From: Bradyrhizobium sp. ORS 285
Lineage (GTDB): Bacteria; Pseudomonadota; Alphaproteobacteria; Rhizobiales; Xanthobacteraceae
DNA: 64,000 bases
Direction of reading: 5' to 3'
NCBI RefSeq assembly: GCF_900176205.1
Contig: NZ_LT859959.1
Location: forward strand, 310,001 to 374,000
In this document: positions 1 through 64,000 of the stretch, piece by piece
How the letters are laid out: each line of letters begins with the position of its first letter
Position numbering within the stretch: the first letter of the stretch is position 1
Notes under the pieces: generated by a model
Told to the model about the DNA's origin: nothing
Databases searched by the model: none
The model's input: the letters and a program-made list of their open reading frames with translations, nothing else
Translations under genes and position numbers: made by a program

Positions 1-524
1 GACACGATGCGCCCGTTCTGGCGCACCTTCACGTAGGTGGCGTCGATCCACAGATACGGCCAGTCGCCCTCGATCGGACGGCCGAGGAAGGCCTTCACCT
101 TGTCATCGATCTCACCGCACAGCCGGCTCACTTGGCTCTTCGAGATGCCGGTCATGCCCATGGCCTGCACCAGGTCATCCACCGAGCGGGTTGAAACGCC
201 TTGCACATAGGCTTCCTGGACCACGGCGGTGAGCGCCTTCTCGGCCATCCGGCGCGGCTCTAAGAAGCCCGGGAAATAGGAGCCCTTGCGCAGCTTGGGA
301 ATACGCAGTTCGACCGTACCGGCCCGGGTCTCCCAGGTCCGGTCGCGGTAGCCGTTGCGCTGGGCCAGACGCTCGGGGGTCTTCTCGCCGTAGCCTGCTC
401 CGGTCTGGCTTTCGACCTCCAGCTCCATCAGGCGCTGGGCGGCAAAGCCGATCATCTCGCGCAACAAATCCGCATCAGGGGTCTTCTCCACGAGTGTTCG
501 CAGGTTCATCATGTCGTCGGTCAT
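1..524 (-). CDS. IS256-family transposase, C-terminus beyond window edge
   Basis: Translating the minus strand from the ATG at 524 gives an open frame of about 174 residues that runs off the left edge. It begins [14 protein letters not shown] and contains the motifs [19 protein letters not shown] and [10 protein letters not shown], and it ends near [15 protein letters not shown]. These are hallmarks of IS256/Mutator-type DDE transposases; the Asp in [10 protein letters not shown] corresponds to the first catalytic Asp. The other two acidic residues lie outside the window, so integrity cannot be judged. It sits directly beside a second insertion element, in an IS-dense end of an integrated island. 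Confidence 0.88.
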
Positions 525-590
525 CGGTGGGTCCTCGGTTGCGTTGGCGTGTCGCAACCCGATCCTACCGGAGAACTGCCGATGACCACC

Positions 591-647
591 GCAAAGCCGC
601 CCGCCCGCTACGGCGCTACGTGACAGCGCGCGTCCGGGCGGCTTTGC
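591..647. repeat. 13-bp perfect inverted repeat upstream of the IS256 transposase
   Basis: GCAAAGCCGCCCG at 591-603 is repeated in inverted orientation at 635-647, with a 31-base loop. It lies in the leader of the IS256 transposase. Structures like this in IS leaders can damp transcription entering from outside, but that role is inferred. The rest of 525-728 shows no gene. Confidence 0.5.
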
Positions 648-791
648 TCTACCGAGCTACACCACCACCGGGGACACGACCCTGGCCAACGAAGACCAGA
701 GGATCAAGTGTAGCCGCTTTACGGCAGATGACCTGCCCCTAAGAATTTCCTCCAGAAGGATTTAGAGTCCGCCCTGACGAAGGACGGACAG

Positions 792-1058
792 ATGAAGCGG
801 AAGCGGTTCACGGAAGAGCAGATCATCGCGGTTTTGAAAGAGCACGAGGCCGGTGCGAAGACGGCCGATCTGGCTCGCAAGCACGGGATCTCGGAGGCGA
901 CGCACTACAATTGGAAGGCCAAGTTCGGCGGCATGGACGTCTCCGAGGCCAAGCGGCTCAAGGCGCTCGAGGACGAGAATGCCAAGCTGAAGAAGCTGCT
1001 GGCCGAGCAGATGCTCGATGCGGCGGCGCTGCCGGAGCTGCTTTCAAAAAAATGGTAG
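792..1058 (+). CDS. IS3-family transposase OrfA
   Basis: This 88-residue protein starts MKRKRFTEEQIIAVLKEHE. It has a helix-turn-helix around residues 20-45 (LARKHGISEATHYNWKAK) followed by a leucine-zipper-like stretch (LKALEDENAKLKKLLAEQ). This is the standard OrfA layout of IS3 elements, in which OrfA binds the terminal repeats. Its 3' end carries seven A residues (1046-1052) just before the OrfB frame. That is the usual place for programmed -1 frameshifting to an OrfAB fusion transposase. OrfA itself is intact, but OrfB is disrupted, so the element cannot move on its own. Confidence 0.88.
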   Translation: MKRKRFTEEQIIAVLKEHEAGAKTADLARKHGISEATHYNWKAKFGGMDVSEAKRLKALEDENAKLKKLLAEQMLDAAALPELLSKKW

Positions 1059-1118
1059 GCCCTGCCGCCAAGCGCGCCGCATCGGCGCACCTGCAGGCCA
1101 AGCTCGGCCTGTCGGAAC
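1052..1118 (+). pseudogene. IS3-family OrfB, 5' fragment before the IS66 insertion
   Basis: The OrfB frame opens at the ATG at 1052 (MVGPAAKRAASAHLQAKLG) and is cut after codons for LGLSER by the IS66 insertion at 1119. Joining base 1118 to base 3954 restores an uninterrupted reading frame ([17 protein letters not shown]). This confirms one gene split by a single insertion. Confidence 0.8.
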
Positions 1119-1178
1119 GTAAGCATCCGCCGTAGGCCGCGGGGGGAGCCGGTTTGCGGCGTCATCTGGGAAGAGATT

Positions 1179-1400
1179 TCAGAGCTGCCGACGTGTTTTG
1201 ACGAGTTCGATCAGGTTGTCGATCCCGAAGTCGGTCAAGGCCATGACGCCATCGTCACCAGCGCCATAGACCCAGATGACGCCATCCTCGATGTCCAATT
1301 CGCTGGCGACGTCGTGCAACCATTCCTCATCTTCGCCGAGGTCCTTGGCAACCTTGGCGATGGTGGTGACGTGGTGAACTTTGTTGACGTGCGTGGTCAT
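1179..1400 (-). CDS. Small acidic passenger protein of the IS66 element
   Basis: This 73-residue protein ([20 protein letters not shown]...) is acidic in its middle ([14 protein letters not shown]) and has no motif I can assign. Its ATG overlaps the tnpC stop codon (ATGA), so it is probably translated by coupling with tnpC. It lies inside the inverted repeats and therefore moves with the element. Its segments [15 protein letters not shown] and [15 protein letters not shown] have the even composition of a real protein. The function is unknown; accessory or regulatory roles for such IS66 passengers are only a guess. Confidence 0.7.
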
Positions 1401-3049
1401 GCTGCTCGGGTGGAGAGCGCTGCGGCCTGAGGCGTCCAGTTCCAGGGCAGCAGTTCGTCGAGCCGTTGGGACGGGTGAGCGGCAATCCGGTCAATGACAT
1501 CGGTCAGCCAGGCTTGCGGATCGATCCCGTTCATTTTGGCGGTGACGATCAGGCTGTACATCGCAGCTGCGCGCCGGCCGCCGCGATCAGACCCGCAGAA
1601 GAGCCAGGATTTTCGACCTAGGGCGATGCCTCGCAGACCGCGCTCGGCGGCATTGTTGGAGAGGCACACACGACCGTCATCGAGGAACAGCGTGAAGCTC
1701 GGCCATCGCTTCAGCACGTAATTGAATGCCTTGGCAAGGTCGTGCCCCCGGGCGAGCTTGGCGAGTTGCTCTTGCATGTAGAGCCGCAGGTCTTCGGTCA
1801 AAGGCCGACTGAGCGTCTGCCGTGCTTCGAGACGCTCCTGCGCGCTTTTGCCATTGATGGAACGCTCGATCTCGAACAACGCGTCGATCCGGCGCACGAC
1901 CTCGATTGCGATCGGAGAAAGCGGGATCTCCTTCTTGCCCGCAGCCTTGCGGCGCGCATTCTCCTCCAGATCGGCCATGGCAAAGAACGGGCGCCGCGCA
2001 TGCGCCCAGCACGACGCCTCGCGGATCGGTCCAGGGCCGCGTCCAGCCAGATAGAGCTGGTTATAGCCGTCATAGGCGTCGGCCTGCAGGATGCCGGCAT
2101 ACCGCGCCAGATGCGCCTGCGGATGCTCGCCCTTGCGATCGCGCGAGTAGTAGAACATCGCTGCCGGCGGGTCCGCACCACCGAACGGCCGGTCGTCCCG
2201 GACATAGATCCAGCACCGCCCCGTGTCAGTCTTTCCCTTGGCCAGCACCGGCACGGTCGTATCGTCGGCATGAAGGCGCTCGGCCGTCATGACATGCGCT
2301 TCAACCAGGCGCAGCAGCGGGTCCAGCGACGCACAGACCGACCCCACGGCATCCGCCATGGTCGAGAGCGCTATCGGCACGCCCTCCAGCGCATAGCGCT
2401 CGGCCTGGCGGTTCAAGGGCTGATGCTGACCGAACTTCTCGAACATGATCATCGCCAGCAGGCTCGGCCCGGCCCATCCTCGCGCCACGGCATGGAACGG
2501 CGCCGGCACCTGGCTGATCTTCTCGCAGTCCCGGCAGGAGAACTTCTCCCGCACCGTCTCGATCACCTTCCATTGGCGCGGCACCACCTCCAGCGTCCGC
2601 GTCACGTCCTCGCCGAGCTTGCGCAGGCGATTGCTGCCGCAGCATTCGCAAGCCGTCGGCGGCTCGATCACCACCCGCTCGCGGGGCAGATGTTCGGGGA
2701 AGGTTTGTCGCTCGGTGCGCTTGCGCGTGAAGGCGCGGACCGTGCTGGTCTTCGCCGCGGCGCGTTCCGCCGCAAGCTCGTCCTCGGTGGCGCCAGCTTC
2801 CTGCTCTTCGAACGTCAGCGCCAGTTGTTCGAGCAGGCGTGATGAACGCTCCGACCGCTGCCCGTAGATCTGATGCCTCAGCTTGGCGATCTGCAGCTTC
2901 TGGGACGCGATCAGGGCTTCGTCTTCCGATGCCTTGGCTCGGGCAGCCGCAAGCTCGGCAGCGACCTCCAATTCCTTCGCGCGCTCGGCCGCCAGCGCCT
3001 GTTTCAGGGCGACGACGTCATCCGGTCCAGCATCGCAATCGGCGTTCAT
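1397..3049 (-). CDS. tnpC: IS66-family transposase TnpC
   Basis: This 550-residue protein has the full IS66 TnpC layout. An N-terminal leucine-zipper helix (about residues 10-65, with [15 protein letters not shown]) is followed by a zinc-finger region ([15 protein letters not shown] and [11 protein letters not shown]). The DDE core follows, with the first Asp in [15 protein letters not shown], the second region [13 protein letters not shown] and the C-terminal [16 protein letters not shown] region. The length matches the family. It lies downstream of tnpA and tnpB on the same strand and overlaps the start of the small passenger gene. No frameshift or stop is seen. Confidence 0.95.
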
Positions 3050-3119
3050 GCGACGCAGTGAATCACAGATCAGGCCGGTTGGAACTCCCTAAATACCGGA
3101 AAGCCGCAACTATCTCTGC

Positions 3120-3467
3120 TCAGCCTGCGCTCTGTGGCCGCCATGTCAGCTGCGGATTCCTCCAATCGATCGCCTCAAGCATGTAGGCCATCTGCGCGGC
3201 CGAGATCGACACCGCGCCATTGGACACCGAGGGCCAGATGAACTTTCCTCGGTCGAGGCGCTTGGCGTAGAGCGACAAGCCGATTCCGTCATGCCACAGG
3301 ATCTTGACCAGATCCCCGCGACGGCCGCGGAAGATGTAGAGATCGCCGGCGTGGGGATCTCGCTTCAAAATCTCCTGGACCATCAGGGCCAGGCTCTGCA
3401 TACCACGGCGCATGTCCGTGTGGCCGGTCGCAATCCAGACCTTGACGTCGCTCGGGATCGGAATCAT
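3120..3467 (-). CDS. tnpB: IS66-family accessory protein TnpB
   Basis: This 115-residue protein starts MIPIPSDVKVWIATGHTDMR. It carries the diagnostic IS66 Orf2 pattern: RRGMQSLALMVQ, then DLYIFRGRRGDLVKILWHDG and a WPSVSNGAVSIS-like segment. It is required with TnpA for transposition of IS66 elements, though its biochemical role is not settled. Its start overlaps the tnpA stop by four bases (ATGA). The gap to tnpC is 70 bp. Confidence 0.94.
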   Translation of the reverse strand: MIPIPSDVKVWIATGHTDMRRGMQSLALMVQEILKRDPHAGDLYIFRGRRGDLVKILWHDGIGLSLYAKRLDRGKFIWPSVSNGAVSISAAQMAYMLEAIDWRNPQLTWRPQSAG

Positions 3468-3859
3468 CGCCGCCTCAAAAGGTCGAGAATGCGCCGAAGT
3501 GCCTCGGTGTCCACGTCGCGGTCGACGCGCACGCAGCAGTCGTCCAGTTCGATCTCGATCGTTCCGGCCCGCATGCTCGGTGCGGCACGCGATGGCGACG
3601 GTGGTGATGGCACCCTCGTCAAGTCGTCAGCCTGCGACGACACGATGGCGACAGGAACGATAGCCGGCACAGCCTCGGCACCCAGCCGGCCCTGCCGCGC
3701 CTGCCGGCGCCAGGTGAACAGCAGGCTCTGAGCCACCCCATGCCGCCGGGCAACTCCGCAGACGGTCTGCCCGGACTGCATCGTCTCCTCGATCAGACGA
3801 ACCTTATCCTCATAACTCCATCGACGCCGCCGTTCGGCGCCCAAAACTTCCATCTGCAT
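3464..3859 (-). CDS. tnpA: IS66-family TnpA (helix-turn-helix protein)
   Basis: This 131-residue protein is the first gene of the IS66 operon. An N-terminal helix-turn-helix of the IS3 OrfA/IS66 Orf1 type is visible at about residues 18-55 (YEDKVRLIEETMQSG, GVARRHGVAQSLLFTWRRQ). The C-terminus contains ELDDCCVRVDRDVD and RRILDLLRRR, typical of IS66 Orf1. It likely binds the terminal repeats. The ATG at 3859 begins MQMEVLGAERRRRW, and an in-frame alternative Met two codons later would change little. Confidence 0.92.
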   Translation of the reverse strand: MQMEVLGAERRRRWSYEDKVRLIEETMQSGQTVCGVARRHGVAQSLLFTWRRQARQGRLGAEAVPAIVPVAIVSSQADDLTRVPSPPSPSRAAPSMRAGTIEIELDDCCVRVDRDVDTEALRRILDLLRRR

Positions 3860-3953
3860 CGCCGCATGACCTCAAGGCTGGACTTAAGGCCATATCCTTA
3901 GGCGGCCGGTGACGCCGAACAAGGCGGCCTACGCCGGAGCGATACGTCGGAAC

Positions 3954-4813
3954 GGCGGGCCTGCTCGATCGTCGGGGCGGATCGGACGATGGTGCGCTAC
4001 CAGTCTCGTCGCCCCTCGGACGCCGAGCTTCGGGTCAGACTGCGCGAGCTTGCCAACGAACGGCGGCGGTTCGGCTATCGTCGGCTGTTCATCCTGCTGC
4101 GACGGGAGGGCGAGCGATCCGGCATCAACCGTATCCATCGGCTGTACCGCGAAGAAGGGCTTACGGTGCGCAAGCGACGCGCTCGTCGAAAGGCGATCGG
4201 GATGCGGGCTCCGATCCCGGTGGAAGCGAGACCGAATGCGCGCTGGTCGCTGGACTTTGTCTCCGACCAGTTCGCCAACGGTCGGCGCTTCCGCATCCTC
4301 AATATCGTCGATGATGTCACCAAGGAGTGTCTGGGCGCGATCCCGGACACCTCGATCTCGGGCCGGCGGGTGGCACGAGAACTGACGGCCATCGTCGCTT
4401 GGCGCGGCAAACCGGGATCAATTGTGTCCGACAACGGCACCGAGTTCACCTGCAATGCGATGCTGGCTTGGTGCCAGGACAACAGCATCGCCTGGCACTT
4501 CATCGCACCGGGCAAGCCGATCCAGAACGCCTTCGTCGAAAGCTTCAACGGCAGGATGCGCGACGAGCTGCTGAACGAGACGCTGTTCTTCGGCATCGCC
4601 GAGGCACGAAGCAAAATTGCTGCATGGGTCGCCGACTACAATGGCGAGCGGCCTCACTCCTCGCTGCAATACCAGACCCCGGCGGCCTACGCTGCCACAT
4701 TCACCGCAACGGGCGATCGGCTGCGCAACCCCGACCTGCTCCGCCGCTCGCCCGTTGCTCAACACGCGCCAATCGGCGTAAAACCCACTCGGACTCTAAA
4801 TGCTGCTGGATGA
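3954..4813 (+). pseudogene. IS3-family OrfB, 3' part (integrase catalytic domain) after the IS66 insertion
   Basis: This segment continues OrfB after the IS66 insertion. The first Met inside it is at 3989 ([19 protein letters not shown]). The HTH_21 region ([18 protein letters not shown]) is followed by the rve DDE core. D1 is in [11 protein letters not shown]2 in [12 protein letters not shown] and E in [20 protein letters not shown], ending with [18 protein letters not shown]. All catalytic residues remain, but the N-terminal codons are separated by 2.8 kb. A truncated product could in principle start at 3989; it would lack the link to OrfA. Confidence 0.85.
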
Positions 4814-4863
4814 AACTTCGGTGGCAGGTCAGCTGTTGAATGGCAAAAATTTGCGGCGTTGGA

Positions 4864-6129
4864 TTAAAGCCACTGAGGAATACTATTGCTATCCGTATTC
4901 ACTGCCGCAAACACGGCACTGCTTATCGCCTGCTGTTGGCGCCGGAGGTGATCTCCCAACAGCCTAGGGCGCGTAATGTAGCCAGCGTTTACGCCAGGAA
5001 TTGCGTGGTTCATCAGCAGCTTTGCGTCGAACTCCGACACGCCTGCCGCGGCTGCTATCGTGCGGAAGCTTTGTCGCAGATCGTTACCCCATTTCGACAG
5101 TATGGCCCGATTTTCTTTCTGCTCAACGATATGCCCCGATCCGCTGTCGGCAGGGAATATCCATCGGCGTGCCTGAGAGGGGTACATCTGATGTCCGGAG
5201 CGAATGACTCGGATCAGGCAGCGGATCATTTCGCGAGATAGGGGAATATCGAAAGCTCGCTTCGAGCCGCCCTTGGGCTTCGGGATGTGCAAGATCCGCC
5301 TCTTGAAGTCGATATCGCCGGGAGTTGTTTCCTGCAGTGCGGTCGGCCGACATCCCGAAAGTAGCGTGAAGAGATGGAATTCTCGACGGATCGGATTGTC
5401 CAGGGCGGACAGTTCGGCAAACCAGGCCTTTAGGTCACCTGGTCCCATGCCAGTGTCGCGTCGCTTCTCTCCATTCCAGTCGATCGCCCCAACGGGATTA
5501 TCTGGCGGCAAGGTCTTATTGGCTTTGCGTGCGTGGGCATAGATGGCTCGGAGAGTCCGCATGCTGCCATTCGCGATATAGGGTCCGTTCTCCTTGGTGA
5601 TTTCATCATGCCTCTCGACCACCTTTGCCGGGTGGCGGCCCAGATCCTCCAATGGCGTCTCGAGCCACTTGGCGAAGATCCGCTCCACGTGATCCCGATA
5701 GCTCTCGATCGTGCGCTCGCTGCGGCCTTTTCGGATCATGTGGGCGTCGCGATATCGCTCCCAAGCTTGCCTCAGCGTGATGCCGCCGGACTGGTGCGCC
5801 GTCGTGCCGTCACCGCCGCCCGCGATGCGATTCGGTTTCGATCCGGGCTTGGGGTGCTGGCCCCGGCTGATCTGAGCAAGATATTCCTTGGCAGTCGCGC
5901 GGGCCGTCCTTGTCGAAAGCTCTTTGACGTCGCCGATTGCGACCCGGACGGACGTTGCTCGCTTGCCGTCTTCGCGAAGGTCGCCTTGGACGGTGAAGGT
6001 TCGTTTCCGCTTTCCGACGACGACGAAGAAGCCCTTCAGTTCGGTATCGCGAGCCAAATACCACCCCTCGTTCGGGGTCGGCAGGCGGGCGATTTCCTTG
6101 TCGGTCAGCAGGAGGCGGACATCGGCCAT
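4864..6129 (-). CDS. Tyrosine-recombinase integrase of the island
   Basis: About 421 residues from the ATG at 6129 (MADVRLLLTDKEIARLP), which is preceded by GGAG at seven bases; a longer TTG start at 6174 lacks this signal. The layout is an N-terminal arm-binding region (about 1-85), a SAM-like core-binding domain (about 118-210, TLRQAWERYRDAHM) and a catalytic domain. Catalytic residues visible are R261 (SGCRPTAL), K290 (PKGGSKRAF), R352 (NDLRQSFRT), H375 (MNHAIPG) and Y384 (NAGYITRP). The usual HxxR box has Asn in place of the first His. The gene is read away from the tRNA-Arg remnant 130 bp upstream, as expected for an integrase beside its attachment site. Confidence 0.93.
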   Translation of the reverse strand: MADVRLLLTDKEIARLPTPNEGWYLARDTELKGFFVVVGKRKRTFTVQGDLREDGKRATSVRVAIGDVKELSTRTARATAKEYLAQISRGQHPKPGSKPNRIAGGGDGTTAHQSGGITLRQAWERYRDAHMIRKGRSERTIESYRDHVERIFAKWLETPLEDLGRHPAKVVERHDEITKENGPYIANGSMRTLRAIYAHARKANKTLPPDNPVGAIDWNGEKRRDTGMGPGDLKAWFAELSALDNPIRREFHLFTLLSGCRPTALQETTPGDIDFKRRILHIPKPKGGSKRAFDIPLSREMIRCLIRVIRSGHQMYPSQARRWIFPADSGSGHIVEQKENRAILSKWGNDLRQSFRTIAAAAGVSEFDAKLLMNHAIPGVNAGYITRPRLLGDHLRRQQQAISSAVFAAVNTDSNSIPQWL

Positions 6130-6260
6130 CGGAGCGCTCCAAAACTCGAACGGTTTTTCAAACGGTTTTGGCAAATCGGGGAGTTCGACGGTTCGACCCC
6201 GACGTTGTGCGAGGATGTACGATAAATGTCTCGAAATTAAGGACTTTTTCGTCTATCGTT

Positions 6261-6352
6261 GCGCTGTGGCGTACAGTCGGATAGCGTGGCGAAGCGATGT
6301 TTTTGAACTACGAATCTGAGGGTCGGACGTTCGAATCGTTCCGGGCGCGCCA
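6261..6352 (+). other. tRNA-Arg(ACG) remnant, probable island attachment site
   Basis: From the anticodon loop CTACGAA (6308-6314) to the CCA end (6350-6352) the sequence reads as a good tRNA-Arg 3' half. It has a T-arm of five pairs around TTCGAAT, a CGGGCGC acceptor strand and an encoded CCA. The 5' part is degenerate. GCGCTGT at 6261 and a D-loop-like CAGTCGGATAG are recognisable, but the D-stem and anticodon stem do not pair and about 13 extra bases precede the anticodon. Tyrosine integrases often recombine in the anticodon loop and leave just such a 3' half. I read this as the att site at the island's right end, with the intact tRNA expected at the far left end outside the window. Confidence 0.65.
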
Positions 6353-6445
6353 TTTGCCGATGAAACTCTCCCCATCGCATCCGTACCTTCCGGGCCGCTC
6401 GGCGCTACGTCGGGCGCCGACGCTCGTGTCCGCTGGAGAACAGTC

Positions 6446-7519
6446 GTGAGTCGTTTCTGGTCAGAGCTGGCCCGCGGGCTGTCGCCTTACGTGCCCGGCG
6501 AGCAGCCGCAGATTCCGGGCCTCGTCAAGCTCAACACCAATGAGAGTCCGTTCGGACCGTCGCCCAAGGCAATCGAGGCCATCCGGGCGGCGGCGTCCGA
6601 CGCGCTGCGCCTCTATCCCGATCCGCAGGCCACCCGCCTGCGCGAGGTCCTGGCCGACTATCACAAGGTCTCGCCCGCGCAGGTGTTCGTCGGCAACGGC
6701 TCCGACGAGGTGCTCGCGCACACCTTTGCCGCGCTGTTGAAGCAGCCGGCGCCCTTGCTGTTTCCCGACGTGACCTACAGCTTCTATCCGGTCTATTGCC
6801 GGCTGCTCGGGATCGACGCCACCACCGTTCCGCTCGATGCCGAGATGCGCGTGCGCATCGACGACTATCTCGATCGGCCGGGCCCGGTGATCATCGCCAA
6901 TCCGAATGCGCCGACCGGCATCGCGCTGCCGCTCCAGGAGATCGCGCGACTCGCTGCGGCGCGCAGCGACACGGCGGTCGTGATCGACGAGGCCTATGTC
7001 GATTTCGGCGCGGAGACGGCCATCCCCCTCATCGCCGAGCATCCCAATCTGCTGGTGGTGCAGACGATGTCCAAGTCGCGCGCGCTGGCTGGCCTGCGCG
7101 TCGGCTATGCCATCGGCGATGCCGACCTGATCGGGGGCCTGACGCGGGTGAAGGACAGCTTCAACTCCTATCCGCTCGGCCGCCCCGCCCAGGCCGGCGC
7201 GATCGCCTCGATCGAGGACGAGGCGCATTTCCAGCAGACCCGCACGGCCATCATGCAGAACCGTGCCGACCTCACCACCGCGCTGATCCGGCTCGGCTTC
7301 GAGGTGCTGCCGTCGAGCGCCAATTTCGTCTTCGCGCGCCACCCTGACCATTCAGGCCAGGCACTCTCCGCTGCCTTGCGCGAACGTGCGGTGCTCGTCC
7401 GCCACTTCACCGCGCCACGCATCGCGGACTATCTGCGCATCACGATCGGCTCGGCGGCGGAGCTGGCGCGGCTGACCGATGCCTTGGGCGAGATCCTGGC
7501 GAGCGCTCGGGCGGTCTGA
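6446..7519 (+). CDS. hisC: Histidinol-phosphate aminotransferase
   Basis: A 357-residue class II (fold I) aminotransferase that converts imidazole-acetol phosphate to histidinol phosphate with glutamate and PLP. Family signs are LNTNESPFGPSP near residue 29, NPNAPTG (152-158) for cofactor and substrate contacts, VVIDEAYVDF (178-187), and the PLP-binding Lys210 in QTMSKSRALAGLRVG. The start is a GTG at 6446 with GGAGA six bases upstream. It is the first chromosomal gene after the island and stands alone rather than in a his operon. A homologous 30-codon piece of a second hisC 3' end lies 3.7 kb downstream. Confidence 0.93.
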   Translation: MSRFWSELARGLSPYVPGEQPQIPGLVKLNTNESPFGPSPKAIEAIRAAASDALRLYPDPQATRLREVLADYHKVSPAQVFVGNGSDEVLAHTFAALLKQPAPLLFPDVTYSFYPVYCRLLGIDATTVPLDAEMRVRIDDYLDRPGPVIIANPNAPTGIALPLQEIARLAAARSDTAVVIDEAYVDFGAETAIPLIAEHPNLLVVQTMSKSRALAGLRVGYAIGDADLIGGLTRVKDSFNSYPLGRPAQAGAIASIEDEAHFQQTRTAIMQNRADLTTALIRLGFEVLPSSANFVFARHPDHSGQALSAALRERAVLVRHFTAPRIADYLRITIGSAAELARLTDALGEILASARAV

Positions 7520-7740
7520 TCGCCGTCCACAAGAGCGCCTTGCTGCGAGCGCACGACGCGCTGTTGCTTCGGCTTGCGAAACGGCAGCAGGACGCTCCGC
7601 ACCATCAGTGCAATCAGCCCGCCCAGGAACATCGTCAAGGAGACGTCACGCCACACCGGGCCGGTCTCCAGCTGATGTGTGGCGTCGAGCGCATGGCGGA
7701 TGGCAAAGCCGAGACAGGCCGAGAGAGCGCGCTCGCCCAC
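7429..7740 (-). CDS. Doubtful small membrane protein downstream of draT
   Basis: A 103-codon frame from a GTG at 7740, 27 bp after the draT stop on the same strand. It has one plausible membrane segment (TMFLGGLIALMVRSVLLPF, about residues 36-54). The last 90 bases overlap the 3' end of hisC in antisense. No ribosome binding site is evident and no family is recognised. The protein-like composition of residues 5-60 is the only support, so it may be a chance frame or a gene remnant. Confidence 0.3.
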   Translation of the reverse strand: MGERALSACLGFAIRHALDATHQLETGPVWRDVSLTMFLGGLIALMVRSVLLPFRKPKQQRVVRSQQGALVDGDQTARALARISPKASVSRASSAAEPIVMRR

Positions 7741-7767
7741 ATCAGGCGTGCACAGGCTGGAGCCCGC

Positions 7768-8583
7768 TCACACATAGTCCATGCTCACGCGCGTGTCGCC
7801 GCCAATGACGAGATATTCGCCTTCGCCCTTCAGTGCGTGTGACGCCAAAAGAGTGTTGAAGAACACGACCTTGCTCACGGGAATTCGTGCGGTGAGGATC
7901 ATGTCGCCGAAGCAGCCCGCGGTGTCGCGGTCGGTGGAGAACGAGACGACATTGTTGAGCCGGATCACTGCCTCCCGCCGCGTCGTCCGCTCCACGATCC
8001 AATGTTCGTCGAACGAGTTGATGCCGCGATAGAGCGTCAGATGGGTGTCGTCCGGGAAGGCGAAGCGACGGATCGCCCATTGGCAGAACTCGAACAGGAT
8101 GTCGAGCTGCACCCAGATCGCGTTGTTGTGGAAGCGGCTCGACATCTTCTCTTCGACATAGTTGGTCCATGCCCGGCTTGCCACGCGCTCGATGATCTGC
8201 TTGTGGTAGGACGGACCGAGGCCGAACCGGCTCTCGACCCAGCCTTTGAGCACCGCGCCCTCAGGGCCGTTGCTGTCGAAGCCCCAGCCCTGGATCAGCC
8301 GCAGGAACGAGGAACGGAAGCGCCGCTGCCCCCGGTATGCTGCTGCGCGCTGCTCCGGATCGAGGCCGAACATCGCCATCATGTAGCTGGAGAACGCCTG
8401 GCCGGCCTCGGTCAGGTCCTCTGCCTGATCGAGCATCGTGAACAGGCTGGGGTTCATCTCGGTGACACCCCAGATGTGCAGCGGCACTGCGCTGTCGTTG
8501 AAGGCGCAACTTGCCAGCCACTCGGAGGGGCGTCCCACCAGATTGGTCGAATGGCCGATGCCGCGGCGTGTGACGTCGCTCAT
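7768..8583 (-). CDS. draT: Dinitrogenase reductase ADP-ribosyltransferase DraT
   Basis: The 271 residues from MSDVTRRGIGHSTNLVG match the DraT family in length and pattern (NLVGRPSEWLASCAFND, LHIWGVTEMNPSLF, SFLRLIQGWGFDSNGPEG, SRFHNNAIWVQLDILFEF). DraT transfers ADP-ribose from NAD+ to an arginine of nitrogenase Fe protein (NifH), switching nitrogenase off in response to ammonium or darkness. The R-S-ExE signature of arginine-specific ADP-ribosyltransferases is visible: R in LTLYRGINSF, the Ser motif VVSFSTDRDT and ExE in KGEGEYLVIGG. The frame extends upstream to 8709 with an Arg-rich N-terminus that belongs to the preceding repeat-like DNA, so the later Met is preferred. No draG partner is next to it. 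Confidence 0.92.
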   Translation of the reverse strand: MSDVTRRGIGHSTNLVGRPSEWLASCAFNDSAVPLHIWGVTEMNPSLFTMLDQAEDLTEAGQAFSSYMMAMFGLDPEQRAAAYRGQRRFRSSFLRLIQGWGFDSNGPEGAVLKGWVESRFGLGPSYHKQIIERVASRAWTNYVEEKMSSRFHNNAIWVQLDILFEFCQWAIRRFAFPDDTHLTLYRGINSFDEHWIVERTTRREAVIRLNNVVSFSTDRDTAGCFGDMILTARIPVSKVVFFNTLLASHALKGEGEYLVIGGDTRVSMDYV

Positions 8584-8651
8584 GCCGCGCATGATGCCGC
8601 TTCGAGCGATGTTAGGAAAGGCTTTACGTATACCGGCGGTGAGCGACTGTA

Positions 8652-9467
8652 TCAGCTGCAGCCGCCGCAACCGCCTCCGCCACCACCTCCGCAACCGCCT
8701 CCGCCGCAACCACCGCCGCTGCTGCTGAGCGCCTTGGACGTTGCCAGCACCGAGGCATAGGCGGTGCCGGACAGCACGCTCGCCCCCGTGAGTGCAACTG
8801 CGAGCAGCAATTCGTGCTCGCGCGGCGCGCGGGCGGCGCGCGCATGCGTCGCCTGATAGCTCCGCAGCACTTCGTTGCCGGCGTGGGTCCGTGTTGGGGC
8901 CCGGGCGAGCACGGCCGCGCCCAGTACGGTGGCAAAGATCAGCATCATCAGAAAGCCGACGTCGTGATGCCGCGAAGTACCGACGAGGACCTTGATGAGT
9001 CCGAACAGGACGAGTGCGCCGACGAACGGCAACACGGACTTGCGGAATGCCGTCATCTGGCTGGTGGTCGGTGCATAGCCGAGCGCCTCGAGCCGCGCCT
9101 GAATGCGGGCCGTGAGCGGCGCCAGCGCCTCCTGAAATTCCTGCCGTGTCATCTCCGGGCGGAGCGCAAGCTTCGGCGGACGATCCAGCAGCATTGCGAG
9201 CGGCGCCTGGTCCGTCACCGTGTGATCGCGCGCCGTGAACGTCGCTGCATTGTTCGCAGCGAAGCCGAGCAGAACGGTATCGCCGAGGCGTGCTGTGCCG
9301 CCGGCGAGATAAGCCAGCTCGAGCTCGTTCAAGGGCGGCTGAGGCGTGGCCGCGGTCGGGCCGATCGTGCCGCGCAGAACAAAGCCCTTGAGAAACACGA
9401 TGGCGCCGAGAACGATGTAGACGAGTAGGAATGGGCCGGCCGTCCAGTCGAACGGATTAAGCGCCAT
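8652..9467 (-). CDS. TIGR04222-like membrane protein with a Cys/Gly-rich tail
   Basis: About 271 residues starting MALNPFDWTAGPFLLVYIV. The third of three in-frame ATGs is chosen because AGGAG lies six bases upstream. An N-terminal membrane helix (about 10-30) is followed by a cytosolic part (LNELELAYLAGGTARL, typical of TIGR04222 proteins) and two further membrane helices (about 170-190 and 196-212). The C-terminus is an almost pure Gly/Cys tail with five Cys residues. The family is uncharacterised. It is translationally coupled to the upstream glycine-rich-domain protein and forms a run with the M48 protease, so the three probably act together at the membrane. Confidence 0.82.
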   Translation of the reverse strand: MALNPFDWTAGPFLLVYIVLGAIVFLKGFVLRGTIGPTAATPQPPLNELELAYLAGGTARLGDTVLLGFAANNAATFTARDHTVTDQAPLAMLLDRPPKLALRPEMTRQEFQEALAPLTARIQARLEALGYAPTTSQMTAFRKSVLPFVGALVLFGLIKVLVGTSRHHDVGFLMMLIFATVLGAAVLARAPTRTHAGNEVLRSYQATHARAARAPREHELLLAVALTGASVLSGTAYASVLATSKALSSSGGGCGGGGCGGGGGGGCGGCS

Positions 9468-9469
9468 CA

Positions 9470-10162
9470 TCATCTCCTGAATAGCCGCCGCAGCCATGCG
9501 CGGGGCCGCGGCAGGATGAACCAATGATTGCGATCGGTGACGTGATAGCGCGGGCCGGCGAAACGGATGTGTGTCGCCGGCCACAGATCGGGGGTGGGCG
9601 GCCCGAAGAAGCGTTCGTGCAGCGCCAGCGTCGCGGCATATTGCCGGCGATAGGTTGTCTGCGCGTCCGGGCCGCCGGGTGTCGGATCATGATGCAGCGG
9701 GGCCTGCAGCCGTTCGCCGCACCAGATCGTCCAATAGTCGCGCGAGTAGATCAGATGCTGGTGCCAGACCTCGTCGACCACCTCGCTCGGCGTCACCGGG
9801 GTCGGCGAGACCATCGCAAGGAAGCAGAAGCGACGGTAGGCCTCGATGGCAGCACGAGCCTCGTCGAGGCTCCAGCCGTGATCGCGGGCCAGACGTTGTG
9901 TGAAGTTGAACGGCGTGGCCGGCTCGAAATCATGCGCGGCGATGCGCCGCCACAAATCCTGCCGCGCAGGCGTCCAGTCCGGCTCGTTGGCCTGGACATC
10001 GACCTTGAGCTGCGCGCGCTGTACCGACGGGTCTCGGAGATCGTGCACGAATGGACCATAGCACGGGCGCGCGCCGAGTTCCAAGGAGAGGCAGGCGCCG
10101 CCAGCAGATATGTTGAACGTCAGCCTCCAAGGCGGACCCTGATCTGTGCCGATTTGCACCAC
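9470..10162 (-). CDS. Glycine-rich-domain (GRDP)-like protein
   Basis: A frame of 230 codons ending ...RRLFRR, with the stop overlapping the next gene's start. The core from about residue 70 (DLWRRIAAHDFEPATPFNF, LARDHGWSLDEARAAIEAY, VDEVWHQHLIYSRDYW, RRQYAATLALHERFFG) matches bacterial proteins with the plant GRDP-type domain. Their biochemical role is unknown. The start is uncertain: the ATG at 10162 overlaps the M48 gene by 43 bp, and a GTG at 10048 (VHDLRDPSVQ) is an alternative. It lies between an M48 protease and a TIGR04222 protein. Confidence 0.78.
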   Translation of the reverse strand: MVQIGTDQGPPWRLTFNISAGGACLSLELGARPCYGPFVHDLRDPSVQRAQLKVDVQANEPDWTPARQDLWRRIAAHDFEPATPFNFTQRLARDHGWSLDEARAAIEAYRRFCFLAMVSPTPVTPSEVVDEVWHQHLIYSRDYWTIWCGERLQAPLHHDPTPGGPDAQTTYRRQYAATLALHERFFGPPTPDLWPATHIRFAGPRYHVTDRNHWFILPRPRAWLRRLFRR

Positions 10163-11202
10163 GCGGCATCGAGCCGGGCCGACAGCTCGCGTGCGGTATC
10201 CGGCGACAGCAGTCGTCCGATGGCCGGCGCCTCGATCGGATCGACCGCGGGGAGCGCCGTATAGCCGAGATTGGCAAGGCTCGCGCGAAGCGGCGGGTGG
10301 GTCGAGTCAGGGTTCTCGATGGGCTCCTCTTCCATCGTCTTGGCCGCGGCAGCGGTGAGCGCATCATGGTCGCGTATCTCGCCCAGATGGGTCGATATCC
10401 GCTGCTGCGGCGTGGCCGGCAGGCTGATGGCGCCGAGCATGTCGCTCTCCAGAGGAGCGAACACCAGATCGCGCAGCCGCGCCACGCCGCCGGCGATCAA
10501 CACCAGGGATCGCGCCATTTCGGGTTGTCCCATCAGCGTGGCTGCGCGCCGGTCGGCGGCCAGCTCATTCTGACGCGAGAGGGCGAGATACTCCTTGTTG
10601 ACCCATCCAAGCACCGCACGCAGCAGCCATGCTGCGATCCGGCCGGTGATCGTGCGATCAGGGTTCGCGTAATGGAGAACGTTCTCGCAGGCGCGCAGAA
10701 AGTCGAACAGATTGCCGGCCCCGGTGATGTGACGCAGCTCGGCATGGGCGACCTCATGGGCGATGGTGGCACGGACGGCGCGCTCGTCGAGGATCATCAG
10801 CAGCGGAAGTCCGACAGTCATGGTGACGTGCTGGCCGAAAAGGCCGGCATAGCCGCGCGCTTCGCTGATCGACGCATTGAACTCTGCATCGAACCGCAAG
10901 GTGCGCTTCGGCTTGGCAAAAGCCGGATCGAGCTCCCGCCAGATCCGCCAGAGCGCAGGCGCGGAGGCTTCGTCCAAGACGTTGCTCCGGTCGCGCCGAA
11001 CCGGGACGAACAGAATTCCAAGCGCCAGCGCAACGGCGGCCGCGATCACGCAGAACATGACCGGCGCCGTGACGAGCGCGACCCGCGTGTAGTCGTCGAG
11101 CAGCATCAGCCAGGCAACGAGCAGTCCCCCGGCCAGCGCGACGACCGGCAGAACCGCGTAGCGCCCGAGTTGGAGGATGCAGGTGAGGACCAGACGCTTC
11201 AT
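10120..11202 (-). CDS. M48-family membrane metalloprotease
   Basis: The 360 residues from MKRLVLTCILQLGRY are supported by AGGGAG three bases upstream. Two N-terminal membrane helices (about 12-35 and 44-68) precede the peptidase domain. The zinc site is HEVAH (H149, E150, H153) in TIAHEVAHAELRH, and the third ligand is probably E213 in RQNELAADRRA, the usual M48 pattern with Asp four residues later. It is probably an inner-membrane protease with its active site facing the cytosol, as in HtpX-like proteins. It is the first gene of the minus-strand group reaching towards draT. Confidence 0.85.
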   Translation of the reverse strand: MKRLVLTCILQLGRYAVLPVVALAGGLLVAWLMLLDDYTRVALVTAPVMFCVIAAAVALALGILFVPVRRDRSNVLDEASAPALWRIWRELDPAFAKPKRTLRFDAEFNASISEARGYAGLFGQHVTMTVGLPLLMILDERAVRATIAHEVAHAELRHITGAGNLFDFLRACENVLHYANPDRTITGRIAAWLLRAVLGWVNKEYLALSRQNELAADRRAATLMGQPEMARSLVLIAGGVARLRDLVFAPLESDMLGAISLPATPQQRISTHLGEIRDHDALTAAAAKTMEEEPIENPDSTHPPLRASLANLGYTALPAVDPIEAPAIGRLLSPDTARELSARLDAAWCKSAQIRVRLGG

Positions 11203-11252
11203 CGGCTCCCTGCGCAATCGGACAAACGGACGTCTCCCGCCTCAACTGATGC

Positions 11253-11342
11253 ATCGCGGACCATCTGTGCATCGCGGTCGGCTCGCAGCCCGAGCTGGCG
11301 CGCTTGACTGCGCTGTGCGAGGTGCTGGCGCAGAATGGCTGA
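11253..11342 (+). pseudogene. 3'-terminal fragment of a second hisC-like gene
   Basis: The frame ending at TGA 11340-11342 reads IADHLCIAVGSQPELARLT and then ALCEVLAQNG. It aligns without gaps to the hisC C-terminus at 7426-7519 (IADYLRITIGSAAELARLT...). A stop codon precedes it four bases upstream and no start exists. It is a decayed relic of a hisC 3' end. The M48/GRDP/TIGR04222/draT block therefore sits between an intact hisC and a second hisC end. The flanking bases 11203-11252 and 11343-11470 show no gene. Confidence 0.72.
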
Positions 11343-11470
11343 GACTGTCTGCGCCACCAGTGGGACCGCGTCAGCGACCTCCGGGCGACAGCCGCTCGAT
11401 CAACGCAACGAGCTGCCGCCTTGCGCCGGGTCCGACAGACCAATCGCGTGCGAGCCCTTGATCATCGGAC

Positions 11471-14125
11471 TCACCAGGCGTAACGCACGACGCCCTTGCC
11501 GGCGTAGGAACGCGTGACGTTCGAAAATTCACCCTCGAAGGTCGCAGCTGCCGCCCATCCGTTCGTCCACTTCATCTCGGCGGATGCGGTCGTCAGCGCG
11601 GATTCGCTGGCCTGCGCCGCGCCGTTGACGACGAAGCTCGCTGCCGGCAGCGCCTGGAAGGTCGCTGCGACCGCGCGGTTTGGATTGAAGTCGTGCGCCC
11701 ACGCCGCGCGGCCGCGCAGGGTCAGCACGGCGTCCTGCAGGGCATAGGATTTGTCGCTGCGCAGGCCGATCTCGGTGCGCGTGTCGGTCGATGTCCGGGC
11801 TGCATAAGCGAGCGCAAAGGCGCCGCTGCCGGAGACCGCGCGCTCGCTATAGCCCGGCAGATCCAGGGCGGTCACCTGCGCCGCGGCATAAGGCGTGAAG
11901 CCGATGCCGCCGATCCAGGGCGCGACGAAGCGGGTGCCGGCTTCGACACGACCTGAATAGGCATTGGCGTTGAACGCGGCGCCCAGATGATCGATACCGG
12001 CAGCGGTCACGATGCGGTCGGTCGTGACCGCCTGCCAGCCATAGGCGAGCGACGCCGCGACATAGGCCGGGCCTTGCACATGACGCAGATAGGCGCCCGC
12101 CTGGAACAGGTCGGAGCGGCCCCAACCCTGGCCGGAGACGTTGAAGTTGGTGCCACCGCCCGCCAGCGCGAAGCCGGCAAGCGTGTTCGGAGACATCTGA
12201 TAGTCGGCGCCGACGGCCGTGCCGTACAGGTTGCTGGTCGTGTTGGTCGAGCCGGCGGCCGCATTGCCGTCGGTGGTCTGAGAGCCGCCGAAGCCAGCGG
12301 CCCACATGCTCCAGCGTGAGGCGAACGGGGCCGCCGGCGCCTTGGTGGCCATCGCGAATGGGTCGCCGCGCCGGCGTGCCGCATAGGCGCTGGCGCGATC
12401 GTCTTCCTCGGCATAACCCGTCGCCGCGCCTGGAGCGCCCGTCGGGCCGCCGCGCTGCGCCGGATCGGTCAGCAGGCCCATGAACTGCCCCATCGCGCTG
12501 AACGTCGTCTGCTGTGGCGACGTGCCGAGCTGGCCGGCGACCTGGGTCAGGCCGGCTGGCGTCAGCGACGCGTAGGCGGCGGAAATGCCGCCGGCGGTGT
12601 TGAAGGCGTTCGTCAGCGCGTCACCGGCAGCGCGCTGATTGCCGTTCAGACCGGCGATGCCGGCATAGCCCAGCGCGACGTTTAGATAGACGTTGTTGGC
12701 GTCATAGCTGAGCGACCTCGTCAGCGTCGTCGAGTTCGTGGCGACGATCGGGGCGAAGCTGCCGGACACGCCGCCGCTCGCGGTGAGGATGGTGTAGGTC
12801 TTGGCGACATAGTTCCCCGATGCGAAGGCGACGCTCACGGTGGCGCCGCCGAGGCTTGCGGTGCCGCTGACATTTGTCGTGGACGCGGTCGTGGGCGAGA
12901 CCTGCACCAGATAGATCGCCCCGGATTGGAAGGCGAGGTTGCCGGAGACGCCGAGCGAGCTGCCGGCGGTGCCGTTGCCGGGCGCCAGCGCGCCGCCGCT
13001 TGCAACCGTCGTGCGGCCGATCGTGCCGGTGCCGCTGAGGCTGCCCCCGGTGTTCACGGTCAGGCTGCCGGCGGACGCGAAGTTGCCGTCGACGCGCAAG
13101 GTGCCGGCATTGACGTTGACGGCGCCGGTGTAGGTGCTGGTGCCGGTCAGGGTCCAGGTCGAGTCCCCGACCTTGTTGAAGGTGGAGAAGTCACGATACT
13201 GCGCGGCCGGTCCGAGCTGCGAGATGTCGAAGCTGGCGCTGCCGCTGCCGCCGAGCTGCAGCGTGTTGTTGAGGCTGCCGCCGACGAGGCCGTTGATGAC
13301 GGATCCCGGCAGGAGCGTCAGCGTGTTGCCGGGGCCAAAGAAGCTGATCCCGCCGTTGATCGTCCCGGCGTTGACGATCTGAGAGCCGGAGCCGGAGATG
13401 CCATAGGCGGCGCCGCTGATCGTGCCGTCATTGTAGATCAGAGAGTTGCTGCCGAGGGCGACACCGCCCCCTGAGCTGCTGCTGATCGTGCCCGAATTGA
13501 GAATTGCGAGAACACCGTAGCCGCCGCCGATGCCCAGATTTGTCCCGGTGATGAGGCCGCCCGCGAGGTTCGTGATGGTGCCCGAGCCGAATGGGCTGAG
13601 GAAGCCCGCCGCGCCGGAGATGGTGCCGGAATTGACGATGATGAAGGAAGAGTAGGCTTCGATCGCGTTGTTGTGTCCGGTGATGGTGGCGCCGGCTGCG
13701 TTCGAGATGGCGAGATCATAGCCCTGCACACCGTTCAAGCCGATGCCGGTGATGGCGCCTGCATTGATGATGCTGCCGTCGTGGATGTTCAGCCCGGCAT
13801 TCGCGCCGGTCACCGTGGCTCCCGAGGCGATATTGACCGCGACCCCTCTCTCGGATCCGGTGCCGTAGCCGAAGGTGCTGCCGCTCGTTCCGGGCGCGCC
13901 CCCGCCCTGGTTCGCGGTCGTGCCGGAGCAGGACGCAGTGACGTTGTCGGCGGCGGCCGGCGTACAGTCGGCGTTGGCCGCATTGGTGCCGAGCGCCAGC
14001 ACTGCAAGCCCGAGCGCTAGCGCCGAAACGGTGCTCTCATAAGGAAGCCGCCGGCGCTGCGGGGTGGGCTCGCGCAATGCACAGACGTCCCGATTGAGCT
14101 GCAATCCCATCCTCATTCCCATCAC
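11471..14125 (-). CDS. Autotransporter with C-terminal outer-membrane beta-barrel
   Basis: An 884-residue type V secretion protein. The long N-terminal extension and signal peptide (about 1-53, STVSALALGLAVLALGTNA then ANA|D) are followed by a repetitive Gly/Ser/Asn-rich passenger (about 60-480) with many NAGTI/NSGTI-type beta-helix turns and a PATR-like element (GTSTYTGAVNVNAGTLRV). The barrel (about 600-884) has SRWSMWAAGFGG, GFALAGGGTNF and PYAAAQVTALDLPGYSE, and ends in aromatic VRYAW as outer-membrane proteins do. The passenger probably mediates surface attachment. Several Met codons at the start (residues 1, 2, 4, 6) leave the exact start open. Confidence 0.9.
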   Translation of the reverse strand: MMGMRMGLQLNRDVCALREPTPQRRRLPYESTVSALALGLAVLALGTNAANADCTPAAADNVTASCSGTTANQGGGAPGTSGSTFGYGTGSERGVAVNIASGATVTGANAGLNIHDGSIINAGAITGIGLNGVQGYDLAISNAAGATITGHNNAIEAYSSFIIVNSGTISGAAGFLSPFGSGTITNLAGGLITGTNLGIGGGYGVLAILNSGTISSSSGGGVALGSNSLIYNDGTISGAAYGISGSGSQIVNAGTINGGISFFGPGNTLTLLPGSVINGLVGGSLNNTLQLGGSGSASFDISQLGPAAQYRDFSTFNKVGDSTWTLTGTSTYTGAVNVNAGTLRVDGNFASAGSLTVNTGGSLSGTGTIGRTTVASGGALAPGNGTAGSSLGVSGNLAFQSGAIYLVQVSPTTASTTNVSGTASLGGATVSVAFASGNYVAKTYTILTASGGVSGSFAPIVATNSTTLTRSLSYDANNVYLNVALGYAGIAGLNGNQRAAGDALTNAFNTAGGISAAYASLTPAGLTQVAGQLGTSPQQTTFSAMGQFMGLLTDPAQRGGPTGAPGAATGYAEEDDRASAYAARRRGDPFAMATKAPAAPFASRWSMWAAGFGGSQTTDGNAAAGSTNTTSNLYGTAVGADYQMSPNTLAGFALAGGGTNFNVSGQGWGRSDLFQAGAYLRHVQGPAYVAASLAYGWQAVTTDRIVTAAGIDHLGAAFNANAYSGRVEAGTRFVAPWIGGIGFTPYAAAQVTALDLPGYSERAVSGSGAFALAYAARTSTDTRTEIGLRSDKSYALQDAVLTLRGRAAWAHDFNPNRAVAATFQALPAASFVVNGAAQASESALTTASAEMKWTNGWAAAATFEGEFSNVTRSYAGKGVVRYAW

Positions 14126-14348
14126 CCGCTACGCAACGTCAACGGTGTTCCCCTGAGGGAACCTATCATCTGAAACATGGCGTGCGATGGGAAACGTTGG
14201 GACATGATGAGAGATCGATCATCTGTGGCCGACCTGCTACATCGAGGTGTGATCTATCAAACTACTCGCGTTGGTGGTGATCGGCGGCGCCGCGGGCGAG
14301 CGTAGGCTGCTTAGAGATGATCGCTGATCCTCTCACTGTGCCGGCGCT

Positions 14349-15533
14349 CTAATCCCCGCCATCCTCCGGTCGCACCAGCTTGATGTCCTGCGCGGCGGCC
14401 CAGGACCAGATGTCCTGGCGCTTCAGCGCGGTGGCCATCAGCTCGGGAAACTGGTGCGGTGTGCAGGCGAACACCGGGCAGCCGAGCGAGGCGATGATTG
14501 CGGCGTGCCTGGCGTCGTAGGCGGGGCGGCCGTCGTCGTTGAGCGCGAGCAGCACGATCAGGTTGACACCGGAGGAGACCAGCGCCTTGGCGCGCGCCAG
14601 CATCTGCTCGGCGATGCCGCCTTCGATCAGGTCGCTGATCAGAACCATGTGCGTCCGTGTCGGCTCGTGCACAAGACGCTCGCAATAGGCCAGCGCCTGG
14701 TTGATGTCGGTGCCGCCGCCGAGCTGCACAGAGAACAGCACCTCGACGGGGTCAGCGAGCTCCTCGGTGAGATCGATGATGCTGGTGTCGAACACGACGA
14801 GCTTCATCGCGATCGCCGGGATCGACGCCAGCACCGCGGCGAAGATCGAGGAGTAGACCACGGAGGTCCCCATGGAGCCCGATTGGTCGACGCAGAGGAT
14901 GACCTCCTCCAGATTGGTCCGCCGCGCCGCGCGGGCGTGACCGACCAGCGTCTCCGGCACGATGGTGCGATGCTCGGCCTGCCAGTGCCGCAGGTTCTTT
15001 CCGATCGTGCGCGGCCAGTCGATGTCACCAGCGCGCGGCCGCCTTGTGCGGCGGCGGCGGTCGACTGCGCCGCGGATGGTCTCGGTGGTGCGGGCGTCGA
15101 GCTTCTCCATCAGGTCCTTGACGACCTTCGCCACCACCTCGCGCGCCGTCGCCTTGGTCTTCTCCGGCATCACCGAGCGCAGTGCCATCAGATCGGCGAC
15201 GAGATGCACGTCGGCTTCGAGCGCTGCGAGAAATTCCGGCTGCAGCAGCATCTCCTTCAGCCCGAGCCGCTCGAACGCATCCTTCTGGATCACCTGCACG
15301 ACCGGCGCCGGAAAGAACTCCCTGATGTCGCCGAGCCAGCTCGCCACCCGTGGCGCCGAGCCGCCGAGCCCGCCACGGCGTCCGCCGCCGCGCTTGCCGC
15401 CTGAGCCGGCGTCATAGAGCCCGGCGAGCGCGGCATCGAGCCTGCGGTCGCGATCCGACAGGCCGGCCTGATCGTCGCCGCCGAGCACGAGGCGCCAGCG
15501 GCGATTGCGCTCGGCGTCAGCATCATCGCTCAT
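14349..15533 (-). CDS. VWA-domain protein, last gene of the SWIM-MoxR operon
   Basis: 394 residues. The N-terminal half is charged and helical (VVAKVVKDLMEKLDARTTE). The VWA domain starts near residue 205 and has a complete MIDAS: D216, S218 and S220 in CVDQSGSMG, the Thr in LGGGTDINQA, and the Asp in LISDLIEGG. The protein should bind Mg2+ and a partner. VWA proteins of this CoxE-like kind usually work with MoxR AAA+ ATPases, and such an ATPase is encoded two genes upstream. The ATG overlaps the stop of the DUF5682-like gene by four bases, so translation is coupled. It is the promoter-distal gene of the operon; 14126-14348 beyond it contains no recognisable gene. Confidence 0.88.
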   Translation of the reverse strand: MSDDADAERNRRWRLVLGGDDQAGLSDRDRRLDAALAGLYDAGSGGKRGGGRRGGLGGSAPRVASWLGDIREFFPAPVVQVIQKDAFERLGLKEMLLQPEFLAALEADVHLVADLMALRSVMPEKTKATAREVVAKVVKDLMEKLDARTTETIRGAVDRRRRTRRPRAGDIDWPRTIGKNLRHWQAEHRTIVPETLVGHARAARRTNLEEVILCVDQSGSMGTSVVYSSIFAAVLASIPAIAMKLVVFDTSIIDLTEELADPVEVLFSVQLGGGTDINQALAYCERLVHEPTRTHMVLISDLIEGGIAEQMLARAKALVSSGVNLIVLLALNDDGRPAYDARHAAIIASLGCPVFACTPHQFPELMATALKRQDIWSWAAAQDIKLVRPEDGGD

Positions 15534-17905
15534 CGCTTGGCATCCTTCATCGGCCGGTCTGCGCCGAGGATCGTCAGAAGCAGCGGCAGCGCGGCCTCGA
15601 AATCGGCAGTTCCGGCAGGCAGCGGCGTCAGCGGCTGCAAGGGCGCGACCTCGGTCGTCGTCGCCACAGCCAGCGGACGCTGTTTCGCGAGCTCATCGAG
15701 CAGCCGCCGTCGCTCGTTGCGATCGAAGCTCGAGAAAGCGCGGCGCATCACAGGCAGCAGATTGTTGAACGCCTCGTCATCGATCGCCGCGAGCCAGCCG
15801 TCGATGATCCGGCGCAGCGCGTGGTCGTGCAGCAGCACCTGGCCGCTCTGGCCGAGAAAGCCGTCGAGCCAGTCGCCGGCCTGCAAGGTCGGCACGCTGT
15901 GCGAGAGTGCGCGCGACAGAGCGAGCGCCGTCTGCTCCGGCGAGACCACGCCGTGATCATAGAGCGCGCGGCTCGCGAGTCCCTTCAACAGGGGATGCGC
16001 CGCCGCATCATTGGCGACGGATGCCAGCGCGCGCCGCCATCCCTCGCGCAGGCCGGCATCCTCGATCAGCCCGATCGCAGCGTCGAGCCGCGCCAGCCTG
16101 CCCCGCAGATCGGCCGCGACATCAGCCTGCAGGTTGCGGCAGGCATAGACGAGCCCGGCGCAGATCGCCTCGACCAGGCTGATCACCAGCAGCCGCAGCG
16201 CCTCGGTCGGCAGCTCGCGCGCCGTGCCATAGCGCAGGATCTCGGCCAGCGGCGGCACGGCCTCGGTAAGATTCGTGACGTCGCTGGTGGCCGCCGAGCG
16301 CTGCTGCAGCAGCGCGATCGTGGTCTCGGCGGCCTCGCTCAGGCCGGCTTCGAGACAGCCGCGCACGATGGCGGCGACCATGTTCAGCGACGTCGCCGTC
16401 TGCGCGTTGCTGACCGCGGCATTGCCCGCGGCCTGCGCGACCGTCGTGCCGTGCACCAGCGCCTCGACCAGGCGCACCGAGAATTCCGGCTCCCAGCGCA
16501 GCCGCCAGTTCTCACGAAAGGTGCCGCGGCTCTGTCCCGATCCTTGCAGCCGTCCCCACGGCACCTGGATCAAAGCGAGGCGATGCAGCAGTTGCGACTT
16601 GGCGAGACCCGCCTCGCTGCGCAAATCGAGCGCGACGTCACTGTCCAGCGCCTCGGGCTTGAGCTTCAGCTTGCGCTGCCAGCGCGCGAGATCCGCGGCG
16701 AGAGGCATCTGTGGCACGCTGTCGTCGATCTCGCCGACACGTTGCCCGATGATGAGCTGCTGCTCGATCAGGCGAAACAGCGCGGTCTCGCCTTCGCAGA
16801 GCGTGGCAAGGCTCGCCTCGCGCATCTCCGCCAGTCCCGGCAGCGCCACGTCGCGCAACGCGGCGAGCGTGATCGCCAGCCGTGACGCCTCGATGACGGA
16901 CGCCGTCGACGCCGGCCGGCCGTTTCGCCGCAGCAGCTCGGCCACACGCGCCTGCCAGCGCGTCGTGAAGCCGGTGGCATCGAGTGCAGTCGCCTGGTCG
17001 TGCTGGAGCCCCTGCCACAGATGCGCGTACCAGCCGGGAGAGATCACCCCGGCGCCATAGCCGGAGGACGCGGCGAGCCGCGTCTCGGTCCACGGCACCC
17101 AGGTCGCGGTCACCTTGGTCAGTCCCTTGAGCAGTGCACGATCATCCTTCAGCGCGACCTTCTTGCGCAACGCCGGCACGTGCCAGGCGCCGCAAACCAC
17201 GGCGACAGGGCCATCCTGCGCGCCCAGCGCGGCCGCGATTTCCAGGCGCATATGCGCCTCGCGGCGCAGCTCGCGCTCCGCTTCGTCCGCAGGCTGATAG
17301 GGCAGGGGATCGATCTTCTCGCGCAGCGCGCCGATCGCCGCTTCCAGCGCGGCAAAGATCTCCGGTCCGTGCGTGCCCTGCTCGACGAGCGCATTCCACC
17401 AGGTCTCGCTGTCGTCATAGCCGGCCAATGTCGAGAGATAGGCCAGGGGATCGCGCCGGATCTGCGCAAGCTGCGGATCGATCGTCTCAGGCTGATCCGG
17501 CGCAGCTGCGCCGGCGTCCTCCGGTGAGGCCTCGCCCGCATCATCCTCTTGCTTCGCCGCTTTGGCCCGTTCGGCGAGCCGATGCGACGCCGGAAGATCG
17601 ATGAAGCGGACCGGGCGTCCCTTCTCCAGCGCCCAGCGGATCGCCTGCCATTCGGGCGAGAACATCGCGAACGGAAAGAAGCTCGCATTCGCCGCGTCGT
17701 CCTGCGCGTGCACCAGCAGCGCGATCGGCGGCACCATCGCTGGCGAGGCGGCGAAACTGATCAGCTCGTCGGCATCCGGCGGCCCTTCGATCAGCACGAC
17801 CGCGGGATCGGCGGCATCGAGCGCCGTGAGCACCGCGCGTGCCGAGCCCGGCCCGTGATGCCTTATGCCGAGGAGATGCAGGCGATCGGGCTGAGCAGAT
17901 GCCAT
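15530..17905 (-). CDS. DUF5682-like protein with N-terminal TraB/TIKI-type domain
   Basis: 791 residues. The N-terminus LHLLGIRHHGPGSARAV (H16/H17) followed by AVVLIEGPPDADEL (E40) and, near residue 240, VAVVCGAWHVPALRKK reproduces the GxxH...E...GxxH pattern of the TraB/PrgY/TIKI superfamily. Some members of that superfamily are metal-dependent hydrolases. Conserved-looking ETWWNALVEQG and REAHMRLEIA lie between. The remaining 500 residues are helical and rich in Leu/Ala, with no motif I recognise. It starts one base after the MoxR stop and overlaps the VWA start. The hydrolase assignment is inferred from motif resemblance only. Confidence 0.82.
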   Translation of the reverse strand: MASAQPDRLHLLGIRHHGPGSARAVLTALDAADPAVVLIEGPPDADELISFAASPAMVPPIALLVHAQDDAANASFFPFAMFSPEWQAIRWALEKGRPVRFIDLPASHRLAERAKAAKQEDDAGEASPEDAGAAAPDQPETIDPQLAQIRRDPLAYLSTLAGYDDSETWWNALVEQGTHGPEIFAALEAAIGALREKIDPLPYQPADEAERELRREAHMRLEIAAALGAQDGPVAVVCGAWHVPALRKKVALKDDRALLKGLTKVTATWVPWTETRLAASSGYGAGVISPGWYAHLWQGLQHDQATALDATGFTTRWQARVAELLRRNGRPASTASVIEASRLAITLAALRDVALPGLAEMREASLATLCEGETALFRLIEQQLIIGQRVGEIDDSVPQMPLAADLARWQRKLKLKPEALDSDVALDLRSEAGLAKSQLLHRLALIQVPWGRLQGSGQSRGTFRENWRLRWEPEFSVRLVEALVHGTTVAQAAGNAAVSNAQTATSLNMVAAIVRGCLEAGLSEAAETTIALLQQRSAATSDVTNLTEAVPPLAEILRYGTARELPTEALRLLVISLVEAICAGLVYACRNLQADVAADLRGRLARLDAAIGLIEDAGLREGWRRALASVANDAAAHPLLKGLASRALYDHGVVSPEQTALALSRALSHSVPTLQAGDWLDGFLGQSGQVLLHDHALRRIIDGWLAAIDDEAFNNLLPVMRRAFSSFDRNERRRLLDELAKQRPLAVATTTEVAPLQPLTPLPAGTADFEAALPLLLTILGADRPMKDAKR

Positions 17906-17906
17906 G

Positions 17907-19010
17907 TCACATCACGTCGCGGATGGCGCCGTAGAGATCGGCCCACGGCTTGCGCTCGCGCACGACGGTTTCGAGATATTCCTGCAGCACCACCTTGTCC
18001 TGCACCGGGTCCTTGACGATCGCGCCGACCAGATTGGCCGCCATGCTCTGCGCATCGATCTCGCCGGAGCCGAAATGGCCCGCCTCGGCCCAGGCGCCGA
18101 TCGTCACCGCGATCGCCTCCGCCGTCGATAGCGAGCCGGAGGGTGATTTCAGCTTCAGCCGGCCATCGAGCGTCTGGCCGTCGCGCAACTCGCGGAACAC
18201 CGTGACGATGCGCATGATCTCCTGATCGGCCGGCGCGATCTTGGGCAACTCCAGGCCGCCGCCGATCTCGCCGACGCGCTTGGTCACGATCTTCACCTCT
18301 TCATCGAGGTCCCCCGGCAGCGGCAGCACCACGACGTTGAAGCGCCGCTTGAGCGCCGACGACAATTCGTTGACGCCCTTGTCGCGCGCATTGGCGGTGG
18401 CGATCATGTTGAAGCCGCGCGTGGCGTGAATGGAGTCGTTGATCTCCGGGATCGGCATCAGCTTCTCCGACAGCACGGTGATCAGCGTGTCCTGCACGTC
18501 CGAGGGCATGCGGGTCAGCTCCTCGAAGCGCACGATCCGCCCCGCCTCCATTGCCCGCATCAGCGGCGTCGCCACCATCGCCTCGCGCGACGGGCCTTTG
18601 GCCAGCAGCAGCGCGTAGTTCCAGCCATAACGGATCTGGTTCTCGTCGGTGCCGGCCGTGCATTGCACGATCATCTCGGACGAGCCGGAGATCGCGGCGG
18701 CCAGATGCTCCGACACCCACGACTTCGCCGTGCCGGGCACGCCGAGGATCAGGAGCGCGCGGTCGGTCGCGAGCGTCGCCACCGCGGTCTCGATCAGCCG
18801 GCGGTTGCCGATATATTTCGGCGAGATCTCGACGCCGGATCTGGTGCGGCCGCCCATCAGATAGGTGACGACCGCCTGCGGCGACAACCGCCACTGCGCC
18901 GGCCGCGCGCGGGTGTCCTCCTGCGCCAGCGCCTCGAGCTCATGGGCATGCAGCGCCTCAGCGGAGCGGCGCAGCTGGGCGTCTTGTGAGCTCACATCGG
19001 CAGTGGTCAT
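17907..19010 (-). CDS. MoxR-type AAA+ ATPase
   Basis: 367 residues from the ATG at 19010, with GGGAG seven bases upstream; the open frame extends further upstream but has no start signal. Walker A is GVPGTAKS (90-97), Walker B RIVRFEEL (158-165), sensor 1 MIATAN (about 202-207), and the arginine finger lies in LKRRFNVV (221-223). MoxR ATPases form hexamers that remodel client proteins, usually together with a VWA protein, and one is encoded in the same operon. The gene lies 29 bp after the DUF5691-like gene and 1 bp before the DUF5682-like gene. Confidence 0.9.
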   Translation of the reverse strand: MTTADVSSQDAQLRRSAEALHAHELEALAQEDTRARPAQWRLSPQAVVTYLMGGRTRSGVEISPKYIGNRRLIETAVATLATDRALLILGVPGTAKSWVSEHLAAAISGSSEMIVQCTAGTDENQIRYGWNYALLLAKGPSREAMVATPLMRAMEAGRIVRFEELTRMPSDVQDTLITVLSEKLMPIPEINDSIHATRGFNMIATANARDKGVNELSSALKRRFNVVVLPLPGDLDEEVKIVTKRVGEIGGGLELPKIAPADQEIMRIVTVFRELRDGQTLDGRLKLKSPSGSLSTAEAIAVTIGAWAEAGHFGSGEIDAQSMAANLVGAIVKDPVQDKVVLQEYLETVVRERKPWADLYGAIRDVM

Positions 19011-19039
19011 GGGCGTACTCCCGGCATCATGTGGCGCGC

Positions 19040-20434
19040 TCACGCTGGCAGCGCGAGAACGAGATCGGTGAAATCCTTCGCCGCCCGGCTCGTCGAGAGC
19101 GGCAACGCTGCGAGCGAGGCGGTGAACGCGGCGATCGTCGCGGATGGCATCAGCGCGGCCATCAGCACCAGCCGTCCGTCGTCCTTCTGTGCGGCCGGCG
19201 TGGTCGCCTCCGCGAGCTCCTGAATGGTCTTCTGCCAGGCGGGCGACGCCAGCACGCGCTCGGCGATCGATGGGGCCAGCGGCTCGCGGGCCTTCGCCGC
19301 AAGCGACATCAAGGTGTATCCATTGAGCTGCTCGCCGGCCCCGAGGCGCGCGCCGATGATTCGCATCACCGTGTCGTCGTCGCCCTCGGCTGCGGCTGTG
19401 TCCATCAGCAGCATCAGCACGCGATGTTCGCTCGGCGGCAGCGCCGCGATCAGCGCTTCGGGCGGTGCGCCGACGGCTCCTGCGAGCGCGGAGAGCTGCA
19501 GGCCGCCGAACAGCCGCTCGCGCAGGGCTTCGGTCTCCTGCCATTTCAGCCCGTCGCTCGGCAGCTTGAAGGTCAGCGTCGCTGCCGAGCCCAGGCCGAT
19601 CTTGGACAGAAGCGAGCTCGCGCGCTGGAAGCATTGCGCGGCTTCCGCAAGACGCGTCCCGCGTTCGGCACGTTCGGCGATGCGCATCAGCAATTGAGCG
19701 CCGAGCTGCTTGACGCTGTCGGCGCGATCGGCGCTGAGGCCCTCCAGGAACGGTCTGTCCTCTTCGCTAAGACCGACCACCAGCGCATCAAGCAGCGCGG
19801 CGCGCACCGGTGCGGGCTCGCTCTTCCAGACGGATTCGATCAGCGCGCGGCCTTCGGCTGGATTGTCGCGGCGAATCCCGGCGACGAACGCCCGCCGCTG
19901 TGCCCTCGGGAAGGTGGTCCAGGTCTCGGCGGTGATGCGCTCGAAGAACAGGCCCTTCGCGGCGTCCTCGTCGGAGTCTGCGGCGATCAACGCGATAAAG
20001 GCGCGTTCGGCGAGGCCCTGGTCGCCGGCTTCCGCCTTGATGTGAGCGGCAAAGTCCGGCAGGTCGAATGGATGCAGCCGGCAGCCGCTGGCATTGATAC
20101 GGCGCAACGCCAGCGGCAGGACGTTCGACGCGAGCGACTTCTCGACGCTGCGCGCCAAGGCCTTCAATGCGCGCCGCGCAGGCTCCGGCAGGATCGGCCG
20201 CGCATCCTCGTGCAGCCGCCGCGCGGCGTCCGGAACGGCATCGGCGACCGGCGCCGGCGTGCCGGCAAAACGCTGCCACTGCGCAGCCAGCGCGAGCAGC
20301 GGCAGCGCCGGCTCGCGCTCCCGCGGCAACAACTCGGTGAGGGCGGCCGGCACGGCTAGCGGCTGGCGCGTCAGGCCGAGCAGGAAGGACTGGCGCAGCC
20401 GGGCGTGGGTCTGCGGATCGATCGGGTTCGCCAT
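19040..20434 (-). CDS. DUF5691-like helical protein of the SWIM-MoxR operon
   Basis: 464 residues from the ATG at 20434 (MANPIDPQTHARLRQSFLLG), with GAGGA six bases upstream. The upstream gene's TGA ends three bases before. The sequence is almost entirely amphipathic helix with recurring Leu/Ala patterns (FIALIAADSDEDAAKGLF, LLDALVVGLSEEDRPFLEG) and looks like HEAT-type repeats. No catalytic motif is visible. It resembles DUF5691 proteins by gene context and overall pattern, but I could not verify that by search. It may be a scaffold between the SWIM protein and the ATPase; this is a guess. Confidence 0.78.
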   Translation of the reverse strand: MANPIDPQTHARLRQSFLLGLTRQPLAVPAALTELLPREREPALPLLALAAQWQRFAGTPAPVADAVPDAARRLHEDARPILPEPARRALKALARSVEKSLASNVLPLALRRINASGCRLHPFDLPDFAAHIKAEAGDQGLAERAFIALIAADSDEDAAKGLFFERITAETWTTFPRAQRRAFVAGIRRDNPAEGRALIESVWKSEPAPVRAALLDALVVGLSEEDRPFLEGLSADRADSVKQLGAQLLMRIAERAERGTRLAEAAQCFQRASSLLSKIGLGSAATLTFKLPSDGLKWQETEALRERLFGGLQLSALAGAVGAPPEALIAALPPSEHRVLMLLMDTAAAEGDDDTVMRIIGARLGAGEQLNGYTLMSLAAKAREPLAPSIAERVLASPAWQKTIQELAEATTPAAQKDDGRLVLMAALMPSATIAAFTASLAALPLSTSRAAKDFTDLVLALPA

Positions 20435-20436
20435 CG

Positions 20437-21867
20437 TCAATCCTCGTGATGCCAACGTCCGAGCGGCGTGTCGGCGGCGAGCACCTGCGCGATGCGGCCG
20501 TCCCACAGGCACAGCATCGACAGGCCGTCGAGACCAAGCAGCGGCATCAACTGATCGGACTGGCCGCGCTCGACCGCGATGGCCCCGCCGCTGGCGTCAG
20601 TGATCGCAAGCGCGCCCTTGCCTGCGGTGCGCAGCCCGACATTCGCCAGCAGCAATGGCCAGCGCTCCAGCCATGGCAGCACGCTGAGCGTCGCCGCGTA
20701 GTCCTTGAGCGCCGCCGCGAGGCCTGGGAGCGGGTGCGGCCACGACGCGGCGACCCCGGTCTTGCGACTCGCCAAGAGTCCGCGCAACGGTGCGGCTGAC
20801 GGATAGAACACGATCTCGCCGTCGATCACCTCGCCGGGTGTGAACGGAAAGCCGGTGCCGCCGCCGGACACCGGTACGAAGTCGATCAGCACAGCGGCGC
20901 GGGGCTGGCTGACATCGTCGCGTGCGTTGACGAGCCAGGTCTCCAGACGTCGCAGCTTGTCGGGTTGTACCTCGGACAGATTGGCGGCGACGATCCAGAC
21001 GCTGCTTGCGCGCGGCGCCGTGACGTCGGCCAGCAGCTCCTCGCGGCGCACTGACCAACCGACCGCGCGCCTGACATCCTCGCGCAGCGGCGCGGGCAGG
21101 CGATCCTGGTGCCGATAGGCTGAGGCGATCAACGTCATCGCGCCCAGCCGCTCGATCGCGAGATCGGCGCGGCGCTCGTCGCCGACGCGAAACAGCTCGG
21201 TGCCGAGCGCTTCGAGCCGCGCGGCCAGGCCGCCGGCCTTGGCATCGACGAGACGCGTCGACAGCGTGCGCCCGGCCGCTGCCGCGCGCGTGGCGAAATC
21301 GGCGAGGCCCTGATTGAGCTGGTCCGCGATCCAGCGGTCGAGCTCGTCCAGGCCGGCGAGGATCGCGGTCTCGCGTTCGGCCTTGATGCGCTCGCGCTGC
21401 GCCTCGGCGCGGGCAGCCGCCTTCGGATCGACCGTGGCCGGCGTCGCAGCTTCGGCCAGCGCCGCATCGAGCGACGGCGCCGCGCTGGTCTCTTCGCCTT
21501 CGGTCTTCGGCTTGCCCGGTGCGCGGCCGCTGCTGCCGCGCCGCCGTGCGCTCCAGTCCTCGACCCATTGCGGCGGGCTCGCGCTCTCGAACCGCTCCGG
21601 CTTATCCACGCGCAGCCACAGTACGGCGAGCACATGCTTGCAGGGAAACTTGCGGCTCGGGCAGGTGCATTTGTAGCCGCCGCCATCGGCGGCGGTCACG
21701 ACCCGGTAGGGCGTCGCGCCGGACCCCTGGCATTCGCCCCACAGCGTCTCGGCGTCAGTGCTGGCGGCCAGCACCGGCCAGCTGGCGGGCTTCACCAGCT
21801 TGAGCGCTGCGGCAAGCGAGGCCTGGTCGGGGGCCAGCCCCTCGATCCGTTCGCGTGTCAGAGACAC
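20437..21867 (-). CDS. SWIM zinc-finger protein, first gene of the SWIM-MoxR operon
   Basis: 476 residues from a GTG at 21867, with GGGAG five bases upstream. The SWIM motif CxC-x6-CxH is complete: C67, C69, C76 and H78 in YKCTCPSRKFPCKHVLAV. SWIM domains bind zinc and contact DNA or proteins. A basic, low-complexity linker (about 108-170) leads to a larger C-terminal region containing DLAIERLGAMTLIASAYRH. As the first gene it probably carries the operon promoter in the repeat-containing gap upstream. Its role may be target recognition for the MoxR/VWA pair, which is inferred from position only. Confidence 0.87.
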   Translation of the reverse strand: MSLTRERIEGLAPDQASLAAALKLVKPASWPVLAASTDAETLWGECQGSGATPYRVVTAADGGGYKCTCPSRKFPCKHVLAVLWLRVDKPERFESASPPQWVEDWSARRRGSSGRAPGKPKTEGEETSAAPSLDAALAEAATPATVDPKAAARAEAQRERIKAERETAILAGLDELDRWIADQLNQGLADFATRAAAAGRTLSTRLVDAKAGGLAARLEALGTELFRVGDERRADLAIERLGAMTLIASAYRHQDRLPAPLREDVRRAVGWSVRREELLADVTAPRASSVWIVAANLSEVQPDKLRRLETWLVNARDDVSQPRAAVLIDFVPVSGGGTGFPFTPGEVIDGEIVFYPSAAPLRGLLASRKTGVAASWPHPLPGLAAALKDYAATLSVLPWLERWPLLLANVGLRTAGKGALAITDASGGAIAVERGQSDQLMPLLGLDGLSMLCLWDGRIAQVLAADTPLGRWHHED

Positions 21868-21904
21868 TCACTCTCCCAACCGGTCGATCGCAATGGCGCA
21901 TTCC

Positions 21905-22009
21905 CTAAAGCGCGATGAGATCAGGATGAATCGTCATCGCGCTTTAGGTTATTGTTTGCGCATGATCTTTTCGGAAAACCGCTGCGCACTTTTCCGGATC
22001 ATGCTTTAG
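21905..22009 (+). repeat. 105-bp dispersed palindromic repeat, copy 1
   Basis: It begins CTAAAGCGCGATGAGATCAG and ends GGATCATGCTTTAG. The first 40 bases fold back on themselves (AAAGCGCGATGA...TCATCGCGCTTT), and the second part forms another hairpin (GCATGATC...GATCATGC). An inverted copy at 56792-56896 differs at one base. It lies 38 bp upstream of the SWIM gene start. Confidence 0.9.
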
Positions 22010-22745
22010 CAGATGGCAGGAGAGCCGCACAACAATTCAGGCGGGATGCCGCCGATTCGCCCGGCCGCTACGTTGCACCGAGGAATGAGAGAATCTGGTG
22101 GCAACGCGGAGAGCATGTGGCCGGCGAGGGAGGCGCGACAGTGTCCGGCCTGGCATGACCTCCGTTGCGATTATCCAGTTCCCAGTCGGGAAAACCGCCC
22201 GCATGTGGCGGGCAAGATATCGCTCAGCGCTGCGAACAGAGCGCGCTCGAATCGATTTCATCCGAGCGACAGTTGCAAGCTTGGCAACTGCGCGCAGGAT
22301 GTAATGCTGCGGTAAGGCCGGGACTCCATTGTCCTCGCGTCCTTGCGGTTGAAGACGCATCGAATTCGCAAATCCATTTGCGTTGTCGGCATTGATAGTT
22401 TGCCGACGGGCAATGTGTGGTTCGGCCGCTAAGACAATGGATCGACGTTGCAGAGCTGAACCGACCTCACAGGGTCGGCTCCGTCCCGACTGCGACGTCT
22501 TCCATCATGAGCTGGTGCCGCATGGCTTCGAACGTCGTCGGAATCCAGCGAGCAGGTCGTCCGGGCTGTGACCCCAGCCCCACACACACCCGGGCGACCT
22601 GCGATGATGGCGCTTCAGTCCGTTTCATCCCGTCGTCTCCGCATGGTCTAGCTCTTGAGAGAGAGCCGACGCTCTGTGTAAGGATGCGGTAAGCGCCAGC
22701 AACGAGTCTCCTCCGCACACCGCTCAGCGAGTGAGGGAGAACGGA
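22010..22745. other. Non-coding stretch between the SWIM operon and a small secreted-protein gene
   Basis: No frame in either direction has convincing codon use or a start signal. The only structure seen is an imperfect dyad at 22270-22290 (CAGTTGC...GCAACTG) and a short hairpin near 22197-22213 (GCCCGC...GCGGGC). The last 100 bases probably hold the promoter of the downstream gene, but I see no clear -35/-10 pair. Confidence 0.5.
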
Positions 22746-23069
22746 ATGAAACGAATTGGTGCGCTTCTGCTTGCAGCATCGCTCATCGCGAGCATGACGG
22801 CGATGCCGGCCCATGCCGGTGACCGCGGCGCGGCGGTCGCAGCCGGTGTCGTCGGTGGCCTGGCGATCGGAGCTCTGATCGGATCGGCGGCGACGAGCCG
22901 CGCCGCTCCCACCTACGTCTACAGCTATGACGACTTCCCGCCGCCGCGCGTCGTTCATCGCCGTTACCGCGCCTACGATTATGACGTGGGCTATGGCGGC
23001 GGCTACGACCATGGCTACGCGTCCGGCTACCGCGACGGCTACTCGGACGGGGCGTGGGACGGCTACTGA
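22746..23069 (+). CDS. Small secreted Gly/Tyr-rich protein
   Basis: 107 residues from the ATG at 22746, with GGGAGA six bases upstream; an earlier in-frame ATG lacks this signal. A clear signal peptide (MKRIGALLLAASLIASMTAM, cleavage after AHA) is followed by a short glycine-zipper-like hydrophobic stretch (AAVAAGVVGGLAIGALIG). The C-terminal half is rich in Tyr, Gly and Asp (YGGGYDHGYASGYRDGYSDG). The glycine zipper suggests insertion in or on the outer membrane. Function unknown. A strong intrinsic terminator follows 24 bp later, so it is a single-gene transcript. Confidence 0.85.
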   Translation: MKRIGALLLAASLIASMTAMPAHAGDRGAAVAAGVVGGLAIGALIGSAATSRAAPTYVYSYDDFPPPRVVHRRYRAYDYDVGYGGGYDHGYASGYRDGYSDGAWDGY

Positions 23070-23092
23070 GACCGACGCCTGACGATTGTGAG

Positions 23093-23125
23093 AAAGGTCC
23101 CGCCGGTGCGGGGCCTTTCTTTTTT
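23093..23125 (+). terminator. Intrinsic terminator of the small secreted-protein gene
   Basis: The stem AAAGGTCCCGC (23093-23103) pairs with GCGGGGCCTTT (23108-23118) around a four-base loop and is followed by CTTTTTT. The opposite strand has no T-run, so it acts on plus-strand transcription only. Confidence 0.9.
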
Positions 23126-23156
23126 GGCCGACCTTGGGGCCTTCGCTTGGCGCCGG

Positions 23157-24821
23157 TCAGCGGGTGACCAGGAAGGCGACCACGCCGCGCGTCCGCCCCG
23201 GCCATCCGAACAGTCGCGATTGCAGGGCGAACGCGTGCCGGGTGGAGTTCCGACCGGCGACGGCAATCGCCTCGGCGGACTCGATGCAATCCTGCTGGTC
23301 CTCGAAGCAGAGCAAAACCCAGCCCTCGGGGTTGGTAATGTTTGTTTCGGTGTCCTGCAGGTGGCGCTGTGCGGTCGCGGGCAGGGCGTAATAGGGATGA
23401 TCCGGGCTGTAGAATGCGGTCGCCAGCGCGAGGCTTTCGGTGCCGCTGACATGCTTGAGGGGCCGTCCCGTCTGCTCGCGCCAGAGGCGGGTCGCTTCCT
23501 CCGCGGTCTGCCGATAGAACGTACGGCCTTCTTCATAGCCGTAGCTGTTGCGGTAGTACGCGTGCAGCGGAGCGCCGATCGTGACGGCGGCGAGGGCAAT
23601 TGTGGCGGTCATCACTGCCATGTTGACGGTGTGGAAGCGCTTGATCTCGTAGCTGGCGCCGCCGACGACCACCACCACGAACAGGAACAATCCCTGCAGC
23701 GCCCACAGCGAGGGCAGGTCCGTGCCCATCACCACCGCATTGATCACGGGCAGGGCGACGGTGCCGATCGCGACGTAGAACAGAAGCCGCAGGCCATTGT
23801 CCAGCGCGGCCATCTCTGCGCCGACGTGCTTGATCCGGGAGCCGGCCACCACGATCCAGGTCACGGCCGGGACGGCCATCGCCGCCAGCAGGCCGAGCAC
23901 GAAGAACAGGGAATCCCGCAAGGAGGTCGAGATATCCGACCTCGCATGCGTCATTGCGTGATGAATGGGGGCTCCATCGTTGGCGGCGAGCCAGTCCAGA
24001 TGTAGCCACAGCGCGGCCAACCCCACTGCCCCCGAAATCCAGGGGGATGCCGAGCCGTAATAGGCCCGCCGCTGCGGATGGGCGAGCGCGGCGAGCGCGA
24101 AGCTGATCAGCAGGAAGATCGAATAGTATTTGCCGAGCAGGGTGATCGCGGCCGCGACGCCGGTCGCGACGGACCAGAGCAGGTTGCGCGTTTCGAACGC
24201 GCGCAGAAAGCAGTAGGTGGCCAGCGGCCAGGTCGCGAGCTGCACCGAGTTCGCATTGAAGCGCTGTGCATGAAACTGGTAGGCAGGCGTCAGCATCAGC
24301 AGCAGCAGCACGATGACCCGCTTGTCGCCGGCCATGAAGCGCCGCGACACCAGGTCGACGAACCACAGCGCCACGGCGGCATTGGTCATCGCCATCAGGT
24401 GAAGCGACCAGTCGGACGTGGGAAACAGCGTGGTCCAGGCACCGGCGATCCAGCCCATCAGCGGCGGATGCTTGGCGTAGCCCCAGCCGAAATCCCGTCC
24501 GAAGGTCCAGGTCTCCAGGACATCCGGGTGCAGCCCGGCACCGGAATAGGCGATCGAGAGATAGGCCGTCCACATGGCCACGAAGACGGCCAGCAGCAGC
24601 GGCACCGCCCAGCCCGCCTCGACGGCGTCCAGCCAGCACAGCAGCGGCCGGCGCCACGTCGCCGGATTCCGGTCCGACCGCTCGGCGGCCGCGGAAAAAG
24701 ACAGGTCGTAGAACATTCCGGATGGCATCAATGACGGCGCGCTGAATGCTGCGTTCGCCGGGACTCCGCCGGAGGTCGGCCGCCGTGGGGCAGCCGGGTT
24801 TGAGCGTCTCTGCAGATCCAT
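23157..24821 (-). CDS. GT39/ArnT-type membrane glycosyltransferase
   Basis: 554 residues with about eleven predicted membrane helices. After a polar N-terminus, the first helix (about 72-92) leads to the loop YSGAGLHPDVLETWTFGRDF and the KHPPLMGWI motif. An acidic residue in the first loop followed by a HPP-type motif is typical of the PMT/ArnT (GT39, GT83) C-type glycosyltransferases, which use polyprenyl-phosphate sugars on the periplasmic side. The C-terminal 130 residues are soluble. Acceptor and sugar cannot be told. The start is uncertain: Met32 and Met36 (MPSGMFYDLSF) are shorter options. Confidence 0.83.
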   Translation of the reverse strand: MDLQRRSNPAAPRRPTSGGVPANAAFSAPSLMPSGMFYDLSFSAAAERSDRNPATWRRPLLCWLDAVEAGWAVPLLLAVFVAMWTAYLSIAYSGAGLHPDVLETWTFGRDFGWGYAKHPPLMGWIAGAWTTLFPTSDWSLHLMAMTNAAVALWFVDLVSRRFMAGDKRVIVLLLLMLTPAYQFHAQRFNANSVQLATWPLATYCFLRAFETRNLLWSVATGVAAAITLLGKYYSIFLLISFALAALAHPQRRAYYGSASPWISGAVGLAALWLHLDWLAANDGAPIHHAMTHARSDISTSLRDSLFFVLGLLAAMAVPAVTWIVVAGSRIKHVGAEMAALDNGLRLLFYVAIGTVALPVINAVVMGTDLPSLWALQGLFLFVVVVVGGASYEIKRFHTVNMAVMTATIALAAVTIGAPLHAYYRNSYGYEEGRTFYRQTAEEATRLWREQTGRPLKHVSGTESLALATAFYSPDHPYYALPATAQRHLQDTETNITNPEGWVLLCFEDQQDCIESAEAIAVAGRNSTRHAFALQSRLFGWPGRTRGVVAFLVTR

Positions 24822-25224
24822 GATCCGAGCCGCGATGAACGTCGCGCCATTGCCGCGAATGGAACCGGAGTTGGCTGCCGCACTGTGCGGTCGATCATGC
24901 GTCCGGCTTCATGTGATGGAATCCTTGGAGCTTGCTTGTTTGTTCAAGTCTTGCCGGAGACGATTACGACAGACTGACGTCAAGCTCTAGAGCGATCTAA
25001 TAGCGGAGCGTCAACTCCGGCCGTTGTCCTCACGTCATACGATTGCAAGGACTCCGACCCACAAGCCGGCCGTGTTCGCATTGTCGAAGATGCGGTGGAA
25101 CCATCGCCGCAGTGTCGGCTCGCCGCCCGCGAGGCGTCCGAAAAAAATCCGTGCCGGGCGAGGCTCGTGAAAAAATCGCTATGATGTCAGGAGCTTGCAA
25201 GAATGGTAGGTGAGTGCTGGCGAC
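24822..25224. other. Non-coding divergent gap before the two-component system
   Basis: This 400-bp stretch separates the glycosyltransferase gene from the response-regulator gene. It is lower in GC than its surroundings. No frame is convincing. It should hold both divergent promoters. The only clear signal is the regulator-type repeat just downstream at 25225. Confidence 0.5.
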
Positions 25225-25253
25225 GTAATCCTATTGTAATCCGTCCGTAATGA
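25225..25253 (+). promoter_or_regulatory. Triple direct repeat with 11-bp period, probable response-regulator box
   Basis: GTAATCC at 25225, GTAATCC at 25236 and GTAATGA at 25247 are spaced exactly 11 bp apart. That 7+4 pattern is the architecture of OmpR/PhoB-type operators. It lies 40 bp upstream of the OmpR-type regulator gene, which suggests autoregulation. Confidence 0.55.
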
Positions 25254-25291
25254 TAGAAGACCTCGGCTCGCCTATCATGCAGGAGAATAGT

Positions 25292-25963
25292 GTGCGCGTA
25301 CTGGTCGTTGAGGATGATCCGCAGCTCGGAATCTGGCTGCGGGATACGCTCGCAACGGCCTTCGGCTCGTCCGACGTCGTCACCACGCTGGATGAGGGAC
25401 GCGCCGCGATCGCCGTGCGCAATTTTGAGCTCGTCGTGATCGATCGCGGCCTGCCCGATGGCGACGGGCTGGCGCTGTTGCCGGATCTGCGGCAGCAGAA
25501 GCCGAGCCCGGCGACCGTCGTGCTGACCGCGCTCGACGATCCCGCCGATATCGCCCGCGCCCTCGACGAGGGCGCCGACGACTATGTCGCCAAGCCGTTC
25601 GAGCCGATCGAGCTGGTCGCGCGGGCGCGCGCGGTGCTGCGCCGGCTATCGCTCGATCGCGGCGCGATGGTCTCCATCGCCAACCTGACCTACGACATCG
25701 TCAACCGCGCGGTCACTGTCGATCAGACGCCGATCGTCGTGCCGCGCCGCGAGCTGGCGATCCTCGAGGCGCTGGTCCGCCGCAGCGGCCGTGTCGTCCT
25801 GCGCGAAACGCTGGAATCGGCGGCCTACGGCTTCGAGGACGAGATCCAGTCGAATGCGATCGAGGCGCATGTGTCGCGGCTGCGCCGCCGTTTGCGCGAG
25901 GCCAATTGCAAGGCCACGATCAAGCCGGTGCGCGGCCTCGGCTATCTCATGAGCGGCGAGTGA
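25292..25963 (+). CDS. OmpR-family response regulator
   Basis: 223 residues from the GTG at 25292, with AGGAGA five bases upstream; earlier in-frame ATGs at 25250 and 25277 lack this. The receiver domain shows the acidic pair in LVVEDDPQLG, the phosphorylation Asp51 (VIDRGLPDGDGL), Thr in VVLTALDDP and Lys in DYVAKPFEP. The winged-helix output domain (about 125-220) has SNAIEAHVSRLRRRL and GLGYLMSGE. The stop overlaps the start of the kinase gene (TGATG), so they are co-translated. No metabolic neighbour tells the signal. Confidence 0.93.
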   Translation: MRVLVVEDDPQLGIWLRDTLATAFGSSDVVTTLDEGRAAIAVRNFELVVIDRGLPDGDGLALLPDLRQQKPSPATVVLTALDDPADIARALDEGADDYVAKPFEPIELVARARAVLRRLSLDRGAMVSIANLTYDIVNRAVTVDQTPIVVPRRELAILEALVRRSGRVVLRETLESAAYGFEDEIQSNAIEAHVSRLRRRLREANCKATIKPVRGLGYLMSGE

Positions 25964-27399
25964 TGAAGGTCAGGTGGCAGAAGCTCGCGCGCATCCGGCG
26001 GTCCATCACGTTGCTGTCGGCGACGTTGATCGGCATCGTCAGCACCATCATGCTGATCTGCGCCGCTGCCCTGCTGATCCGGTTCGGCGGCGACGATGAC
26101 GGCACCTGGGGTGCCGCCGATGTCGCCGATGCCTTGAAGGAGGCGGTGGCGCGCGACGCCGGCGGCAAGCTGCTGGTCAAGCAGACGGCGCGGCTCGACA
26201 AGATCATCCAGGACTTTCCGACCTTCTGGTACGTCGTCTCCGACAAGAGCGGCGAGGTCAGCTACGGGCCGATCCCGAAATGGCGGCCGCACAAGAATCC
26301 GTCGACGCAGGACGGCACCAGCTTCCTGGCCTATGCCATCGACGGCGAGACCCGCAACCTCAAGCGCATGACCGCGGTCCGCAACACGCCGGTCGGCGAG
26401 GTCTGGATCGAGACCGGCGGCGTCGCCTACACCTCGACCCAGCTGATGCTGGGCACGCTGACCGATGCGACGATCGTCGCGCTCCCGATCATTCTCGTCC
26501 TGTTGGCCACGGTGGTTGCGGCGCTCGTGTTCATGCCGGCGCTGATCGCGCGCCCGGTTCGCGCAGTGGCGAGGGCGGCCGAGCTGATCGACGGCGTGCC
26601 GGATGGCCGACGCCTGCCGGAGCAGGATGCCCCGGCCGAGCTGCTGCCGCTGGTCACCGCGTTCAATCGCGCTTTGTCGCGCATCGACCATGCCGCCGAG
26701 GCGCAGCGCAACTTCCTCTCCAATGCCGCGCATGAGCTGAGGACGCCGCTGACCAATGCGCGCACGATGCTCGAGACGATTCAGGATCCCGGCCTGCGCG
26801 CGCGGCTGGTGGCCGAGAACCAGAAGCTGTCGTCGATCGTCACCATGCTGCTGCAGCTCGCGCGCATCTCGATGGAGCCGATCGAGCCGACCGAGATCGA
26901 TCTCGTTGCTCTGGCGCGGCGCGTGACCGCGGAGCATGTTCCGATGGCGCTGAAGGCGGAGCTCGAGATCGGTTTTGTTGCGCCGGAGACGCCGGTCTGG
27001 ATCCAAGGCTCCGAGCCTGCGATCGCGGTGGCGCTCTCGAACCTGATCAGGAATGCGGTCACGCATGCCGGCTCGGGCGGTCCGATCCTGGTCGACGTCA
27101 ATCCCGCCGCGCAGCTGAGCGTGATCGATTCGGGCCCCGGCCTGGACTCCGATCAGCCCGAGCGCCTGCTGCAGCCGTTCGAGCGCGGACACGCGCGCGG
27201 CGACGGCATGGGGCTCGGGCTTTCGATCGTGTCGCAGGTCATGGCCACGCATCAGGGGCGCGTCGAACTCCGGGAGACGCCGGGCGGCGGCACCACCGTC
27301 GAGCTGAGCTTTGCGCGCGCAGCGGCGCAGCCGTCGAGCGCATCGGTGACAGGCGAAGCCGCCTTGCCGCTCCGGCGCCGCGCCGTTGTGAAGGCTTAG
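25963..27399 (+). CDS. Membrane sensor histidine kinase
   Basis: 478 residues from the ATG at 25963, overlapping the regulator stop. Two membrane helices (about 14-39 and 169-194) enclose a 130-residue periplasmic sensor (FPTFWYVVSDKSGEVSYGP). A HAMP-like region follows, then the phospho-acceptor His257 in FLSNAAHELRTPL, an N box (NLIRNAVTHAG) and G boxes (VIDSGPGLD, GMGLGLSIV). This is an EnvZ/QseC-like layout. The cognate regulator is the overlapping gene upstream. The sensor has no recognised ligand motif. Confidence 0.92.
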   Translation: MKVRWQKLARIRRSITLLSATLIGIVSTIMLICAAALLIRFGGDDDGTWGAADVADALKEAVARDAGGKLLVKQTARLDKIIQDFPTFWYVVSDKSGEVSYGPIPKWRPHKNPSTQDGTSFLAYAIDGETRNLKRMTAVRNTPVGEVWIETGGVAYTSTQLMLGTLTDATIVALPIILVLLATVVAALVFMPALIARPVRAVARAAELIDGVPDGRRLPEQDAPAELLPLVTAFNRALSRIDHAAEAQRNFLSNAAHELRTPLTNARTMLETIQDPGLRARLVAENQKLSSIVTMLLQLARISMEPIEPTEIDLVALARRVTAEHVPMALKAELEIGFVAPETPVWIQGSEPAIAVALSNLIRNAVTHAGSGGPILVDVNPAAQLSVIDSGPGLDSDQPERLLQPFERGHARGDGMGLGLSIVSQVMATHQGRVELRETPGGGTTVELSFARAAAQPSSASVTGEAALPLRRRAVVKA

Positions 27400-27430
27400 T
27401 TGCCGCGGCGGGCCGCCTTGATGCGCAGCC

Positions 27431-28585
27431 TCAGCGCGCGTCCTTGCTTCGCTGCCATTTCAGAAAGTCGCTGTACAGCTTCGCCGCTTCGTCCGACGAC
27501 ATCCGCGCCTGCGCCTTGCGCTCGTCGAGAAACTTGCGGAACTCGGCGGGATTGCCGTCGCTCGACGGCGACTGCACCGCACGTGCGCCGTCGAGCCAGT
27601 CCTGCGCCGCCTTGAAGCGGATCATGCCCTGCACCGGCGCCGACAGCACCGTGTCGCGCCATTTCGGATGCCGCGGCGGCGACTGCAGCACCTGGATCTT
27701 GCCGAACAGCGCATCGACGAACCGCGCCGTGCGCCGATAGCGGTCGCTATTTTCAGGCCAATTATAGACCATCAGCACGGTGGACGCCGCGACCGCGTCG
27801 ACCTTGGTGCCCGGCGGCACCAGGTTGGGATATTCCTCCGACGAGAACGATGTCGGCAGATAGATGTCCTGCAGCGCGCGGTCATACGGGACCGGCAGCA
27901 GATGCAGCCGCCCGCCCTCGTTCTTGATGCCCTTGATGATCGGCGCGTCCTTCGACACCGATGCGATCCAGGCATCGCCCTGGCCGTCGATCAGCTTCTG
28001 CAGGCCGCCGGTCGGGTCTGTCACGGAGTCGATGTCGGCGCGGATGCCGAGCCGGCGAAAGATCGTGGTCGCGGCCGGCAGGCCGATCGATCGCTCGGCG
28101 AACACGCGCTTGCCATTGAGATCCTCGAGCGAGCGGATCTCGCGCCGCGCGATGATGTGGACGTCGTTGTGGAACAGTTTTGCGATGTAGCGGACGCGCT
28201 GGGCGATGTCCGGAATGTTATATTCCGTCTTGACGAATTCCAGCGCGTCGGTGGCGACGAAGCCCATGTCGATGTTCTTCAACATGATGATGTCGACGAG
28301 GTTCTGCGCTGAGCCCTTGCCGAGGATCGGCAGCACGCGGAGATTCTCGCCGTCGTCGAGCACCGCGGCCATGTCCGAGCCCATCACCGACATCGGTCCG
28401 CCGATCGGCGCGGTGATGACCGTGACCGTGCCGGAGTTCAGCGAATCCCGATCCGGCAGATTGCCGACATTGGCCGCGCCGGTCGCCGGACGCGGCTGCT
28501 GCTGCGCCTCGGCACTGGGGCCGAATGCCGCAGTGGCCGCCAGCATGATTGTCGAAACGAGTACGCAAAGACGAACACGCGACAC
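27431..28585 (-). CDS. TAXI-family TRAP solute-binding protein
   Basis: About 384 residues. The open frame starts at 28726, but the signal peptide (VSRVRLCVLVSTIMLAATAA, cleavage near AEA|Q) favours the GTG at 28585 or a TTG at 28597. The mature part has the TAXI pattern: TVTVITAPIGGPMSVMGSD, RVLPILGKGSAQNLVDI, NIDMGFVATDALEF, and GKRVFAERSIGLPAATTIF. TAXI proteins bind small organic acids in the periplasm for TRAP transporters. No TRAP permease gene is adjacent, so it is an orphan receptor here. It is convergent with the kinase gene, with a gap of 31 bp. Confidence 0.87.
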   Translation of the reverse strand: MSRVRLCVLVSTIMLAATAAFGPSAEAQQQPRPATGAANVGNLPDRDSLNSGTVTVITAPIGGPMSVMGSDMAAVLDDGENLRVLPILGKGSAQNLVDIIMLKNIDMGFVATDALEFVKTEYNIPDIAQRVRYIAKLFHNDVHIIARREIRSLEDLNGKRVFAERSIGLPAATTIFRRLGIRADIDSVTDPTGGLQKLIDGQGDAWIASVSKDAPIIKGIKNEGGRLHLLPVPYDRALQDIYLPTSFSSEEYPNLVPPGTKVDAVAASTVLMVYNWPENSDRYRRTARFVDALFGKIQVLQSPPRHPKWRDTVLSAPVQGMIRFKAAQDWLDGARAVQSPSSDGNPAEFRKFLDERKAQARMSSDEAAKLYSDFLKWQRSKDAR

Positions 28586-28822
28586 ACCTGCCCCCAACGC
28601 TTTCCCTTTGAGTCTTTCTAATTTGGCAGTGCACTTAACGTTTCGATCCGGGCCGAATTTTGGCCGCTGCGAGGCGATGCCCCAGATGTCGGTCAAGACG
28701 CTGCAAATTAGCCCGACTGGCTCCACGCCTGTGCTGGAATTGCGTTGTGCGGAAGATCCGCGTAGCTCACGGCGCGATGCGTCAACGCGTCGCGCCGTGC
28801 TTTGGATGAACGAACTAACAAC

Positions 28823-29773
28823 TCAAGCGCTTGCGGTGTCGAGCCGCGCAACCTGATCGGGCGTCAGCGCGAGCCGCGTCGCTGCGACCAAGGTATCGAC
28901 ATGCTCCGGCTTGGTCGCGCTGGCGATCGGCGCCGTCACCGACGGTTTGGCGAGCAGCCAGGCCAAGGCGACGGAGGCCTGTTGGGCGCCGGTTTCCTTC
29001 GCCACCTCGTCCAGCGCGGCGAGGATACGCATGCCGCGCTCGTTCATGTATTTCGGAATGCCGCGCTGTCCCCGCGGACTCTTGCCGTAGTCGGCCTCCG
29101 AGCGGTACTTGCCGGTGAGGAAGCCGGCGGCGAGCGAGAAGAAGGTGATGACGCCGACCTGGTTCTGCTCGCAGACGCGCTGCAGCGCGCCTTCATACAC
29201 CGATCGTTCGGCGAGACTGTAGTCCGGCTGCAGGCTCTCATAGCGCGGCAGGTTGTTGGCCTTGGAAATGTCGAGCGCGGCCTGCAGCCGCTCGGCCGAG
29301 AAGTTCGAGGCGCCGATGACGCGCACCTTGCCGGCCTTGATCAGTTTGTCATAGGCCGCCAGCGTCTCCTCCTGCGGCGTCGTCTCGTCGTCCTTGTGCG
29401 ATTGATAGAGATCGATGAATTCGGTCTGCAGCCGGCGCAGGCTGTCCTCGACCGCGCGCGCGATGTAGTCCGCCTTCAGCCCGACCTTGCCGTCACCCAT
29501 GTCCATGCCGACCTTGGTGGCGAGGATGACGCGGTCGCGGTTGCCGCGCAGCTTCATCCATTTGCCGATGATGGTCTCGGACTCGCCGCCGGTGTGGCCG
29601 GGCACCCAGCGGGAATAGACGTCGGCCGTGTCGAGGAAGTTGAGGCCGGAGTCCAGCACCTTGTCGAGCAGGCGGAATGACGCCGCTTCGTCCACGGTCC
29701 AGCCGAACACGTTGCAGCCGAAGCAGAGGGGCGGGACGTTGAGGCCGGAGCGGCCGAGCTGACGATGCTTCAT
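28823..29773 (-). CDS. Aldo/keto reductase
   Basis: 316 residues from the ATG at 29773 (MKHRQLGRSGLNVPPLCFGC), with GAGAGA upstream. An NADPH-dependent TIM-barrel oxidoreductase. Visible are NFLDTADVYS with the catalytic Asp and Tyr, Lys in ILATKVGMD, His in DLYQSHKDDET, and the cofactor-binding C-terminal segment APIASATKPEHVDTLV. The length is typical of the YajO/IolS-like group. Substrate unknown. It stands alone between the TAXI receptor and a metalloprotease gene read the other way. Confidence 0.9.
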   Translation of the reverse strand: MKHRQLGRSGLNVPPLCFGCNVFGWTVDEAASFRLLDKVLDSGLNFLDTADVYSRWVPGHTGGESETIIGKWMKLRGNRDRVILATKVGMDMGDGKVGLKADYIARAVEDSLRRLQTEFIDLYQSHKDDETTPQEETLAAYDKLIKAGKVRVIGASNFSAERLQAALDISKANNLPRYESLQPDYSLAERSVYEGALQRVCEQNQVGVITFFSLAAGFLTGKYRSEADYGKSPRGQRGIPKYMNERGMRILAALDEVAKETGAQQASVALAWLLAKPSVTAPIASATKPEHVDTLVAATRLALTPDQVARLDTASA

Positions 29774-30034
29774 GACGATCTCTCGATTCGGACGGGCTGA
29801 TGAAGTCTGTGGCTGGATGTGTGGCGGAACGCCGGCGGCAGATTGCCTGCGTTCGCTGCGCCTGACCAGCGCGGCGGCAGCATGGCAAGGCGCGCATCGC
29901 GCATCCAAACCGTGGCGCCGATGCCCTGAAGACGGTCCGACGGCGTCAGACTTTGCACTTAGTTGCCGACGATGGTCCGCCCATTGCGAACGTCTCGCAA
30001 ATGAGGATGCGGGGCACGGGAGGGAGTCCGTCCA

Positions 30035-31267
30035 ATGAACACGCTGACCTATGACCAGCTCGGATTGAGCTCCGATGCCCTGATGCCGGACACGGCTGCT
30101 GCGAAGAACACTCCGACCGCGACGGCTGCGGCAGCGACGCCGTTCGTGCTGCCGCCTGGTGCGGTGTCGGCTCCGGTCGTGCATGCCGACGGCTCAGAGA
30201 CCGTCTCGGTCCACACCGGCGGCCTCACCTTCAATCTGAACTTCGATGCCGCCGCGGCGGCCGCGCCGGAAAGCTTCCGCGCCGGCGTCGAGCAGGCTGC
30301 CGCGATCCTGTCGTCGGCGATCACCGACAAGGCCACCGTCAATCTCGCGATCGACTTCGCCGGCACCGGCGGCGGCGCCGGCGCCAATGTCAGCAACGGC
30401 GTGCTCGCCAACTACACGCAGCTCCGCACCGATCTGCAGGATCATGCCGCGGCCGGCGACACCGTGTTCGACAATTTGCCGACCACAAGGGCCGTGCAGG
30501 GCCACTCTCAGGTGTTCGTCGCCAATGCGCAGGCCAAGGTGCTCGGGCTGATCGATCCGAACAGCACCACCACCCAGGACGGCTTCGCCGTCTTCAACAC
30601 CGACATCCCCAGCCAGTCGCTGGTCGGCGTCGCGCTGCATGAGCTGTCGCATGCGCTGGGCCGGGTGCCGTCGCCGGGCAATCTCGACATTTTCGACCTG
30701 TTCGACTTCACCAAGCCGGGACAGCATCTGATCAACAACAACATCGGCTCTGGCCCGCCCGCTTACTTCTCGCTCGACGGCGGCGTCACCAAGATCGCCG
30801 ATTACGGCCAGATGTCGGATCCGGCCGACTTCCTCAACACCGGCATCCAGGGCGCCCGCGATCCGCTGAACGAATTCTACAATCCCACCACGTCGCAGAC
30901 GCTGTCGCCGATCGACCTCGTGGTGCTGGAAACACTCGGCTACAACATCAAGACGCCGGATACCGCGGCGCTGCTCGCCCAGCTTCCCCACGCCGCCGGC
31001 GTCGCCGCGCCGCTGCAGACGCCGGCCCAGGCCGCCGCGATCGCGTCCGCTGTCGCCGCGGAGACCGCCGCCAGCCTGACCAAGCTCGGTGACGCCGCCG
31101 GCGCCGCGCAGGTGCTGGCAAACGCGCAAGCCGATGCGGCTGCGGCCAATGGCACCGATGCCGGCGCAGCCCACGACCACACCGCAGCCTATGCCGGCTA
31201 TTCCGCCGAGCCGCATCATGATCCGATGATGCTCGCGATGCACCTGCACGCGATCAGCGCGAACTAA
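30035..31267 (+). CDS. Serralysin-like metalloprotease (NF038122-like)
   Basis: 410 residues from the ATG at 30035, with GGGAGG upstream. The zinc motif HELSHALGR (H202, E203, H206) lies at the end of LVGVALHELSHALGRVP and is followed by a Met-turn-like GQMSD region. A beta-rich N-terminal part (ETVSVHTGGLTFNLNFDA) resembles proteins annotated NF038122. There is no classical signal peptide; the Ala-rich C-terminus (about 320-395) ending near HLHAISAN may carry a type I secretion signal. The target is unknown. Upstream bases 29774-30034 form a divergent promoter gap without a gene. Confidence 0.85.
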   Translation: MNTLTYDQLGLSSDALMPDTAAAKNTPTATAAAATPFVLPPGAVSAPVVHADGSETVSVHTGGLTFNLNFDAAAAAAPESFRAGVEQAAAILSSAITDKATVNLAIDFAGTGGGAGANVSNGVLANYTQLRTDLQDHAAAGDTVFDNLPTTRAVQGHSQVFVANAQAKVLGLIDPNSTTTQDGFAVFNTDIPSQSLVGVALHELSHALGRVPSPGNLDIFDLFDFTKPGQHLINNNIGSGPPAYFSLDGGVTKIADYGQMSDPADFLNTGIQGARDPLNEFYNPTTSQTLSPIDLVVLETLGYNIKTPDTAALLAQLPHAAGVAAPLQTPAQAAAIASAVAAETAASLTKLGDAAGAAQVLANAQADAAAANGTDAGAAHDHTAAYAGYSAEPHHDPMMLAMHLHAISAN

Positions 31268-31481
31268 GGCGGGTGCGCGATAGCAGACGATTGATACCGG
31301 GAGCAGGGCAATCGCATCAGCCGATCCGAGCGATGCGCCTGGCTGTTTCAACGTGGTCGTGGCCGGGCCTGTCCCGGCCATCCGCGTCGCAATCGCCTGA
31401 ATGAAAGACGTGACGCCAAGCGATCGCGGTTCCGAGATGTGGCCTGCTCACGATCGATCGCCGCGAAGCCGCCGCTGCAGC

Positions 31482-31697
31482 TCAGGATCGCTCGCGGCCG
31501 CGCTGCCGGTCCAATTCGCGCAAATAACTCAGACCGCAGACCGTCAGCCGGCCGGGATCATGCATGCCCTGTTCAGCCATCCCGCGCATATGCCGCGCTA
31601 GCGCGCGCCGCGTTCCCGGGTCCAGATCATGTCTGGCCACGCGGCGATAGATCTGCATCGCTCGAGAGAGCGGCTTGGCGAGTTCGATCGAAGGCAT
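31482..31697 (-). CDS. Small basic protein, function unknown
   Basis: 71 residues from an ATG at 31697 (MPSIELAKPLSRAMQIYRRV). It is mostly helical and basic (DPGTRRALARHMRGMAEQG) and ends CGLSYLRELDRQRGRERS. Codon use fits a gene, but no ribosome binding site is visible and no family is recognised. The flanking bases 31268-31481 show no gene. The TTG-initiated extension to 31754 is less likely. Confidence 0.45.
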   Translation of the reverse strand: MPSIELAKPLSRAMQIYRRVARHDLDPGTRRALARHMRGMAEQGMHDPGRLTVCGLSYLRELDRQRGRERS

Positions 31698-31764
31698 AGG
31701 AATTAACGGGAGCCGGCTGGGATCGTTCCGAAATGACCGACTTAGCAGTCGCAAACTTCACGGT

Positions 31765-31783
31765 TGTATCATGTCGTGATACA
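31765..31783. promoter_or_regulatory. Perfect dyad, probable HigA operator
   Basis: TGTATCA (31765-31771) and TGATACA (31777-31783) form a perfect inverted repeat with a five-base spacer, nine bases upstream of the broken higB start. Its size and place fit the operator bound by the antitoxin of a higBA module. The antitoxin gene itself is gone. Confidence 0.6.
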
Positions 31784-31791
31784 TGCCTGCC

Positions 31792-31910
31792 ATGATCAGG
31801 AACTTCCGGGACAAGATCACCGAGGCGGTCTTCGAGAGAGAGAGAATCCCGAAGGGCTTTCCATCAGATTGTTGAAGGTAGCCCGCCGAAAGCTCCGTTA
31901 TCTGCATGCA
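31792..31910 (+). pseudogene. Broken HigB-type toxin gene
   Basis: The ATG at 31792 opens MIRNFRDKITEAVFERERIP and then KGFPSD, the typical HigB N-terminus. After the Asp codon at about 31867-31869 one base is missing. Restoring it continues DLLKVARRKLRYLHA, again typical of HigB (normally followed by ATSLDDLR). At 31911 the homology stops and the 3' end of the parE remnant begins. The gene therefore has both a frameshift and a 3' deletion that removed the toxin core and the antitoxin. Confidence 0.72.
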
Positions 31911-31916
31911 TGTGAT

Positions 31917-32204
31917 TCAAAAGCACTCGGGCCAACGCCGCGCGCTGTGAAGCACCCGTAGGATTTGGATCACATCGTTGGATAGCCGATACGGGACGAT
32001 TTAGGGCGTCTTGGGGATGACGAGTTCACGTGTGCCCTGAACACGACCATGTCGCCCCATTTGTGGACGATTGGCCAACAGAGTCTCGACATTCCGGAGA
32101 ATATGAAGTGCAACGCGCTGTGCTGCCGCCGGATCGTCTTGCGCGATGTAGGCCCTCAAGGCGACGAGGTCAGCGATCGCCTGCGGAGACCAGATTGGAG
32201 TCAT
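31917..32204 (-). pseudogene. parE: RelE/ParE toxin gene inactivated by a nonsense codon
   Basis: From the ATG at 32204 the frame reads MTPIWSPQAIADLVALRAYI, continues with DDPAAAQRVALHI and reaches ELVIPKTP, then an in-frame TAA (32001-32003). Reading through, the next codons give IVPYRLSNDVIQILRVLHSA and then RRWPECF, ending at 31917-31919. This is the normal ParE C-terminus, where the usual motif TPYIVPYR shows that a Tyr codon became TAA. The truncated 67-residue product lacks the C-terminal strand and probably the toxicity. The start overlaps the antitoxin stop (ATGA). Confidence 0.82.
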
Positions 32205-32491
32205 TGCCGCTTGGAGCTGCCCTTGAGCGCGTTCCCAGGCACCGGCCGTTCGGTTGGACTTCCCCAGGACGCGATCCAATCCCTGACGTCCTCGTGGGGA
32301 ATTCCTTCACCCCGATCAAGCGACGAGATGGCCTGCTGGATGCCCTCTGCCTGCGACTCATAAACATCAAGCGAATCGTTGATCAGTTCGGCCGCGACCA
32401 CATCGAGGCTCCGACCAGTGCGCTCGGCCAACCGTTCCAGGCGTTCATTCACGCTGGCATCGACGTGCACGGTCAAGGTGGTCGACGTCAT
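32201..32491 (-). CDS. parD: ParD-type antitoxin (ribbon-helix-helix)
   Basis: 96 residues from the ATG at 32491 (MTSTTLTVHVDASVNERLER), with AGGA seven bases upstream. The N-terminal ribbon-helix-helix (TLTVHVDASVNERLERLAER, then TGRSLDVVAAELI) binds DNA. The C-terminus (DRGEGIPHEDVRDWIASWG) is the toxin-binding part seen in antitoxins partnering ParE. It is intact although its toxin gene has a stop codon. It may still repress its own promoter or neutralise a related toxin elsewhere. Confidence 0.85.
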   Translation of the reverse strand: MTSTTLTVHVDASVNERLERLAERTGRSLDVVAAELINDSLDVYESQAEGIQQAISSLDRGEGIPHEDVRDWIASWGSPTERPVPGNALKGSSKRQ

Positions 32492-32600
32492 GAGATCGTC
32501 CTTCGTTTGCAGCGCCATTCAATTATATGGCTAGGTTCCGAGCGACGCAATTGTCGGCGGCGGCCTTCGCATTGCTACAGGGCGGTATTGGATTTTGCCC

Positions 32601-33156
32601 TCATGCCCGACGGGCAATTTCCGCATCCCCCTCATGCACCAACTGCCCGTCGAGCCAGTTTGTCGCATGCTGCGTGCCTTGTGTCGTCGGGCAAATCAGA
32701 TCGATTGTCTCGGCCATCCCGTTCGCGATGAAGAGGGGCGTTTCGGCCGATCGTCACGGAGCGTAGCAAGCGGGGAGCGGTGGACGTGTCGGGCTTGGGG
32801 CTTTCGCGCAAGCGGGCCGGCGAGCGAGCCTGGTGCGTACGGTCAAGTCGCGTGGTCCTGACCTCCCGATGCTGAGGTCAAGCTGGCTGATGATGCGGAG
32901 GACGCGTCGCGCCGGCGATGGGGGCAACAAGCCGGTCCCCAGGGAGAGCGCGAAGCAGCCGTTAAAACCAGCCGCGCGGGGAAGGCCGGGTCGTCCGGCT
33001 GAACTCGTGGTACCTGCCGCCTGCATTTTTTTCCGCAGGCGGGCCACGGGCCTCAGTCGAGGTCCGGTCTTCCCCGCGCCCTCTCATCGTCGAGGGCGCC
33101 TTGTTGGCAGCATGACCCGGACGCGGATGCGCCGCGGGGCAGCGGTGGGCTGTTTG
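32601..33156. repeat. 555-bp structured direct repeat, copy A
   Basis: Runs from TCATGCCCGACGGGCAA to GGTGGGCTGTTTG and recurs in the same orientation at 37870-38421 with scattered differences and small gaps. Strong hairpins are conserved, such as CCGCCTGC (33017-33024) with GCAGGCGG (33035-33042) and GCGCCCTC with GAGGGCGC near 33080-33103. Open frames across it are not conserved between copies, so it is unlikely to code for protein. Confidence 0.85.
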
Positions 33157-33258
33157 CAAGCATCGGCAAGAGGATGTCGACGGACGCGCGATGGATTGCC
33201 GTTCACTCCACGAACTTCCGTCATTATAGTGGGAACTGGTCATCAGAGGCGCGACGGC

Positions 33259-36200
33259 ATGCAATGCGCGGTATGCGGCACAGCCAATCCTCCCGAAAAC
33301 CGCTACTGCCACCATTGCGGTGGGCCATTCTCCCTGCGTTGCCCCCACTGCGATCATGAAAACTGGCCGAGCGCGCGCTTTTGCGGCTCGTGCGGATCGT
33401 CGCTGGGGGCGCGGCCGACGAAGTCCCGGGCCGGTCGGCGCCCCCTCAGCGAGCGCAAGCAGGCGACAGTGCTCTTTGCCGACATCGTCAGCTCGACAGA
33501 GCTGGTCGTCGGCCTCGACCCAGAGCAGGCGATGGAGCGTCTGGCGCCAGCCGTCTCGCTCATGTGCGAGGCGGTCGAGCGCTGCGGGGGGCACGGTCGT
33601 TCGCACCCTGGGTGATGGTGTCATGGCGCTGTTCGGCGCTCCTCTCGCGCAAGAGGGGCATGCGATTCTCGCTTGCGAAGCTGCCCTCAGCATGCAGGAG
33701 GCATTTCCTCCCCAGGAAGGCGGGTTGCGACTACGGATTGGATTGCATTCGGGAGAAGTGGTCTCGGAGTTGTCCGCCGGCGAACTGAGCACCGGAGGTG
33801 CTCACGGCTCGACGATCCACCTGGCCAGCCGCCTGCAGCAGATCGCCGAGCCGGGAGGCACGTGCATCACCAAGGACTGTCATCAGCTGGTCCGTTCCTG
33901 TTGTGACGTGCGCTCGCTGGGTCTCCATGCCTTGAAGGGGTTTCCCGAACCGCTCGAGATCTACAGCCTTCTCGGTTTCAAGCCTGCGGTCGCCAGTCAG
34001 CACTTCCGCGGCGCGAACCTCACGTCCTTCCGCGGCCGCGATCCGGAGATCGCCATGCTGCAGCGTGCCCTGCGCCGGGCAGAGAGCGCGGAAGCCGCGG
34101 TGATCGGCTTGTCGGGCGTCCCCGGCGCCGGCAAGAGCCGGCTCTGTTTCGAGTTCGCGCAGTGGTGCCGCGGCCGCCTCATCCCCGTTGTCGAGGCCCG
34201 GGCGCTGCTCTATGGCCACGCGACCCCATTCCAGCCCGTGCTGGAATTCCTGCGTGTGTTTTGCCACATCGCCCCATCCGATGATGCGACGGTCGCTGGC
34301 GATCGCATCCGTGAGCGCCTTTCGACCATCGGTCCGACATTCGATGCCGATTTCCCTCTGGTCTGCGAGTTTCTCGGGCTATCGCATCAAGACAGCGCGC
34401 CCATCCTTTTGTCGCTCACGCCCAAGGCCAGACTCAGGCGCCTGCTTGACATCATTCGTCACATGGTGCGGCAAGGCAGTACGACCACTTCCGTCATTAT
34501 CGTGGAAGATCTGCACTGGCTCGATGAAGCAAGCGAGGACTTCGTCGCGACGCTGGTGGACGCGGTCGAAGGGACACGGACGATGCTCGTCCTGACCTTT
34601 CGGCCCGGCTATGCGGCACCGTGGATGAGTTGCTCCTACTACAAACAGATCGCGCTCGTCGATCTCACGCCAACCGAGGCCGATGATCTGGTCCGCGAGC
34701 TGATCGGGGACCGCCCCGAGCTTCGTGAGATTTGCCAGAGAATCGCAGAGAGAAGCGGCGGCAATCCGTTTTTTGCCGAAGAGCTGGTGCGCTCGCTCGC
34801 AGAAAACGGCAGCATTTTCGGCGATCCAGGCGACTATCTGCTGGGCTTCATGGCCGCTGAAGGTGCGCTTCCGACCACTGTGCAGGCCGTCATTGGAGCG
34901 CGCATCGATCGGCTGAGGGACGTCGACAAGGCGATTCTGCAGCTTGCCGCGGTGATCGGCGCGGAATTCCCGCGGGGGATGCTCGAGAAGCTCGCGCCGG
35001 CGCCGCCCAGCGAGATCGAAAGTAGCCTCGACTCTCTGTGTGATGCTGAATTGTTGCAGCGACAGGCGGCACGGGATGGCATCTGGTTCGAGTTTCGACA
35101 CCCTCTCATCCAGGAAGTCGCCTACGGGGCCCAGCTCAAGACGCATCGCAGTCTTCTTCATGCCGCTGTTGCCCAGGCCATGGAGCAGTTCTATGAGGAC
35201 CGGACCGACGAGTTTTCTGGCCTTATTGCCTATCATTACGAGGCTGCAGGCCATGTCCTTCAGGCTGCAAAGCACGCCGCGCGAGCTGCAATCTGGGTTG
35301 GCTCGACCCATTCTGCGCAAGCGATCAAGCATTGGGGCAAGGTCCGAAGTCTCTTGCAGACGCAGCCTCGGTGCAGCGCAACCGACGAGTTGAGGATCAT
35401 GGCCAGTGGCCAACTCGCCTGGCTCGGCTGGCGCGAGGGCCTGACGGCAAATGAAGGCAAGCCGTTCATCGATGAAGCGTTGACGTGGTCTCGCGAGACG
35501 GACAACAGGATGATCCCGCTCCTGCTGCTTGTCGACGGTCGGATTACCGTGACGAGCGGCGGCGCCGCCGACACTTATGTCGGGCGTGTCAAGGAGGGTC
35601 TCTCGCTGCTGAAAGAAGGAATCGACATCGGACGGATGGCAACGCTGAACGTCGCGCTGAGCCAGGCCTATGGTTGGGCGGGCATGTTGAACGAGGCGCT
35701 GGCTGCGAATAGTGTCGCGATGGATGGCATATCCCGGATCGAGAAATTCGATCATCAGTTCCTCGGATACAGCGTGGAGCATTGGGCTCTCGGCTTGCGG
35801 GGACGCATCCTCGTTCGACTTGGCCGCTTCGAGGAGGCCGCCAAGTGCTTCGATCTGCTGCTGGGAATCGAGGAAGACCTCCAGGATCCGACGGCCCGGC
35901 TGATCCCGCATCTGGGTTACGTCGATCTGGCCTGGTGTTTCGGCGATCCGGCCCTGGCGGAACGCCATGCGCTGCGCCTCGCGCAGATCGCCGAGAAGCA
36001 CCAGAGCCCTTATCTGCAGGTCTTTGCACTTGCCTGCATGGGAACGGCGAAGTGCGTCGCGGGAGACTTCACGGCGGCAGTGCATGACCTTGTCGCGGGC
36101 GTGGAGTATCTGCGCAAAACGAAGGCCGCGATGGAATATGAGCCTGAAATTCTGGCGAGCCTGGCTGATTGTCATGACCAGAACGGCGATGCCGAACTTG

Positions 36201-36451
36201 CCATGCAGGTCGCAAGGGAGGCGATTCAAGTCGCCCAGCAGCGAAACGCCCGTCTCCCCGAGTGTCGCGCCAGTATCACGTTAGGAAAGACGCTGATCGC
36301 AGCGGGAGGCGCGTGCGCCAACCATGAAGCCGCCGCGCTTTTTGCACGAGCTGATCAACTGATGCGGATGACAGGAGCCTGCATCTACGAACCTTTGCTG
36401 GCGCAGGCCCGTAAACACCTCCCGATCAGCGGCCAGCATTCGATGTGTTGA
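33259..36451 (+). CDS. Zinc-ribbon class III cyclase fused to AAA ATPase and TPR region, frameshifted
   Basis: From the ATG at 33259 a double zinc ribbon (CAVCGTANPPENRYCHHCGG, then CPHCDHENW and CGSCG) leads into a class III nucleotide cyclase (KQATVLFADIVSSTEL with metal-binding Asp). In a run of six G at 33586-33591 the frame shifts. The rest of the cyclase (VVRTLGDGVMALFG, LRIGLHSGEVV) is in the next frame. An AAA_16-type ATPase (SGVPGAGKSR Walker A, IIVEDLHWLDE Walker B) and about 500 residues of TPR-like repeats follow to 36451. Removing one G would restore about 1063 residues. This is either a pseudogene, a slipping tract or a sequencing error. Such proteins are signalling regulators with unknown inputs. 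Confidence 0.82.
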
Positions 36452-37085
36452 CCAGCAACGTGAATTCGCGAAGACCGTAGCCTGCCACGACCCTGGCCGA
36501 TGACCTCAATTGGTCGGTCGAAAACCGGACCCAGCGATCAGGCGTGGTGCAATACAAACCCTCTGGATTATCGTTGACCGGATCGGGAGTCATGAAATTG
36601 ACGGCAAAGCCCCGGCGGCTGCTTGCATGAATGTCAGCGAGGGTCTCGCTGACATAGCGTTCCCAAGCCTCGCTGGAGCAGCCGAGGCTGACGTTGAAGA
36701 TCCCGCTCGCCACCGAATAGTCGGCGATCCGCGGGCTCGTGGTGGCAACCTTGAAACTCGCCCGGCTCAGGTCACGCTGTAGCCTGTCCGCCTGGGAGAT
36801 CATGGCCGGAGAGAGATCGTAGCCGAGATAGTCGATGTCGGTCTCGGAATGGTACCTGTTGAGGTAAGACAGCAGCGCGCCGTATCCACAGCCGACGTCG
36901 TTCAAGGCAAACGGAGCTCCGAAGTCACAGATCTTCAGGAGGTGAAGAAACCGCACCTCCTGCGTGATGGCGGAGTCCCAGTCGGCGCCGGCCGGGACAG
37001 GACCAAAGGCGATGATCCTGTCGCTGTAGTAGGATTCGACGCCTGCATGGATTGCGTCGATCTCCCGATCGGTCGCGCCGTGCAT
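36426..37085 (-). CDS. Class I SAM-dependent methyltransferase
   Basis: 219 residues from the ATG at 37085 (MHGATDREIDAIHAGVESYY), which overlaps the stop of the upstream gene by one base. The SAM-binding motif I is clear (FALNDVGCGYGALLSYLNR), followed by YLGYDLSPAMISQA (motif II) and VASGIFNVSLGC. The substrate is unknown. The 3' end overlaps the 3' end of the convergent cyclase gene by 26 bp. With the upstream gene it forms a two-gene cassette between two long direct repeats, and may belong to surface polysaccharide or lipid modification, but this is a guess. Confidence 0.85.
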   Translation of the reverse strand: MHGATDREIDAIHAGVESYYSDRIIAFGPVPAGADWDSAITQEVRFLHLLKICDFGAPFALNDVGCGYGALLSYLNRYHSETDIDYLGYDLSPAMISQADRLQRDLSRASFKVATTSPRIADYSVASGIFNVSLGCSSEAWERYVSETLADIHASSRRGFAVNFMTPDPVNDNPEGLYCTTPDRWVRFSTDQLRSSARVVAGYGLREFTLLVNTSNAGR

Positions 37086-37630
37086 CAGGGTTGTCCGGAT
37101 GCTCCAGATGTCTGCGGAAGCAGTGCGGCACGCCCGGACCATGGCGTCATCGGAAAGGAAATCGTCAGATGGTCATCGTCCATATAGACGAGAGGCTTTC
37201 CGATAGAGGCGAGGACGCGTGGATCATCATCCAGCTTGTGAGTGGTGAAATACACCGGATATGGAATGTCGGACTCGAGATTCTGCCGTAACGCGGTCGA
37301 GATCCCCCGGTCTCCCGCTTCTCCGGTGTTGGTCCCGTTCATCGCGAAAAGCTCTTGAGAGAGACCATTCAGATAGCCGTACAGCTTGCTTTTGAGGGCC
37401 GGATTCCAGAAGCCGCCCAAGCCAAGGACAGCAAAGCTGTCCGCAAGCGAATGCTGGTCGGAAAAGATCTGGAACGCACTTTGCAGCGATTTGAGCTCGT
37501 CGATGCCGTCCTTCAGCGGCAAGCTCAGCGGTGGTGATGCGGCTTCGGTTACGACCCGGGCAAACCGAAGATTGGCCAAGTCCAGCAAGCTCGAAATGAG
37601 ATGATCGTCCTGACGAAATCGAGGACCCAT
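37085..37630 (-). CDS. Protein of unknown function coupled to a methyltransferase
   Basis: 181 residues from the ATG at 37630 (MGPRFRQDDHLISSLLDLAN), with GAGGGG eight bases upstream. It contains SFAVLGLGGFWNPALKSKLY, IPYPVYFTTHKLDDDPRV and PLVYMDDDHLTISFPMTPWS. I do not recognise a family. The DDD motif is suggestive of metal or sugar-nucleotide binding but stands alone. Its stop overlaps the methyltransferase start (TGATG), so the two are co-translated and probably act in one pathway. Downstream bases 37631-37869 show no gene. Confidence 0.65.
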   Translation of the reverse strand: MGPRFRQDDHLISSLLDLANLRFARVVTEAASPPLSLPLKDGIDELKSLQSAFQIFSDQHSLADSFAVLGLGGFWNPALKSKLYGYLNGLSQELFAMNGTNTGEAGDRGISTALRQNLESDIPYPVYFTTHKLDDDPRVLASIGKPLVYMDDDHLTISFPMTPWSGRAALLPQTSGASGQP

Positions 37631-37869
37631 TGTTATCGCCCCTCAAGTAAACAGCCCACTCCATCATACCGCTTGATTGCAGCCGGATACAACTCCGAGG
37701 GGACTCATTTTTCGAAGCACGATCGGTCAGGCGGCCTGCACCGCCCTTCGATGCATTCCGGCGAAGCTCTCCGCGAGGAAGTCCTAATCCCTCTCAGGAT
37801 GTCCGTCGGCGAAATGGCCGGTAACGCGTCTATGGTGATCATTCCTGCCTGTTTGTCGTGATGCCCTCG

Positions 37870-38421
37870 TCATGCCCGACGGGCAAATCCCACATCCCTC
37901 TCATGCGCCAACTGCCCGTCGAGCCAGTTTGTCGCATGCCGCGCGCCTTGTGTCGTCGGGCAAATCAGGCCGATGTTCTCGGCCATCCCGTTCGCGATGA
38001 AGAGGGGCGTTTCGGCCGATCGTCACGGAGCGTAGCAGCGGGGAGCGGTGGACGTGTCGGGCTCGGGGCTTTCGCGCAAGCGGGCCGGCGAGCGAGCCTG
38101 GGACGTACGGTCAAGTCGCGTGGTCCTGGCCTCCCGATGCTGAGGTCAAGCCGGTCGAAGATGTGGAGACGCATCGCGGCGGTGATGGAGGCAACAAGCC
38201 GGTCCCCAGGGAGAGCGCGAAGCAGCCGCTAAAACCAGCCGCGCGGGGAAGGCCGGGTCGTCCGGCTGAACTCGTGGTACCTGCCGCCTGCATTTTTTTC
38301 CGCAGGCGGGCCACGGGCCTCAGTCGAGGTCCGGTCTTCCCCGCGCCCTCTCATCGTCGAGGGCGATGTCGACAGCATGACCTGGACGCGAATGCGCCGC
38401 GGGGCTGCGGTGGGCTGTTTG
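37870..38421. repeat. 555-bp structured direct repeat, copy B
   Basis: Second copy of the repeat at 32601-33156, same orientation, starting TCATGCCCGACGGGCAA. The hairpin around CCGCCTGC...GCAGGCGG is exact here too. The two copies bracket a 4.7-kb segment carrying the cyclase and methyltransferase genes, which homologous recombination could excise. Confidence 0.85.
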
Positions 38422-38500
38422 GAAAATCGTACAGCGGATGTGAGGCGGAGGTGCACGCATGAGCTATGCGCATCCTGTGAGTTGGAACGGCGCTACCACA

Positions 38501-38990
38501 AACTCAGTGTCATCCCGGCCTTGAGCCGGGACCCATAACCACCGGCGGGTGTGTGAGGCAGGCTGGTGGCTCAGGACAAGCCCAACACACCGTTCTGTGG
38601 TTATGGATCCCGGATCTTCGCGCGCTGTGCGCGCTCGTCCGGGATGACGGCAGAGGTTGAGGCGCAATGGCCGTGCTACAAACTCAGTGTCGTCCCGGCC
38701 TTGAGCCGGGACCCATAACCACCGGCGGGTGTGTGCGGCAGGCTGGTGGCTCAGGACAAGCCCAACACACCGTTCTGTGGTTATGGATCCCGGATCTTCG
38801 CGCGCTGTGCGCGCTCGTCCGGGATGACGGCGGAGGTTGAGGCGCAATGGCCGTGCTACAAACTCAGTGTCGTGCCGGCCTTGAGCCGGGACCCATAACC
38901 ACCGGTGTGGTGTGAGGCAGGCAAGTGGCTCCAGGCGTGCCCAAAACATCTCCCTGTGGTTATGGGTCCCGGGTCAGGCCCGGGACGACA
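38501..38990. repeat. Tandem repeat with 180-bp period, about 2.7 copies
   Basis: AACTCAGTGTC starts at 38501, 38681 and 38861, exactly 180 bp apart. The first two units are nearly identical and the third is shorter and diverged. Each unit contains back-to-back palindromes of REP type (CCGGCCTTGAGCCGG, a CCATAACCAC/GTGGTTATGG pair, and CCCGGAT...ATCCCGG-like arms). Minus-strand frames through it are artefacts of the repeat. Confidence 0.9.
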
Positions 38991-39040
38991 GCGGAGAGGA
39001 TGCGAGAGTGCGTCTTCATGACAAGATCGCGCTCTACCAA

Positions 39041-41077
<2,037 letters not shown>

Positions 41078-41206
41078 CGCCCACGCATAGAGAAACGGGG
41101 CTGTCAGTTCAACCGAGCCGCCTGTCGCAGCCTGCGGCGGATGATCAAATTGTCCGGAATGGTTCCCGCGGGGTATCGCGGGACGGCCGTTCGGGTCGGT
41201 CGGGTG

Positions 41207-41875
41207 TCAGTTCAGCCCCTGGTTCGCCTCGGTGCGCCGCTTCAGCCAGCCATGGCCGAAGAACGCCAGCAGCGCCGCGGCGGCGAGCATGATCCAGATC
41301 GACGGCAGCCGGGACCGGGAGCTGCCGGCCTCGCCGACCGTCATCGGGCCCTGCGCCATGCCGGTGTCGCGCATCGAGACCAGCCGCATGTCGGCGCCGT
41401 CGGTGGTGCTGCCGCGCAGACCGGCCACCGCTGGCTGCAGATCGGTCGACAGCATGCGGCCCATCTCTGCGCCGGCAGATGCGACCGAGCCGTCGTCGCC
41501 CTGCGGCGGGTCCATGGCGGCCTGTCCGGCGTGGGCGCCGGCGGGCAGCTGCGCGAACGAGTTCATGTTGGCCGGGCGGTGCGGCTTGGCGGGATGCTGC
41601 GTCATCCGCGGCTCGGCCTTGTCCGCCTTGGAGTCCGCCTTCGACTCCGCCTTGGCCATCTTCTCCGGCGTCGAGTTGTGCGGGACCGCCACGCGCACCT
41701 GAGGCCGGGCGTAATTCGGCTGCGTGATCGCCAGCATGCGATTGGACCAGGACATGTAGGCCTTGCACATCGAGTTGCAGTATTGGCCGTTGACCATGTC
41801 CTCGCTCGCCTGCGCCGGGCCGGGGGCCGCGAGCAGCATGGCCGTGAGCATCGCTGCGGCCGCGCCGAGCTTCAT
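41207..41875 (-). CDS. Secreted/membrane-anchored protein of unknown function
   Basis: 222 residues from the ATG at 41875 (MKLGAAAAMLTAMLLAAPGP), which gives a clean signal peptide cut near AQA|S. An ATG at 41917 with GGGGGA upstream would add 14 residues. Two Cys lie close together (NGQYCNSMCKAYMSW). A Lys/Ala/Asp-rich low-complexity stretch follows (about 70-95). A single C-terminal membrane helix (SIWIMLAAAALLAFFGHGWL) is followed by basic residues. The layout suggests an inner-membrane-anchored periplasmic protein. Not recognised. Confidence 0.7.
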   Translation of the reverse strand: MKLGAAAAMLTAMLLAAPGPAQASEDMVNGQYCNSMCKAYMSWSNRMLAITQPNYARPQVRVAVPHNSTPEKMAKAESKADSKADKAEPRMTQHPAKPHRPANMNSFAQLPAGAHAGQAAMDPPQGDDGSVASAGAEMGRMLSTDLQPAVAGLRGSTTDGADMRLVSMRDTGMAQGPMTVGEAGSSRSRLPSIWIMLAAAALLAFFGHGWLKRRTEANQGLN

Positions 41876-42030
41876 GATCGATCTCGAATGGGACGTCGCT
41901 TGCAAATGGCCGATCATCGCAATTTCCCCCGTCGCGGTTTCACGCCGTTTCGGAGATAACGACAGCCGCTGTGGTCGAGAGTTGGATCAGATCACGTCAA
42001 CATCCGGATGAGTTTGAGGTCAATTTGCTG

Positions 42031-42714
42031 ATGCGAGGCGTTCTTAACAGGCGACCGGTGCTGCTGTTCGACATCGACGGCACGCTTGCCGACACGGATG
42101 CGCTGCATATCGAGGCGTTCAATGCCGTGTTTGGGCCTCGCGGCCACGTGTTCGACCGTCCGCGGGCGGCTCGCGAACTGCTCGGCCGCTCCAACGCCTC
42201 GATCGGTGCGGAGTTTCTGCCCGATGAGCCGCCCGAGCGGCGCGTCGAAATCATGGCGGAAAAGGAGGCGGTGTTTCGCAGCCTCGCTGCCGGCAAGGTG
42301 GAGCCGCTGCCGGGCCTGATGGCGCTGCTCGATCAGGCCGCGGCGGCGGCCGTGCCGGTTGTGGCAGTGACCAACGCGCCGCGCGCCAATGCCGAGCTGA
42401 TCCTGCAGGGGATCGGAATCGCCGATCGGTTTCGCGCCGTCATCATTGGCGACGAGCTGCCGCACGGCAAGCCGCACCCCCTGCCTTATCTCGAAGGGCT
42501 GCGTGCCGCGGATGCCGCGCCGGACTGCGCTGTCGCCTTCGAGGATTCCCGCGCAGGCATCACGGCTGCAACGGCCGCGGGCATCGTCACCGTGGGCATG
42601 CGCACCAATCTTGGCCACGACGATCTGATCGCCGCGGGAGCCGCGCTGTCAGCCGCGGCGTTCGACGAGGCGGAGGTGTTGGCGCTGGTGCAGAGGCGTT
42701 TGCAAGGCGATTGA
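42031..42714 (+). CDS. HAD-superfamily phosphatase (beta-phosphoglucomutase/phosphoglycolate type)
   Basis: 227 residues from the ATG at 42031; a GTG at 41971 would add 20. All HAD motifs are present: motif I DIDGTLADTD with nucleophile and general-acid Asp, motif II VVAVTNAPRAN, motif III Lys in PHGKPHPLPYLEG and motif IV VAFEDSRAGITAA. The helical cap after motif I marks subclass I. The substrate is a small phosphomonoester that cannot be told from sequence. It is divergent from the secreted protein gene and has no pathway neighbours. Confidence 0.88.
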   Translation: MRGVLNRRPVLLFDIDGTLADTDALHIEAFNAVFGPRGHVFDRPRAARELLGRSNASIGAEFLPDEPPERRVEIMAEKEAVFRSLAAGKVEPLPGLMALLDQAAAAAVPVVAVTNAPRANAELILQGIGIADRFRAVIIGDELPHGKPHPLPYLEGLRAADAAPDCAVAFEDSRAGITAATAAGIVTVGMRTNLGHDDLIAAGAALSAAAFDEAEVLALVQRRLQGD

Positions 42715-42892
42715 GTCGCCGCATCGCGACGCAGGTTCAACGTTGGGAGACGAAATATTTCGGCGGCGGTGGTCTTTGAAAAATCCGCAGGAGGTCTAGG
42801 TTCTCGCGCGCCGACACCGATCGGCATGATCGCGCGCGGTGACAGCGCGGCGGCAGCAGCCGCCCCGGCCATGCGCGACTTGGAGACCCCTC

Positions 42893-44872
42893 ATGGACAT
42901 CACCACTCTGGTCCAGCCGGCCCTCGCGGCCGGGGCGATCATTGCGTTGCTTGCACTGCTGAAGCTTTCCAACGTCATCCGCTACATCCCCAACAACCAG
43001 GTCGGCATCGTCGAGAAACTGTGGAGCATCCGCGGCTCCGTCGCCGACGGCTTCATCGCACTGAACGGCGAGGCCGGCTTCGAGCCGGAGGTGCTGCGCG
43101 GCGGCCTGCACCTGTTCTTTCCCTTCATGTACCGCATCCACACCTCCGATCTCGTGACAGTCGGCCAGGGCAAGATTGCCTATGTGTTTGCCCGCGACGG
43201 CGCGCCGCTCGGTGCCTCGCAGGTGCTGGGCGCCAACGACAGCGAGGACAACAGCGACTTCCAGGATACCAGGCGCTTCCTGCTCGCCGGCGGCCAGAAA
43301 GGTCCGCAGCGCAAGATCCTGCGCGAAGGCACCTACGCGATCAACACCACGCAGTTCGCGATCATCACCGACGAGCGCGTCTATGGTCACGCGCTGAGCG
43401 ACCAGGAGCGCATCGTGCTCGACGCCATGCAGCTGACGATCGCCGAGCGCTGGGGCTTCACGCCCGTGATCCTGGCGGCCGATCATGACCTGGTCGGCAT
43501 CGTCACCGTGCACGACGGTCCGTCGCTGCCTCCCGGCGAGATCATCGCGCCGGAGGTCGGCACCGAGCTGCGGGACGCCGCCACCTTTCACAACAATTTC
43601 CAGGAGCCCGAGAAATTCCTCGCCGCCGGCGGCCATCGCGGCCGTCAGCTGCAGGTCATCGTCGAGGGCACCTGGTACATCAACCGCCTGTTCGCCACCG
43701 TCGAGAACGTGCCGAAGACCATCATCCCCGTCGGCAATGTCGGCGTCGTCATCTTCTACACCGGCCCGCACATGGCCGACGTGTCGGGCGAGACCTATCG
43801 CCATGGCGAGCTCGTCAGTAATGGCGGCCGCGGCGTCTGGAAGGATCCGCTGCTGCCGGGCAAATACGCGTTCAACACCTATGCCGGCAAGATCGAGATC
43901 ATCCCGACCGTCAACTTCATCCTCAAATGGGTGCGTGGCGAGGTCGGCGCGATGAAGCTCGACGAGAACCTGTCGGAGATCTCGCTGATCACCAAGGACG
44001 CGTTCGAGCCGACCTTGCCGCTCTCGGTGGTGATGCATATCGACTACAAGAAGGCGCCGATGATCATCCAGCGCTTCGGCGACGTGAAGAAGCTGGTCGA
44101 GCAGACGCTCGATCCGATGGTGTCGGCGTTCTTCAAGAACGTCGCGCAGAAGATGACCCTGATCGAACTGCTGCAGAACCGCGCCGCGATCCAGGAGGAA
44201 TCCGCGGCCGAGATGAAGGTGAAGTTCGAGGGCTATTCGCTCGAGCTGCAGGAGGTGCTGATCGGCACGCCACGCGCCGCGCCCGGCGACCAGACCATCG
44301 AGAACATCCTGATCCAGCTGCGCATGCGCCAGGTCGCGCGTGAGCAGGTCGAGACCTTCCAGGAGCAGGAGAAGGCGGCGATCCAGGAGCGCACGCTCAA
44401 TGAGGCCAAGGCGACCGCGGCGGCGCAGGCCGCGCTGACGCAGTCGCTGATCCAGATCCGCGTCAACGAGAACGAAGGCGCGGCCGCGCTCGCCCGCGCG
44501 CAGAAGGATGCCGAGACCCGCAAGGTGACGGCGGCCGCCGTCGGCGAGCAGTCGCGGCTCGAAGGCCAGGGCGAGGCCGATCGCGCGCTCGCGGTTGGTG
44601 CAGCCAACGCGCAAGCGACCAAGCTCGCGGTCGATGCTTATGGCGGGCCGGAGTTCAGGCTGGCGGAGCAGAACTTCGCGAAGTTCGCGGAAGCGCTGAC
44701 CCGGATCAACCAGCCGCTGGTGCCGCAATTCCTGATGTCCGGCGGGCCGGCGCAGGAGAGCGGCAATTCGGGCCTGATCCCGACGGCGATGCTGAGCTCG
44801 ATGTTCGGTCGAATGATGCCGGAGGCGCTGGAGCAACTGAAGCGCGAAGCACCGCGGGCCGCGCGGCAATAG
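42893..44872 (+). CDS. SPFH/Band 7 (flotillin-like) membrane protein
   Basis: 659 residues from the ATG at 42893, with GGAGA seven bases upstream. One N-terminal membrane helix (about 8-26, PALAAGAIIALLALLKL) is followed by a very long SPFH region (PNNQVGIVEKLWSIRGSV, IEIIPTVNFILKWVRGE, SLELQEVLIGTPRAAPGD). A coiled coil rich in Glu/Gln/Ala (about 475-575, REQVETFQEQEKAAIQERTL) follows. The C-terminal helix region FRLAEQNFAKFAEALTRIN is typical of flotillins. It probably forms membrane microdomain assemblies. No NfeD-type partner is next to it. Confidence 0.9.
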   Translation: MDITTLVQPALAAGAIIALLALLKLSNVIRYIPNNQVGIVEKLWSIRGSVADGFIALNGEAGFEPEVLRGGLHLFFPFMYRIHTSDLVTVGQGKIAYVFARDGAPLGASQVLGANDSEDNSDFQDTRRFLLAGGQKGPQRKILREGTYAINTTQFAIITDERVYGHALSDQERIVLDAMQLTIAERWGFTPVILAADHDLVGIVTVHDGPSLPPGEIIAPEVGTELRDAATFHNNFQEPEKFLAAGGHRGRQLQVIVEGTWYINRLFATVENVPKTIIPVGNVGVVIFYTGPHMADVSGETYRHGELVSNGGRGVWKDPLLPGKYAFNTYAGKIEIIPTVNFILKWVRGEVGAMKLDENLSEISLITKDAFEPTLPLSVVMHIDYKKAPMIIQRFGDVKKLVEQTLDPMVSAFFKNVAQKMTLIELLQNRAAIQEESAAEMKVKFEGYSLELQEVLIGTPRAAPGDQTIENILIQLRMRQVAREQVETFQEQEKAAIQERTLNEAKATAAAQAALTQSLIQIRVNENEGAAALARAQKDAETRKVTAAAVGEQSRLEGQGEADRALAVGAANAQATKLAVDAYGGPEFRLAEQNFAKFAEALTRINQPLVPQFLMSGGPAQESGNSGLIPTAMLSSMFGRMMPEALEQLKREAPRAARQ

Positions 44873-45003
44873 GAGGGAACCACGTGGGACGGCGAGCTGA
44901 CATTTGGCTGACATGCGGCGACAGCTCGCCGTCACTGCGTCTGCGCGATGGTCACGACGAACGCGGCCGAGGCGTCGGCCGCTCTGAGTTGAAGGTGAGA
45001 CTG

Positions 45004-45408
45004 ATGCGCAAGATGTTGATTGCAGCCGGCCCGTCGGAACAGCCGCTTCGCGTGATGCTGCCCGCCGATGATGGCGCATCGGCCAGCGATCGGCGCGGTC
45101 GCCGCGCGTGGGCGCTGGGCCGTCATCGGTCGGCACGGCCGTCTCGCGCAATGAAGGCCATCCTGAAAGGCCTCAGGGCGACGCTGATGGTCCTGATGCC
45201 GCAGGATCTTCGCCGTCCTGCGGACGACTTCCGTGCGGAGGTCCTGCCATCGTCCCCGGCTCTGCCGGAGCTCTACCTCGTTCGCGATTGCGGCCGCGCC
45301 CTCGATGTGGCCAGTCCAGCGCCTCGCGTGCCCGGTACCTTCGCGTACGAGGCCGTCACCCCACGTCATCACCTGCGCCAGCTGCGCGGGAGACGCCGGC
45401 GCCCATGA
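45004..45408 (+). CDS. Arg-rich hypothetical protein
   Basis: 134 residues from an ATG at 45004 with GAAGG upstream. It contains ILKGLRATLMVLMPQDLRRP and a C-terminus of basic residues. No family is recognised and composition is only moderately gene-like, so this is a weak call. The flanking gaps (44873-45003 and 45409-45551) show nothing else. Confidence 0.4.
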   Translation: MRKMLIAAGPSEQPLRVMLPADDGASASDRRGRRAWALGRHRSARPSRAMKAILKGLRATLMVLMPQDLRRPADDFRAEVLPSSPALPELYLVRDCGRALDVASPAPRVPGTFAYEAVTPRHHLRQLRGRRRRP

Positions 45409-45551
45409 CCCGCGACGCGTGCACGCTCCGATCCCGATGGATTCTCACGTCCATCGCACCTATGCTGGAGCCGGTCTCACGAGGGCTCGCGCGCCATGCA
45501 TCGGTCCGGGTTGAGCGCAGCAGTGCGTGAGTGTCGAGGTTCGTATTGGTA

Positions 45552-46385
45552 ATGGTCTCATTCCGATTTCCGCTGGCCTGTCTTGCCTTGCTGTTCGCCA
45601 CCGCCGTCCTCGCCGCCGACAAGCCCGGTGAGACCAGGGGCTCGGTGCTGGAGCCCTCGCCAGAGAACATCGGCCTGACCTGGACGAAGGCCAACCTCGT
45701 TCTGCCTGCGGCGCTCGCAGGCGGACGGCGCTGGGAAGGGCGTGCCGAGGATGCGCCCGATGTGATCGGGATCGCGCCGCTGGTGGTGGTGATGCACGGC
45801 TCGAGCGGCGTGGCGCCGGCGATCAAGGAGTTTCAGGTCTGGCTCGCCGATGAGCTCGGCGTAGCCTCCGTCGCGCCCGACAGTCTGGCGATCCCCGATC
45901 GGTTGACCTACACGTCGCCCATCGATGTCGCCACCTATGAGCGCGTCCATGCGTTGCGGCTGGCTGAGCTGGAGAACGCGCTGAAGGCGTCGCGCGACTG
46001 GAGCTGGGTCGACCGGCAGCGTGTCGTCATCGCCGGCACGAGCGAGGGCTCGGTGGCGGTCGGCCGTTATGCCGGCAAGGATGTCGCGGCGCGGCTGATC
46101 TATTCCTGGTCCTGCGAGGACAACTATTTTGTCACCGCACCGCGGCTCGGCATCGGGGCGAAGGAGCCGGTGCTCAACGCGATCTCGGCGCGCGACCCGT
46201 ATTTCTCGGCGGCCAATCCCTGGAACAAGGACCGCGCCGTGACCGGCTCCTGCGCAGCGGTGCTGAAGGATGATCCGAAGGCGGAGGTCATGGTGATCGA
46301 TGCCGACGTGCACACGATCCTGAACCGGCCCGAGGTGCGCGAGCGGAGCGCGCAGTTCTTGCGCGGTGTCCTGGATCAGCAGTAA
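45552..46385 (+). CDS. Secreted alpha/beta hydrolase
   Basis: 277 residues from the ATG at 45552, chosen because it gives a normal signal peptide (MVSFRFPLACLALLFATAVL, cut after AVLA|A); a GTG at 45531 adds seven residues. The oxyanion-type motif VVVMHGSSGVAPA precedes the nucleophile elbow VIAGTSEGSVAVG (Ser in GTSEG). The acid and His are probably in VMVIDADVHTIL. It resembles dienelactone-hydrolase-like proteins. Substrate unknown. The next gene begins six bases after its stop, so the two may be co-transcribed. Confidence 0.82.
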   Translation: MVSFRFPLACLALLFATAVLAADKPGETRGSVLEPSPENIGLTWTKANLVLPAALAGGRRWEGRAEDAPDVIGIAPLVVVMHGSSGVAPAIKEFQVWLADELGVASVAPDSLAIPDRLTYTSPIDVATYERVHALRLAELENALKASRDWSWVDRQRVVIAGTSEGSVAVGRYAGKDVAARLIYSWSCEDNYFVTAPRLGIGAKEPVLNAISARDPYFSAANPWNKDRAVTGSCAAVLKDDPKAEVMVIDADVHTILNRPEVRERSAQFLRGVLDQQ

Positions 46386-46391
46386 GGCGAC

Positions 46392-47249
46392 GTGGCCGCC
46401 GAGAATTCGGAGAATGATGTGCTGAGACTGCTCGTCCTCGAAGGCAACTCGCTGGCCGGACGCCGCCGCTGGGCGGAGGTCGCCGGGCATACGCCGTCGG
46501 AGAGCTATGCGGACGTGCTGCGCGCGCTAGCACCGGACGCTCAGGTCGACATTGCCACGCCAGCCGATGCCGATGCCACGTTGCCGCAGCCGATCGACGC
46601 CTATCAGGGCATCGTCATCACCGGCTCGGCGCTCAACATCTACCAGCGCGAGCCGGAGGCGCTGCGCCAGATCGAGCTGGTGCGCACGATCTTTGCGCAG
46701 GGCGTGCCGATGTTCGGTTCGTGCTGGGGGCTGCAACTCGCGACCGTTGCGGCCGGTGGGGAGGTGTCGCTCAATCCGGCCGGCCGCGAGGTGGCCTTCG
46801 CCCGCAAGATCATGCTGACCGAGGCGGGCCGCGGTCATCCGTTGCACGCGGCGCGCACCGAGGTGTTCGATGCGCCGGCGATCCACAGCGACATCGTGAC
46901 CACGCTGCCGCCGGATGCGACGGTCACGGCGCGCAATGGCTTCAGCGAGGTGCAGGCCGCGGAGATCAGAAGCGGCCGCGGCCGGTTCTGGGGCGTGCAG
47001 TATCATCCGGAATTCAGCCTGCAGGACGTCGCCTGGGTGATCCTCCGTATCGGCGAACCGTTGGTCGAAGAGGGCTTCTTCGCCGACATGACGGAGCTCG
47101 AACGCTACGCGGCCGAGCTGGCAGCGCTGCATCATGATCGCGCCCGGCGCGATCTGCTGTGGCGGCTCGGGCTCGATCAGGATGTCGCGAACGATGCGCT
47201 GCGCCAGGCTGAGATCAGCAACTGGATCAGCTCGCTCGCGCGACGCTGA
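46392..47249 (+). CDS. Class I glutamine amidotransferase-like protein
   Basis: 285 residues from a GTG at 46392 with AAGG just upstream. The GATase1 fold has the nucleophile Cys in PMFGSCWGLQLATVAAGG and the His-Glu pair in GVQYHPEFSLQD, with ITGSALNIYQREPE before. It resembles the stand-alone GuaA amidotransferase-domain homologues that act on small molecules or gamma-glutamyl compounds rather than in GMP synthesis. A C-terminal extension of about 60 residues is helical. It follows a hydrolase gene and is convergent with lrgB. Confidence 0.87.
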   Translation: MAAENSENDVLRLLVLEGNSLAGRRRWAEVAGHTPSESYADVLRALAPDAQVDIATPADADATLPQPIDAYQGIVITGSALNIYQREPEALRQIELVRTIFAQGVPMFGSCWGLQLATVAAGGEVSLNPAGREVAFARKIMLTEAGRGHPLHAARTEVFDAPAIHSDIVTTLPPDATVTARNGFSEVQAAEIRSGRGRFWGVQYHPEFSLQDVAWVILRIGEPLVEEGFFADMTELERYAAELAALHHDRARRDLLWRLGLDQDVANDALRQAEISNWISSLARR

Positions 47250-47250
47250 G

Positions 47251-47961
47251 CTACCGCATGAGCTGGATGATCAGCGGCGCGAGCGCGACGTTCATCAGCC
47301 CGACCAGCACCATCACGAGGCCGGCGATCGCGCCTTCCTCGCGGCCGATCTGATGCGCCCGCGCGGTGCCGGCGCCGTGGGCGCCGACGCCGAACAGCGC
47401 GCCCTTGGCTAGCGTCGAGCGCAGCGGCAGCCGCGCCAGCACGATGTCGCCGACGGCGGCGCCAATGATGCCGGTGAGCACGACGAACACAGCAGTGAGG
47501 TCGGGACTGCCGCCGATCTCGCCGGAGACCTCCATCGCGAACGGCGTGCTCATCGAGCGCGGGAGCAAGCTCAGGCGCAGCTCGCCGTCGATGCCGAGGA
47601 CATAGGCGAGCGCCCAGCTGGTGGCGACCGCGGTCAGGCTGCCCGCGATCATGCCGGCGAGCAGCAGCGGCCAGCGCCGGCGGATCAGCGCGCGCTGCTC
47701 ATAGATCGGCACCGCGAAGGCGACGGTGGCGGGACCGAGCAACGCGACGAGCCAATGCGTGCCGCGGATGTAGTCGCGATAGGAGACGTTGAGCGCGAGC
47801 GCCGCGATCATCAACAGCGCCGGCGCGACCGCGAGCGGCATCAGCCACCAGCGCGGCCAGCGCCGGTGCACGCGCTTGGCCAGCAGATACAGCAGGATCG
47901 TCGCCAGCGACCAGACCGCAGCCTGGACCAGCGGCTCACGCCACAGCGTTGCCAGCGTCAT
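47251..47961 (-). CDS. lrgB: LrgB/CidB-family membrane protein
   Basis: 236 residues with about six membrane helices. The family signature is clear: HWLVALLGPATVAFAVPIYE, RSMSTPFAMEVSGEIGGSPD, LTGIIGAAVGDIVLARL and GVGAHGAGTARAHQIGREEG. LrgB-type proteins act with LrgA-type proteins in export of small metabolites and in autolysis control. Its start overlaps the lrgA stop region by 26 bp, and lrgA is just upstream on the same strand. It is convergent with the amidotransferase gene; the stop codons are one base apart. Confidence 0.92.
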   Translation of the reverse strand: MTLATLWREPLVQAAVWSLATILLYLLAKRVHRRWPRWWLMPLAVAPALLMIAALALNVSYRDYIRGTHWLVALLGPATVAFAVPIYEQRALIRRRWPLLLAGMIAGSLTAVATSWALAYVLGIDGELRLSLLPRSMSTPFAMEVSGEIGGSPDLTAVFVVLTGIIGAAVGDIVLARLPLRSTLAKGALFGVGAHGAGTARAHQIGREEGAIAGLVMVLVGLMNVALAPLIIQLMR

Positions 47962-48355
47962 GACGTTCGGTCCAGCGATAGCAGAGGTCGACGGTCAGCG
48001 CGGTCACGCACATCACGGCGGTCGTGCTGACGATGATGACGGCAAAGATCTTCAGGCCCAGCAGGCCGAACAGCTCGCGATGGTCGAGCAGCGCCAGCAC
48101 GGCCGGCACGAAGAACAGCAGCATCTCGGCCAGCATCCAGTTGGCGCCGCGCTTCATGTTCGCGACTTTCAGCCCGCCCGCCAGGAACAGCACGAGCGCC
48201 AGCGCCATGCCGATGATGCCGCCCGGGAGCGGCAGGCCGGTGGCGCGGGCCAGGCCTTCGCCCGCCGCCCAGAACAGGCCGAGCAGGACGATCTGCACCA
48301 GCCGGTTGCGGCGGAGGAGGCGGTGAAGGGATACGGAAATGCTGCGCTGCGTCAT
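47936..48355 (-). CDS. lrgA: LrgA/CidA-family holin-like protein
   Basis: 139 residues from the ATG at 48355 (MTQRSISVSLHRLLRRNRL); the open frame runs far upstream but the rest is antisense to the LysR gene. Four membrane helices are visible. Family motifs are LPLPGGIIGMALALVLFLAG and FFVPAVLALLDHRELFG, as in CidA/LrgA. It forms the membrane partner of LrgB. A divergent LysR-type gene begins 108 bp away, and a perfect 12-bp palindrome lies in the gap, as in cidAB systems controlled by CidR. Confidence 0.9.
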   Translation of the reverse strand: MTQRSISVSLHRLLRRNRLVQIVLLGLFWAAGEGLARATGLPLPGGIIGMALALVLFLAGGLKVANMKRGANWMLAEMLLFFVPAVLALLDHRELFGLLGLKIFAVIIVSTTAVMCVTALTVDLCYRWTERHDAGNAVA

Positions 48356-48373
48356 TGGACGGTCCAAATGGTC

Positions 48374-48385
48374 TTGCTGCAGCAA
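48374..48385. promoter_or_regulatory. Palindrome between lrgA and the LysR gene
   Basis: TTGCTGCAGCAA is a perfect 12-bp palindrome 19 bp upstream of lrgA in the divergent gap. A related TGCAGCA follows at about 48400. It may be the recognition site of the neighbouring LysR-type regulator. The remaining gap (48386-48463) is AT-rich and suits divergent promoters. Confidence 0.4.
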
Positions 48386-48463
48386 AGATATGTCGCAATG
48401 CAGCATGTACAAAATGAATTGAATGAATGAATTTAAGTCGAAACTGGAATAGCCTATGCCATT

Positions 48464-49345
48464 ATGGAACTCAAAGCCCTCAGAACCTTCGTCGAGGTCG
48501 TCCGCCAGGGCGGATTTTCCCAGGCCGCCAAGGTGGTATTCGCCACGCAGTCGACGGTCAGCAAGGCGATCAAGCAGTTGGAGGACGAGCTCGGCCTGCC
48601 GCTGCTGGACCGGCTCGGCCACAAGAGCCGCATGACCGCCGCCGGCGAGATCGTCTATCGCCGTGCGATCCGGCTGCTGGCGGAGCGGGACGACCTGCAG
48701 GCGGAGCTCGCGGAGCTGCGCGGGCTCAAACGCGGCGTGCTGCGCCTCGGCCTGCCGCCGATCGGGTCGAGCACGCTGTTCGCCCCCTTGTTCGCCTTCT
48801 ATCGCCAGCTTTATCCGGATATCGAGATTCGCCTGGTCGAGCACGGCAGCGACCGGCTCAGCGAGCTGCTCGCCGCCGGCGACATCGATTTTGCCGGCCT
48901 GCTGCCGCCGATCGCAGACGAGTTCGCGGCGCAGATCGTGCGCCGTGAGCCGCTGATGGCGCTGATTGCCGTGGATCATCCGCTGGCGCAGCGTGAGTCC
49001 ATCTCGCTCGCCGAGTTGCGCGACACGCCCTTCGTGCTGTTCGAGGCCGGCTTCGCCCTCAACCGTATTCTCCGCGACGCCTGCCGCCGCAACGGTTTCG
49101 AGCCGGTCGTCGCGGCGCGCAGCACCCAGATCGACTTCATCGCCGAGCTCGCCGGCGCCGGCCTGGGCGTCGCCTTCCTGCCGCGCATGATCGCGACCCA
49201 GCGCACGCAGGTGCCGATCAGCCTCGTGCTGCTCGACGAGCCCGAGACCGAATGGACCTTGGCAATGGCGTGGCGGCGTGGGGCCTATTTGTCGCCTGCG
49301 GCGGCCGCGTGGCTCCGGCTTGTGCGCGAGCGTGGCGAAGCTTGA
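48464..49345 (+). CDS. LysR-family regulator next to lrgAB
   Basis: 293 residues (MELKALRTFVEVVRQGGFSQ). The N-terminal winged helix shows AAKVVFATQSTVSKAIKQLE, the usual LysR recognition helix. The effector domain (about 90-290) has VLRLGLPPIGSSTLFAP and LGVAFLPRMIA. This kind of regulator (CidR-like) next to lrgAB responds to metabolites such as acetate or pyruvate in other bacteria; here the effector is unknown. It is divergent from lrgA, which is its probable target. Confidence 0.9.
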   Translation: MELKALRTFVEVVRQGGFSQAAKVVFATQSTVSKAIKQLEDELGLPLLDRLGHKSRMTAAGEIVYRRAIRLLAERDDLQAELAELRGLKRGVLRLGLPPIGSSTLFAPLFAFYRQLYPDIEIRLVEHGSDRLSELLAAGDIDFAGLLPPIADEFAAQIVRREPLMALIAVDHPLAQRESISLAELRDTPFVLFEAGFALNRILRDACRRNGFEPVVAARSTQIDFIAELAGAGLGVAFLPRMIATQRTQVPISLVLLDEPETEWTLAMAWRRGAYLSPAAAAWLRLVRERGEA

Positions 49346-49438
49346 GCCCTGTGCGACGATGTCGCGGCATACGCCGAGGAACGTGCGAGGAGGCGGACGG
49401 TTGGCGACCACCGACTGTCCGACCGCCGAGGCTGCGTC

Positions 49439-50215
49439 ATGGCTGAATTCAGACTGCCCAAGAACTCCGAAATTCGTGCAGGCAAGTCGTGGCCGAAGCC
49501 GCAGAGCGTCACCTTGCGTGAGTTTCGCATCTATCGTTGGGATCCGGACGTCGGCGGAAATCCGCGCCTCGACAGCTATCACGTCGACACGTCCGACTGC
49601 GGACCGATGGTGCTCGACGGCCTGATCTGGATCAAGAACAACATCGATCCGACCTTGACCTTCCGCCGCTCCTGCCGCGAAGGCATCTGCGGCTCGTGCT
49701 CGATGAACATCAACGGCCAGAACACGCTCGCCTGCACCAAGTCGATGAGCGACCATGACGGGGCCGTGCAACTGCTGCCGTTGCCGCATCAGCCCGTGGT
49801 GAAGGACCTCGTGCCGGATCTCACCAATTTCTATGCGCAGCTCTCGGTGATCGAGCCATGGCTGCAGACGAAGACGCCGACGCCGCAGAAGGAGTGGCGG
49901 CAGAGCGAGGAGGACCGCGACAAGCTCAACGGCCTCTACGAGTGCATCCTCTGCGCCTGCTGCTCGACCTCATGCCCGAGCTATTGGTGGAATTCGCAGC
50001 GCTTTCTCGGACCGGCGGCGCTGATCCAGGCAGCGCGCTGGATCAACGACAGCCGCGACGAAGCCACCGGCGAACGGCTCGACATTCTGGAAGATCCGTT
50101 CAGGCTCTATCGCTGTCACACCATTCTCAATTGCGCCAAGGCGTGCCCGAAGGGACTCAATCCCGGTGAGGCCATTTCAGAACTGCGCATGAAGCTGGTC
50201 GCCCGAAAGATGTGA
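49439..50215 (+). CDS. sdhB: Succinate dehydrogenase iron-sulfur subunit, orphan copy
   Basis: 258 residues, full length for SdhB. The [2Fe-2S] cluster Cys residues are in [19 protein letters not shown] and NTLACTKSM, the [4Fe-4S] motif is [16 protein letters not shown], and the [3Fe-4S] motif is [19 protein letters not shown]. SdhB passes electrons from the flavoprotein to quinone in complex II. In alphaproteobacteria sdhB normally closes an sdhCDAB operon, but no sdhC, D or A is nearby: a LysR gene precedes and a tiny gene follows. It is either a relocated subunit gene or a second copy. Confidence 0.93.
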
Positions 50216-50364
50216 GCAGGAACGGCTGACGCTGACGAAGGTTGGCGAGGGAGCGCATGCCCCGCGCGGACGCATGGTCCCCGCGGGCGTCGCAGGCAAC
50301 GCATCACCAAACCGGGATGTCAGCAGGGGCCTATACGGTCTGCTGAGCCCGCACAGGACGATTG

Positions 50365-50580
50365 ATGAGCGAGAATGATCGCAAGGCGTTGGACGCCGGC
50401 CCTCAAGAGCGCGATGAACCGAGAGGCTCGCACGGATCCGCGGCGACCAAGCCGGGCGCTCAAGACAGCCTTCCTCCTGCCGGGCCACATGCACGGCCGG
50501 ATCTCATCGATAAGGACAAGACGCCGGGGACCGGAATGCTGCCGGATCCTGACGACTCCAACCCTAGCCCGACCGGGTAA
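50365..50580 (+). CDS. Short disordered hydrophilic protein
   Basis: 71 residues from the ATG at 50365 (MSENDRKALDAGPQERDEPR). It is rich in Pro, Asp, Gly and Ser (DLIDKDKTPGTGMLPDPDDS) with no predicted fold. There is no strong ribosome binding site. Codon bias is consistent with a gene. Function unknown; it stands 62 bp before the NDH-2 gene. Confidence 0.5.
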   Translation: MSENDRKALDAGPQERDEPRGSHGSAATKPGAQDSLPPAGPHARPDLIDKDKTPGTGMLPDPDDSNPSPTG

Positions 50581-50642
50581 ATTGGCGTCGAGCCTGGGAT
50601 GAAACAAATTCAAACAGGTCAGCGCATCCTATCAATCAGGAC

Positions 50643-51893
50643 ATGAACCCACTAACCAAGCCTTCCGTCGTCGTAGTAGGAGCCGGCTTTGCCGGCCTCG
50701 AGGCCGTCCGCGCGCTCGCGCACGCCGACGTCTCCGTGACGCTGATCGATCGCAAGAACCATCATTGCTTCCAGCCTTTGCTGTACCAGGTCGCGACCGC
50801 GGCCCTTTCGCCGGCGGATGTCGCCTGGCCGATCCGCGCCATCCTGGCCGATCAGGCCAACGTCACGGTGATCATGGCTGAGGTCGATCGTGTCGATATC
50901 GGTCGGCGCGTCGTGGTAACAAGCGACGGGCCGGATCTTCCGTTCGACTATCTGGTCCTCGCGACCGGCGTGACCACCTCCTATTTCAATCATCCGGAAT
51001 GGGCACGCTTTGCGCCGGGGCTGAAGACGATCGAGGACGCAACGCGCATCCGCGCGCAGATCCTGACATGCTTCGAGCGCGCCGAGCGGACCGATGACGA
51101 GGCCCTCAGACAGAAGCTGATGACGTTTGTCATCGTAGGCGGCGGGCCGACCGGTGTCGAGATGGCTGGATCGATCGCCGATATCGCGCGCAATGTTCTC
51201 GCGGGCGATTTTCGCAACATCGATCCGCAATCGGCCACGGTCGTGTTGATCGAGGCGGGACAGCGGCTGCTATCGAATTTCGCCGAGGAGCTGTCCGACT
51301 ACACGCGGAAGGCGCTGCAGCAGATGAATGTGGACGTGATCACCGGCGCGGCGGTCACCGATTGCACGAGCGACAGCGTGACCCTATCCAATGGCCGCCA
51401 CATTGCATGTTGCTGCCTGCTGTGGGCGGCTGGGGTTCGCGCGACGCCGGCGGCGAGTTGGATCGGTGCGAAGTCCGACCGTGCGGGACGCATCATGGTG
51501 GACGATCATCTCCGCGTGTCGCCGCACACCAACATCTTCGCCGTGGGCGATATCGCGGCCGCCAGCAGTGGCGGCAAGCCGGTGCCCGGCCTCGCGCCCG
51601 CGGCCAAGCAGATGGGCCGCTATGTCGGAGAATTGATCGCGGGTGACGTCATCGGACGCGGCAGAGCGCCGCGGCCGTTCGTCTATCACCACCAGGGCGA
51701 TCTTGCGACCATCGGACGAAAGTCCGCCGTCGTCTCACTCAAGCATCTCAAGCTCACAGGGGTGCTCGGCTGGGCGTTCTGGGGCGTGGTGCACATCTAC
51801 TTCCTGATCGGCCTTCGCAACCGCATTACCGTGGCATTGAACTGGCTGTGGGAATATCTGACGTTTCAGCGCGGCGCGCGGCTCATCTCCTGA
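50643..51893 (+). CDS. ndh: Type II NADH dehydrogenase (NDH-2)
   Basis: 416 residues. The N-terminal FAD-binding Rossmann motif VVVVGAGFAGLEAVRAL is followed by the NAD-binding motif FVIVGGGPTGVEMAGSIAD near residue 160. The second FAD motif NIFAVGDIAAAS lies near 300. KQMGRYVGELI and the C-terminal amphipathic region (GWAFWGVVHIYFLIGLRNR) are typical of membrane-bound NDH-2. It oxidises NADH and reduces quinone without pumping protons. The gene is followed 87 bp later by psd. Confidence 0.9.
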   Translation: MNPLTKPSVVVVGAGFAGLEAVRALAHADVSVTLIDRKNHHCFQPLLYQVATAALSPADVAWPIRAILADQANVTVIMAEVDRVDIGRRVVVTSDGPDLPFDYLVLATGVTTSYFNHPEWARFAPGLKTIEDATRIRAQILTCFERAERTDDEALRQKLMTFVIVGGGPTGVEMAGSIADIARNVLAGDFRNIDPQSATVVLIEAGQRLLSNFAEELSDYTRKALQQMNVDVITGAAVTDCTSDSVTLSNGRHIACCCLLWAAGVRATPAASWIGAKSDRAGRIMVDDHLRVSPHTNIFAVGDIAAASSGGKPVPGLAPAAKQMGRYVGELIAGDVIGRGRAPRPFVYHHQGDLATIGRKSAVVSLKHLKLTGVLGWAFWGVVHIYFLIGLRNRITVALNWLWEYLTFQRGARLIS

Positions 51894-51980
51894 CGGTAAC
51901 GTGGCATCACGCGCCCGCATGGAACTTGAGCTTTTGCGAAACGTTTCCGCATGCCTCGAATTTGAGCCGGAGACGTCACC

Positions 51981-52868
51981 TTGAGCAAGCCGCTGCCGCT
52001 TCCTGTCCGTGACCGGGCCTCGGGGCGCGTGTTCCAGGAATTCATGGACGATAGTCCGGCGACCTATGAGAGCGAGCCGCGCCGATCGTGGATGCAGTGG
52101 TTGCAGTCGCAGCCGGCCGTGGACTGGCTGATCGCCGCCTATCAGGATACGCGGTTCAGTGCGCGCAAGATCGAGCCGTTCATCCGCAAGCACGGCATCG
52201 ACATGTCGCAGTTCGAGCCCGGGCCGTTTCGAACCTATGCAGAGTTCTTCGAGCGCAGGTTTCGCGCCGGTATGCGCAGCTTCCCCGAGCAGGTCGAGCG
52301 GATGGGAGCGTTTGCCGAGGCGCGGTACTTTGCGTGGGAGAGGCTGCGTTCCGACATGGAGTTTCCGATCAAGGGCACATCGTTGCGGCCGCAAGATCTG
52401 CTGGGCAATGCCGAGTTCGCTGCACGCTTCGAAGGAGGTCCGGTGATCGGCGCGCGGCTCGCCCCGATGGACTATCATCACCTGCACTACGTCGACGATG
52501 GCGAGACCATTCATCAACATCGGATCGGCGGCCGGCTGTGGACCGTCAACCGCAATGCGCTTCAGCATCAGCCTGGGCTGCTGTTCCAGAATGAGCGCGT
52601 CGTGCAGTTGCTGCGAACGGCGAATTTCGGAGTGGTCGGTTTCGTCGAGATCGGCGCGCTGACTGTCGGCCGTATCGTGCAGCAGCACCCGTTCGCCCGT
52701 CCGTTCAGCCGTGGTCAGGAGAAGTCGACCTTCCGGTTTGGCGGCTCCGCCGTCGTGCTGTTCGGAGAGCCCGGCCGCTGGCTGCCGGAGCGCGATCTGC
52801 TCGACAACACGGCGCGCGGGATCGAGACGTTCATTCGGCTCGGCGAGCCGATCGCGCATCGCGCATAG
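51981..52868 (+). CDS. psd: Phosphatidylserine decarboxylase
   Basis: 295 residues from a TTG at 51981 with GGAG eight bases upstream. The enzyme makes phosphatidylethanolamine and generates its own pyruvoyl group by self-cleavage at Gly-Ser. The cleavage motif here is FRFGGSAVVLFGEPGRW, a GGS variant instead of the LGST of E. coli. His residues in LAPMDYHHLHYVDDG match the catalytic His region. FVEIGALTVGRI is also family-typical. No pssA neighbour is present. Psd of this class usually works at the inner membrane. Confidence 0.88.
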   Translation: MSKPLPLPVRDRASGRVFQEFMDDSPATYESEPRRSWMQWLQSQPAVDWLIAAYQDTRFSARKIEPFIRKHGIDMSQFEPGPFRTYAEFFERRFRAGMRSFPEQVERMGAFAEARYFAWERLRSDMEFPIKGTSLRPQDLLGNAEFAARFEGGPVIGARLAPMDYHHLHYVDDGETIHQHRIGGRLWTVNRNALQHQPGLLFQNERVVQLLRTANFGVVGFVEIGALTVGRIVQQHPFARPFSRGQEKSTFRFGGSAVVLFGEPGRWLPERDLLDNTARGIETFIRLGEPIAHRA

Positions 52869-52909
52869 CCGCTCGCGGCAAAGCCATCCCATCGCATTGG
52901 AGCACCGCC

Positions 52910-53737
52910 ATGTGCCGCTGGATCGCCTATCGCGGAGAGACGACCGCTTTCGAGCATTACGTCACCGAGCCCGAGCATTCACTGGTGACGCAGAGCATCC
53001 GTGCGCTGGAATCGACGGCCGGCACCAATGGCGATGGATTCGGCCTCGGCTGGTACGGTGATCATCCGGAGCCGGGCCTCTATCGCGAGACGCGGCCGGC
53101 ATGGTCGGATGAGAATTTGCGCTACCTCTGCAGACACCTGTACTCGCATCTGTTCTTCGCCCATGTGCGCGCTGCGACCGGCACGGCGGTGACTCGGCAG
53201 AACTGTCATCCCTTCGCCTGCGGCCGCTGGCTTTTCATGCATAACGGCTTCGTCGGCAGCTGGAACAGGCTGCGCCGCAAGGTCGAGGCATTGATCCCGG
53301 ATGCGCTGTATCCGTCGCGGCTCGGCACCACCGACTCGGAAGCGGTGTTCCTGGCCATCGTCGGTGCCGGCATCGATCAGGATCCGATCGGAGCGACGCG
53401 CAGAGTGCTGCGATTGCTTTCCGAGCTCGTCAATGAGGACGGTTTGCGCGAGCATCTGCGCTTCACGTCGGCGCTGTCGAACGGTCACGATCTCTACGCG
53501 TTTCGCTTCGCCGCCAACGATCGTGCCAACTCGCTCTACTACCGCGAGGATGGCGATCAGGTCATCGCGGTCTCGGAGCCGTATGACAAGGAGCCGGATT
53601 GGATCGAGGTGCCGCCCGATCACGTGCTGGTCGCGCGCGCGTCGCGGCCGGCCGAAATCGTTCCGCTTTTTGCCGCAGCCCCAGCGGCCTTTGAACAGGA
53701 ACGTAAGCGATCACAGAGGGTTGTCGGAGGTACGTAG
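52910..53737 (+). CDS. Class II glutamine amidotransferase (YafJ/EgtC-like)
   Basis: 275 residues starting MCRWIAYRG; Cys2 is the N-terminal nucleophile exposed after Met removal. Further sites are the Gly/Asp motif TNGDGFGLGWYG, Arg and Asn of HVRAATGTAVTRQNCHPFAC and the MHNGFVGSW loop. These Ntn-hydrolases cleave glutamine-like or gamma-glutamyl amides. It starts 41 bp after psd and is 25 bp from the asparagine-synthase-type gene, which makes a co-transcribed unit likely. Confidence 0.88.
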   Translation: MCRWIAYRGETTAFEHYVTEPEHSLVTQSIRALESTAGTNGDGFGLGWYGDHPEPGLYRETRPAWSDENLRYLCRHLYSHLFFAHVRAATGTAVTRQNCHPFACGRWLFMHNGFVGSWNRLRRKVEALIPDALYPSRLGTTDSEAVFLAIVGAGIDQDPIGATRRVLRLLSELVNEDGLREHLRFTSALSNGHDLYAFRFAANDRANSLYYREDGDQVIAVSEPYDKEPDWIEVPPDHVLVARASRPAEIVPLFAAAPAAFEQERKRSQRVVGGT

Positions 53738-53762
53738 AAGAACAGGAGCGCTTGGAACCGCG

Positions 53763-55532
53763 ATGTGCGGCATTTGTGGTGAAATCAGACATTCGGGCCA
53801 GCCTGCGCTTGCGGCGCTCGGCCGAGTCAACGATGCCATGCAGGCGCGTGGTCCCGATGCTGCCGGCTTCTATGTGCAGGGTGGGATCGCGCTCGGCCAT
53901 CGCCGGCTCAGCATTCTCGATCTGTCCTCGGCCGCGCAGCAGCCGATGATCGATGCGGCGCTCGGGCTCGGCATCGCCTTCAACGGCTGCATCTATAATT
54001 TCCGCGAGCTGCGCACCGAGTTGCAGGCGAAAGGCTATCGCTTCTTCTCCGATGGCGACACCGAGGTCATCCTCAAGGCCTACCATGCCTGGGGCAAGGG
54101 CTGCGTGCAGCGCTTCAAGGGCATGTTCGCGTTCGCGCTGTGGGAGCGCGATAGCGGCCGTCTCCTGCTCGCGCGCGATCGGCTCGGCATCAAGCCACTC
54201 TACTACACGGAAGGGCCGGGCTTCTTCCGCTTTGCATCTTCGCTGCCGGCGCTGCTGGCAGGCGGCGACGTCGATACCTCGCTGGACCGGACGGCGCTGC
54301 ACCATTATTTCAGCTTTCATGCCGCGGTTCCCGCGCCACGAACGATTCTCAAGGGCGTGAAGAAGCTCGAACCCGCGACCCTGCTGACCATCGAGCCGGA
54401 CGGCACGCAGCATCGCGAGCGCTACTGGCAATTCAATGTCGGTGAGCAGCGTCCCACGGACCGCGCGATGAGTCACGAGGAATGGTCCGATGCGGTGCTG
54501 GACGCGATGACGGCGGCCGTCGATCGTCGCCGCGTGGCCGACGTGCCGGTGGGCGTGCTGCTGTCCGGCGGCCTCGACTCGTCGCTGCTCGTGGCGCTGC
54601 TGTCAAAGCTGGGACACGAGGACATCCGCACCTTCTCGATCGGCTTCGATGCGGTCGGTGAGCACAGCGGCGACGAATTCCGCTACTCGGACATCATCGC
54701 GCGCACCTTCGGAACAAATCACGAGCAGATCAGGATCGGCGGCGACCGCGCGCTCGAGGCCCTGCCGCATGCGATTGCCGCGATGTCGGAGCCGATGGTC
54801 AGCCACGACACGGTGGCGTTCTATCTCTTGTCCTCGGAGGTCGCCAAGCGCGTCAAGGTGGTGCAGAGCGGGCAGGGCGCCGACGAGGTGTTCGGCGGCT
54901 ATAGCTGGTACCCCGGCTTTCTCTCCGCCAACGATCCGGTTCAGCAATATCAGAACGCGTATTTCGACTGGAAGCATTCGGATCTGCAGCGGCTGCTTGC
55001 CCCGGATCTCCTGGGCGACGATGTGAGCCTCGAACTCGTCGACCGCTTTTTCGCCGACCACGGCGGCGCCGCCGTGGACAAGGTGCTGCAGATCGACACC
55101 GAGATCATGATGGTCGACGACCCCGTGAAGCGGGTCGACAACATGACGATGGCGTTCGGCCTCGAGGCCCGCGTGCCGTTCCTCGATCACGAGGTGGTCG
55201 AGCTCGCCGCGCGCATGCCGGCCGAGCTGAAGGTGAAGAACGGCGGCAAGCATATCCTGAAAGAGGCGGCGCGCCGCTGCGTTCCGGCGGAGGTGATCGA
55301 TCGTCCCAAGGGATATTTCCCGGTGCCGTCGCTCCGCTATCTGCGCGGACCGTTCCTCGACTACGTCCGCGACGTGCTCGGCGACGACAAGGCGCGGACG
55401 CGCGGACTCTATCAGCGTGAGTTCATCGACCACATGCTGCAGAACCCCGAAGCCGAGATGAGCCCCAAGGGGCATTCGCGGCTTTGGCAGGCGGCCCTTC
55501 TGGAAGCCTGGCTGCAGACCCACGGCATTTGA
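53763..55532 (+). CDS. Asparagine-synthase-family amidotransferase (AsnO/NAGGN-type)
   Basis: 589 residues from the ATG at 53763. Cys2 of MCGICGEIRHSG is the glutaminase nucleophile, with RGPDAAGFY and IAFNGCIYNFREL in the N-terminal domain. The synthetase domain has the PPi loop VLLSGGLDSSLL and GQGADEVFGGYSWYPGF. Length and the layout fit the N-acetylglutaminylglutamine amidotransferase group as well as AsnB. The usual NAGGN partner (acetyltransferase/ATP-grasp ligase) is not here; a GCS2-type ligase follows instead. Substrate therefore open. Confidence 0.88.
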   Translation: MCGICGEIRHSGQPALAALGRVNDAMQARGPDAAGFYVQGGIALGHRRLSILDLSSAAQQPMIDAALGLGIAFNGCIYNFRELRTELQAKGYRFFSDGDTEVILKAYHAWGKGCVQRFKGMFAFALWERDSGRLLLARDRLGIKPLYYTEGPGFFRFASSLPALLAGGDVDTSLDRTALHHYFSFHAAVPAPRTILKGVKKLEPATLLTIEPDGTQHRERYWQFNVGEQRPTDRAMSHEEWSDAVLDAMTAAVDRRRVADVPVGVLLSGGLDSSLLVALLSKLGHEDIRTFSIGFDAVGEHSGDEFRYSDIIARTFGTNHEQIRIGGDRALEALPHAIAAMSEPMVSHDTVAFYLLSSEVAKRVKVVQSGQGADEVFGGYSWYPGFLSANDPVQQYQNAYFDWKHSDLQRLLAPDLLGDDVSLELVDRFFADHGGAAVDKVLQIDTEIMMVDDPVKRVDNMTMAFGLEARVPFLDHEVVELAARMPAELKVKNGGKHILKEAARRCVPAEVIDRPKGYFPVPSLRYLRGPFLDYVRDVLGDDKARTRGLYQREFIDHMLQNPEAEMSPKGHSRLWQAALLEAWLQTHGI

Positions 55533-55551
55533 GTCTGACAGGATTGGTCAC

Positions 55552-56784
55552 ATGGGATTGGATCCGAAAATTCTCGAACGGCTCAGGCTTGGCCTGAGCG
55601 ACGATGAGCGCCGGCTGGTCATTCGCTCGGCCACCGGCGGCGAAGACGTTACCGAATATTCCTTCGGCATCGAGGAGGAATACTTCCTGGTCGATGCGCG
55701 GACGCTCGATGTCACGATCCGCACGCCCGACGACCTGTTCGAGGCGGCCAACTGGTCCACCGGCGGGCAGGCGATGCGTGAGATGCTGCAGTCGCAGCTC
55801 GAGGTCGCCACCAACGTTCATGTCGACGTCGGCGATGCGCGCGAGGAGCTGAAGTTTCTCAGGCGCGAGGTCGCCAATGTCGCCGCCCAATACGGCCTGA
55901 CGATTCTGGCCTGCTCGACGCATCCGACAGCGACCTGGCGCAGCTCGCAGCCGAGCCCCAAGCCGCGCTACGCCGAGATGATGGAGGACCTGCGCATCGT
56001 CGGCCAGCGCAACATGCTGTGCGGCATGCACGTGCATGTTCAGTTGCCGGACCCTGAGCGACGCTTCGCGGTGATGCGGGCGATGATCCCCTATATCCCT
56101 GTCTTCATCGCGTTGTCGGCGTCATCGCCGTTCTGGAATTCGCGCGAAACCGGGCTGAAGGGCTATCGCCTCGCGGCCTATGACGAGCTGCCGCGCACCG
56201 GCTTGCCGGAGCTGTTCACCAGCAAGCGTGACTATGACCGCTACGTCTCGGCGCTGGTGAGATCCGGCGTGATGCCCGACGAGAGCCACGTCTGGTGGGC
56301 GATGCGGCCGTCATTGCGCCATCCGACTTTGGAGCTGCGCGCGCCCGATGTCTGCACGTCGGTGGACGACGCGGTCGCTGTCGCCTCGCTGTATCGCGCG
56401 CTCGCGCGCTATCTCGATCTCAATCCCGAACGCGCAGAGAACGTGGGCAATGTCGAGCGCGCGATCGCGGTCGAGAACAAGTGGCGGGCGCAGCGCTATG
56501 GCTGCGACTGCCTGTTCGTCACCGAGGACGGCCCGGTGACCGGCCAGGAAATCCTGAACCGGATGATCGCCGATATCGCTGAACATGCCGAGGCGCTCGG
56601 CTGTTTGGCCGAGGTGGAGCGCTGCCGCACCATCATGCAGTTCGGCAGCTCGGCCGACTACCAGCTGCAGGCCTATCGCGAGTCCGGCGGGCAATTGTCG
56701 GCGGTGACGCAGTGGATTGCCGCGGCGACGGTCTCGCGTGCCGAGCCGCCGCGGTCGCAGGCGCCGGTTGAGCCGGCGCAGTAG
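55552..56784 (+). CDS. GCS2/YbdK-type carboxylate-amine ligase
   Basis: 410 residues. The glutamate-cysteine ligase 2 fold is shown by FGIEEEYFLVDARTLDV (metal-binding Glu), EMLQSQLEVATNVHVD, GMHVHVQLPDPERRFAVM and WWAMRPSLRHPTLELRAPDV. YbdK-type enzymes form amide bonds between a carboxylate and an amine with ATP; natural substrates are mostly unknown. It starts 19 bp after the amidotransferase gene, so the two act in one pathway. An inverted copy of the 105-bp repeat follows seven bases after its stop. Confidence 0.9.
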   Translation: MGLDPKILERLRLGLSDDERRLVIRSATGGEDVTEYSFGIEEEYFLVDARTLDVTIRTPDDLFEAANWSTGGQAMREMLQSQLEVATNVHVDVGDAREELKFLRREVANVAAQYGLTILACSTHPTATWRSSQPSPKPRYAEMMEDLRIVGQRNMLCGMHVHVQLPDPERRFAVMRAMIPYIPVFIALSASSPFWNSRETGLKGYRLAAYDELPRTGLPELFTSKRDYDRYVSALVRSGVMPDESHVWWAMRPSLRHPTLELRAPDVCTSVDDAVAVASLYRALARYLDLNPERAENVGNVERAIAVENKWRAQRYGCDCLFVTEDGPVTGQEILNRMIADIAEHAEALGCLAEVERCRTIMQFGSSADYQLQAYRESGGQLSAVTQWIAAATVSRAEPPRSQAPVEPAQ

Positions 56785-56791
56785 CGCCGGC

Positions 56792-56896
56792 CTAAAGCAT
56801 GATCCGGAAAAGTGCGCAGCGGTTTTCCGAAAAGATCATGCGCAAACAATAACCTAGAGCGCGATGACGATTCATCCTGATCTCATCGCGCTTTAG
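56792..56896 (-). repeat. 105-bp dispersed palindromic repeat, copy 2 (inverted)
   Basis: Reverse complement of 21905-22009 with a single difference (A/G at about 56857). It fills the convergent gap between the carboxylate-amine ligase and the amidohydrolase genes. Its end supplies the TAA stop codon (56893-56895) of the amidohydrolase. Confidence 0.9.
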
Positions 56897-58095
56897 CGTG
56901 GCCTGACGACCTGGCCGTCGCGCGCGACGAGGCGGCCGCCCTTGTACACGGAGCGCCCCTTTGGGACAGCCACCACCGCCTCTGGCACGTGCTCCGCGTT
57001 CAAGGTAACGAAATCGGCGCATGCGCCGACGCACAGGCCGTAATCCGCCAGTCGTAGCGCCTTGGCGCCGGCCTCCGTCACGAGGTCGAAAGCGATGCGC
57101 AACTCGTCATCGACATAGAAGCCGGAGCGATAGCCGACCATCATGGCGCGGTTCAACAGATCGCCGTCGCCATAGGGCCACCAGGAATCGCGGATGTTGT
57201 CGTTGCCGCTGAACACGGTGGCACCGGCCGCGCGCAACAGCGCCACCGGAGGGAAGGGCCGTGCGCCCGGCGCGTTGGTCATGATGGCGACGCCGGAGGT
57301 CGCAAGCACGTCGGCGATCTTCTTGAGGGCATCAATCGGCAAATCGCCGAGCGCATAGGCGTGGCTGACCGCGACGTGACCCTTCATGCCGAGCGCGCGC
57401 GTGCGCGCCGCAATCTGCTCCAGCTCAAATAAGCCGAGCATGCCTGGATCATGCAGGTGAATGTCGACGTCAACGCCGTGCTTCTGCGCGACGCCAAAGA
57501 CGACATCGAGATGCTTCTCGACGTCGCGATCAAAGCTGGCGGGATCGAGCCCGCCGACCAGGTTTGCGCCGAGCTTGATGGCTTCGTCGAGGAGCTCGGG
57601 CGTGCCAGGGCTCTTGAGGATTCCGCTTTGGGGAAAGGCGACGAGCTGGATCTCGATCAGCTCGCGATACTCCTCGCGCACGCGCAGGATTGTTTCCAGA
57701 GATTTGAGACCGACGGAGCCGTCGACCATCACGTGGCTGCGCATCCGCGTCGTGCCGTGGCCGATGCAGAGATCGAGCTGGTTGCGGGCGCGCACGTCCA
57801 TCGGCGCGGCCGCTGCCATGTTCTGCGCCTGGAACGTGACGCGCTCGTGCACGTCGAAGCCGTTGGTGCAGGGCTTGTGCGGCTTCCAGGCATCGCCATA
57901 GAAGCTGGTGTCGAGATGAATGTGGCCCTCGACGAAGCCGGGCACGACAAGGGCGCCGCCGAGATCGATCACCTCGCGCGCCTCAGGCCGTTCGGTCTCC
58001 GCGAGCAGGCCAGTGATGCGGCCGTTGTCGACCGTGATGGTCTGGCGTACGCCGCGATCGAGCCGCGCATTGATGAAGAGCTGGTCGACGGCCAT
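56893..58095 (-). CDS. Cytosine-deaminase-like amidohydrolase
   Basis: 400 residues from the ATG at 58095 with GGGAGG nine bases upstream. Metal ligands of the amidohydrolase fold are visible: HxH in VEGHIHLDTSFYG, His in DVDIHLHDPGML, His in VAVSHAYALGD and Asp in GNDNIRDSWWPYGDGD. This pattern matches cytosine deaminase (CodA) and N-isopropylammelide hydrolases (AtzC), which deaminate or hydrolyse pyrimidine- or triazine-type rings. The stop codon lies in the 105-bp repeat, so the repeat may have shortened or replaced the C-terminus. Confidence 0.88.
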   Translation of the reverse strand: MAVDQLFINARLDRGVRQTITVDNGRITGLLAETERPEAREVIDLGGALVVPGFVEGHIHLDTSFYGDAWKPHKPCTNGFDVHERVTFQAQNMAAAAPMDVRARNQLDLCIGHGTTRMRSHVMVDGSVGLKSLETILRVREEYRELIEIQLVAFPQSGILKSPGTPELLDEAIKLGANLVGGLDPASFDRDVEKHLDVVFGVAQKHGVDVDIHLHDPGMLGLFELEQIAARTRALGMKGHVAVSHAYALGDLPIDALKKIADVLATSGVAIMTNAPGARPFPPVALLRAAGATVFSGNDNIRDSWWPYGDGDLLNRAMMVGYRSGFYVDDELRIAFDLVTEAGAKALRLADYGLCVGACADFVTLNAEHVPEAVVAVPKGRSVYKGGRLVARDGQVVRPR

Positions 58096-58203
58096 GCGCA
58101 GAGTCCTCCCATCCAAAACTCAGCATCGGGCCGCTTGGTGCGGTCCGATGCCGTGGGAGCATTCTCGATCAGGATGGATGCGGGCCGCAAGCGCAGATGG
58201 CGG

Positions 58204-58836
58204 TCACGCTGCCTTCGTCTGCTGCAGTCCGGCGAGCCAGTCGCGCGCCAGCGCGACGTCGGCCTGCGACAGCTGATGCCCTGTCGGCAGGGTCGTGTGG
58301 GTCACGTCAGCGCCGGCCTCGATCAGCTGATTGCACAACTGCGCCGAATTGCTGGCAGGCACGATCGGATCGGACAAACCCGACAGGATCAGCACTGGCT
58401 TGCGCGCGAGCTTGACGACCGGCGGTTGCTTGAGCGGCACCATGGCGCGGAACAGCACCGCGCCCGCCAGCGTCTCCGGCTGCAACAGCAGCAGCGCCGC
58501 GGCGATGTTGGCGCCGTTGGAGTAGCCGACCGCGACCGGCGCTTCGATGCCGTAGCGTTGCCGCGCCTCGCCGACGAAGGCGCCGAGCTCCAGCGCGCGC
58601 CGTCGCACATCATCTTCGTCGAACACGCCTTCCGCCAGGCGGCGGAAGAAGCGCGGCATGCCATGTTCGAGCACCTGCCCGCGCGGCGACAGCAGCGCCG
58701 CGCCGGGCGAGAGCGTGGCGCCGAGCGGCAACAGATCGTTCTCGTCGCCGCCGGTGCCGTGCAGGAGCAGCAGCGGCGCTGCTCCCGGCTTGCTTCCGGG
58801 CTGGAAGCGGTGGGTGAAGGACAATGTGGCGGTCAC
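58204..58836 (-). CDS. Alpha/beta hydrolase (carboxylesterase, MhqD-like)
   Basis: 210 residues. Motifs are LLLLHGTGGDENDLLPLG (oxyanion region), Ser in VAVGYSNGANIAAAL, Asp in LSGLSDPIVPA and His in LPTGHQLSQAD, a complete catalytic triad. Family members act on quinone- or aromatic-derived esters. Its ATG overlaps the stop of the ring-cleaving dioxygenase gene by four bases. This arrangement matches the mhqO/mhqD pair that detoxifies quinones. Confidence 0.88.
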   Translation of the reverse strand: MTATLSFTHRFQPGSKPGAAPLLLLHGTGGDENDLLPLGATLSPGAALLSPRGQVLEHGMPRFFRRLAEGVFDEDDVRRRALELGAFVGEARQRYGIEAPVAVGYSNGANIAAALLLLQPETLAGAVLFRAMVPLKQPPVVKLARKPVLILSGLSDPIVPASNSAQLCNQLIEAGADVTHTTLPTGHQLSQADVALARDWLAGLQQTKAA

Positions 58837-59771
58837 GACGCGGCCTCCTCGAGGTTGGGCAGCACGCCCTCGATCTGCTTGCGGTGCGTCTCGAGGAAGG
58901 CGGGCAGCTTCAGGTTTCGTCCGAGCTCGGCGACGGGCTCGTCGACCGCAAAGCCCGGGATGTCGGTCGCGATCTCGAACAGCACGCCGCCAGGCTCGCG
59001 GAAGTAGATCGAGCGGAAGTAGTTGCGGTCCTTCTGCTCGGTCGGATGCAGGCCGTGGCGATCGACCAGCTTTTGCGCCATCACGCCCTGCTCGGCATCG
59101 TCGGCCGCACGGAAAGCGATGTGGTGCACGGAGCCGGCACCTTGTGCGCCGCGCAGAAAGCCCCTGGCCTCGTAGATGTCGACCACGCTGCCTTGCGCAT
59201 CTCCCGGTGCCTTGAAGCGGATCACCGAGCCTTCCCGACCTTGCTCGGCGAAGCCGAACACGTCGGTCAGCACGGCGGCGGTCTTCTCCGCGGAGTCGAG
59301 CAGCAGGGTCACGCCGTGGAAGCCGCGGATCGCATGCTCGGCCGGGATGTCGCCATTGCTGTAGCCGGGCTCGTTCTCCGCGCCGGGGATGCCGACGAGC
59401 GCCAGCGCCATGCCGTCGGGATCGGTGAACGGCAGCACCGATTCCCCAAAGCGCTTCTCCAGCGCCTCATAGGCGATGCCCTTTTCGGTCAGGCGCTGCG
59501 TCCAATAGCCGAGGGAGCGCTGCGGCACGCGGAACGCGGTCTGATGCGTCTCGCCGACGCCGCGGCGGCCCGGCCGCACGCCGGCCCAGGGGAAGAAGGT
59601 CAGGATGGTGCCGGGGCGGCCGGTCTCGTCGCCATAGTAGAAGTGGTACGTACCGGGATCGTCGAAATTGACCGTCTTCTTGACGAAGCGCAGGCCGAGA
59701 TCGCGGGTGTAGAAGCCGAAATTGCGGATCGGGTCGCCGGCGATCGCGGTCACGTGGTGCAGTCCGGGCAT
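58833..59771 (-). CDS. VOC-family ring-cleaving dioxygenase (MhqO-like)
   Basis: 312 residues built from two vicinal-oxygen-chelate modules. The N-terminal LHHVTAIAGDPIRNFGFY and the later GSVHHIAFRAADDAE carry metal-binding His residues, and FREPGGVLFEIATD carries the Glu ligand. The protein resembles MhqO/LinE-like dioxygenases acting on hydroquinone-type substrates. It is translationally coupled with an esterase and divergent from a LysR gene, which probably controls the pair. Confidence 0.9.
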   Translation of the reverse strand: MPGLHHVTAIAGDPIRNFGFYTRDLGLRFVKKTVNFDDPGTYHFYYGDETGRPGTILTFFPWAGVRPGRRGVGETHQTAFRVPQRSLGYWTQRLTEKGIAYEALEKRFGESVLPFTDPDGMALALVGIPGAENEPGYSNGDIPAEHAIRGFHGVTLLLDSAEKTAAVLTDVFGFAEQGREGSVIRFKAPGDAQGSVVDIYEARGFLRGAQGAGSVHHIAFRAADDAEQGVMAQKLVDRHGLHPTEQKDRNYFRSIYFREPGGVLFEIATDIPGFAVDEPVAELGRNLKLPAFLETHRKQIEGVLPNLEEAAS

Positions 59772-59838
59772 GTGGGTCTCCTATCGGTGTGGCCCGGTCA
59801 GGGCCGTTGAATTCTTGAAGGCAATATCGGGCGGCTTT

Positions 59839-59893
59839 GATTTGGAGACAATCCGTGCTCTTGTGACGTCTCTGTCTACGATTTGGCGACAAT
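59839..59893. promoter_or_regulatory. Two near-identical 14-bp boxes upstream of the LysR gene
   Basis: GATTTGGAGACAAT at 59839-59852 and GATTTGGCGACAAT at 59880-59893 differ by one base. Their starts are 41 bp apart, about four helical turns. They lie in the divergent gap between the dioxygenase and LysR genes, and the second one ends 12 bp before the LysR start. They are good candidates for LysR binding and autorepression. Confidence 0.5.
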
Positions 59894-59905
59894 GGCACGA
59901 GGACC

Positions 59906-60799
59906 ATGGACAAGCTGAGCAGCCTCAGGGCGTTCGTGAAGGTGGTCGAAAGCGGCAGCTTCGCCGAGGCCGGCCGGCAGCTGCGGCTGTCGCGTTCGGC
60001 GATCTCGAAATATATCGGCGAACTCGAGCAGAGCCTCGGCGTGCAGCTGATCGTCCGCACCACCCGCCACGCCAGCCCGACCGAGACAGGTCAGCGCTAT
60101 TTCGAGCGCGCCGTCGCGATCCTCGCGGACCTCGATGCCGCGGATCAGGCTGTCAGCCAGTCGCAGGCCGCCCCGCGCGGGCTGTTGCGCCTCAACGCTC
60201 CGATGTCGTTCGGCACGATGCGGCTTGGGCCTGTCGTGGCCGACTTCATGGTCCGCTATCCCGATCTGCAGTTGCAGATCGTGCTGAGCGACGACCTGCT
60301 CGACCCAGTCCAGGACGACTTCGACGTGACCTTGCGCATCGCCGAGCTGGAATCGTCGAGCCTAGTGGCGCGGCGGATCATGCCGGTGGATCGCGTCATC
60401 TGCGCCGCGCCGGCCTATCTCGCCCGGCACGGCACGCCCGAAAGCCCGGAGGATCTGCGCCGGCACAATTCGCTGACCTATGGCTTCCTGCTGACCGGCA
60501 ATCAGTGGAAGCTGACCGGCCGCGACGGCGATCATTGGATTCAGCCGGCCTGGAGCCTGTGCGTCAACAATGCCGAGGTGCTGCGCGACGTCGCGGTGAA
60601 GGGGCAGGGCATCGCGCTGATCCCGCATTTCATCGCGGCGGACGCGCTGGCCAGCGGCGCTCTGACCGCGATCCTCCCCGACTACAAGGCGCCGCCCCTG
60701 GCGCTCTATGCGATCTATCCCCCGACGCGGCATCTCTCGGTGAAGGTGCGGCTGTTCATCGATTTCCTGGTCGAGCGTTTCGGCCGGGCCGGCGCGTGA
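59906..60799 (+). CDS. LysR-family regulator divergent from the dioxygenase operon
   Basis: 297 residues (MDKLSSLRAFVKVVESGSFA). The DNA-binding part shows RQLRLSRSAISKYIGELEQ, and the effector domain has GLLRLNAPMSFGTMRLGP and NNAEVLRDVAVKGQGIALIP. The pattern is that of the CrgA/DsdC-like LysR group, which commonly controls oxidative detoxification genes. It is divergent from the dioxygenase/esterase pair with two repeated boxes between. Effector unknown. Confidence 0.9.
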   Translation: MDKLSSLRAFVKVVESGSFAEAGRQLRLSRSAISKYIGELEQSLGVQLIVRTTRHASPTETGQRYFERAVAILADLDAADQAVSQSQAAPRGLLRLNAPMSFGTMRLGPVVADFMVRYPDLQLQIVLSDDLLDPVQDDFDVTLRIAELESSSLVARRIMPVDRVICAAPAYLARHGTPESPEDLRRHNSLTYGFLLTGNQWKLTGRDGDHWIQPAWSLCVNNAEVLRDVAVKGQGIALIPHFIAADALASGALTAILPDYKAPPLALYAIYPPTRHLSVKVRLFIDFLVERFGRAGA

Positions 60800-60890
60800 C
60801 CAGGCTTTGGGCTTGGAGTGACCGGCAAAACGCCTCGAAGCTTTAACCGGGCGCTGCTAGGCTTCGCGCAACAGCAGCAGGGGAGCATGG

Positions 60891-61247
60891 ATGGGCCGTC
60901 TCAGTACGCATATCTTGGACACGGTGAGGGGCAAGCCGGCCGCCGATGTCGCGATCGATCTCGATGTTCTCGGGCCGGGCGGCGCCTGGCGGCGCATCAA
61001 GCAGGTCCGGACCAATGCGGACGGGCGCACGGATGAGCCGGTTCTGGCGGGCAACGACTTCGCCGCCGGCACCTATCTGCTGACATTTCACATGGGCGCG
61101 TACTTCAAGACCCATGGCCTCGCCTCCGGCGACCCGCCGTTCCTCGATCTGATCCCGCTCCGCTTTTCCGTCGCCGACGCGAGCGCGCACTATCACGTGC
61201 CGCTGCTCGCGACGCCCTGGAGCTACCAGACCTATCGCGGGAGCTGA
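60891..61247 (+). CDS. uraH: 5-hydroxyisourate hydrolase
   Basis: 118 residues, the usual length. The transthyretin-like signatures are present: N-terminal LSTHILDTVRGKPA, Arg in GGAWRRIKQVRTNADGR and the C-terminal HYHVPLLATPWSYQTYRGS ending in YRGS. The enzyme hydrolyses 5-hydroxyisourate from urate oxidation to OHCU. The next gene, four bases downstream, encodes the following steps, so the two form a ureide operon. The start at 60891 has GGGGAG upstream at somewhat long spacing. Confidence 0.94.
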   Translation: MGRLSTHILDTVRGKPAADVAIDLDVLGPGGAWRRIKQVRTNADGRTDEPVLAGNDFAAGTYLLTFHMGAYFKTHGLASGDPPFLDLIPLRFSVADASAHYHVPLLATPWSYQTYRGS

Positions 61248-61251
61248 GACG

Positions 61252-62676
61252 ATGAGTGTCGATTATCCGCGCGACATGGTCGGCTACGGCCGCACGCCGC
61301 CGCATCCGCGCTGGCCGGGCGATGCCCGCATCGCCGTGCAGTTCGTTATCAACTACGAGGAGGGCGGCGAGAACAACATTTTGCACGGCGACGCCGCTTC
61401 GGAAGCCTTCTTGTCCGAGATCGTCGGCGCGGCGCCCTGGCCCGGCCAGCGCCACATGAACATGGAGTCGATCTACGAGTTCGGCTCGCGCGCCGGCTTC
61501 TGGCGCCTGTGGCGGATGTTCACCGCGCGCAAGCTGCCGGTCACGGTGTTTGCGATCGCGACCGCGATGGCGCGCAATCCGGAGGCCGTGGCGGCGATGA
61601 AGGAGGCCAATTGGGAGATCGCCTCGCACGGCCTGAAATGGATCGACTATCGCGACTTCTCCGAAGCCGACGAGCGCGCCCATGTCGAGGAGGCGATCCG
61701 CCTTCACACCGAGCTGACAGGCGAGCGGCCGCTCGGCTTCTACCAGGGACGCACGTCGGAGCATACGCTGGACATCGTTCTCGACGAGCAGGGCTTCGTC
61801 TACAGCGCCGATTCCTACGCCGACGAGCTGCCGTATTGGATCGAGGGCCCGCATGGTCCGCAACTGATCGTGCCCTATACGCTCGACGCCAACGACATGC
61901 GTTTCGCCACCCCGCAGGGGTTCAATGCCGGGGATCAGTTCTTCGCCTATCTCAAGGATAGTTTCGACACGCTCTATGCCGAAGGTGCCGAGAGCCCGAA
62001 GATGATGTCGATCGGATTGCATTGCCGCCTGGTCGGCCGTCCCGGCCGGGCCGCCGCGCTGGCGCGCTTTCTCGATTACATCATGAGCCATGAGAAGGTG
62101 TGGGTCGCGACGCGGCTCGATATCGCGCGGCACTGGATCCGCACGCATCCGCCGACAGGCGTGTGGCGGCCGTCGCAGATGTCGCGCGTGCTGTTCGTCG
62201 AGCGCTATGGCGACATCTTCGAGCATTCGCCGGAAGTGGCCGACCGCGCCTATCGCGCGGGACTCTCGGCGTTCGACGACTCCGCGGATGCGTTGCATAC
62301 CACACTCATGAATGTCGTCCGCGGCATGAGCCGCGACGAGAAGCTGAAGCTGATCCGAGCGCATCCAGAACTCGCCGGGCGTGAAGCGCTGGCCGGCGAG
62401 ATGACGAGCGACTCCATCGGCGAGCAGAGCCGCCTCGGCTTCACCTCGCTGTCACGCGCGGACTTCGAGCGCGTCGCCGACATCAACCGCCGCTACCGCG
62501 ACAAATTCGCCATGCCGCTGATCGTCGCGCTCGCCCTGCATGCCGACCGCGCCTCGGTCATCGCCGAGATGGAGCGGCGCATCGGCAACGACATGGACGC
62601 GGAGATCGCCAACGCCATCGACCAGATCGGCCACATCACGCGGGCGAGATTGGCGAAGAAATTCGAACAGGAATGA
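61252..62676 (+). CDS. puuE: Fused allantoinase (PuuE) and OHCU decarboxylase
   Basis: 474 residues combine two enzymes. Residues 1-310 are a polysaccharide-deacetylase-type allantoinase (VQFVINYEEGGENNILHGD, NWEIASHGLKWIDYRDFS, GFYQGRTSEHTLDI). Residues from about 315 are the OHCU decarboxylase (FVERYGDIFEHSPEVADRAY, KLIRAHPELAG with its HPxLAG motif, SRLGFTSLSRADFER). Together with uraH upstream it takes hydroxyisourate through OHCU and S-allantoin to allantoate. The fusion keeps both consecutive activities on one chain. Both domains look complete. Confidence 0.93.
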   Translation: MSVDYPRDMVGYGRTPPHPRWPGDARIAVQFVINYEEGGENNILHGDAASEAFLSEIVGAAPWPGQRHMNMESIYEFGSRAGFWRLWRMFTARKLPVTVFAIATAMARNPEAVAAMKEANWEIASHGLKWIDYRDFSEADERAHVEEAIRLHTELTGERPLGFYQGRTSEHTLDIVLDEQGFVYSADSYADELPYWIEGPHGPQLIVPYTLDANDMRFATPQGFNAGDQFFAYLKDSFDTLYAEGAESPKMMSIGLHCRLVGRPGRAAALARFLDYIMSHEKVWVATRLDIARHWIRTHPPTGVWRPSQMSRVLFVERYGDIFEHSPEVADRAYRAGLSAFDDSADALHTTLMNVVRGMSRDEKLKLIRAHPELAGREALAGEMTSDSIGEQSRLGFTSLSRADFERVADINRRYRDKFAMPLIVALALHADRASVIAEMERRIGNDMDAEIANAIDQIGHITRARLAKKFEQE

Positions 62677-62737
62677 GCGTTACGGTTTCGTCGCCTCCTT
62701 CGTTGGATCCGGGCTCGTTCTCCACGAGCAGCGCGCT

Positions 62738-62870
62738 CCCTCTCCCCGTACTTCACGGGGAGAGGGTTGGGGTGAGGGGCAGCCACACCCACCGAATGCG
62801 CGGTGAGTCCCCCTCACCCGGATTGCATCTGACGATGCAATCCGACCTCTCCCCGCAAGCGGGGCGAGGT
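62738..62870. repeat. Cluster of three strong hairpins between ureide operon and amidase
   Basis: CCCTCTCCCCGT (62738-62749) pairs with ACGGGGAGAGGG (62755-62766). CGGATTGCATC (62819-62829) pairs with GATGCAATCCG (62834-62844). ACCTC..CCCCGC pairs with the inverse at 62845-62870. The set looks like a dispersed intergenic palindromic repeat of rhizobia. It may also end transcription from both sides, but no T-run is present. Confidence 0.7.
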
Positions 62871-62902
62871 AACGGGAGCAAGCCGCGAGATCCGGGCTCG
62901 AG

Positions 62903-64000
62903 CTACCCTCGAAAAACTCGCTCCGCCTGCGCAGCGACCTCAAGCAGCACGCGATCATGTCCGCGCGCAGCGATCAATTGCAGGCCGAACGGCAAGTCCC
63001 GTGAGTTAACGCCGCACGGAATCGAGATCGCCGGTACCCCCGCATGATTGGCGAACGGCGTGAACACCGCATGCGCACGCGGGCTCGCAGCCTTGCCGCC
63101 GATCTCGGACGGGCCAAGCTGTGTGAACGGCCAGGCCACACACGGCACCGTCGGTGCCAACAGCACATCGACCTCCGTGAAGAACGCCGCGAAAGCGCGC
63201 GCGATCTGCGTGCTCGCCTCCAGCGCGCGGCCGACCTCGGCGCCGCTCAAACCAAGGCCGCGCTCGATCTGCCTGGCGATATCAGGATCGAACTGCGTGG
63301 GATCGCTGCGGAGCGCGTCGCCATAGAGCGCCGCAAGCCCGGCGTGCTGCAACGGCATCACCGCGTCTTCAGCGAGGTCAGCCGGCCAGACTGGATCCTT
63401 GTCAAGGATCGCCAAGCCGCTGGCCCGAACCCGGTCGACTGCCTGCTGTAATCCGGCGCTCACCGCGTCATCGACAGAGACGTCGAGCCCAAGCCGCGGC
63501 GAGAACGCCAGCCGCAACGGCGCCCCTGCAGCAGCGGATGGCAAATCGAATGAGTCCGGGTCGCGCGCATCGGCTCCCGCCATCACATCGAAGGCGAGGC
63601 TGGCGTCGGCGACATCGGTCGTGATCGGCGCGATCGCCGAGATGCGCCAGAACGGTTCGGCAAAGCCGGGTCCATAGGGGATCGCGCCATAGGACGGCTT
63701 GAAACCGACCACGCCAACATGCGCGGGCGGCCGCCGGCTCGAGCCGCCGGCATCGGTGCCGATCGCGAGCGGCACCTGGCCGGCCGCGACCGCTACCGCC
63801 GGTCCGCCTGATGAGCCGCCGGGCGTAAGCCGCGGGTCGAGCGGATGACGCGTCGGTCCATAGAGCGGCGACGTCGTCACGCCCTTGCAGGCAAACTCCG
63901 ACGTCGCGCCGATGCCGACGATCACAGCGCCGGCGCGGCGCAGCCGCGTGATGGCAATGGCATCCTCAGGCGCAACAAAGTCCGCGAACAACCGCGAGCC
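62903..64000 (-). CDS. Amidase-signature-family amidase, N-terminus beyond window edge
   Basis: The frame is open to the right edge (GSRLFADFVAPEDAIAITR) and ends at 62903, giving about 365 residues of the C-terminal part. The amidase signature is clear: PRLTPGGSSGGPAVAVAAG with the cis-Ser and AIGTDAGGSSRRPPAHVGVVG with the nucleophile Ser. The catalytic Lys would lie upstream, outside the window. The C-terminus has the usual PFANHAGVPAISIPCG and DLPFGLQLIAARGHDRVL. The substrate amide is unknown. Its position next to ureide genes may hint at nitrogen scavenging. Confidence 0.9.
   Translation of the reverse strand, partial: GSRLFADFVAPEDAIAITRLRRAGAVIVGIGATSEFACKGVTTSPLYGPTRHPLDPRLTPGGSSGGPAVAVAAGQVPLAIGTDAGGSSRRPPAHVGVVGFKPSYGAIPYGPGFAEPFWRISAIAPITTDVADASLAFDVMAGADARDPDSFDLPSAAAGAPLRLAFSPRLGLDVSVDDAVSAGLQQAVDRVRASGLAILDKDPVWPADLAEDAVMPLQHAGLAALYGDALRSDPTQFDPDIARQIERGLGLSGAEVGRALEASTQIARAFAAFFTEVDVLLAPTVPCVAWPFTQLGPSEIGGKAASPRAHAVFTPFANHAGVPAISIPCGVNSRDLPFGLQLIAARGHDRVLLEVAAQAERVFRG

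Follow-up and report, generated by a model that had tools for sequence, protein, structure and literature searches.

A SWIM, DUF5691, MoxR, DUF5682 and VWA gene cassette of Bradyrhizobium, related by sequence to Escherichia coli yehLMPQ and flanked by RNA-repair genes in some lineages

To our knowledge, pairs of a MoxR ATPase and a VWA protein are widespread, and a client is known for few of them. Three described systems built on such a pair come closest to the locus reported here. In E. coli K-12, yehLMPQ encodes MoxR, DUF5682 and VWA proteins in the same order as our locus, with a SWIM protein in the gene run. YehL names a MoxR subfamily, and the cassette shares with it the DUF5682 and VWA genes that follow MoxR. 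The E. coli genes are close to core: 5162 of 5426 genomes hold at least 80% of yehLMPQ, and no mechanism study of them was found in the literature among the matches listed. CoxD-CoxE likewise joins a MoxR ATPase to a CoxE-type VWA protein, whereas our cassette has three further conserved partners. The MoxR-vWA ternary conflict systems (PMC7159879) add a third component to the pair, as the cassette does; a word search of that paper's text returned no YehL, TraB, EreA or SWIM.

In the window, a 64,000-nucleotide stretch of Bradyrhizobium sp. ORS 285, the five genes lie on the minus strand at 14349-21867. The first encodes a 476-residue SWIM zinc-finger protein with a GTG start (20437-21867; Pfam SWIM, 29.3 bits), whose finger C67-x-C69 ... 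C76-x-H78 (21634-21669) falls within the Pfam match at residues 64-84. It is followed by a weakly HEAT-like DUF5691 protein of 464 residues (19040-20434; 88.7 bits, measured on a reference two codons longer), a MoxR-type AAA+ ATPase of 367 residues (17907-19010; AAA_5, 118.8 bits), a DUF5682 protein of 791 residues (15530-17905; 772 bits) and a CoxE-type VWA protein of 394 residues (14349-15533; VWA_CoxE, 188.5 bits) with the MIDAS residues D216, S218, S220, T275 and D301 (14631-14888). All five Pfam scores exceed the curated cut-offs. From SWIM to VWA, the genes are separated by 2, 29 and 1 bp and then overlap by 4 bp. The preliminary description had reported this tight same-strand packing, the four finger residues, a full MIDAS and the DUF5682 segments GIRHHGPGS, VVLIEGPPD and VVCGAWHVPAL, and each of these was found again; its account of the gene set is confirmed and its interpretation is partly supported.

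All five genes are under purifying selection, with dN/dS of 0.03-0.24 against two Bradyrhizobium orthologue sets. The five-gene set is common to many bacterial phyla. Given these dN/dS values and the gene order kept across phyla, the set is not a chance assembly. A neighbourhood survey bore out the proposal of one conserved unit: all five genes occur in 73 of 80 similarity-selected loci, and the other 7 sit at contig ends. The complete loci comprise 63 colinear, 1 reordered and 9 in which the SWIM/DUF5691 genes stand divergent, in a tally that excludes the short loci L001 and L003-L011. The DUF5682 gene adjoins the MoxR gene in nearly all loci seen, and a SWIM profile recovers a relative in 79 of 80 loci (L012-L091). 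In even draws, DUF5691 scored over its cut-off in 7 of 398 Pseudomonadota and 16 of 146 Bradyrhizobium genomes, and these are exactly the genomes with the cassette-type form of DUF5682 (7/7 and 16/16). SWIM and DUF5691 are fused in Hymenobacter (L148). The same two genes have the highest dN/dS of the five, as would be expected if they are the recognition parts.

The cassette MoxR is 40% identical to YehL over 369 columns (E 5e-76) and the VWA protein 35% identical to YehP; YehM belongs to the same family as the cassette DUF5682 protein but is only 27% identical. The E. coli set differs in having DUF4132 instead of DUF5691 and a longer SWIM gene at the other end. The DUF5691 profile matched the HEAT region of DUF4132 weakly (probability 13, E 0.0023). 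BLAST of the window's SWIM protein against YehQ gave nothing useful. A profile match between the two (probability 71, E 3.8e-5) is confined to the part beyond the finger; we take it as a lead. In a MoxR tree whose rows are the two cassette types only, with no RavA or CoxD rows, DUF5691-type (type I) and E. coli-type (type II) loci separate into two groups, the partner label changing just once, and phyla are mixed. In two of the 8 type II loci of an even draw, L119 and L117 (the latter truncated at a contig end), no VWA or SWIM gene was found. By these alignments the cassette is a diverged relative of yehLMPQ; because of this kinship and the named YehL subfamily, a new kind of system is excluded.

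The DUF5682 N-terminal domain (about residues 1-275; 17081-17905) had been read as TraB/TIKI-type. Seventeen listed N-terminal residues do not vary in any of the 96 aligned relatives, among them G13, R15, H16, E40, G239 and H242 (L037 and L089 are absent from this alignment, A3, and L007 from alignment A2). As in the TIKI superfamily (TraB/PrgY, ChaN, Ere), GxxH, Glu, R[E/N]xxM and GxxH follow in the same order, and the GxxH-GxxH spacing is 226 residues, compared with 222-240 in TraB rows with both motifs. H16, E40 and H242 take the places of the first-motif His, the Glu after the second strand and the last-motif His, and are candidate active-site residues. In our reading they would correspond to the 2His/2Glu set described in the available part of PMC6254334. 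The first-motif Glu of that set is absent from DUF5682, where I or V stands in 96/96 (GIRH, not GExH); TraB rows that have this motif carry T or S at the position, and ChaN rows carry Glu. DUF5682 further differs from the superfamily in a large variable insert and a C-terminal part some 480 residues long. The motif pattern was present in 89/93 DUF5682 ORFs and in 8/11 TraB, 3/10 ChaN and 0/1 Ere rows, compared with 1 of 2574 other ORFs. The window's ORF at 47936-49789 was discarded as a TIKI-pattern protein; Pfam calls it LrgA, so its match is due to chance.

Profile comparison places the N-terminus nearest to ChaN. With the variable insert removed, hhalign gave E 1.7e-6 (probability 90), while two controls stayed at 0.42 and 0.57; with the insert kept, it gave E 1.1e-4 (probability 56), and controls 0.034-0.88. 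The TraB match was weak (E 0.0047; 0.0019 trimmed), near the E 0.012 that TraB gave with the C-terminal part of DUF5682, an unrelated pairing used as a control. A single-row Ere profile did not match the N-terminus (E 0.18), and PF01963 (TraB) matched neither when the protein was scanned against Pfam nor when its genome was searched. Among PDB sequences there was no credible match for DUF5682, alignment A3 meeting only stalk and designed helical proteins through its C-terminal part; alignment A5 gave no credible match and the VWA protein none. A TIKI/ChaN-like N-terminus is thus supported by motif order, spacing and the ChaN profile, and this part of the earlier assignment stands, whereas that to TraB itself does not stand out clearly from background.

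ChaN is a haem-binding family, and this likeness, together with the strong VWA_CoxE match of 188 bits, could point to a maturation chaperone of the CoxD/CoxE type, in which MoxR and VWA would insert a metal or cluster into a client and DUF5682 would handle the metal or cofactor. The accessible text of PMC8533742 calls the E. coli-type DUF4132/WGR proteins MolR-like and possibly molybdate-related, and yehM is among the genes mutated in copper-evolved E. coli according to the portion available of PMC12409786. However, in the same part of PMC8533742, molybdate-metabolism genes of D. radiodurans such as moeA and moeB are unchanged. General neighbour clustering, which was not aimed at metal enzymes, showed no recurring cofactor enzyme beside the cassette. 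The general scan gave 108 neighbour families, and the 25 of them listed include no molybdenum hydroxylase gene; nor was a CO dehydrogenase gene noticed nearby in these untargeted surveys. We regard a maturation role as rather doubtful.

The neighbours may point to another process. Of 151 genes picked from 28 of the 80 loci, 98 were scanned with Pfam, and RNA-repair genes (RtcB/RtcA/RtcR/Ro60 or Pnkp/Hen1/RlaP) were noticed there after the fact; they flank 4 of the 93 type I cassettes and 1 of the 13 cassettes of type II. The four type I relatives stand beside or inside operons of the RtcR-controlled rsr-rtcBA or Pnkp/Hen1 kind. In two of them the repair genes lie directly upstream of the cassette on the same strand: L081 has Ro60-like, RtcB and RtcA, with RtcR set apart beyond them, 47 to 110 bp before the SWIM-to-VWA genes, and L019 has RlaP, Hen1 and Pnkp 42 bp before them. 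In L022, RtcA-RlaP-RtcB-Ro60-like converges with the VWA gene 45 bp away, followed by RtcR. In L038, one gene intervenes before RtcB-KptA, Ro60 and RtcR. The type II case (L113/L155) has RtcB with Band_7. The window's cassette has no such neighbours in the stretch scanned around it, and the same holds for 89 of the 93 type I loci; its genome carries RtcB far away, at positions 2.54 and 6.45 Mb. Across Bradyrhizobium, genomes with DUF5682 have RtcB only slightly more often (13/22) than those without (47/124; Fisher p 0.098). Five Bradyrhizobium genomes (G565, G029, G589, G579, G535) carry RtcB 9-16 kb from the DUF5682 gene and were left uncounted as an association, since unrelated genes lie between in the fetched stretches. 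In E. coli, yehLMPQ and rtcBA are at distant places. The RNA-repair association of this cassette type is a new lead.

We tentatively favour, with somewhat less than even confidence, a MoxR-VWA machine that, guided by SWIM/HEAT parts, would remodel a TIKI-like enzyme. SWIM and DUF5691 would form the recognition arm, the VWA protein would grip a protein client through its MIDAS site, and the MoxR ATPase would spend ATP to reshape the bound complex. DUF5682, with its TIKI/ChaN-like His/Glu/His domain and long C-terminal part, would be the enzyme to be activated or loaded. As the setting we consider a response to damage in RNA or in RNA-protein complexes the likeliest, since four distinct lineages carry RNA-repair genes next to the cassette. 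Assembly into one complex, catalysis by DUF5682 and the RNA-damage role would then presumably extend to the window's copy. A bolder version, possible rather than probable, holds that the cassette and yehLMPQ are two branches of one RNA-damage machine: a SWIM/HEAT sensor would detect RNA damage or an RNA-protein complex that has stalled, MoxR-VWA would remodel this target, and the TIKI-type DUF5682 would cut one of the proteins in the complex, upstream of or beside sealing by RtcB or Pnkp/Hen1.

The same neighbourhoods could be coincidental, brought about by shared stress islands, if the cassette serves general quality control of protein complexes and its client is a housekeeping complex encoded elsewhere. 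This is consistent with the neighbour clusters, although shadow ORFs are among the gene calls behind them: from genus to genus no neighbour keeps a constant position, and most clusters are confined to one genus or two. Two extend over at least four groups (18 and 6 loci); they were considered as a conserved sixth gene and rejected, as their sequences look like ABC-transporter ATPases and short-chain dehydrogenases whose distance from the cassette is not fixed. Among solved structures, the nearest in sequence to the cassette MoxR are midasins. These are ATPases that remodel ribosome precursors. A wider stress role is also suggested by the available part of PMC8533742, where DdrO depletion induces a DUF4132 gene and a WGR gene in D. 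radiodurans. Close co-directional joins to two kinds of RNA-repair operon, however, are hard to obtain by chance, and we consider general quality control quite improbable.

An anti-invader role had also been proposed. In such a conflict system, an invader sensed through SWIM/DUF5691 would release a DUF5682 hydrolase, by a logic like that of the MoxR-vWA ternary systems. The scattered occurrence (14 of 398 Pseudomonadota and 22 of 146 Bradyrhizobium genomes) and the mixing of phyla in the MoxR tree would fit it, as would the presence of DUF5682 on 36 of 72,556 plasmid records, some chromosome-sized, and a type II plasmid copy that adjoins a restriction-modification system. The idea gained little from the defence searches: PADLOC returned no convincing match for the five proteins and one weak ATPase match (E 0.00037), and the cassette MoxR, unlike those of the ternary systems, falls below the bpMoxR cut-off (25 against 27 bits). 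Defence matches were rare among the 98 neighbours (at least one reverse transcriptase, at least one AbiD and at least three mad2 as raw counts, with 25 of 38 families listed). DUF5682 occurred in one of 50,697 phage records, and the nearly core status of the E. coli type also argues against a conflict system, which we judge unlikely.

Control of the cassette by the SOS response was ruled out, as none of four strict LexA-type patterns was found in 82 upstream stretches; the E. coli stretch (L002) has no LexA-type box. A loose CTG-N10-CAG half pattern was present in 21 of the 82, against 13 expected, an excess too weak to use. For sigma-54, a consensus scan gave nothing beyond scattered one-mismatch sites in L081, L038, L022, L019, L155 and the window. 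The five-gene set includes a candidate enzyme, is found in many phyla and is related to genes that are nearly core in E. coli, and the RNA-repair link offers a concrete, testable process for which E. coli K-12 can be used at once. For yehQ, deletion strains and plasmid strains are listed, with no result given, in the accessible portion of a butanol tolerance study (PMC6442406).

The five genes reported in the preliminary description as one packed operon are real and all lie on the minus strand, in the order SWIM (20437-21867), DUF5691 (19040-20434), MoxR (17907-19010), DUF5682 (15530-17905) and VWA (14349-15533), spaced by 2, 29 and 1 bp, with the last pair overlapping by 4 bp. The host genome is a single contig of 7.8 Mb, and its nearest DUF5682 relatives are found in Bradyrhizobium sp. 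SRS-191 and ORS 375. Against orthologues in Bradyrhizobium SSBR45G and B. aeschynomenes (loci L012 and L013), dN/dS was lowest for MoxR and VWA (0.03-0.07), intermediate for DUF5682 (0.12-0.14), and highest for SWIM and DUF5691 (0.15-0.24). The cassette block of these two loci aligns with window positions 21907 to 14357 or 14349, and flanking genes beyond it are also shared. Intergenic palindromes (CTAAAGCGCGATGA...TCATCGCGCTTTAG) lie upstream of the SWIM gene, ahead of the operon (21868-22100), and an autotransporter with a PATR repeat follows directly downstream (11471-14125). Elsewhere in the window, a 1043-residue protein (33320-36451) combines an adenylate/guanylate cyclase domain, an AAA_16 ATPase and TPR repeats.

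The five genes form one unit, as their co-occurrence in other genomes bears out. A search of named genomes was evaluated at the best 80 of 567 confirmed relatives by score, so these loci are similarity-selected; genes were assigned with profiles built for this analysis. The complete set was present at 73 of the 80 loci, and the seven incomplete ones (L068, L075, L082, L084, L086, L087, and L091) all lie at contig ends. Sixty-three complete loci are colinear with the window (4 of them show an additional gene call or one that is split), 9 have SWIM and DUF5691 divergently transcribed, and 1, from Akkermansiaceae (L049), is reordered. By record titles, the 80 loci come from Pseudomonadota, Planctomycetota, Acidobacteriota, Myxococcota, Verrucomicrobiota, and Actinomycetota. 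Further cases on annotated plasmids come from Deinococcus taeanensis and Hymenobacter, the latter with a single 1009-residue protein fusing SWIM (306 bits) and DUF5691 (76 bits). Among 398 evenly drawn Pseudomonadota genomes, DUF5682 occurs in 14, counting the window's own, and DUF5691 exceeds the cut-off in 7, the same 7 that have DUF5682 in its strong form (>650 bits); two further genomes gave DUF5691 matches of about 19 bits, below the cut-off, without DUF5682. The 6 type I (window-like) regions retrieved from this draw (L106, L107, L108, L110, L111, and L112) are all colinear. Within the genus, 22 of 146 genomes carry DUF5682 (6 weak and 16 strong, one of the latter counted from a split gene of 511 + 178 bits), and DUF5691 occurs in exactly the 16 strong ones. 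Fisher p values for this co-occurrence are 3e-15 (398 genomes) and 1e-21 (146), with shared ancestry ignored. One Bradyrhizobium DUF5682 gene is split across two matches (G589 C1:4654603-4656676), and this copy may be broken. A Propionibacteriaceae bin (L057) has three additional tandem DUF5691 genes immediately upstream of the cassette.

A second cassette type is represented in E. coli K-12, where yehL (MoxR), yehM (DUF5682), yehP (VWA), and yehQ (SWIM) adjoin DUF4132 and WGR genes. MoxR, DUF5682, and VWA are common to E. coli and the window, whereas E. coli has DUF4132 instead of DUF5691. The type II order, DUF4132 - MoxR - DUF5682 - VWA - longer SWIM protein, is present in three Bradyrhizobium genomes (L092-L094) and, among the 398 Pseudomonadota genomes, at 6 of 8 type II loci; in the other two, L117 (truncated by a contig end) and L119, a VWA or SWIM gene was not found within the stretch. 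DUF4132 occurs in 10 of the 398 genomes, namely all 8 type II genomes and 2 without DUF5682. The MoxR tree places 40 type I rows apart from 10 rows of type II, with one label change, although some long branches meet. Profiles of the two types match fully for MoxR and for VWA, weakly outside the finger for SWIM (E 3.8e-5), and barely between DUF5691 and the HEAT region of DUF4132 (E 0.0023). Given these matches, both types follow a common plan of a SWIM protein, a large helical protein, MoxR, DUF5682, and VWA. The window's cassette is a variant of the already known YehL-type MoxR systems, YehL being one of seven named MoxR subfamilies (PMC3893208). One genome (G252) carries both types on separate contigs (L108, L109).

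The cassette is a genuine and conserved but uncharacterised five-protein machine. A role in conflict or defence would suit the patchy distribution of type I and a MoxR tree with mixed phyla, but these features fit transfer and do not show conflict. PADLOC gave no convincing match to the five proteins, and PADLOC-type matches are few among cassette neighbours, a count without a baseline. Of 5426 E. coli genomes, 5162 contain 80% or more of yehLMPQ, nearly always on the chromosome, a pattern that fits a core function. On a mobilizable Iodobacter plasmid (L151), a type II cassette adjoins type I restriction-modification genes. Among the literature matches listed, no mechanism study of DUF5682, DUF5691 or the yeh genes was found; a 2016 RNA-repair review lay outside the search. 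The ternary-systems paper PMC7159879 only cites that review, and a word search of it found no YehL, TraB or EreA. In D. radiodurans, DdrO depletion is reported to induce DUF4132 and WGR genes strongly, and their role in the DNA-damage response is termed undiscovered (PMC8533742). In E. coli evolved under copper, yehM is listed as one of the mutated genes (PMC12409786), and a study of butanol tolerance (PMC6442406) includes deletion and plasmid strains for yehQ.

The DUF5682 N-terminus had been described as TraB/TIKI-type. In 96 aligned relatives, the never-varying residues include G13, R15, H16, P19, E40, G41, P42, P84, E85, D103, P105, R195, R215, E216, M219, G239, and H242. The motif order GxxH, Glu, R[NED]xxM, GxxH agrees with TraB. 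This pattern, composed after the family had been inspected, matches 89/93 DUF5682 ORFs, 8/11 TraB rows, 3/10 ChaN rows (2 of the 10 empty), 0/1 Ere rows, and 1/2574 other ORFs. The full N-terminal profile matched ChaN at E 1.1e-4 (probability 56), TraB at 0.0047 (probability 7), and Ere, represented by one row, at 0.18, against controls of 0.034-0.88. With a variable insert removed, ChaN improved to 1.7e-6 (probability 90) and TraB to 0.0019, against two controls of 0.42 and 0.57. TraB against ChaN reached no better than 0.0014 in the same test. Because TraB also reached 0.012 against the C-terminal part of DUF5682, which served as a control, its match alone is weak proof. ChaN is listed among the structures of the TIKI superfamily, for which a 2His/2Glu catalytic set is described (PMC6254334); by our reading, DUF5682 retains two His and a single Glu of this set. 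The candidate enzyme domain is probably TIKI/ChaN-like; the motif order and the ChaN match support the TIKI part of the description, and the TraB values stay near the control.

In such a machine, VWA would bind a client through its metal site, MoxR would drive the change, SWIM and the helical partner may choose the target, and DUF5682 could be the acting enzyme or itself the armed component. The solved structures nearest in sequence to the window's MoxR protein are midasins, which remodel ribosome precursors. This likeness suggests an apt analogy for action on RNA-protein complexes.

RNA-repair adjacency offers a testable lead on the cassette's role, not an established result. Among 98 genes around 28 type I loci, a Pfam scan detected RtcB, Pnkp ligase, Hen1, RlaP, and RtcA, and a targeted search of 106 loci found repair genes at 4 of 93 type I and 1 of 13 type II loci; at the other 89 type I loci, none was found in the stretch searched around each. 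In a Planctomycetota bin (L081), a divergent RtcR is followed by Ro60-like, RtcB, and RtcA genes upstream of SWIM and co-directional with it; the RtcA gene stops at 5956 and candidate SWIM starts lie at 6004, 6040, and 6067, a spacing of 47-110 bp. At L019, RlaP, Hen1, and Pnkp run in the same direction as SWIM and end 42 bp upstream of it. The Sphingomonas locus (L022) has RtcA, RlaP, RtcB, and Ro60-like genes after VWA, convergent with it and 45 bp away, with RtcR further out. In Rhodobacteraceae (L038), one gene intervenes before RtcB, KptA, Ro60, and RtcR; this Ro60 is assigned by Pfam, and the L081 and L022 proteins are 52-53% identical to it. The type II case (G302) has RtcB and a Band_7 protein 1.6 kb from DUF4132. 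For the 0.95 Mb flanking the 80 loci, a Poisson estimate gives a probability of 3e-4 to 5e-4 at 0.15-0.3 expected repair clusters, the rate being guessed and the test post hoc. RtcR senses tRNA halves with cyclic phosphate ends and controls rtcBA (PMC7790460); a word search of that paper's text found no MoxR, SWIM or vWA. Counting against the lead, besides the 89 type I loci lacking such neighbours in the stretch searched, RtcB is far from the cassette in the window's genome, and in the genus it is only mildly commoner with DUF5682 (13/22) than without (47/124; p 0.098). In five Bradyrhizobium genomes (L152-L154, L156, and L157), RtcB lies 9-16 kb from a type I DUF5682 with unrelated genes between, and at L152 a TROVE (Ro-like) gene adjoins RtcB.
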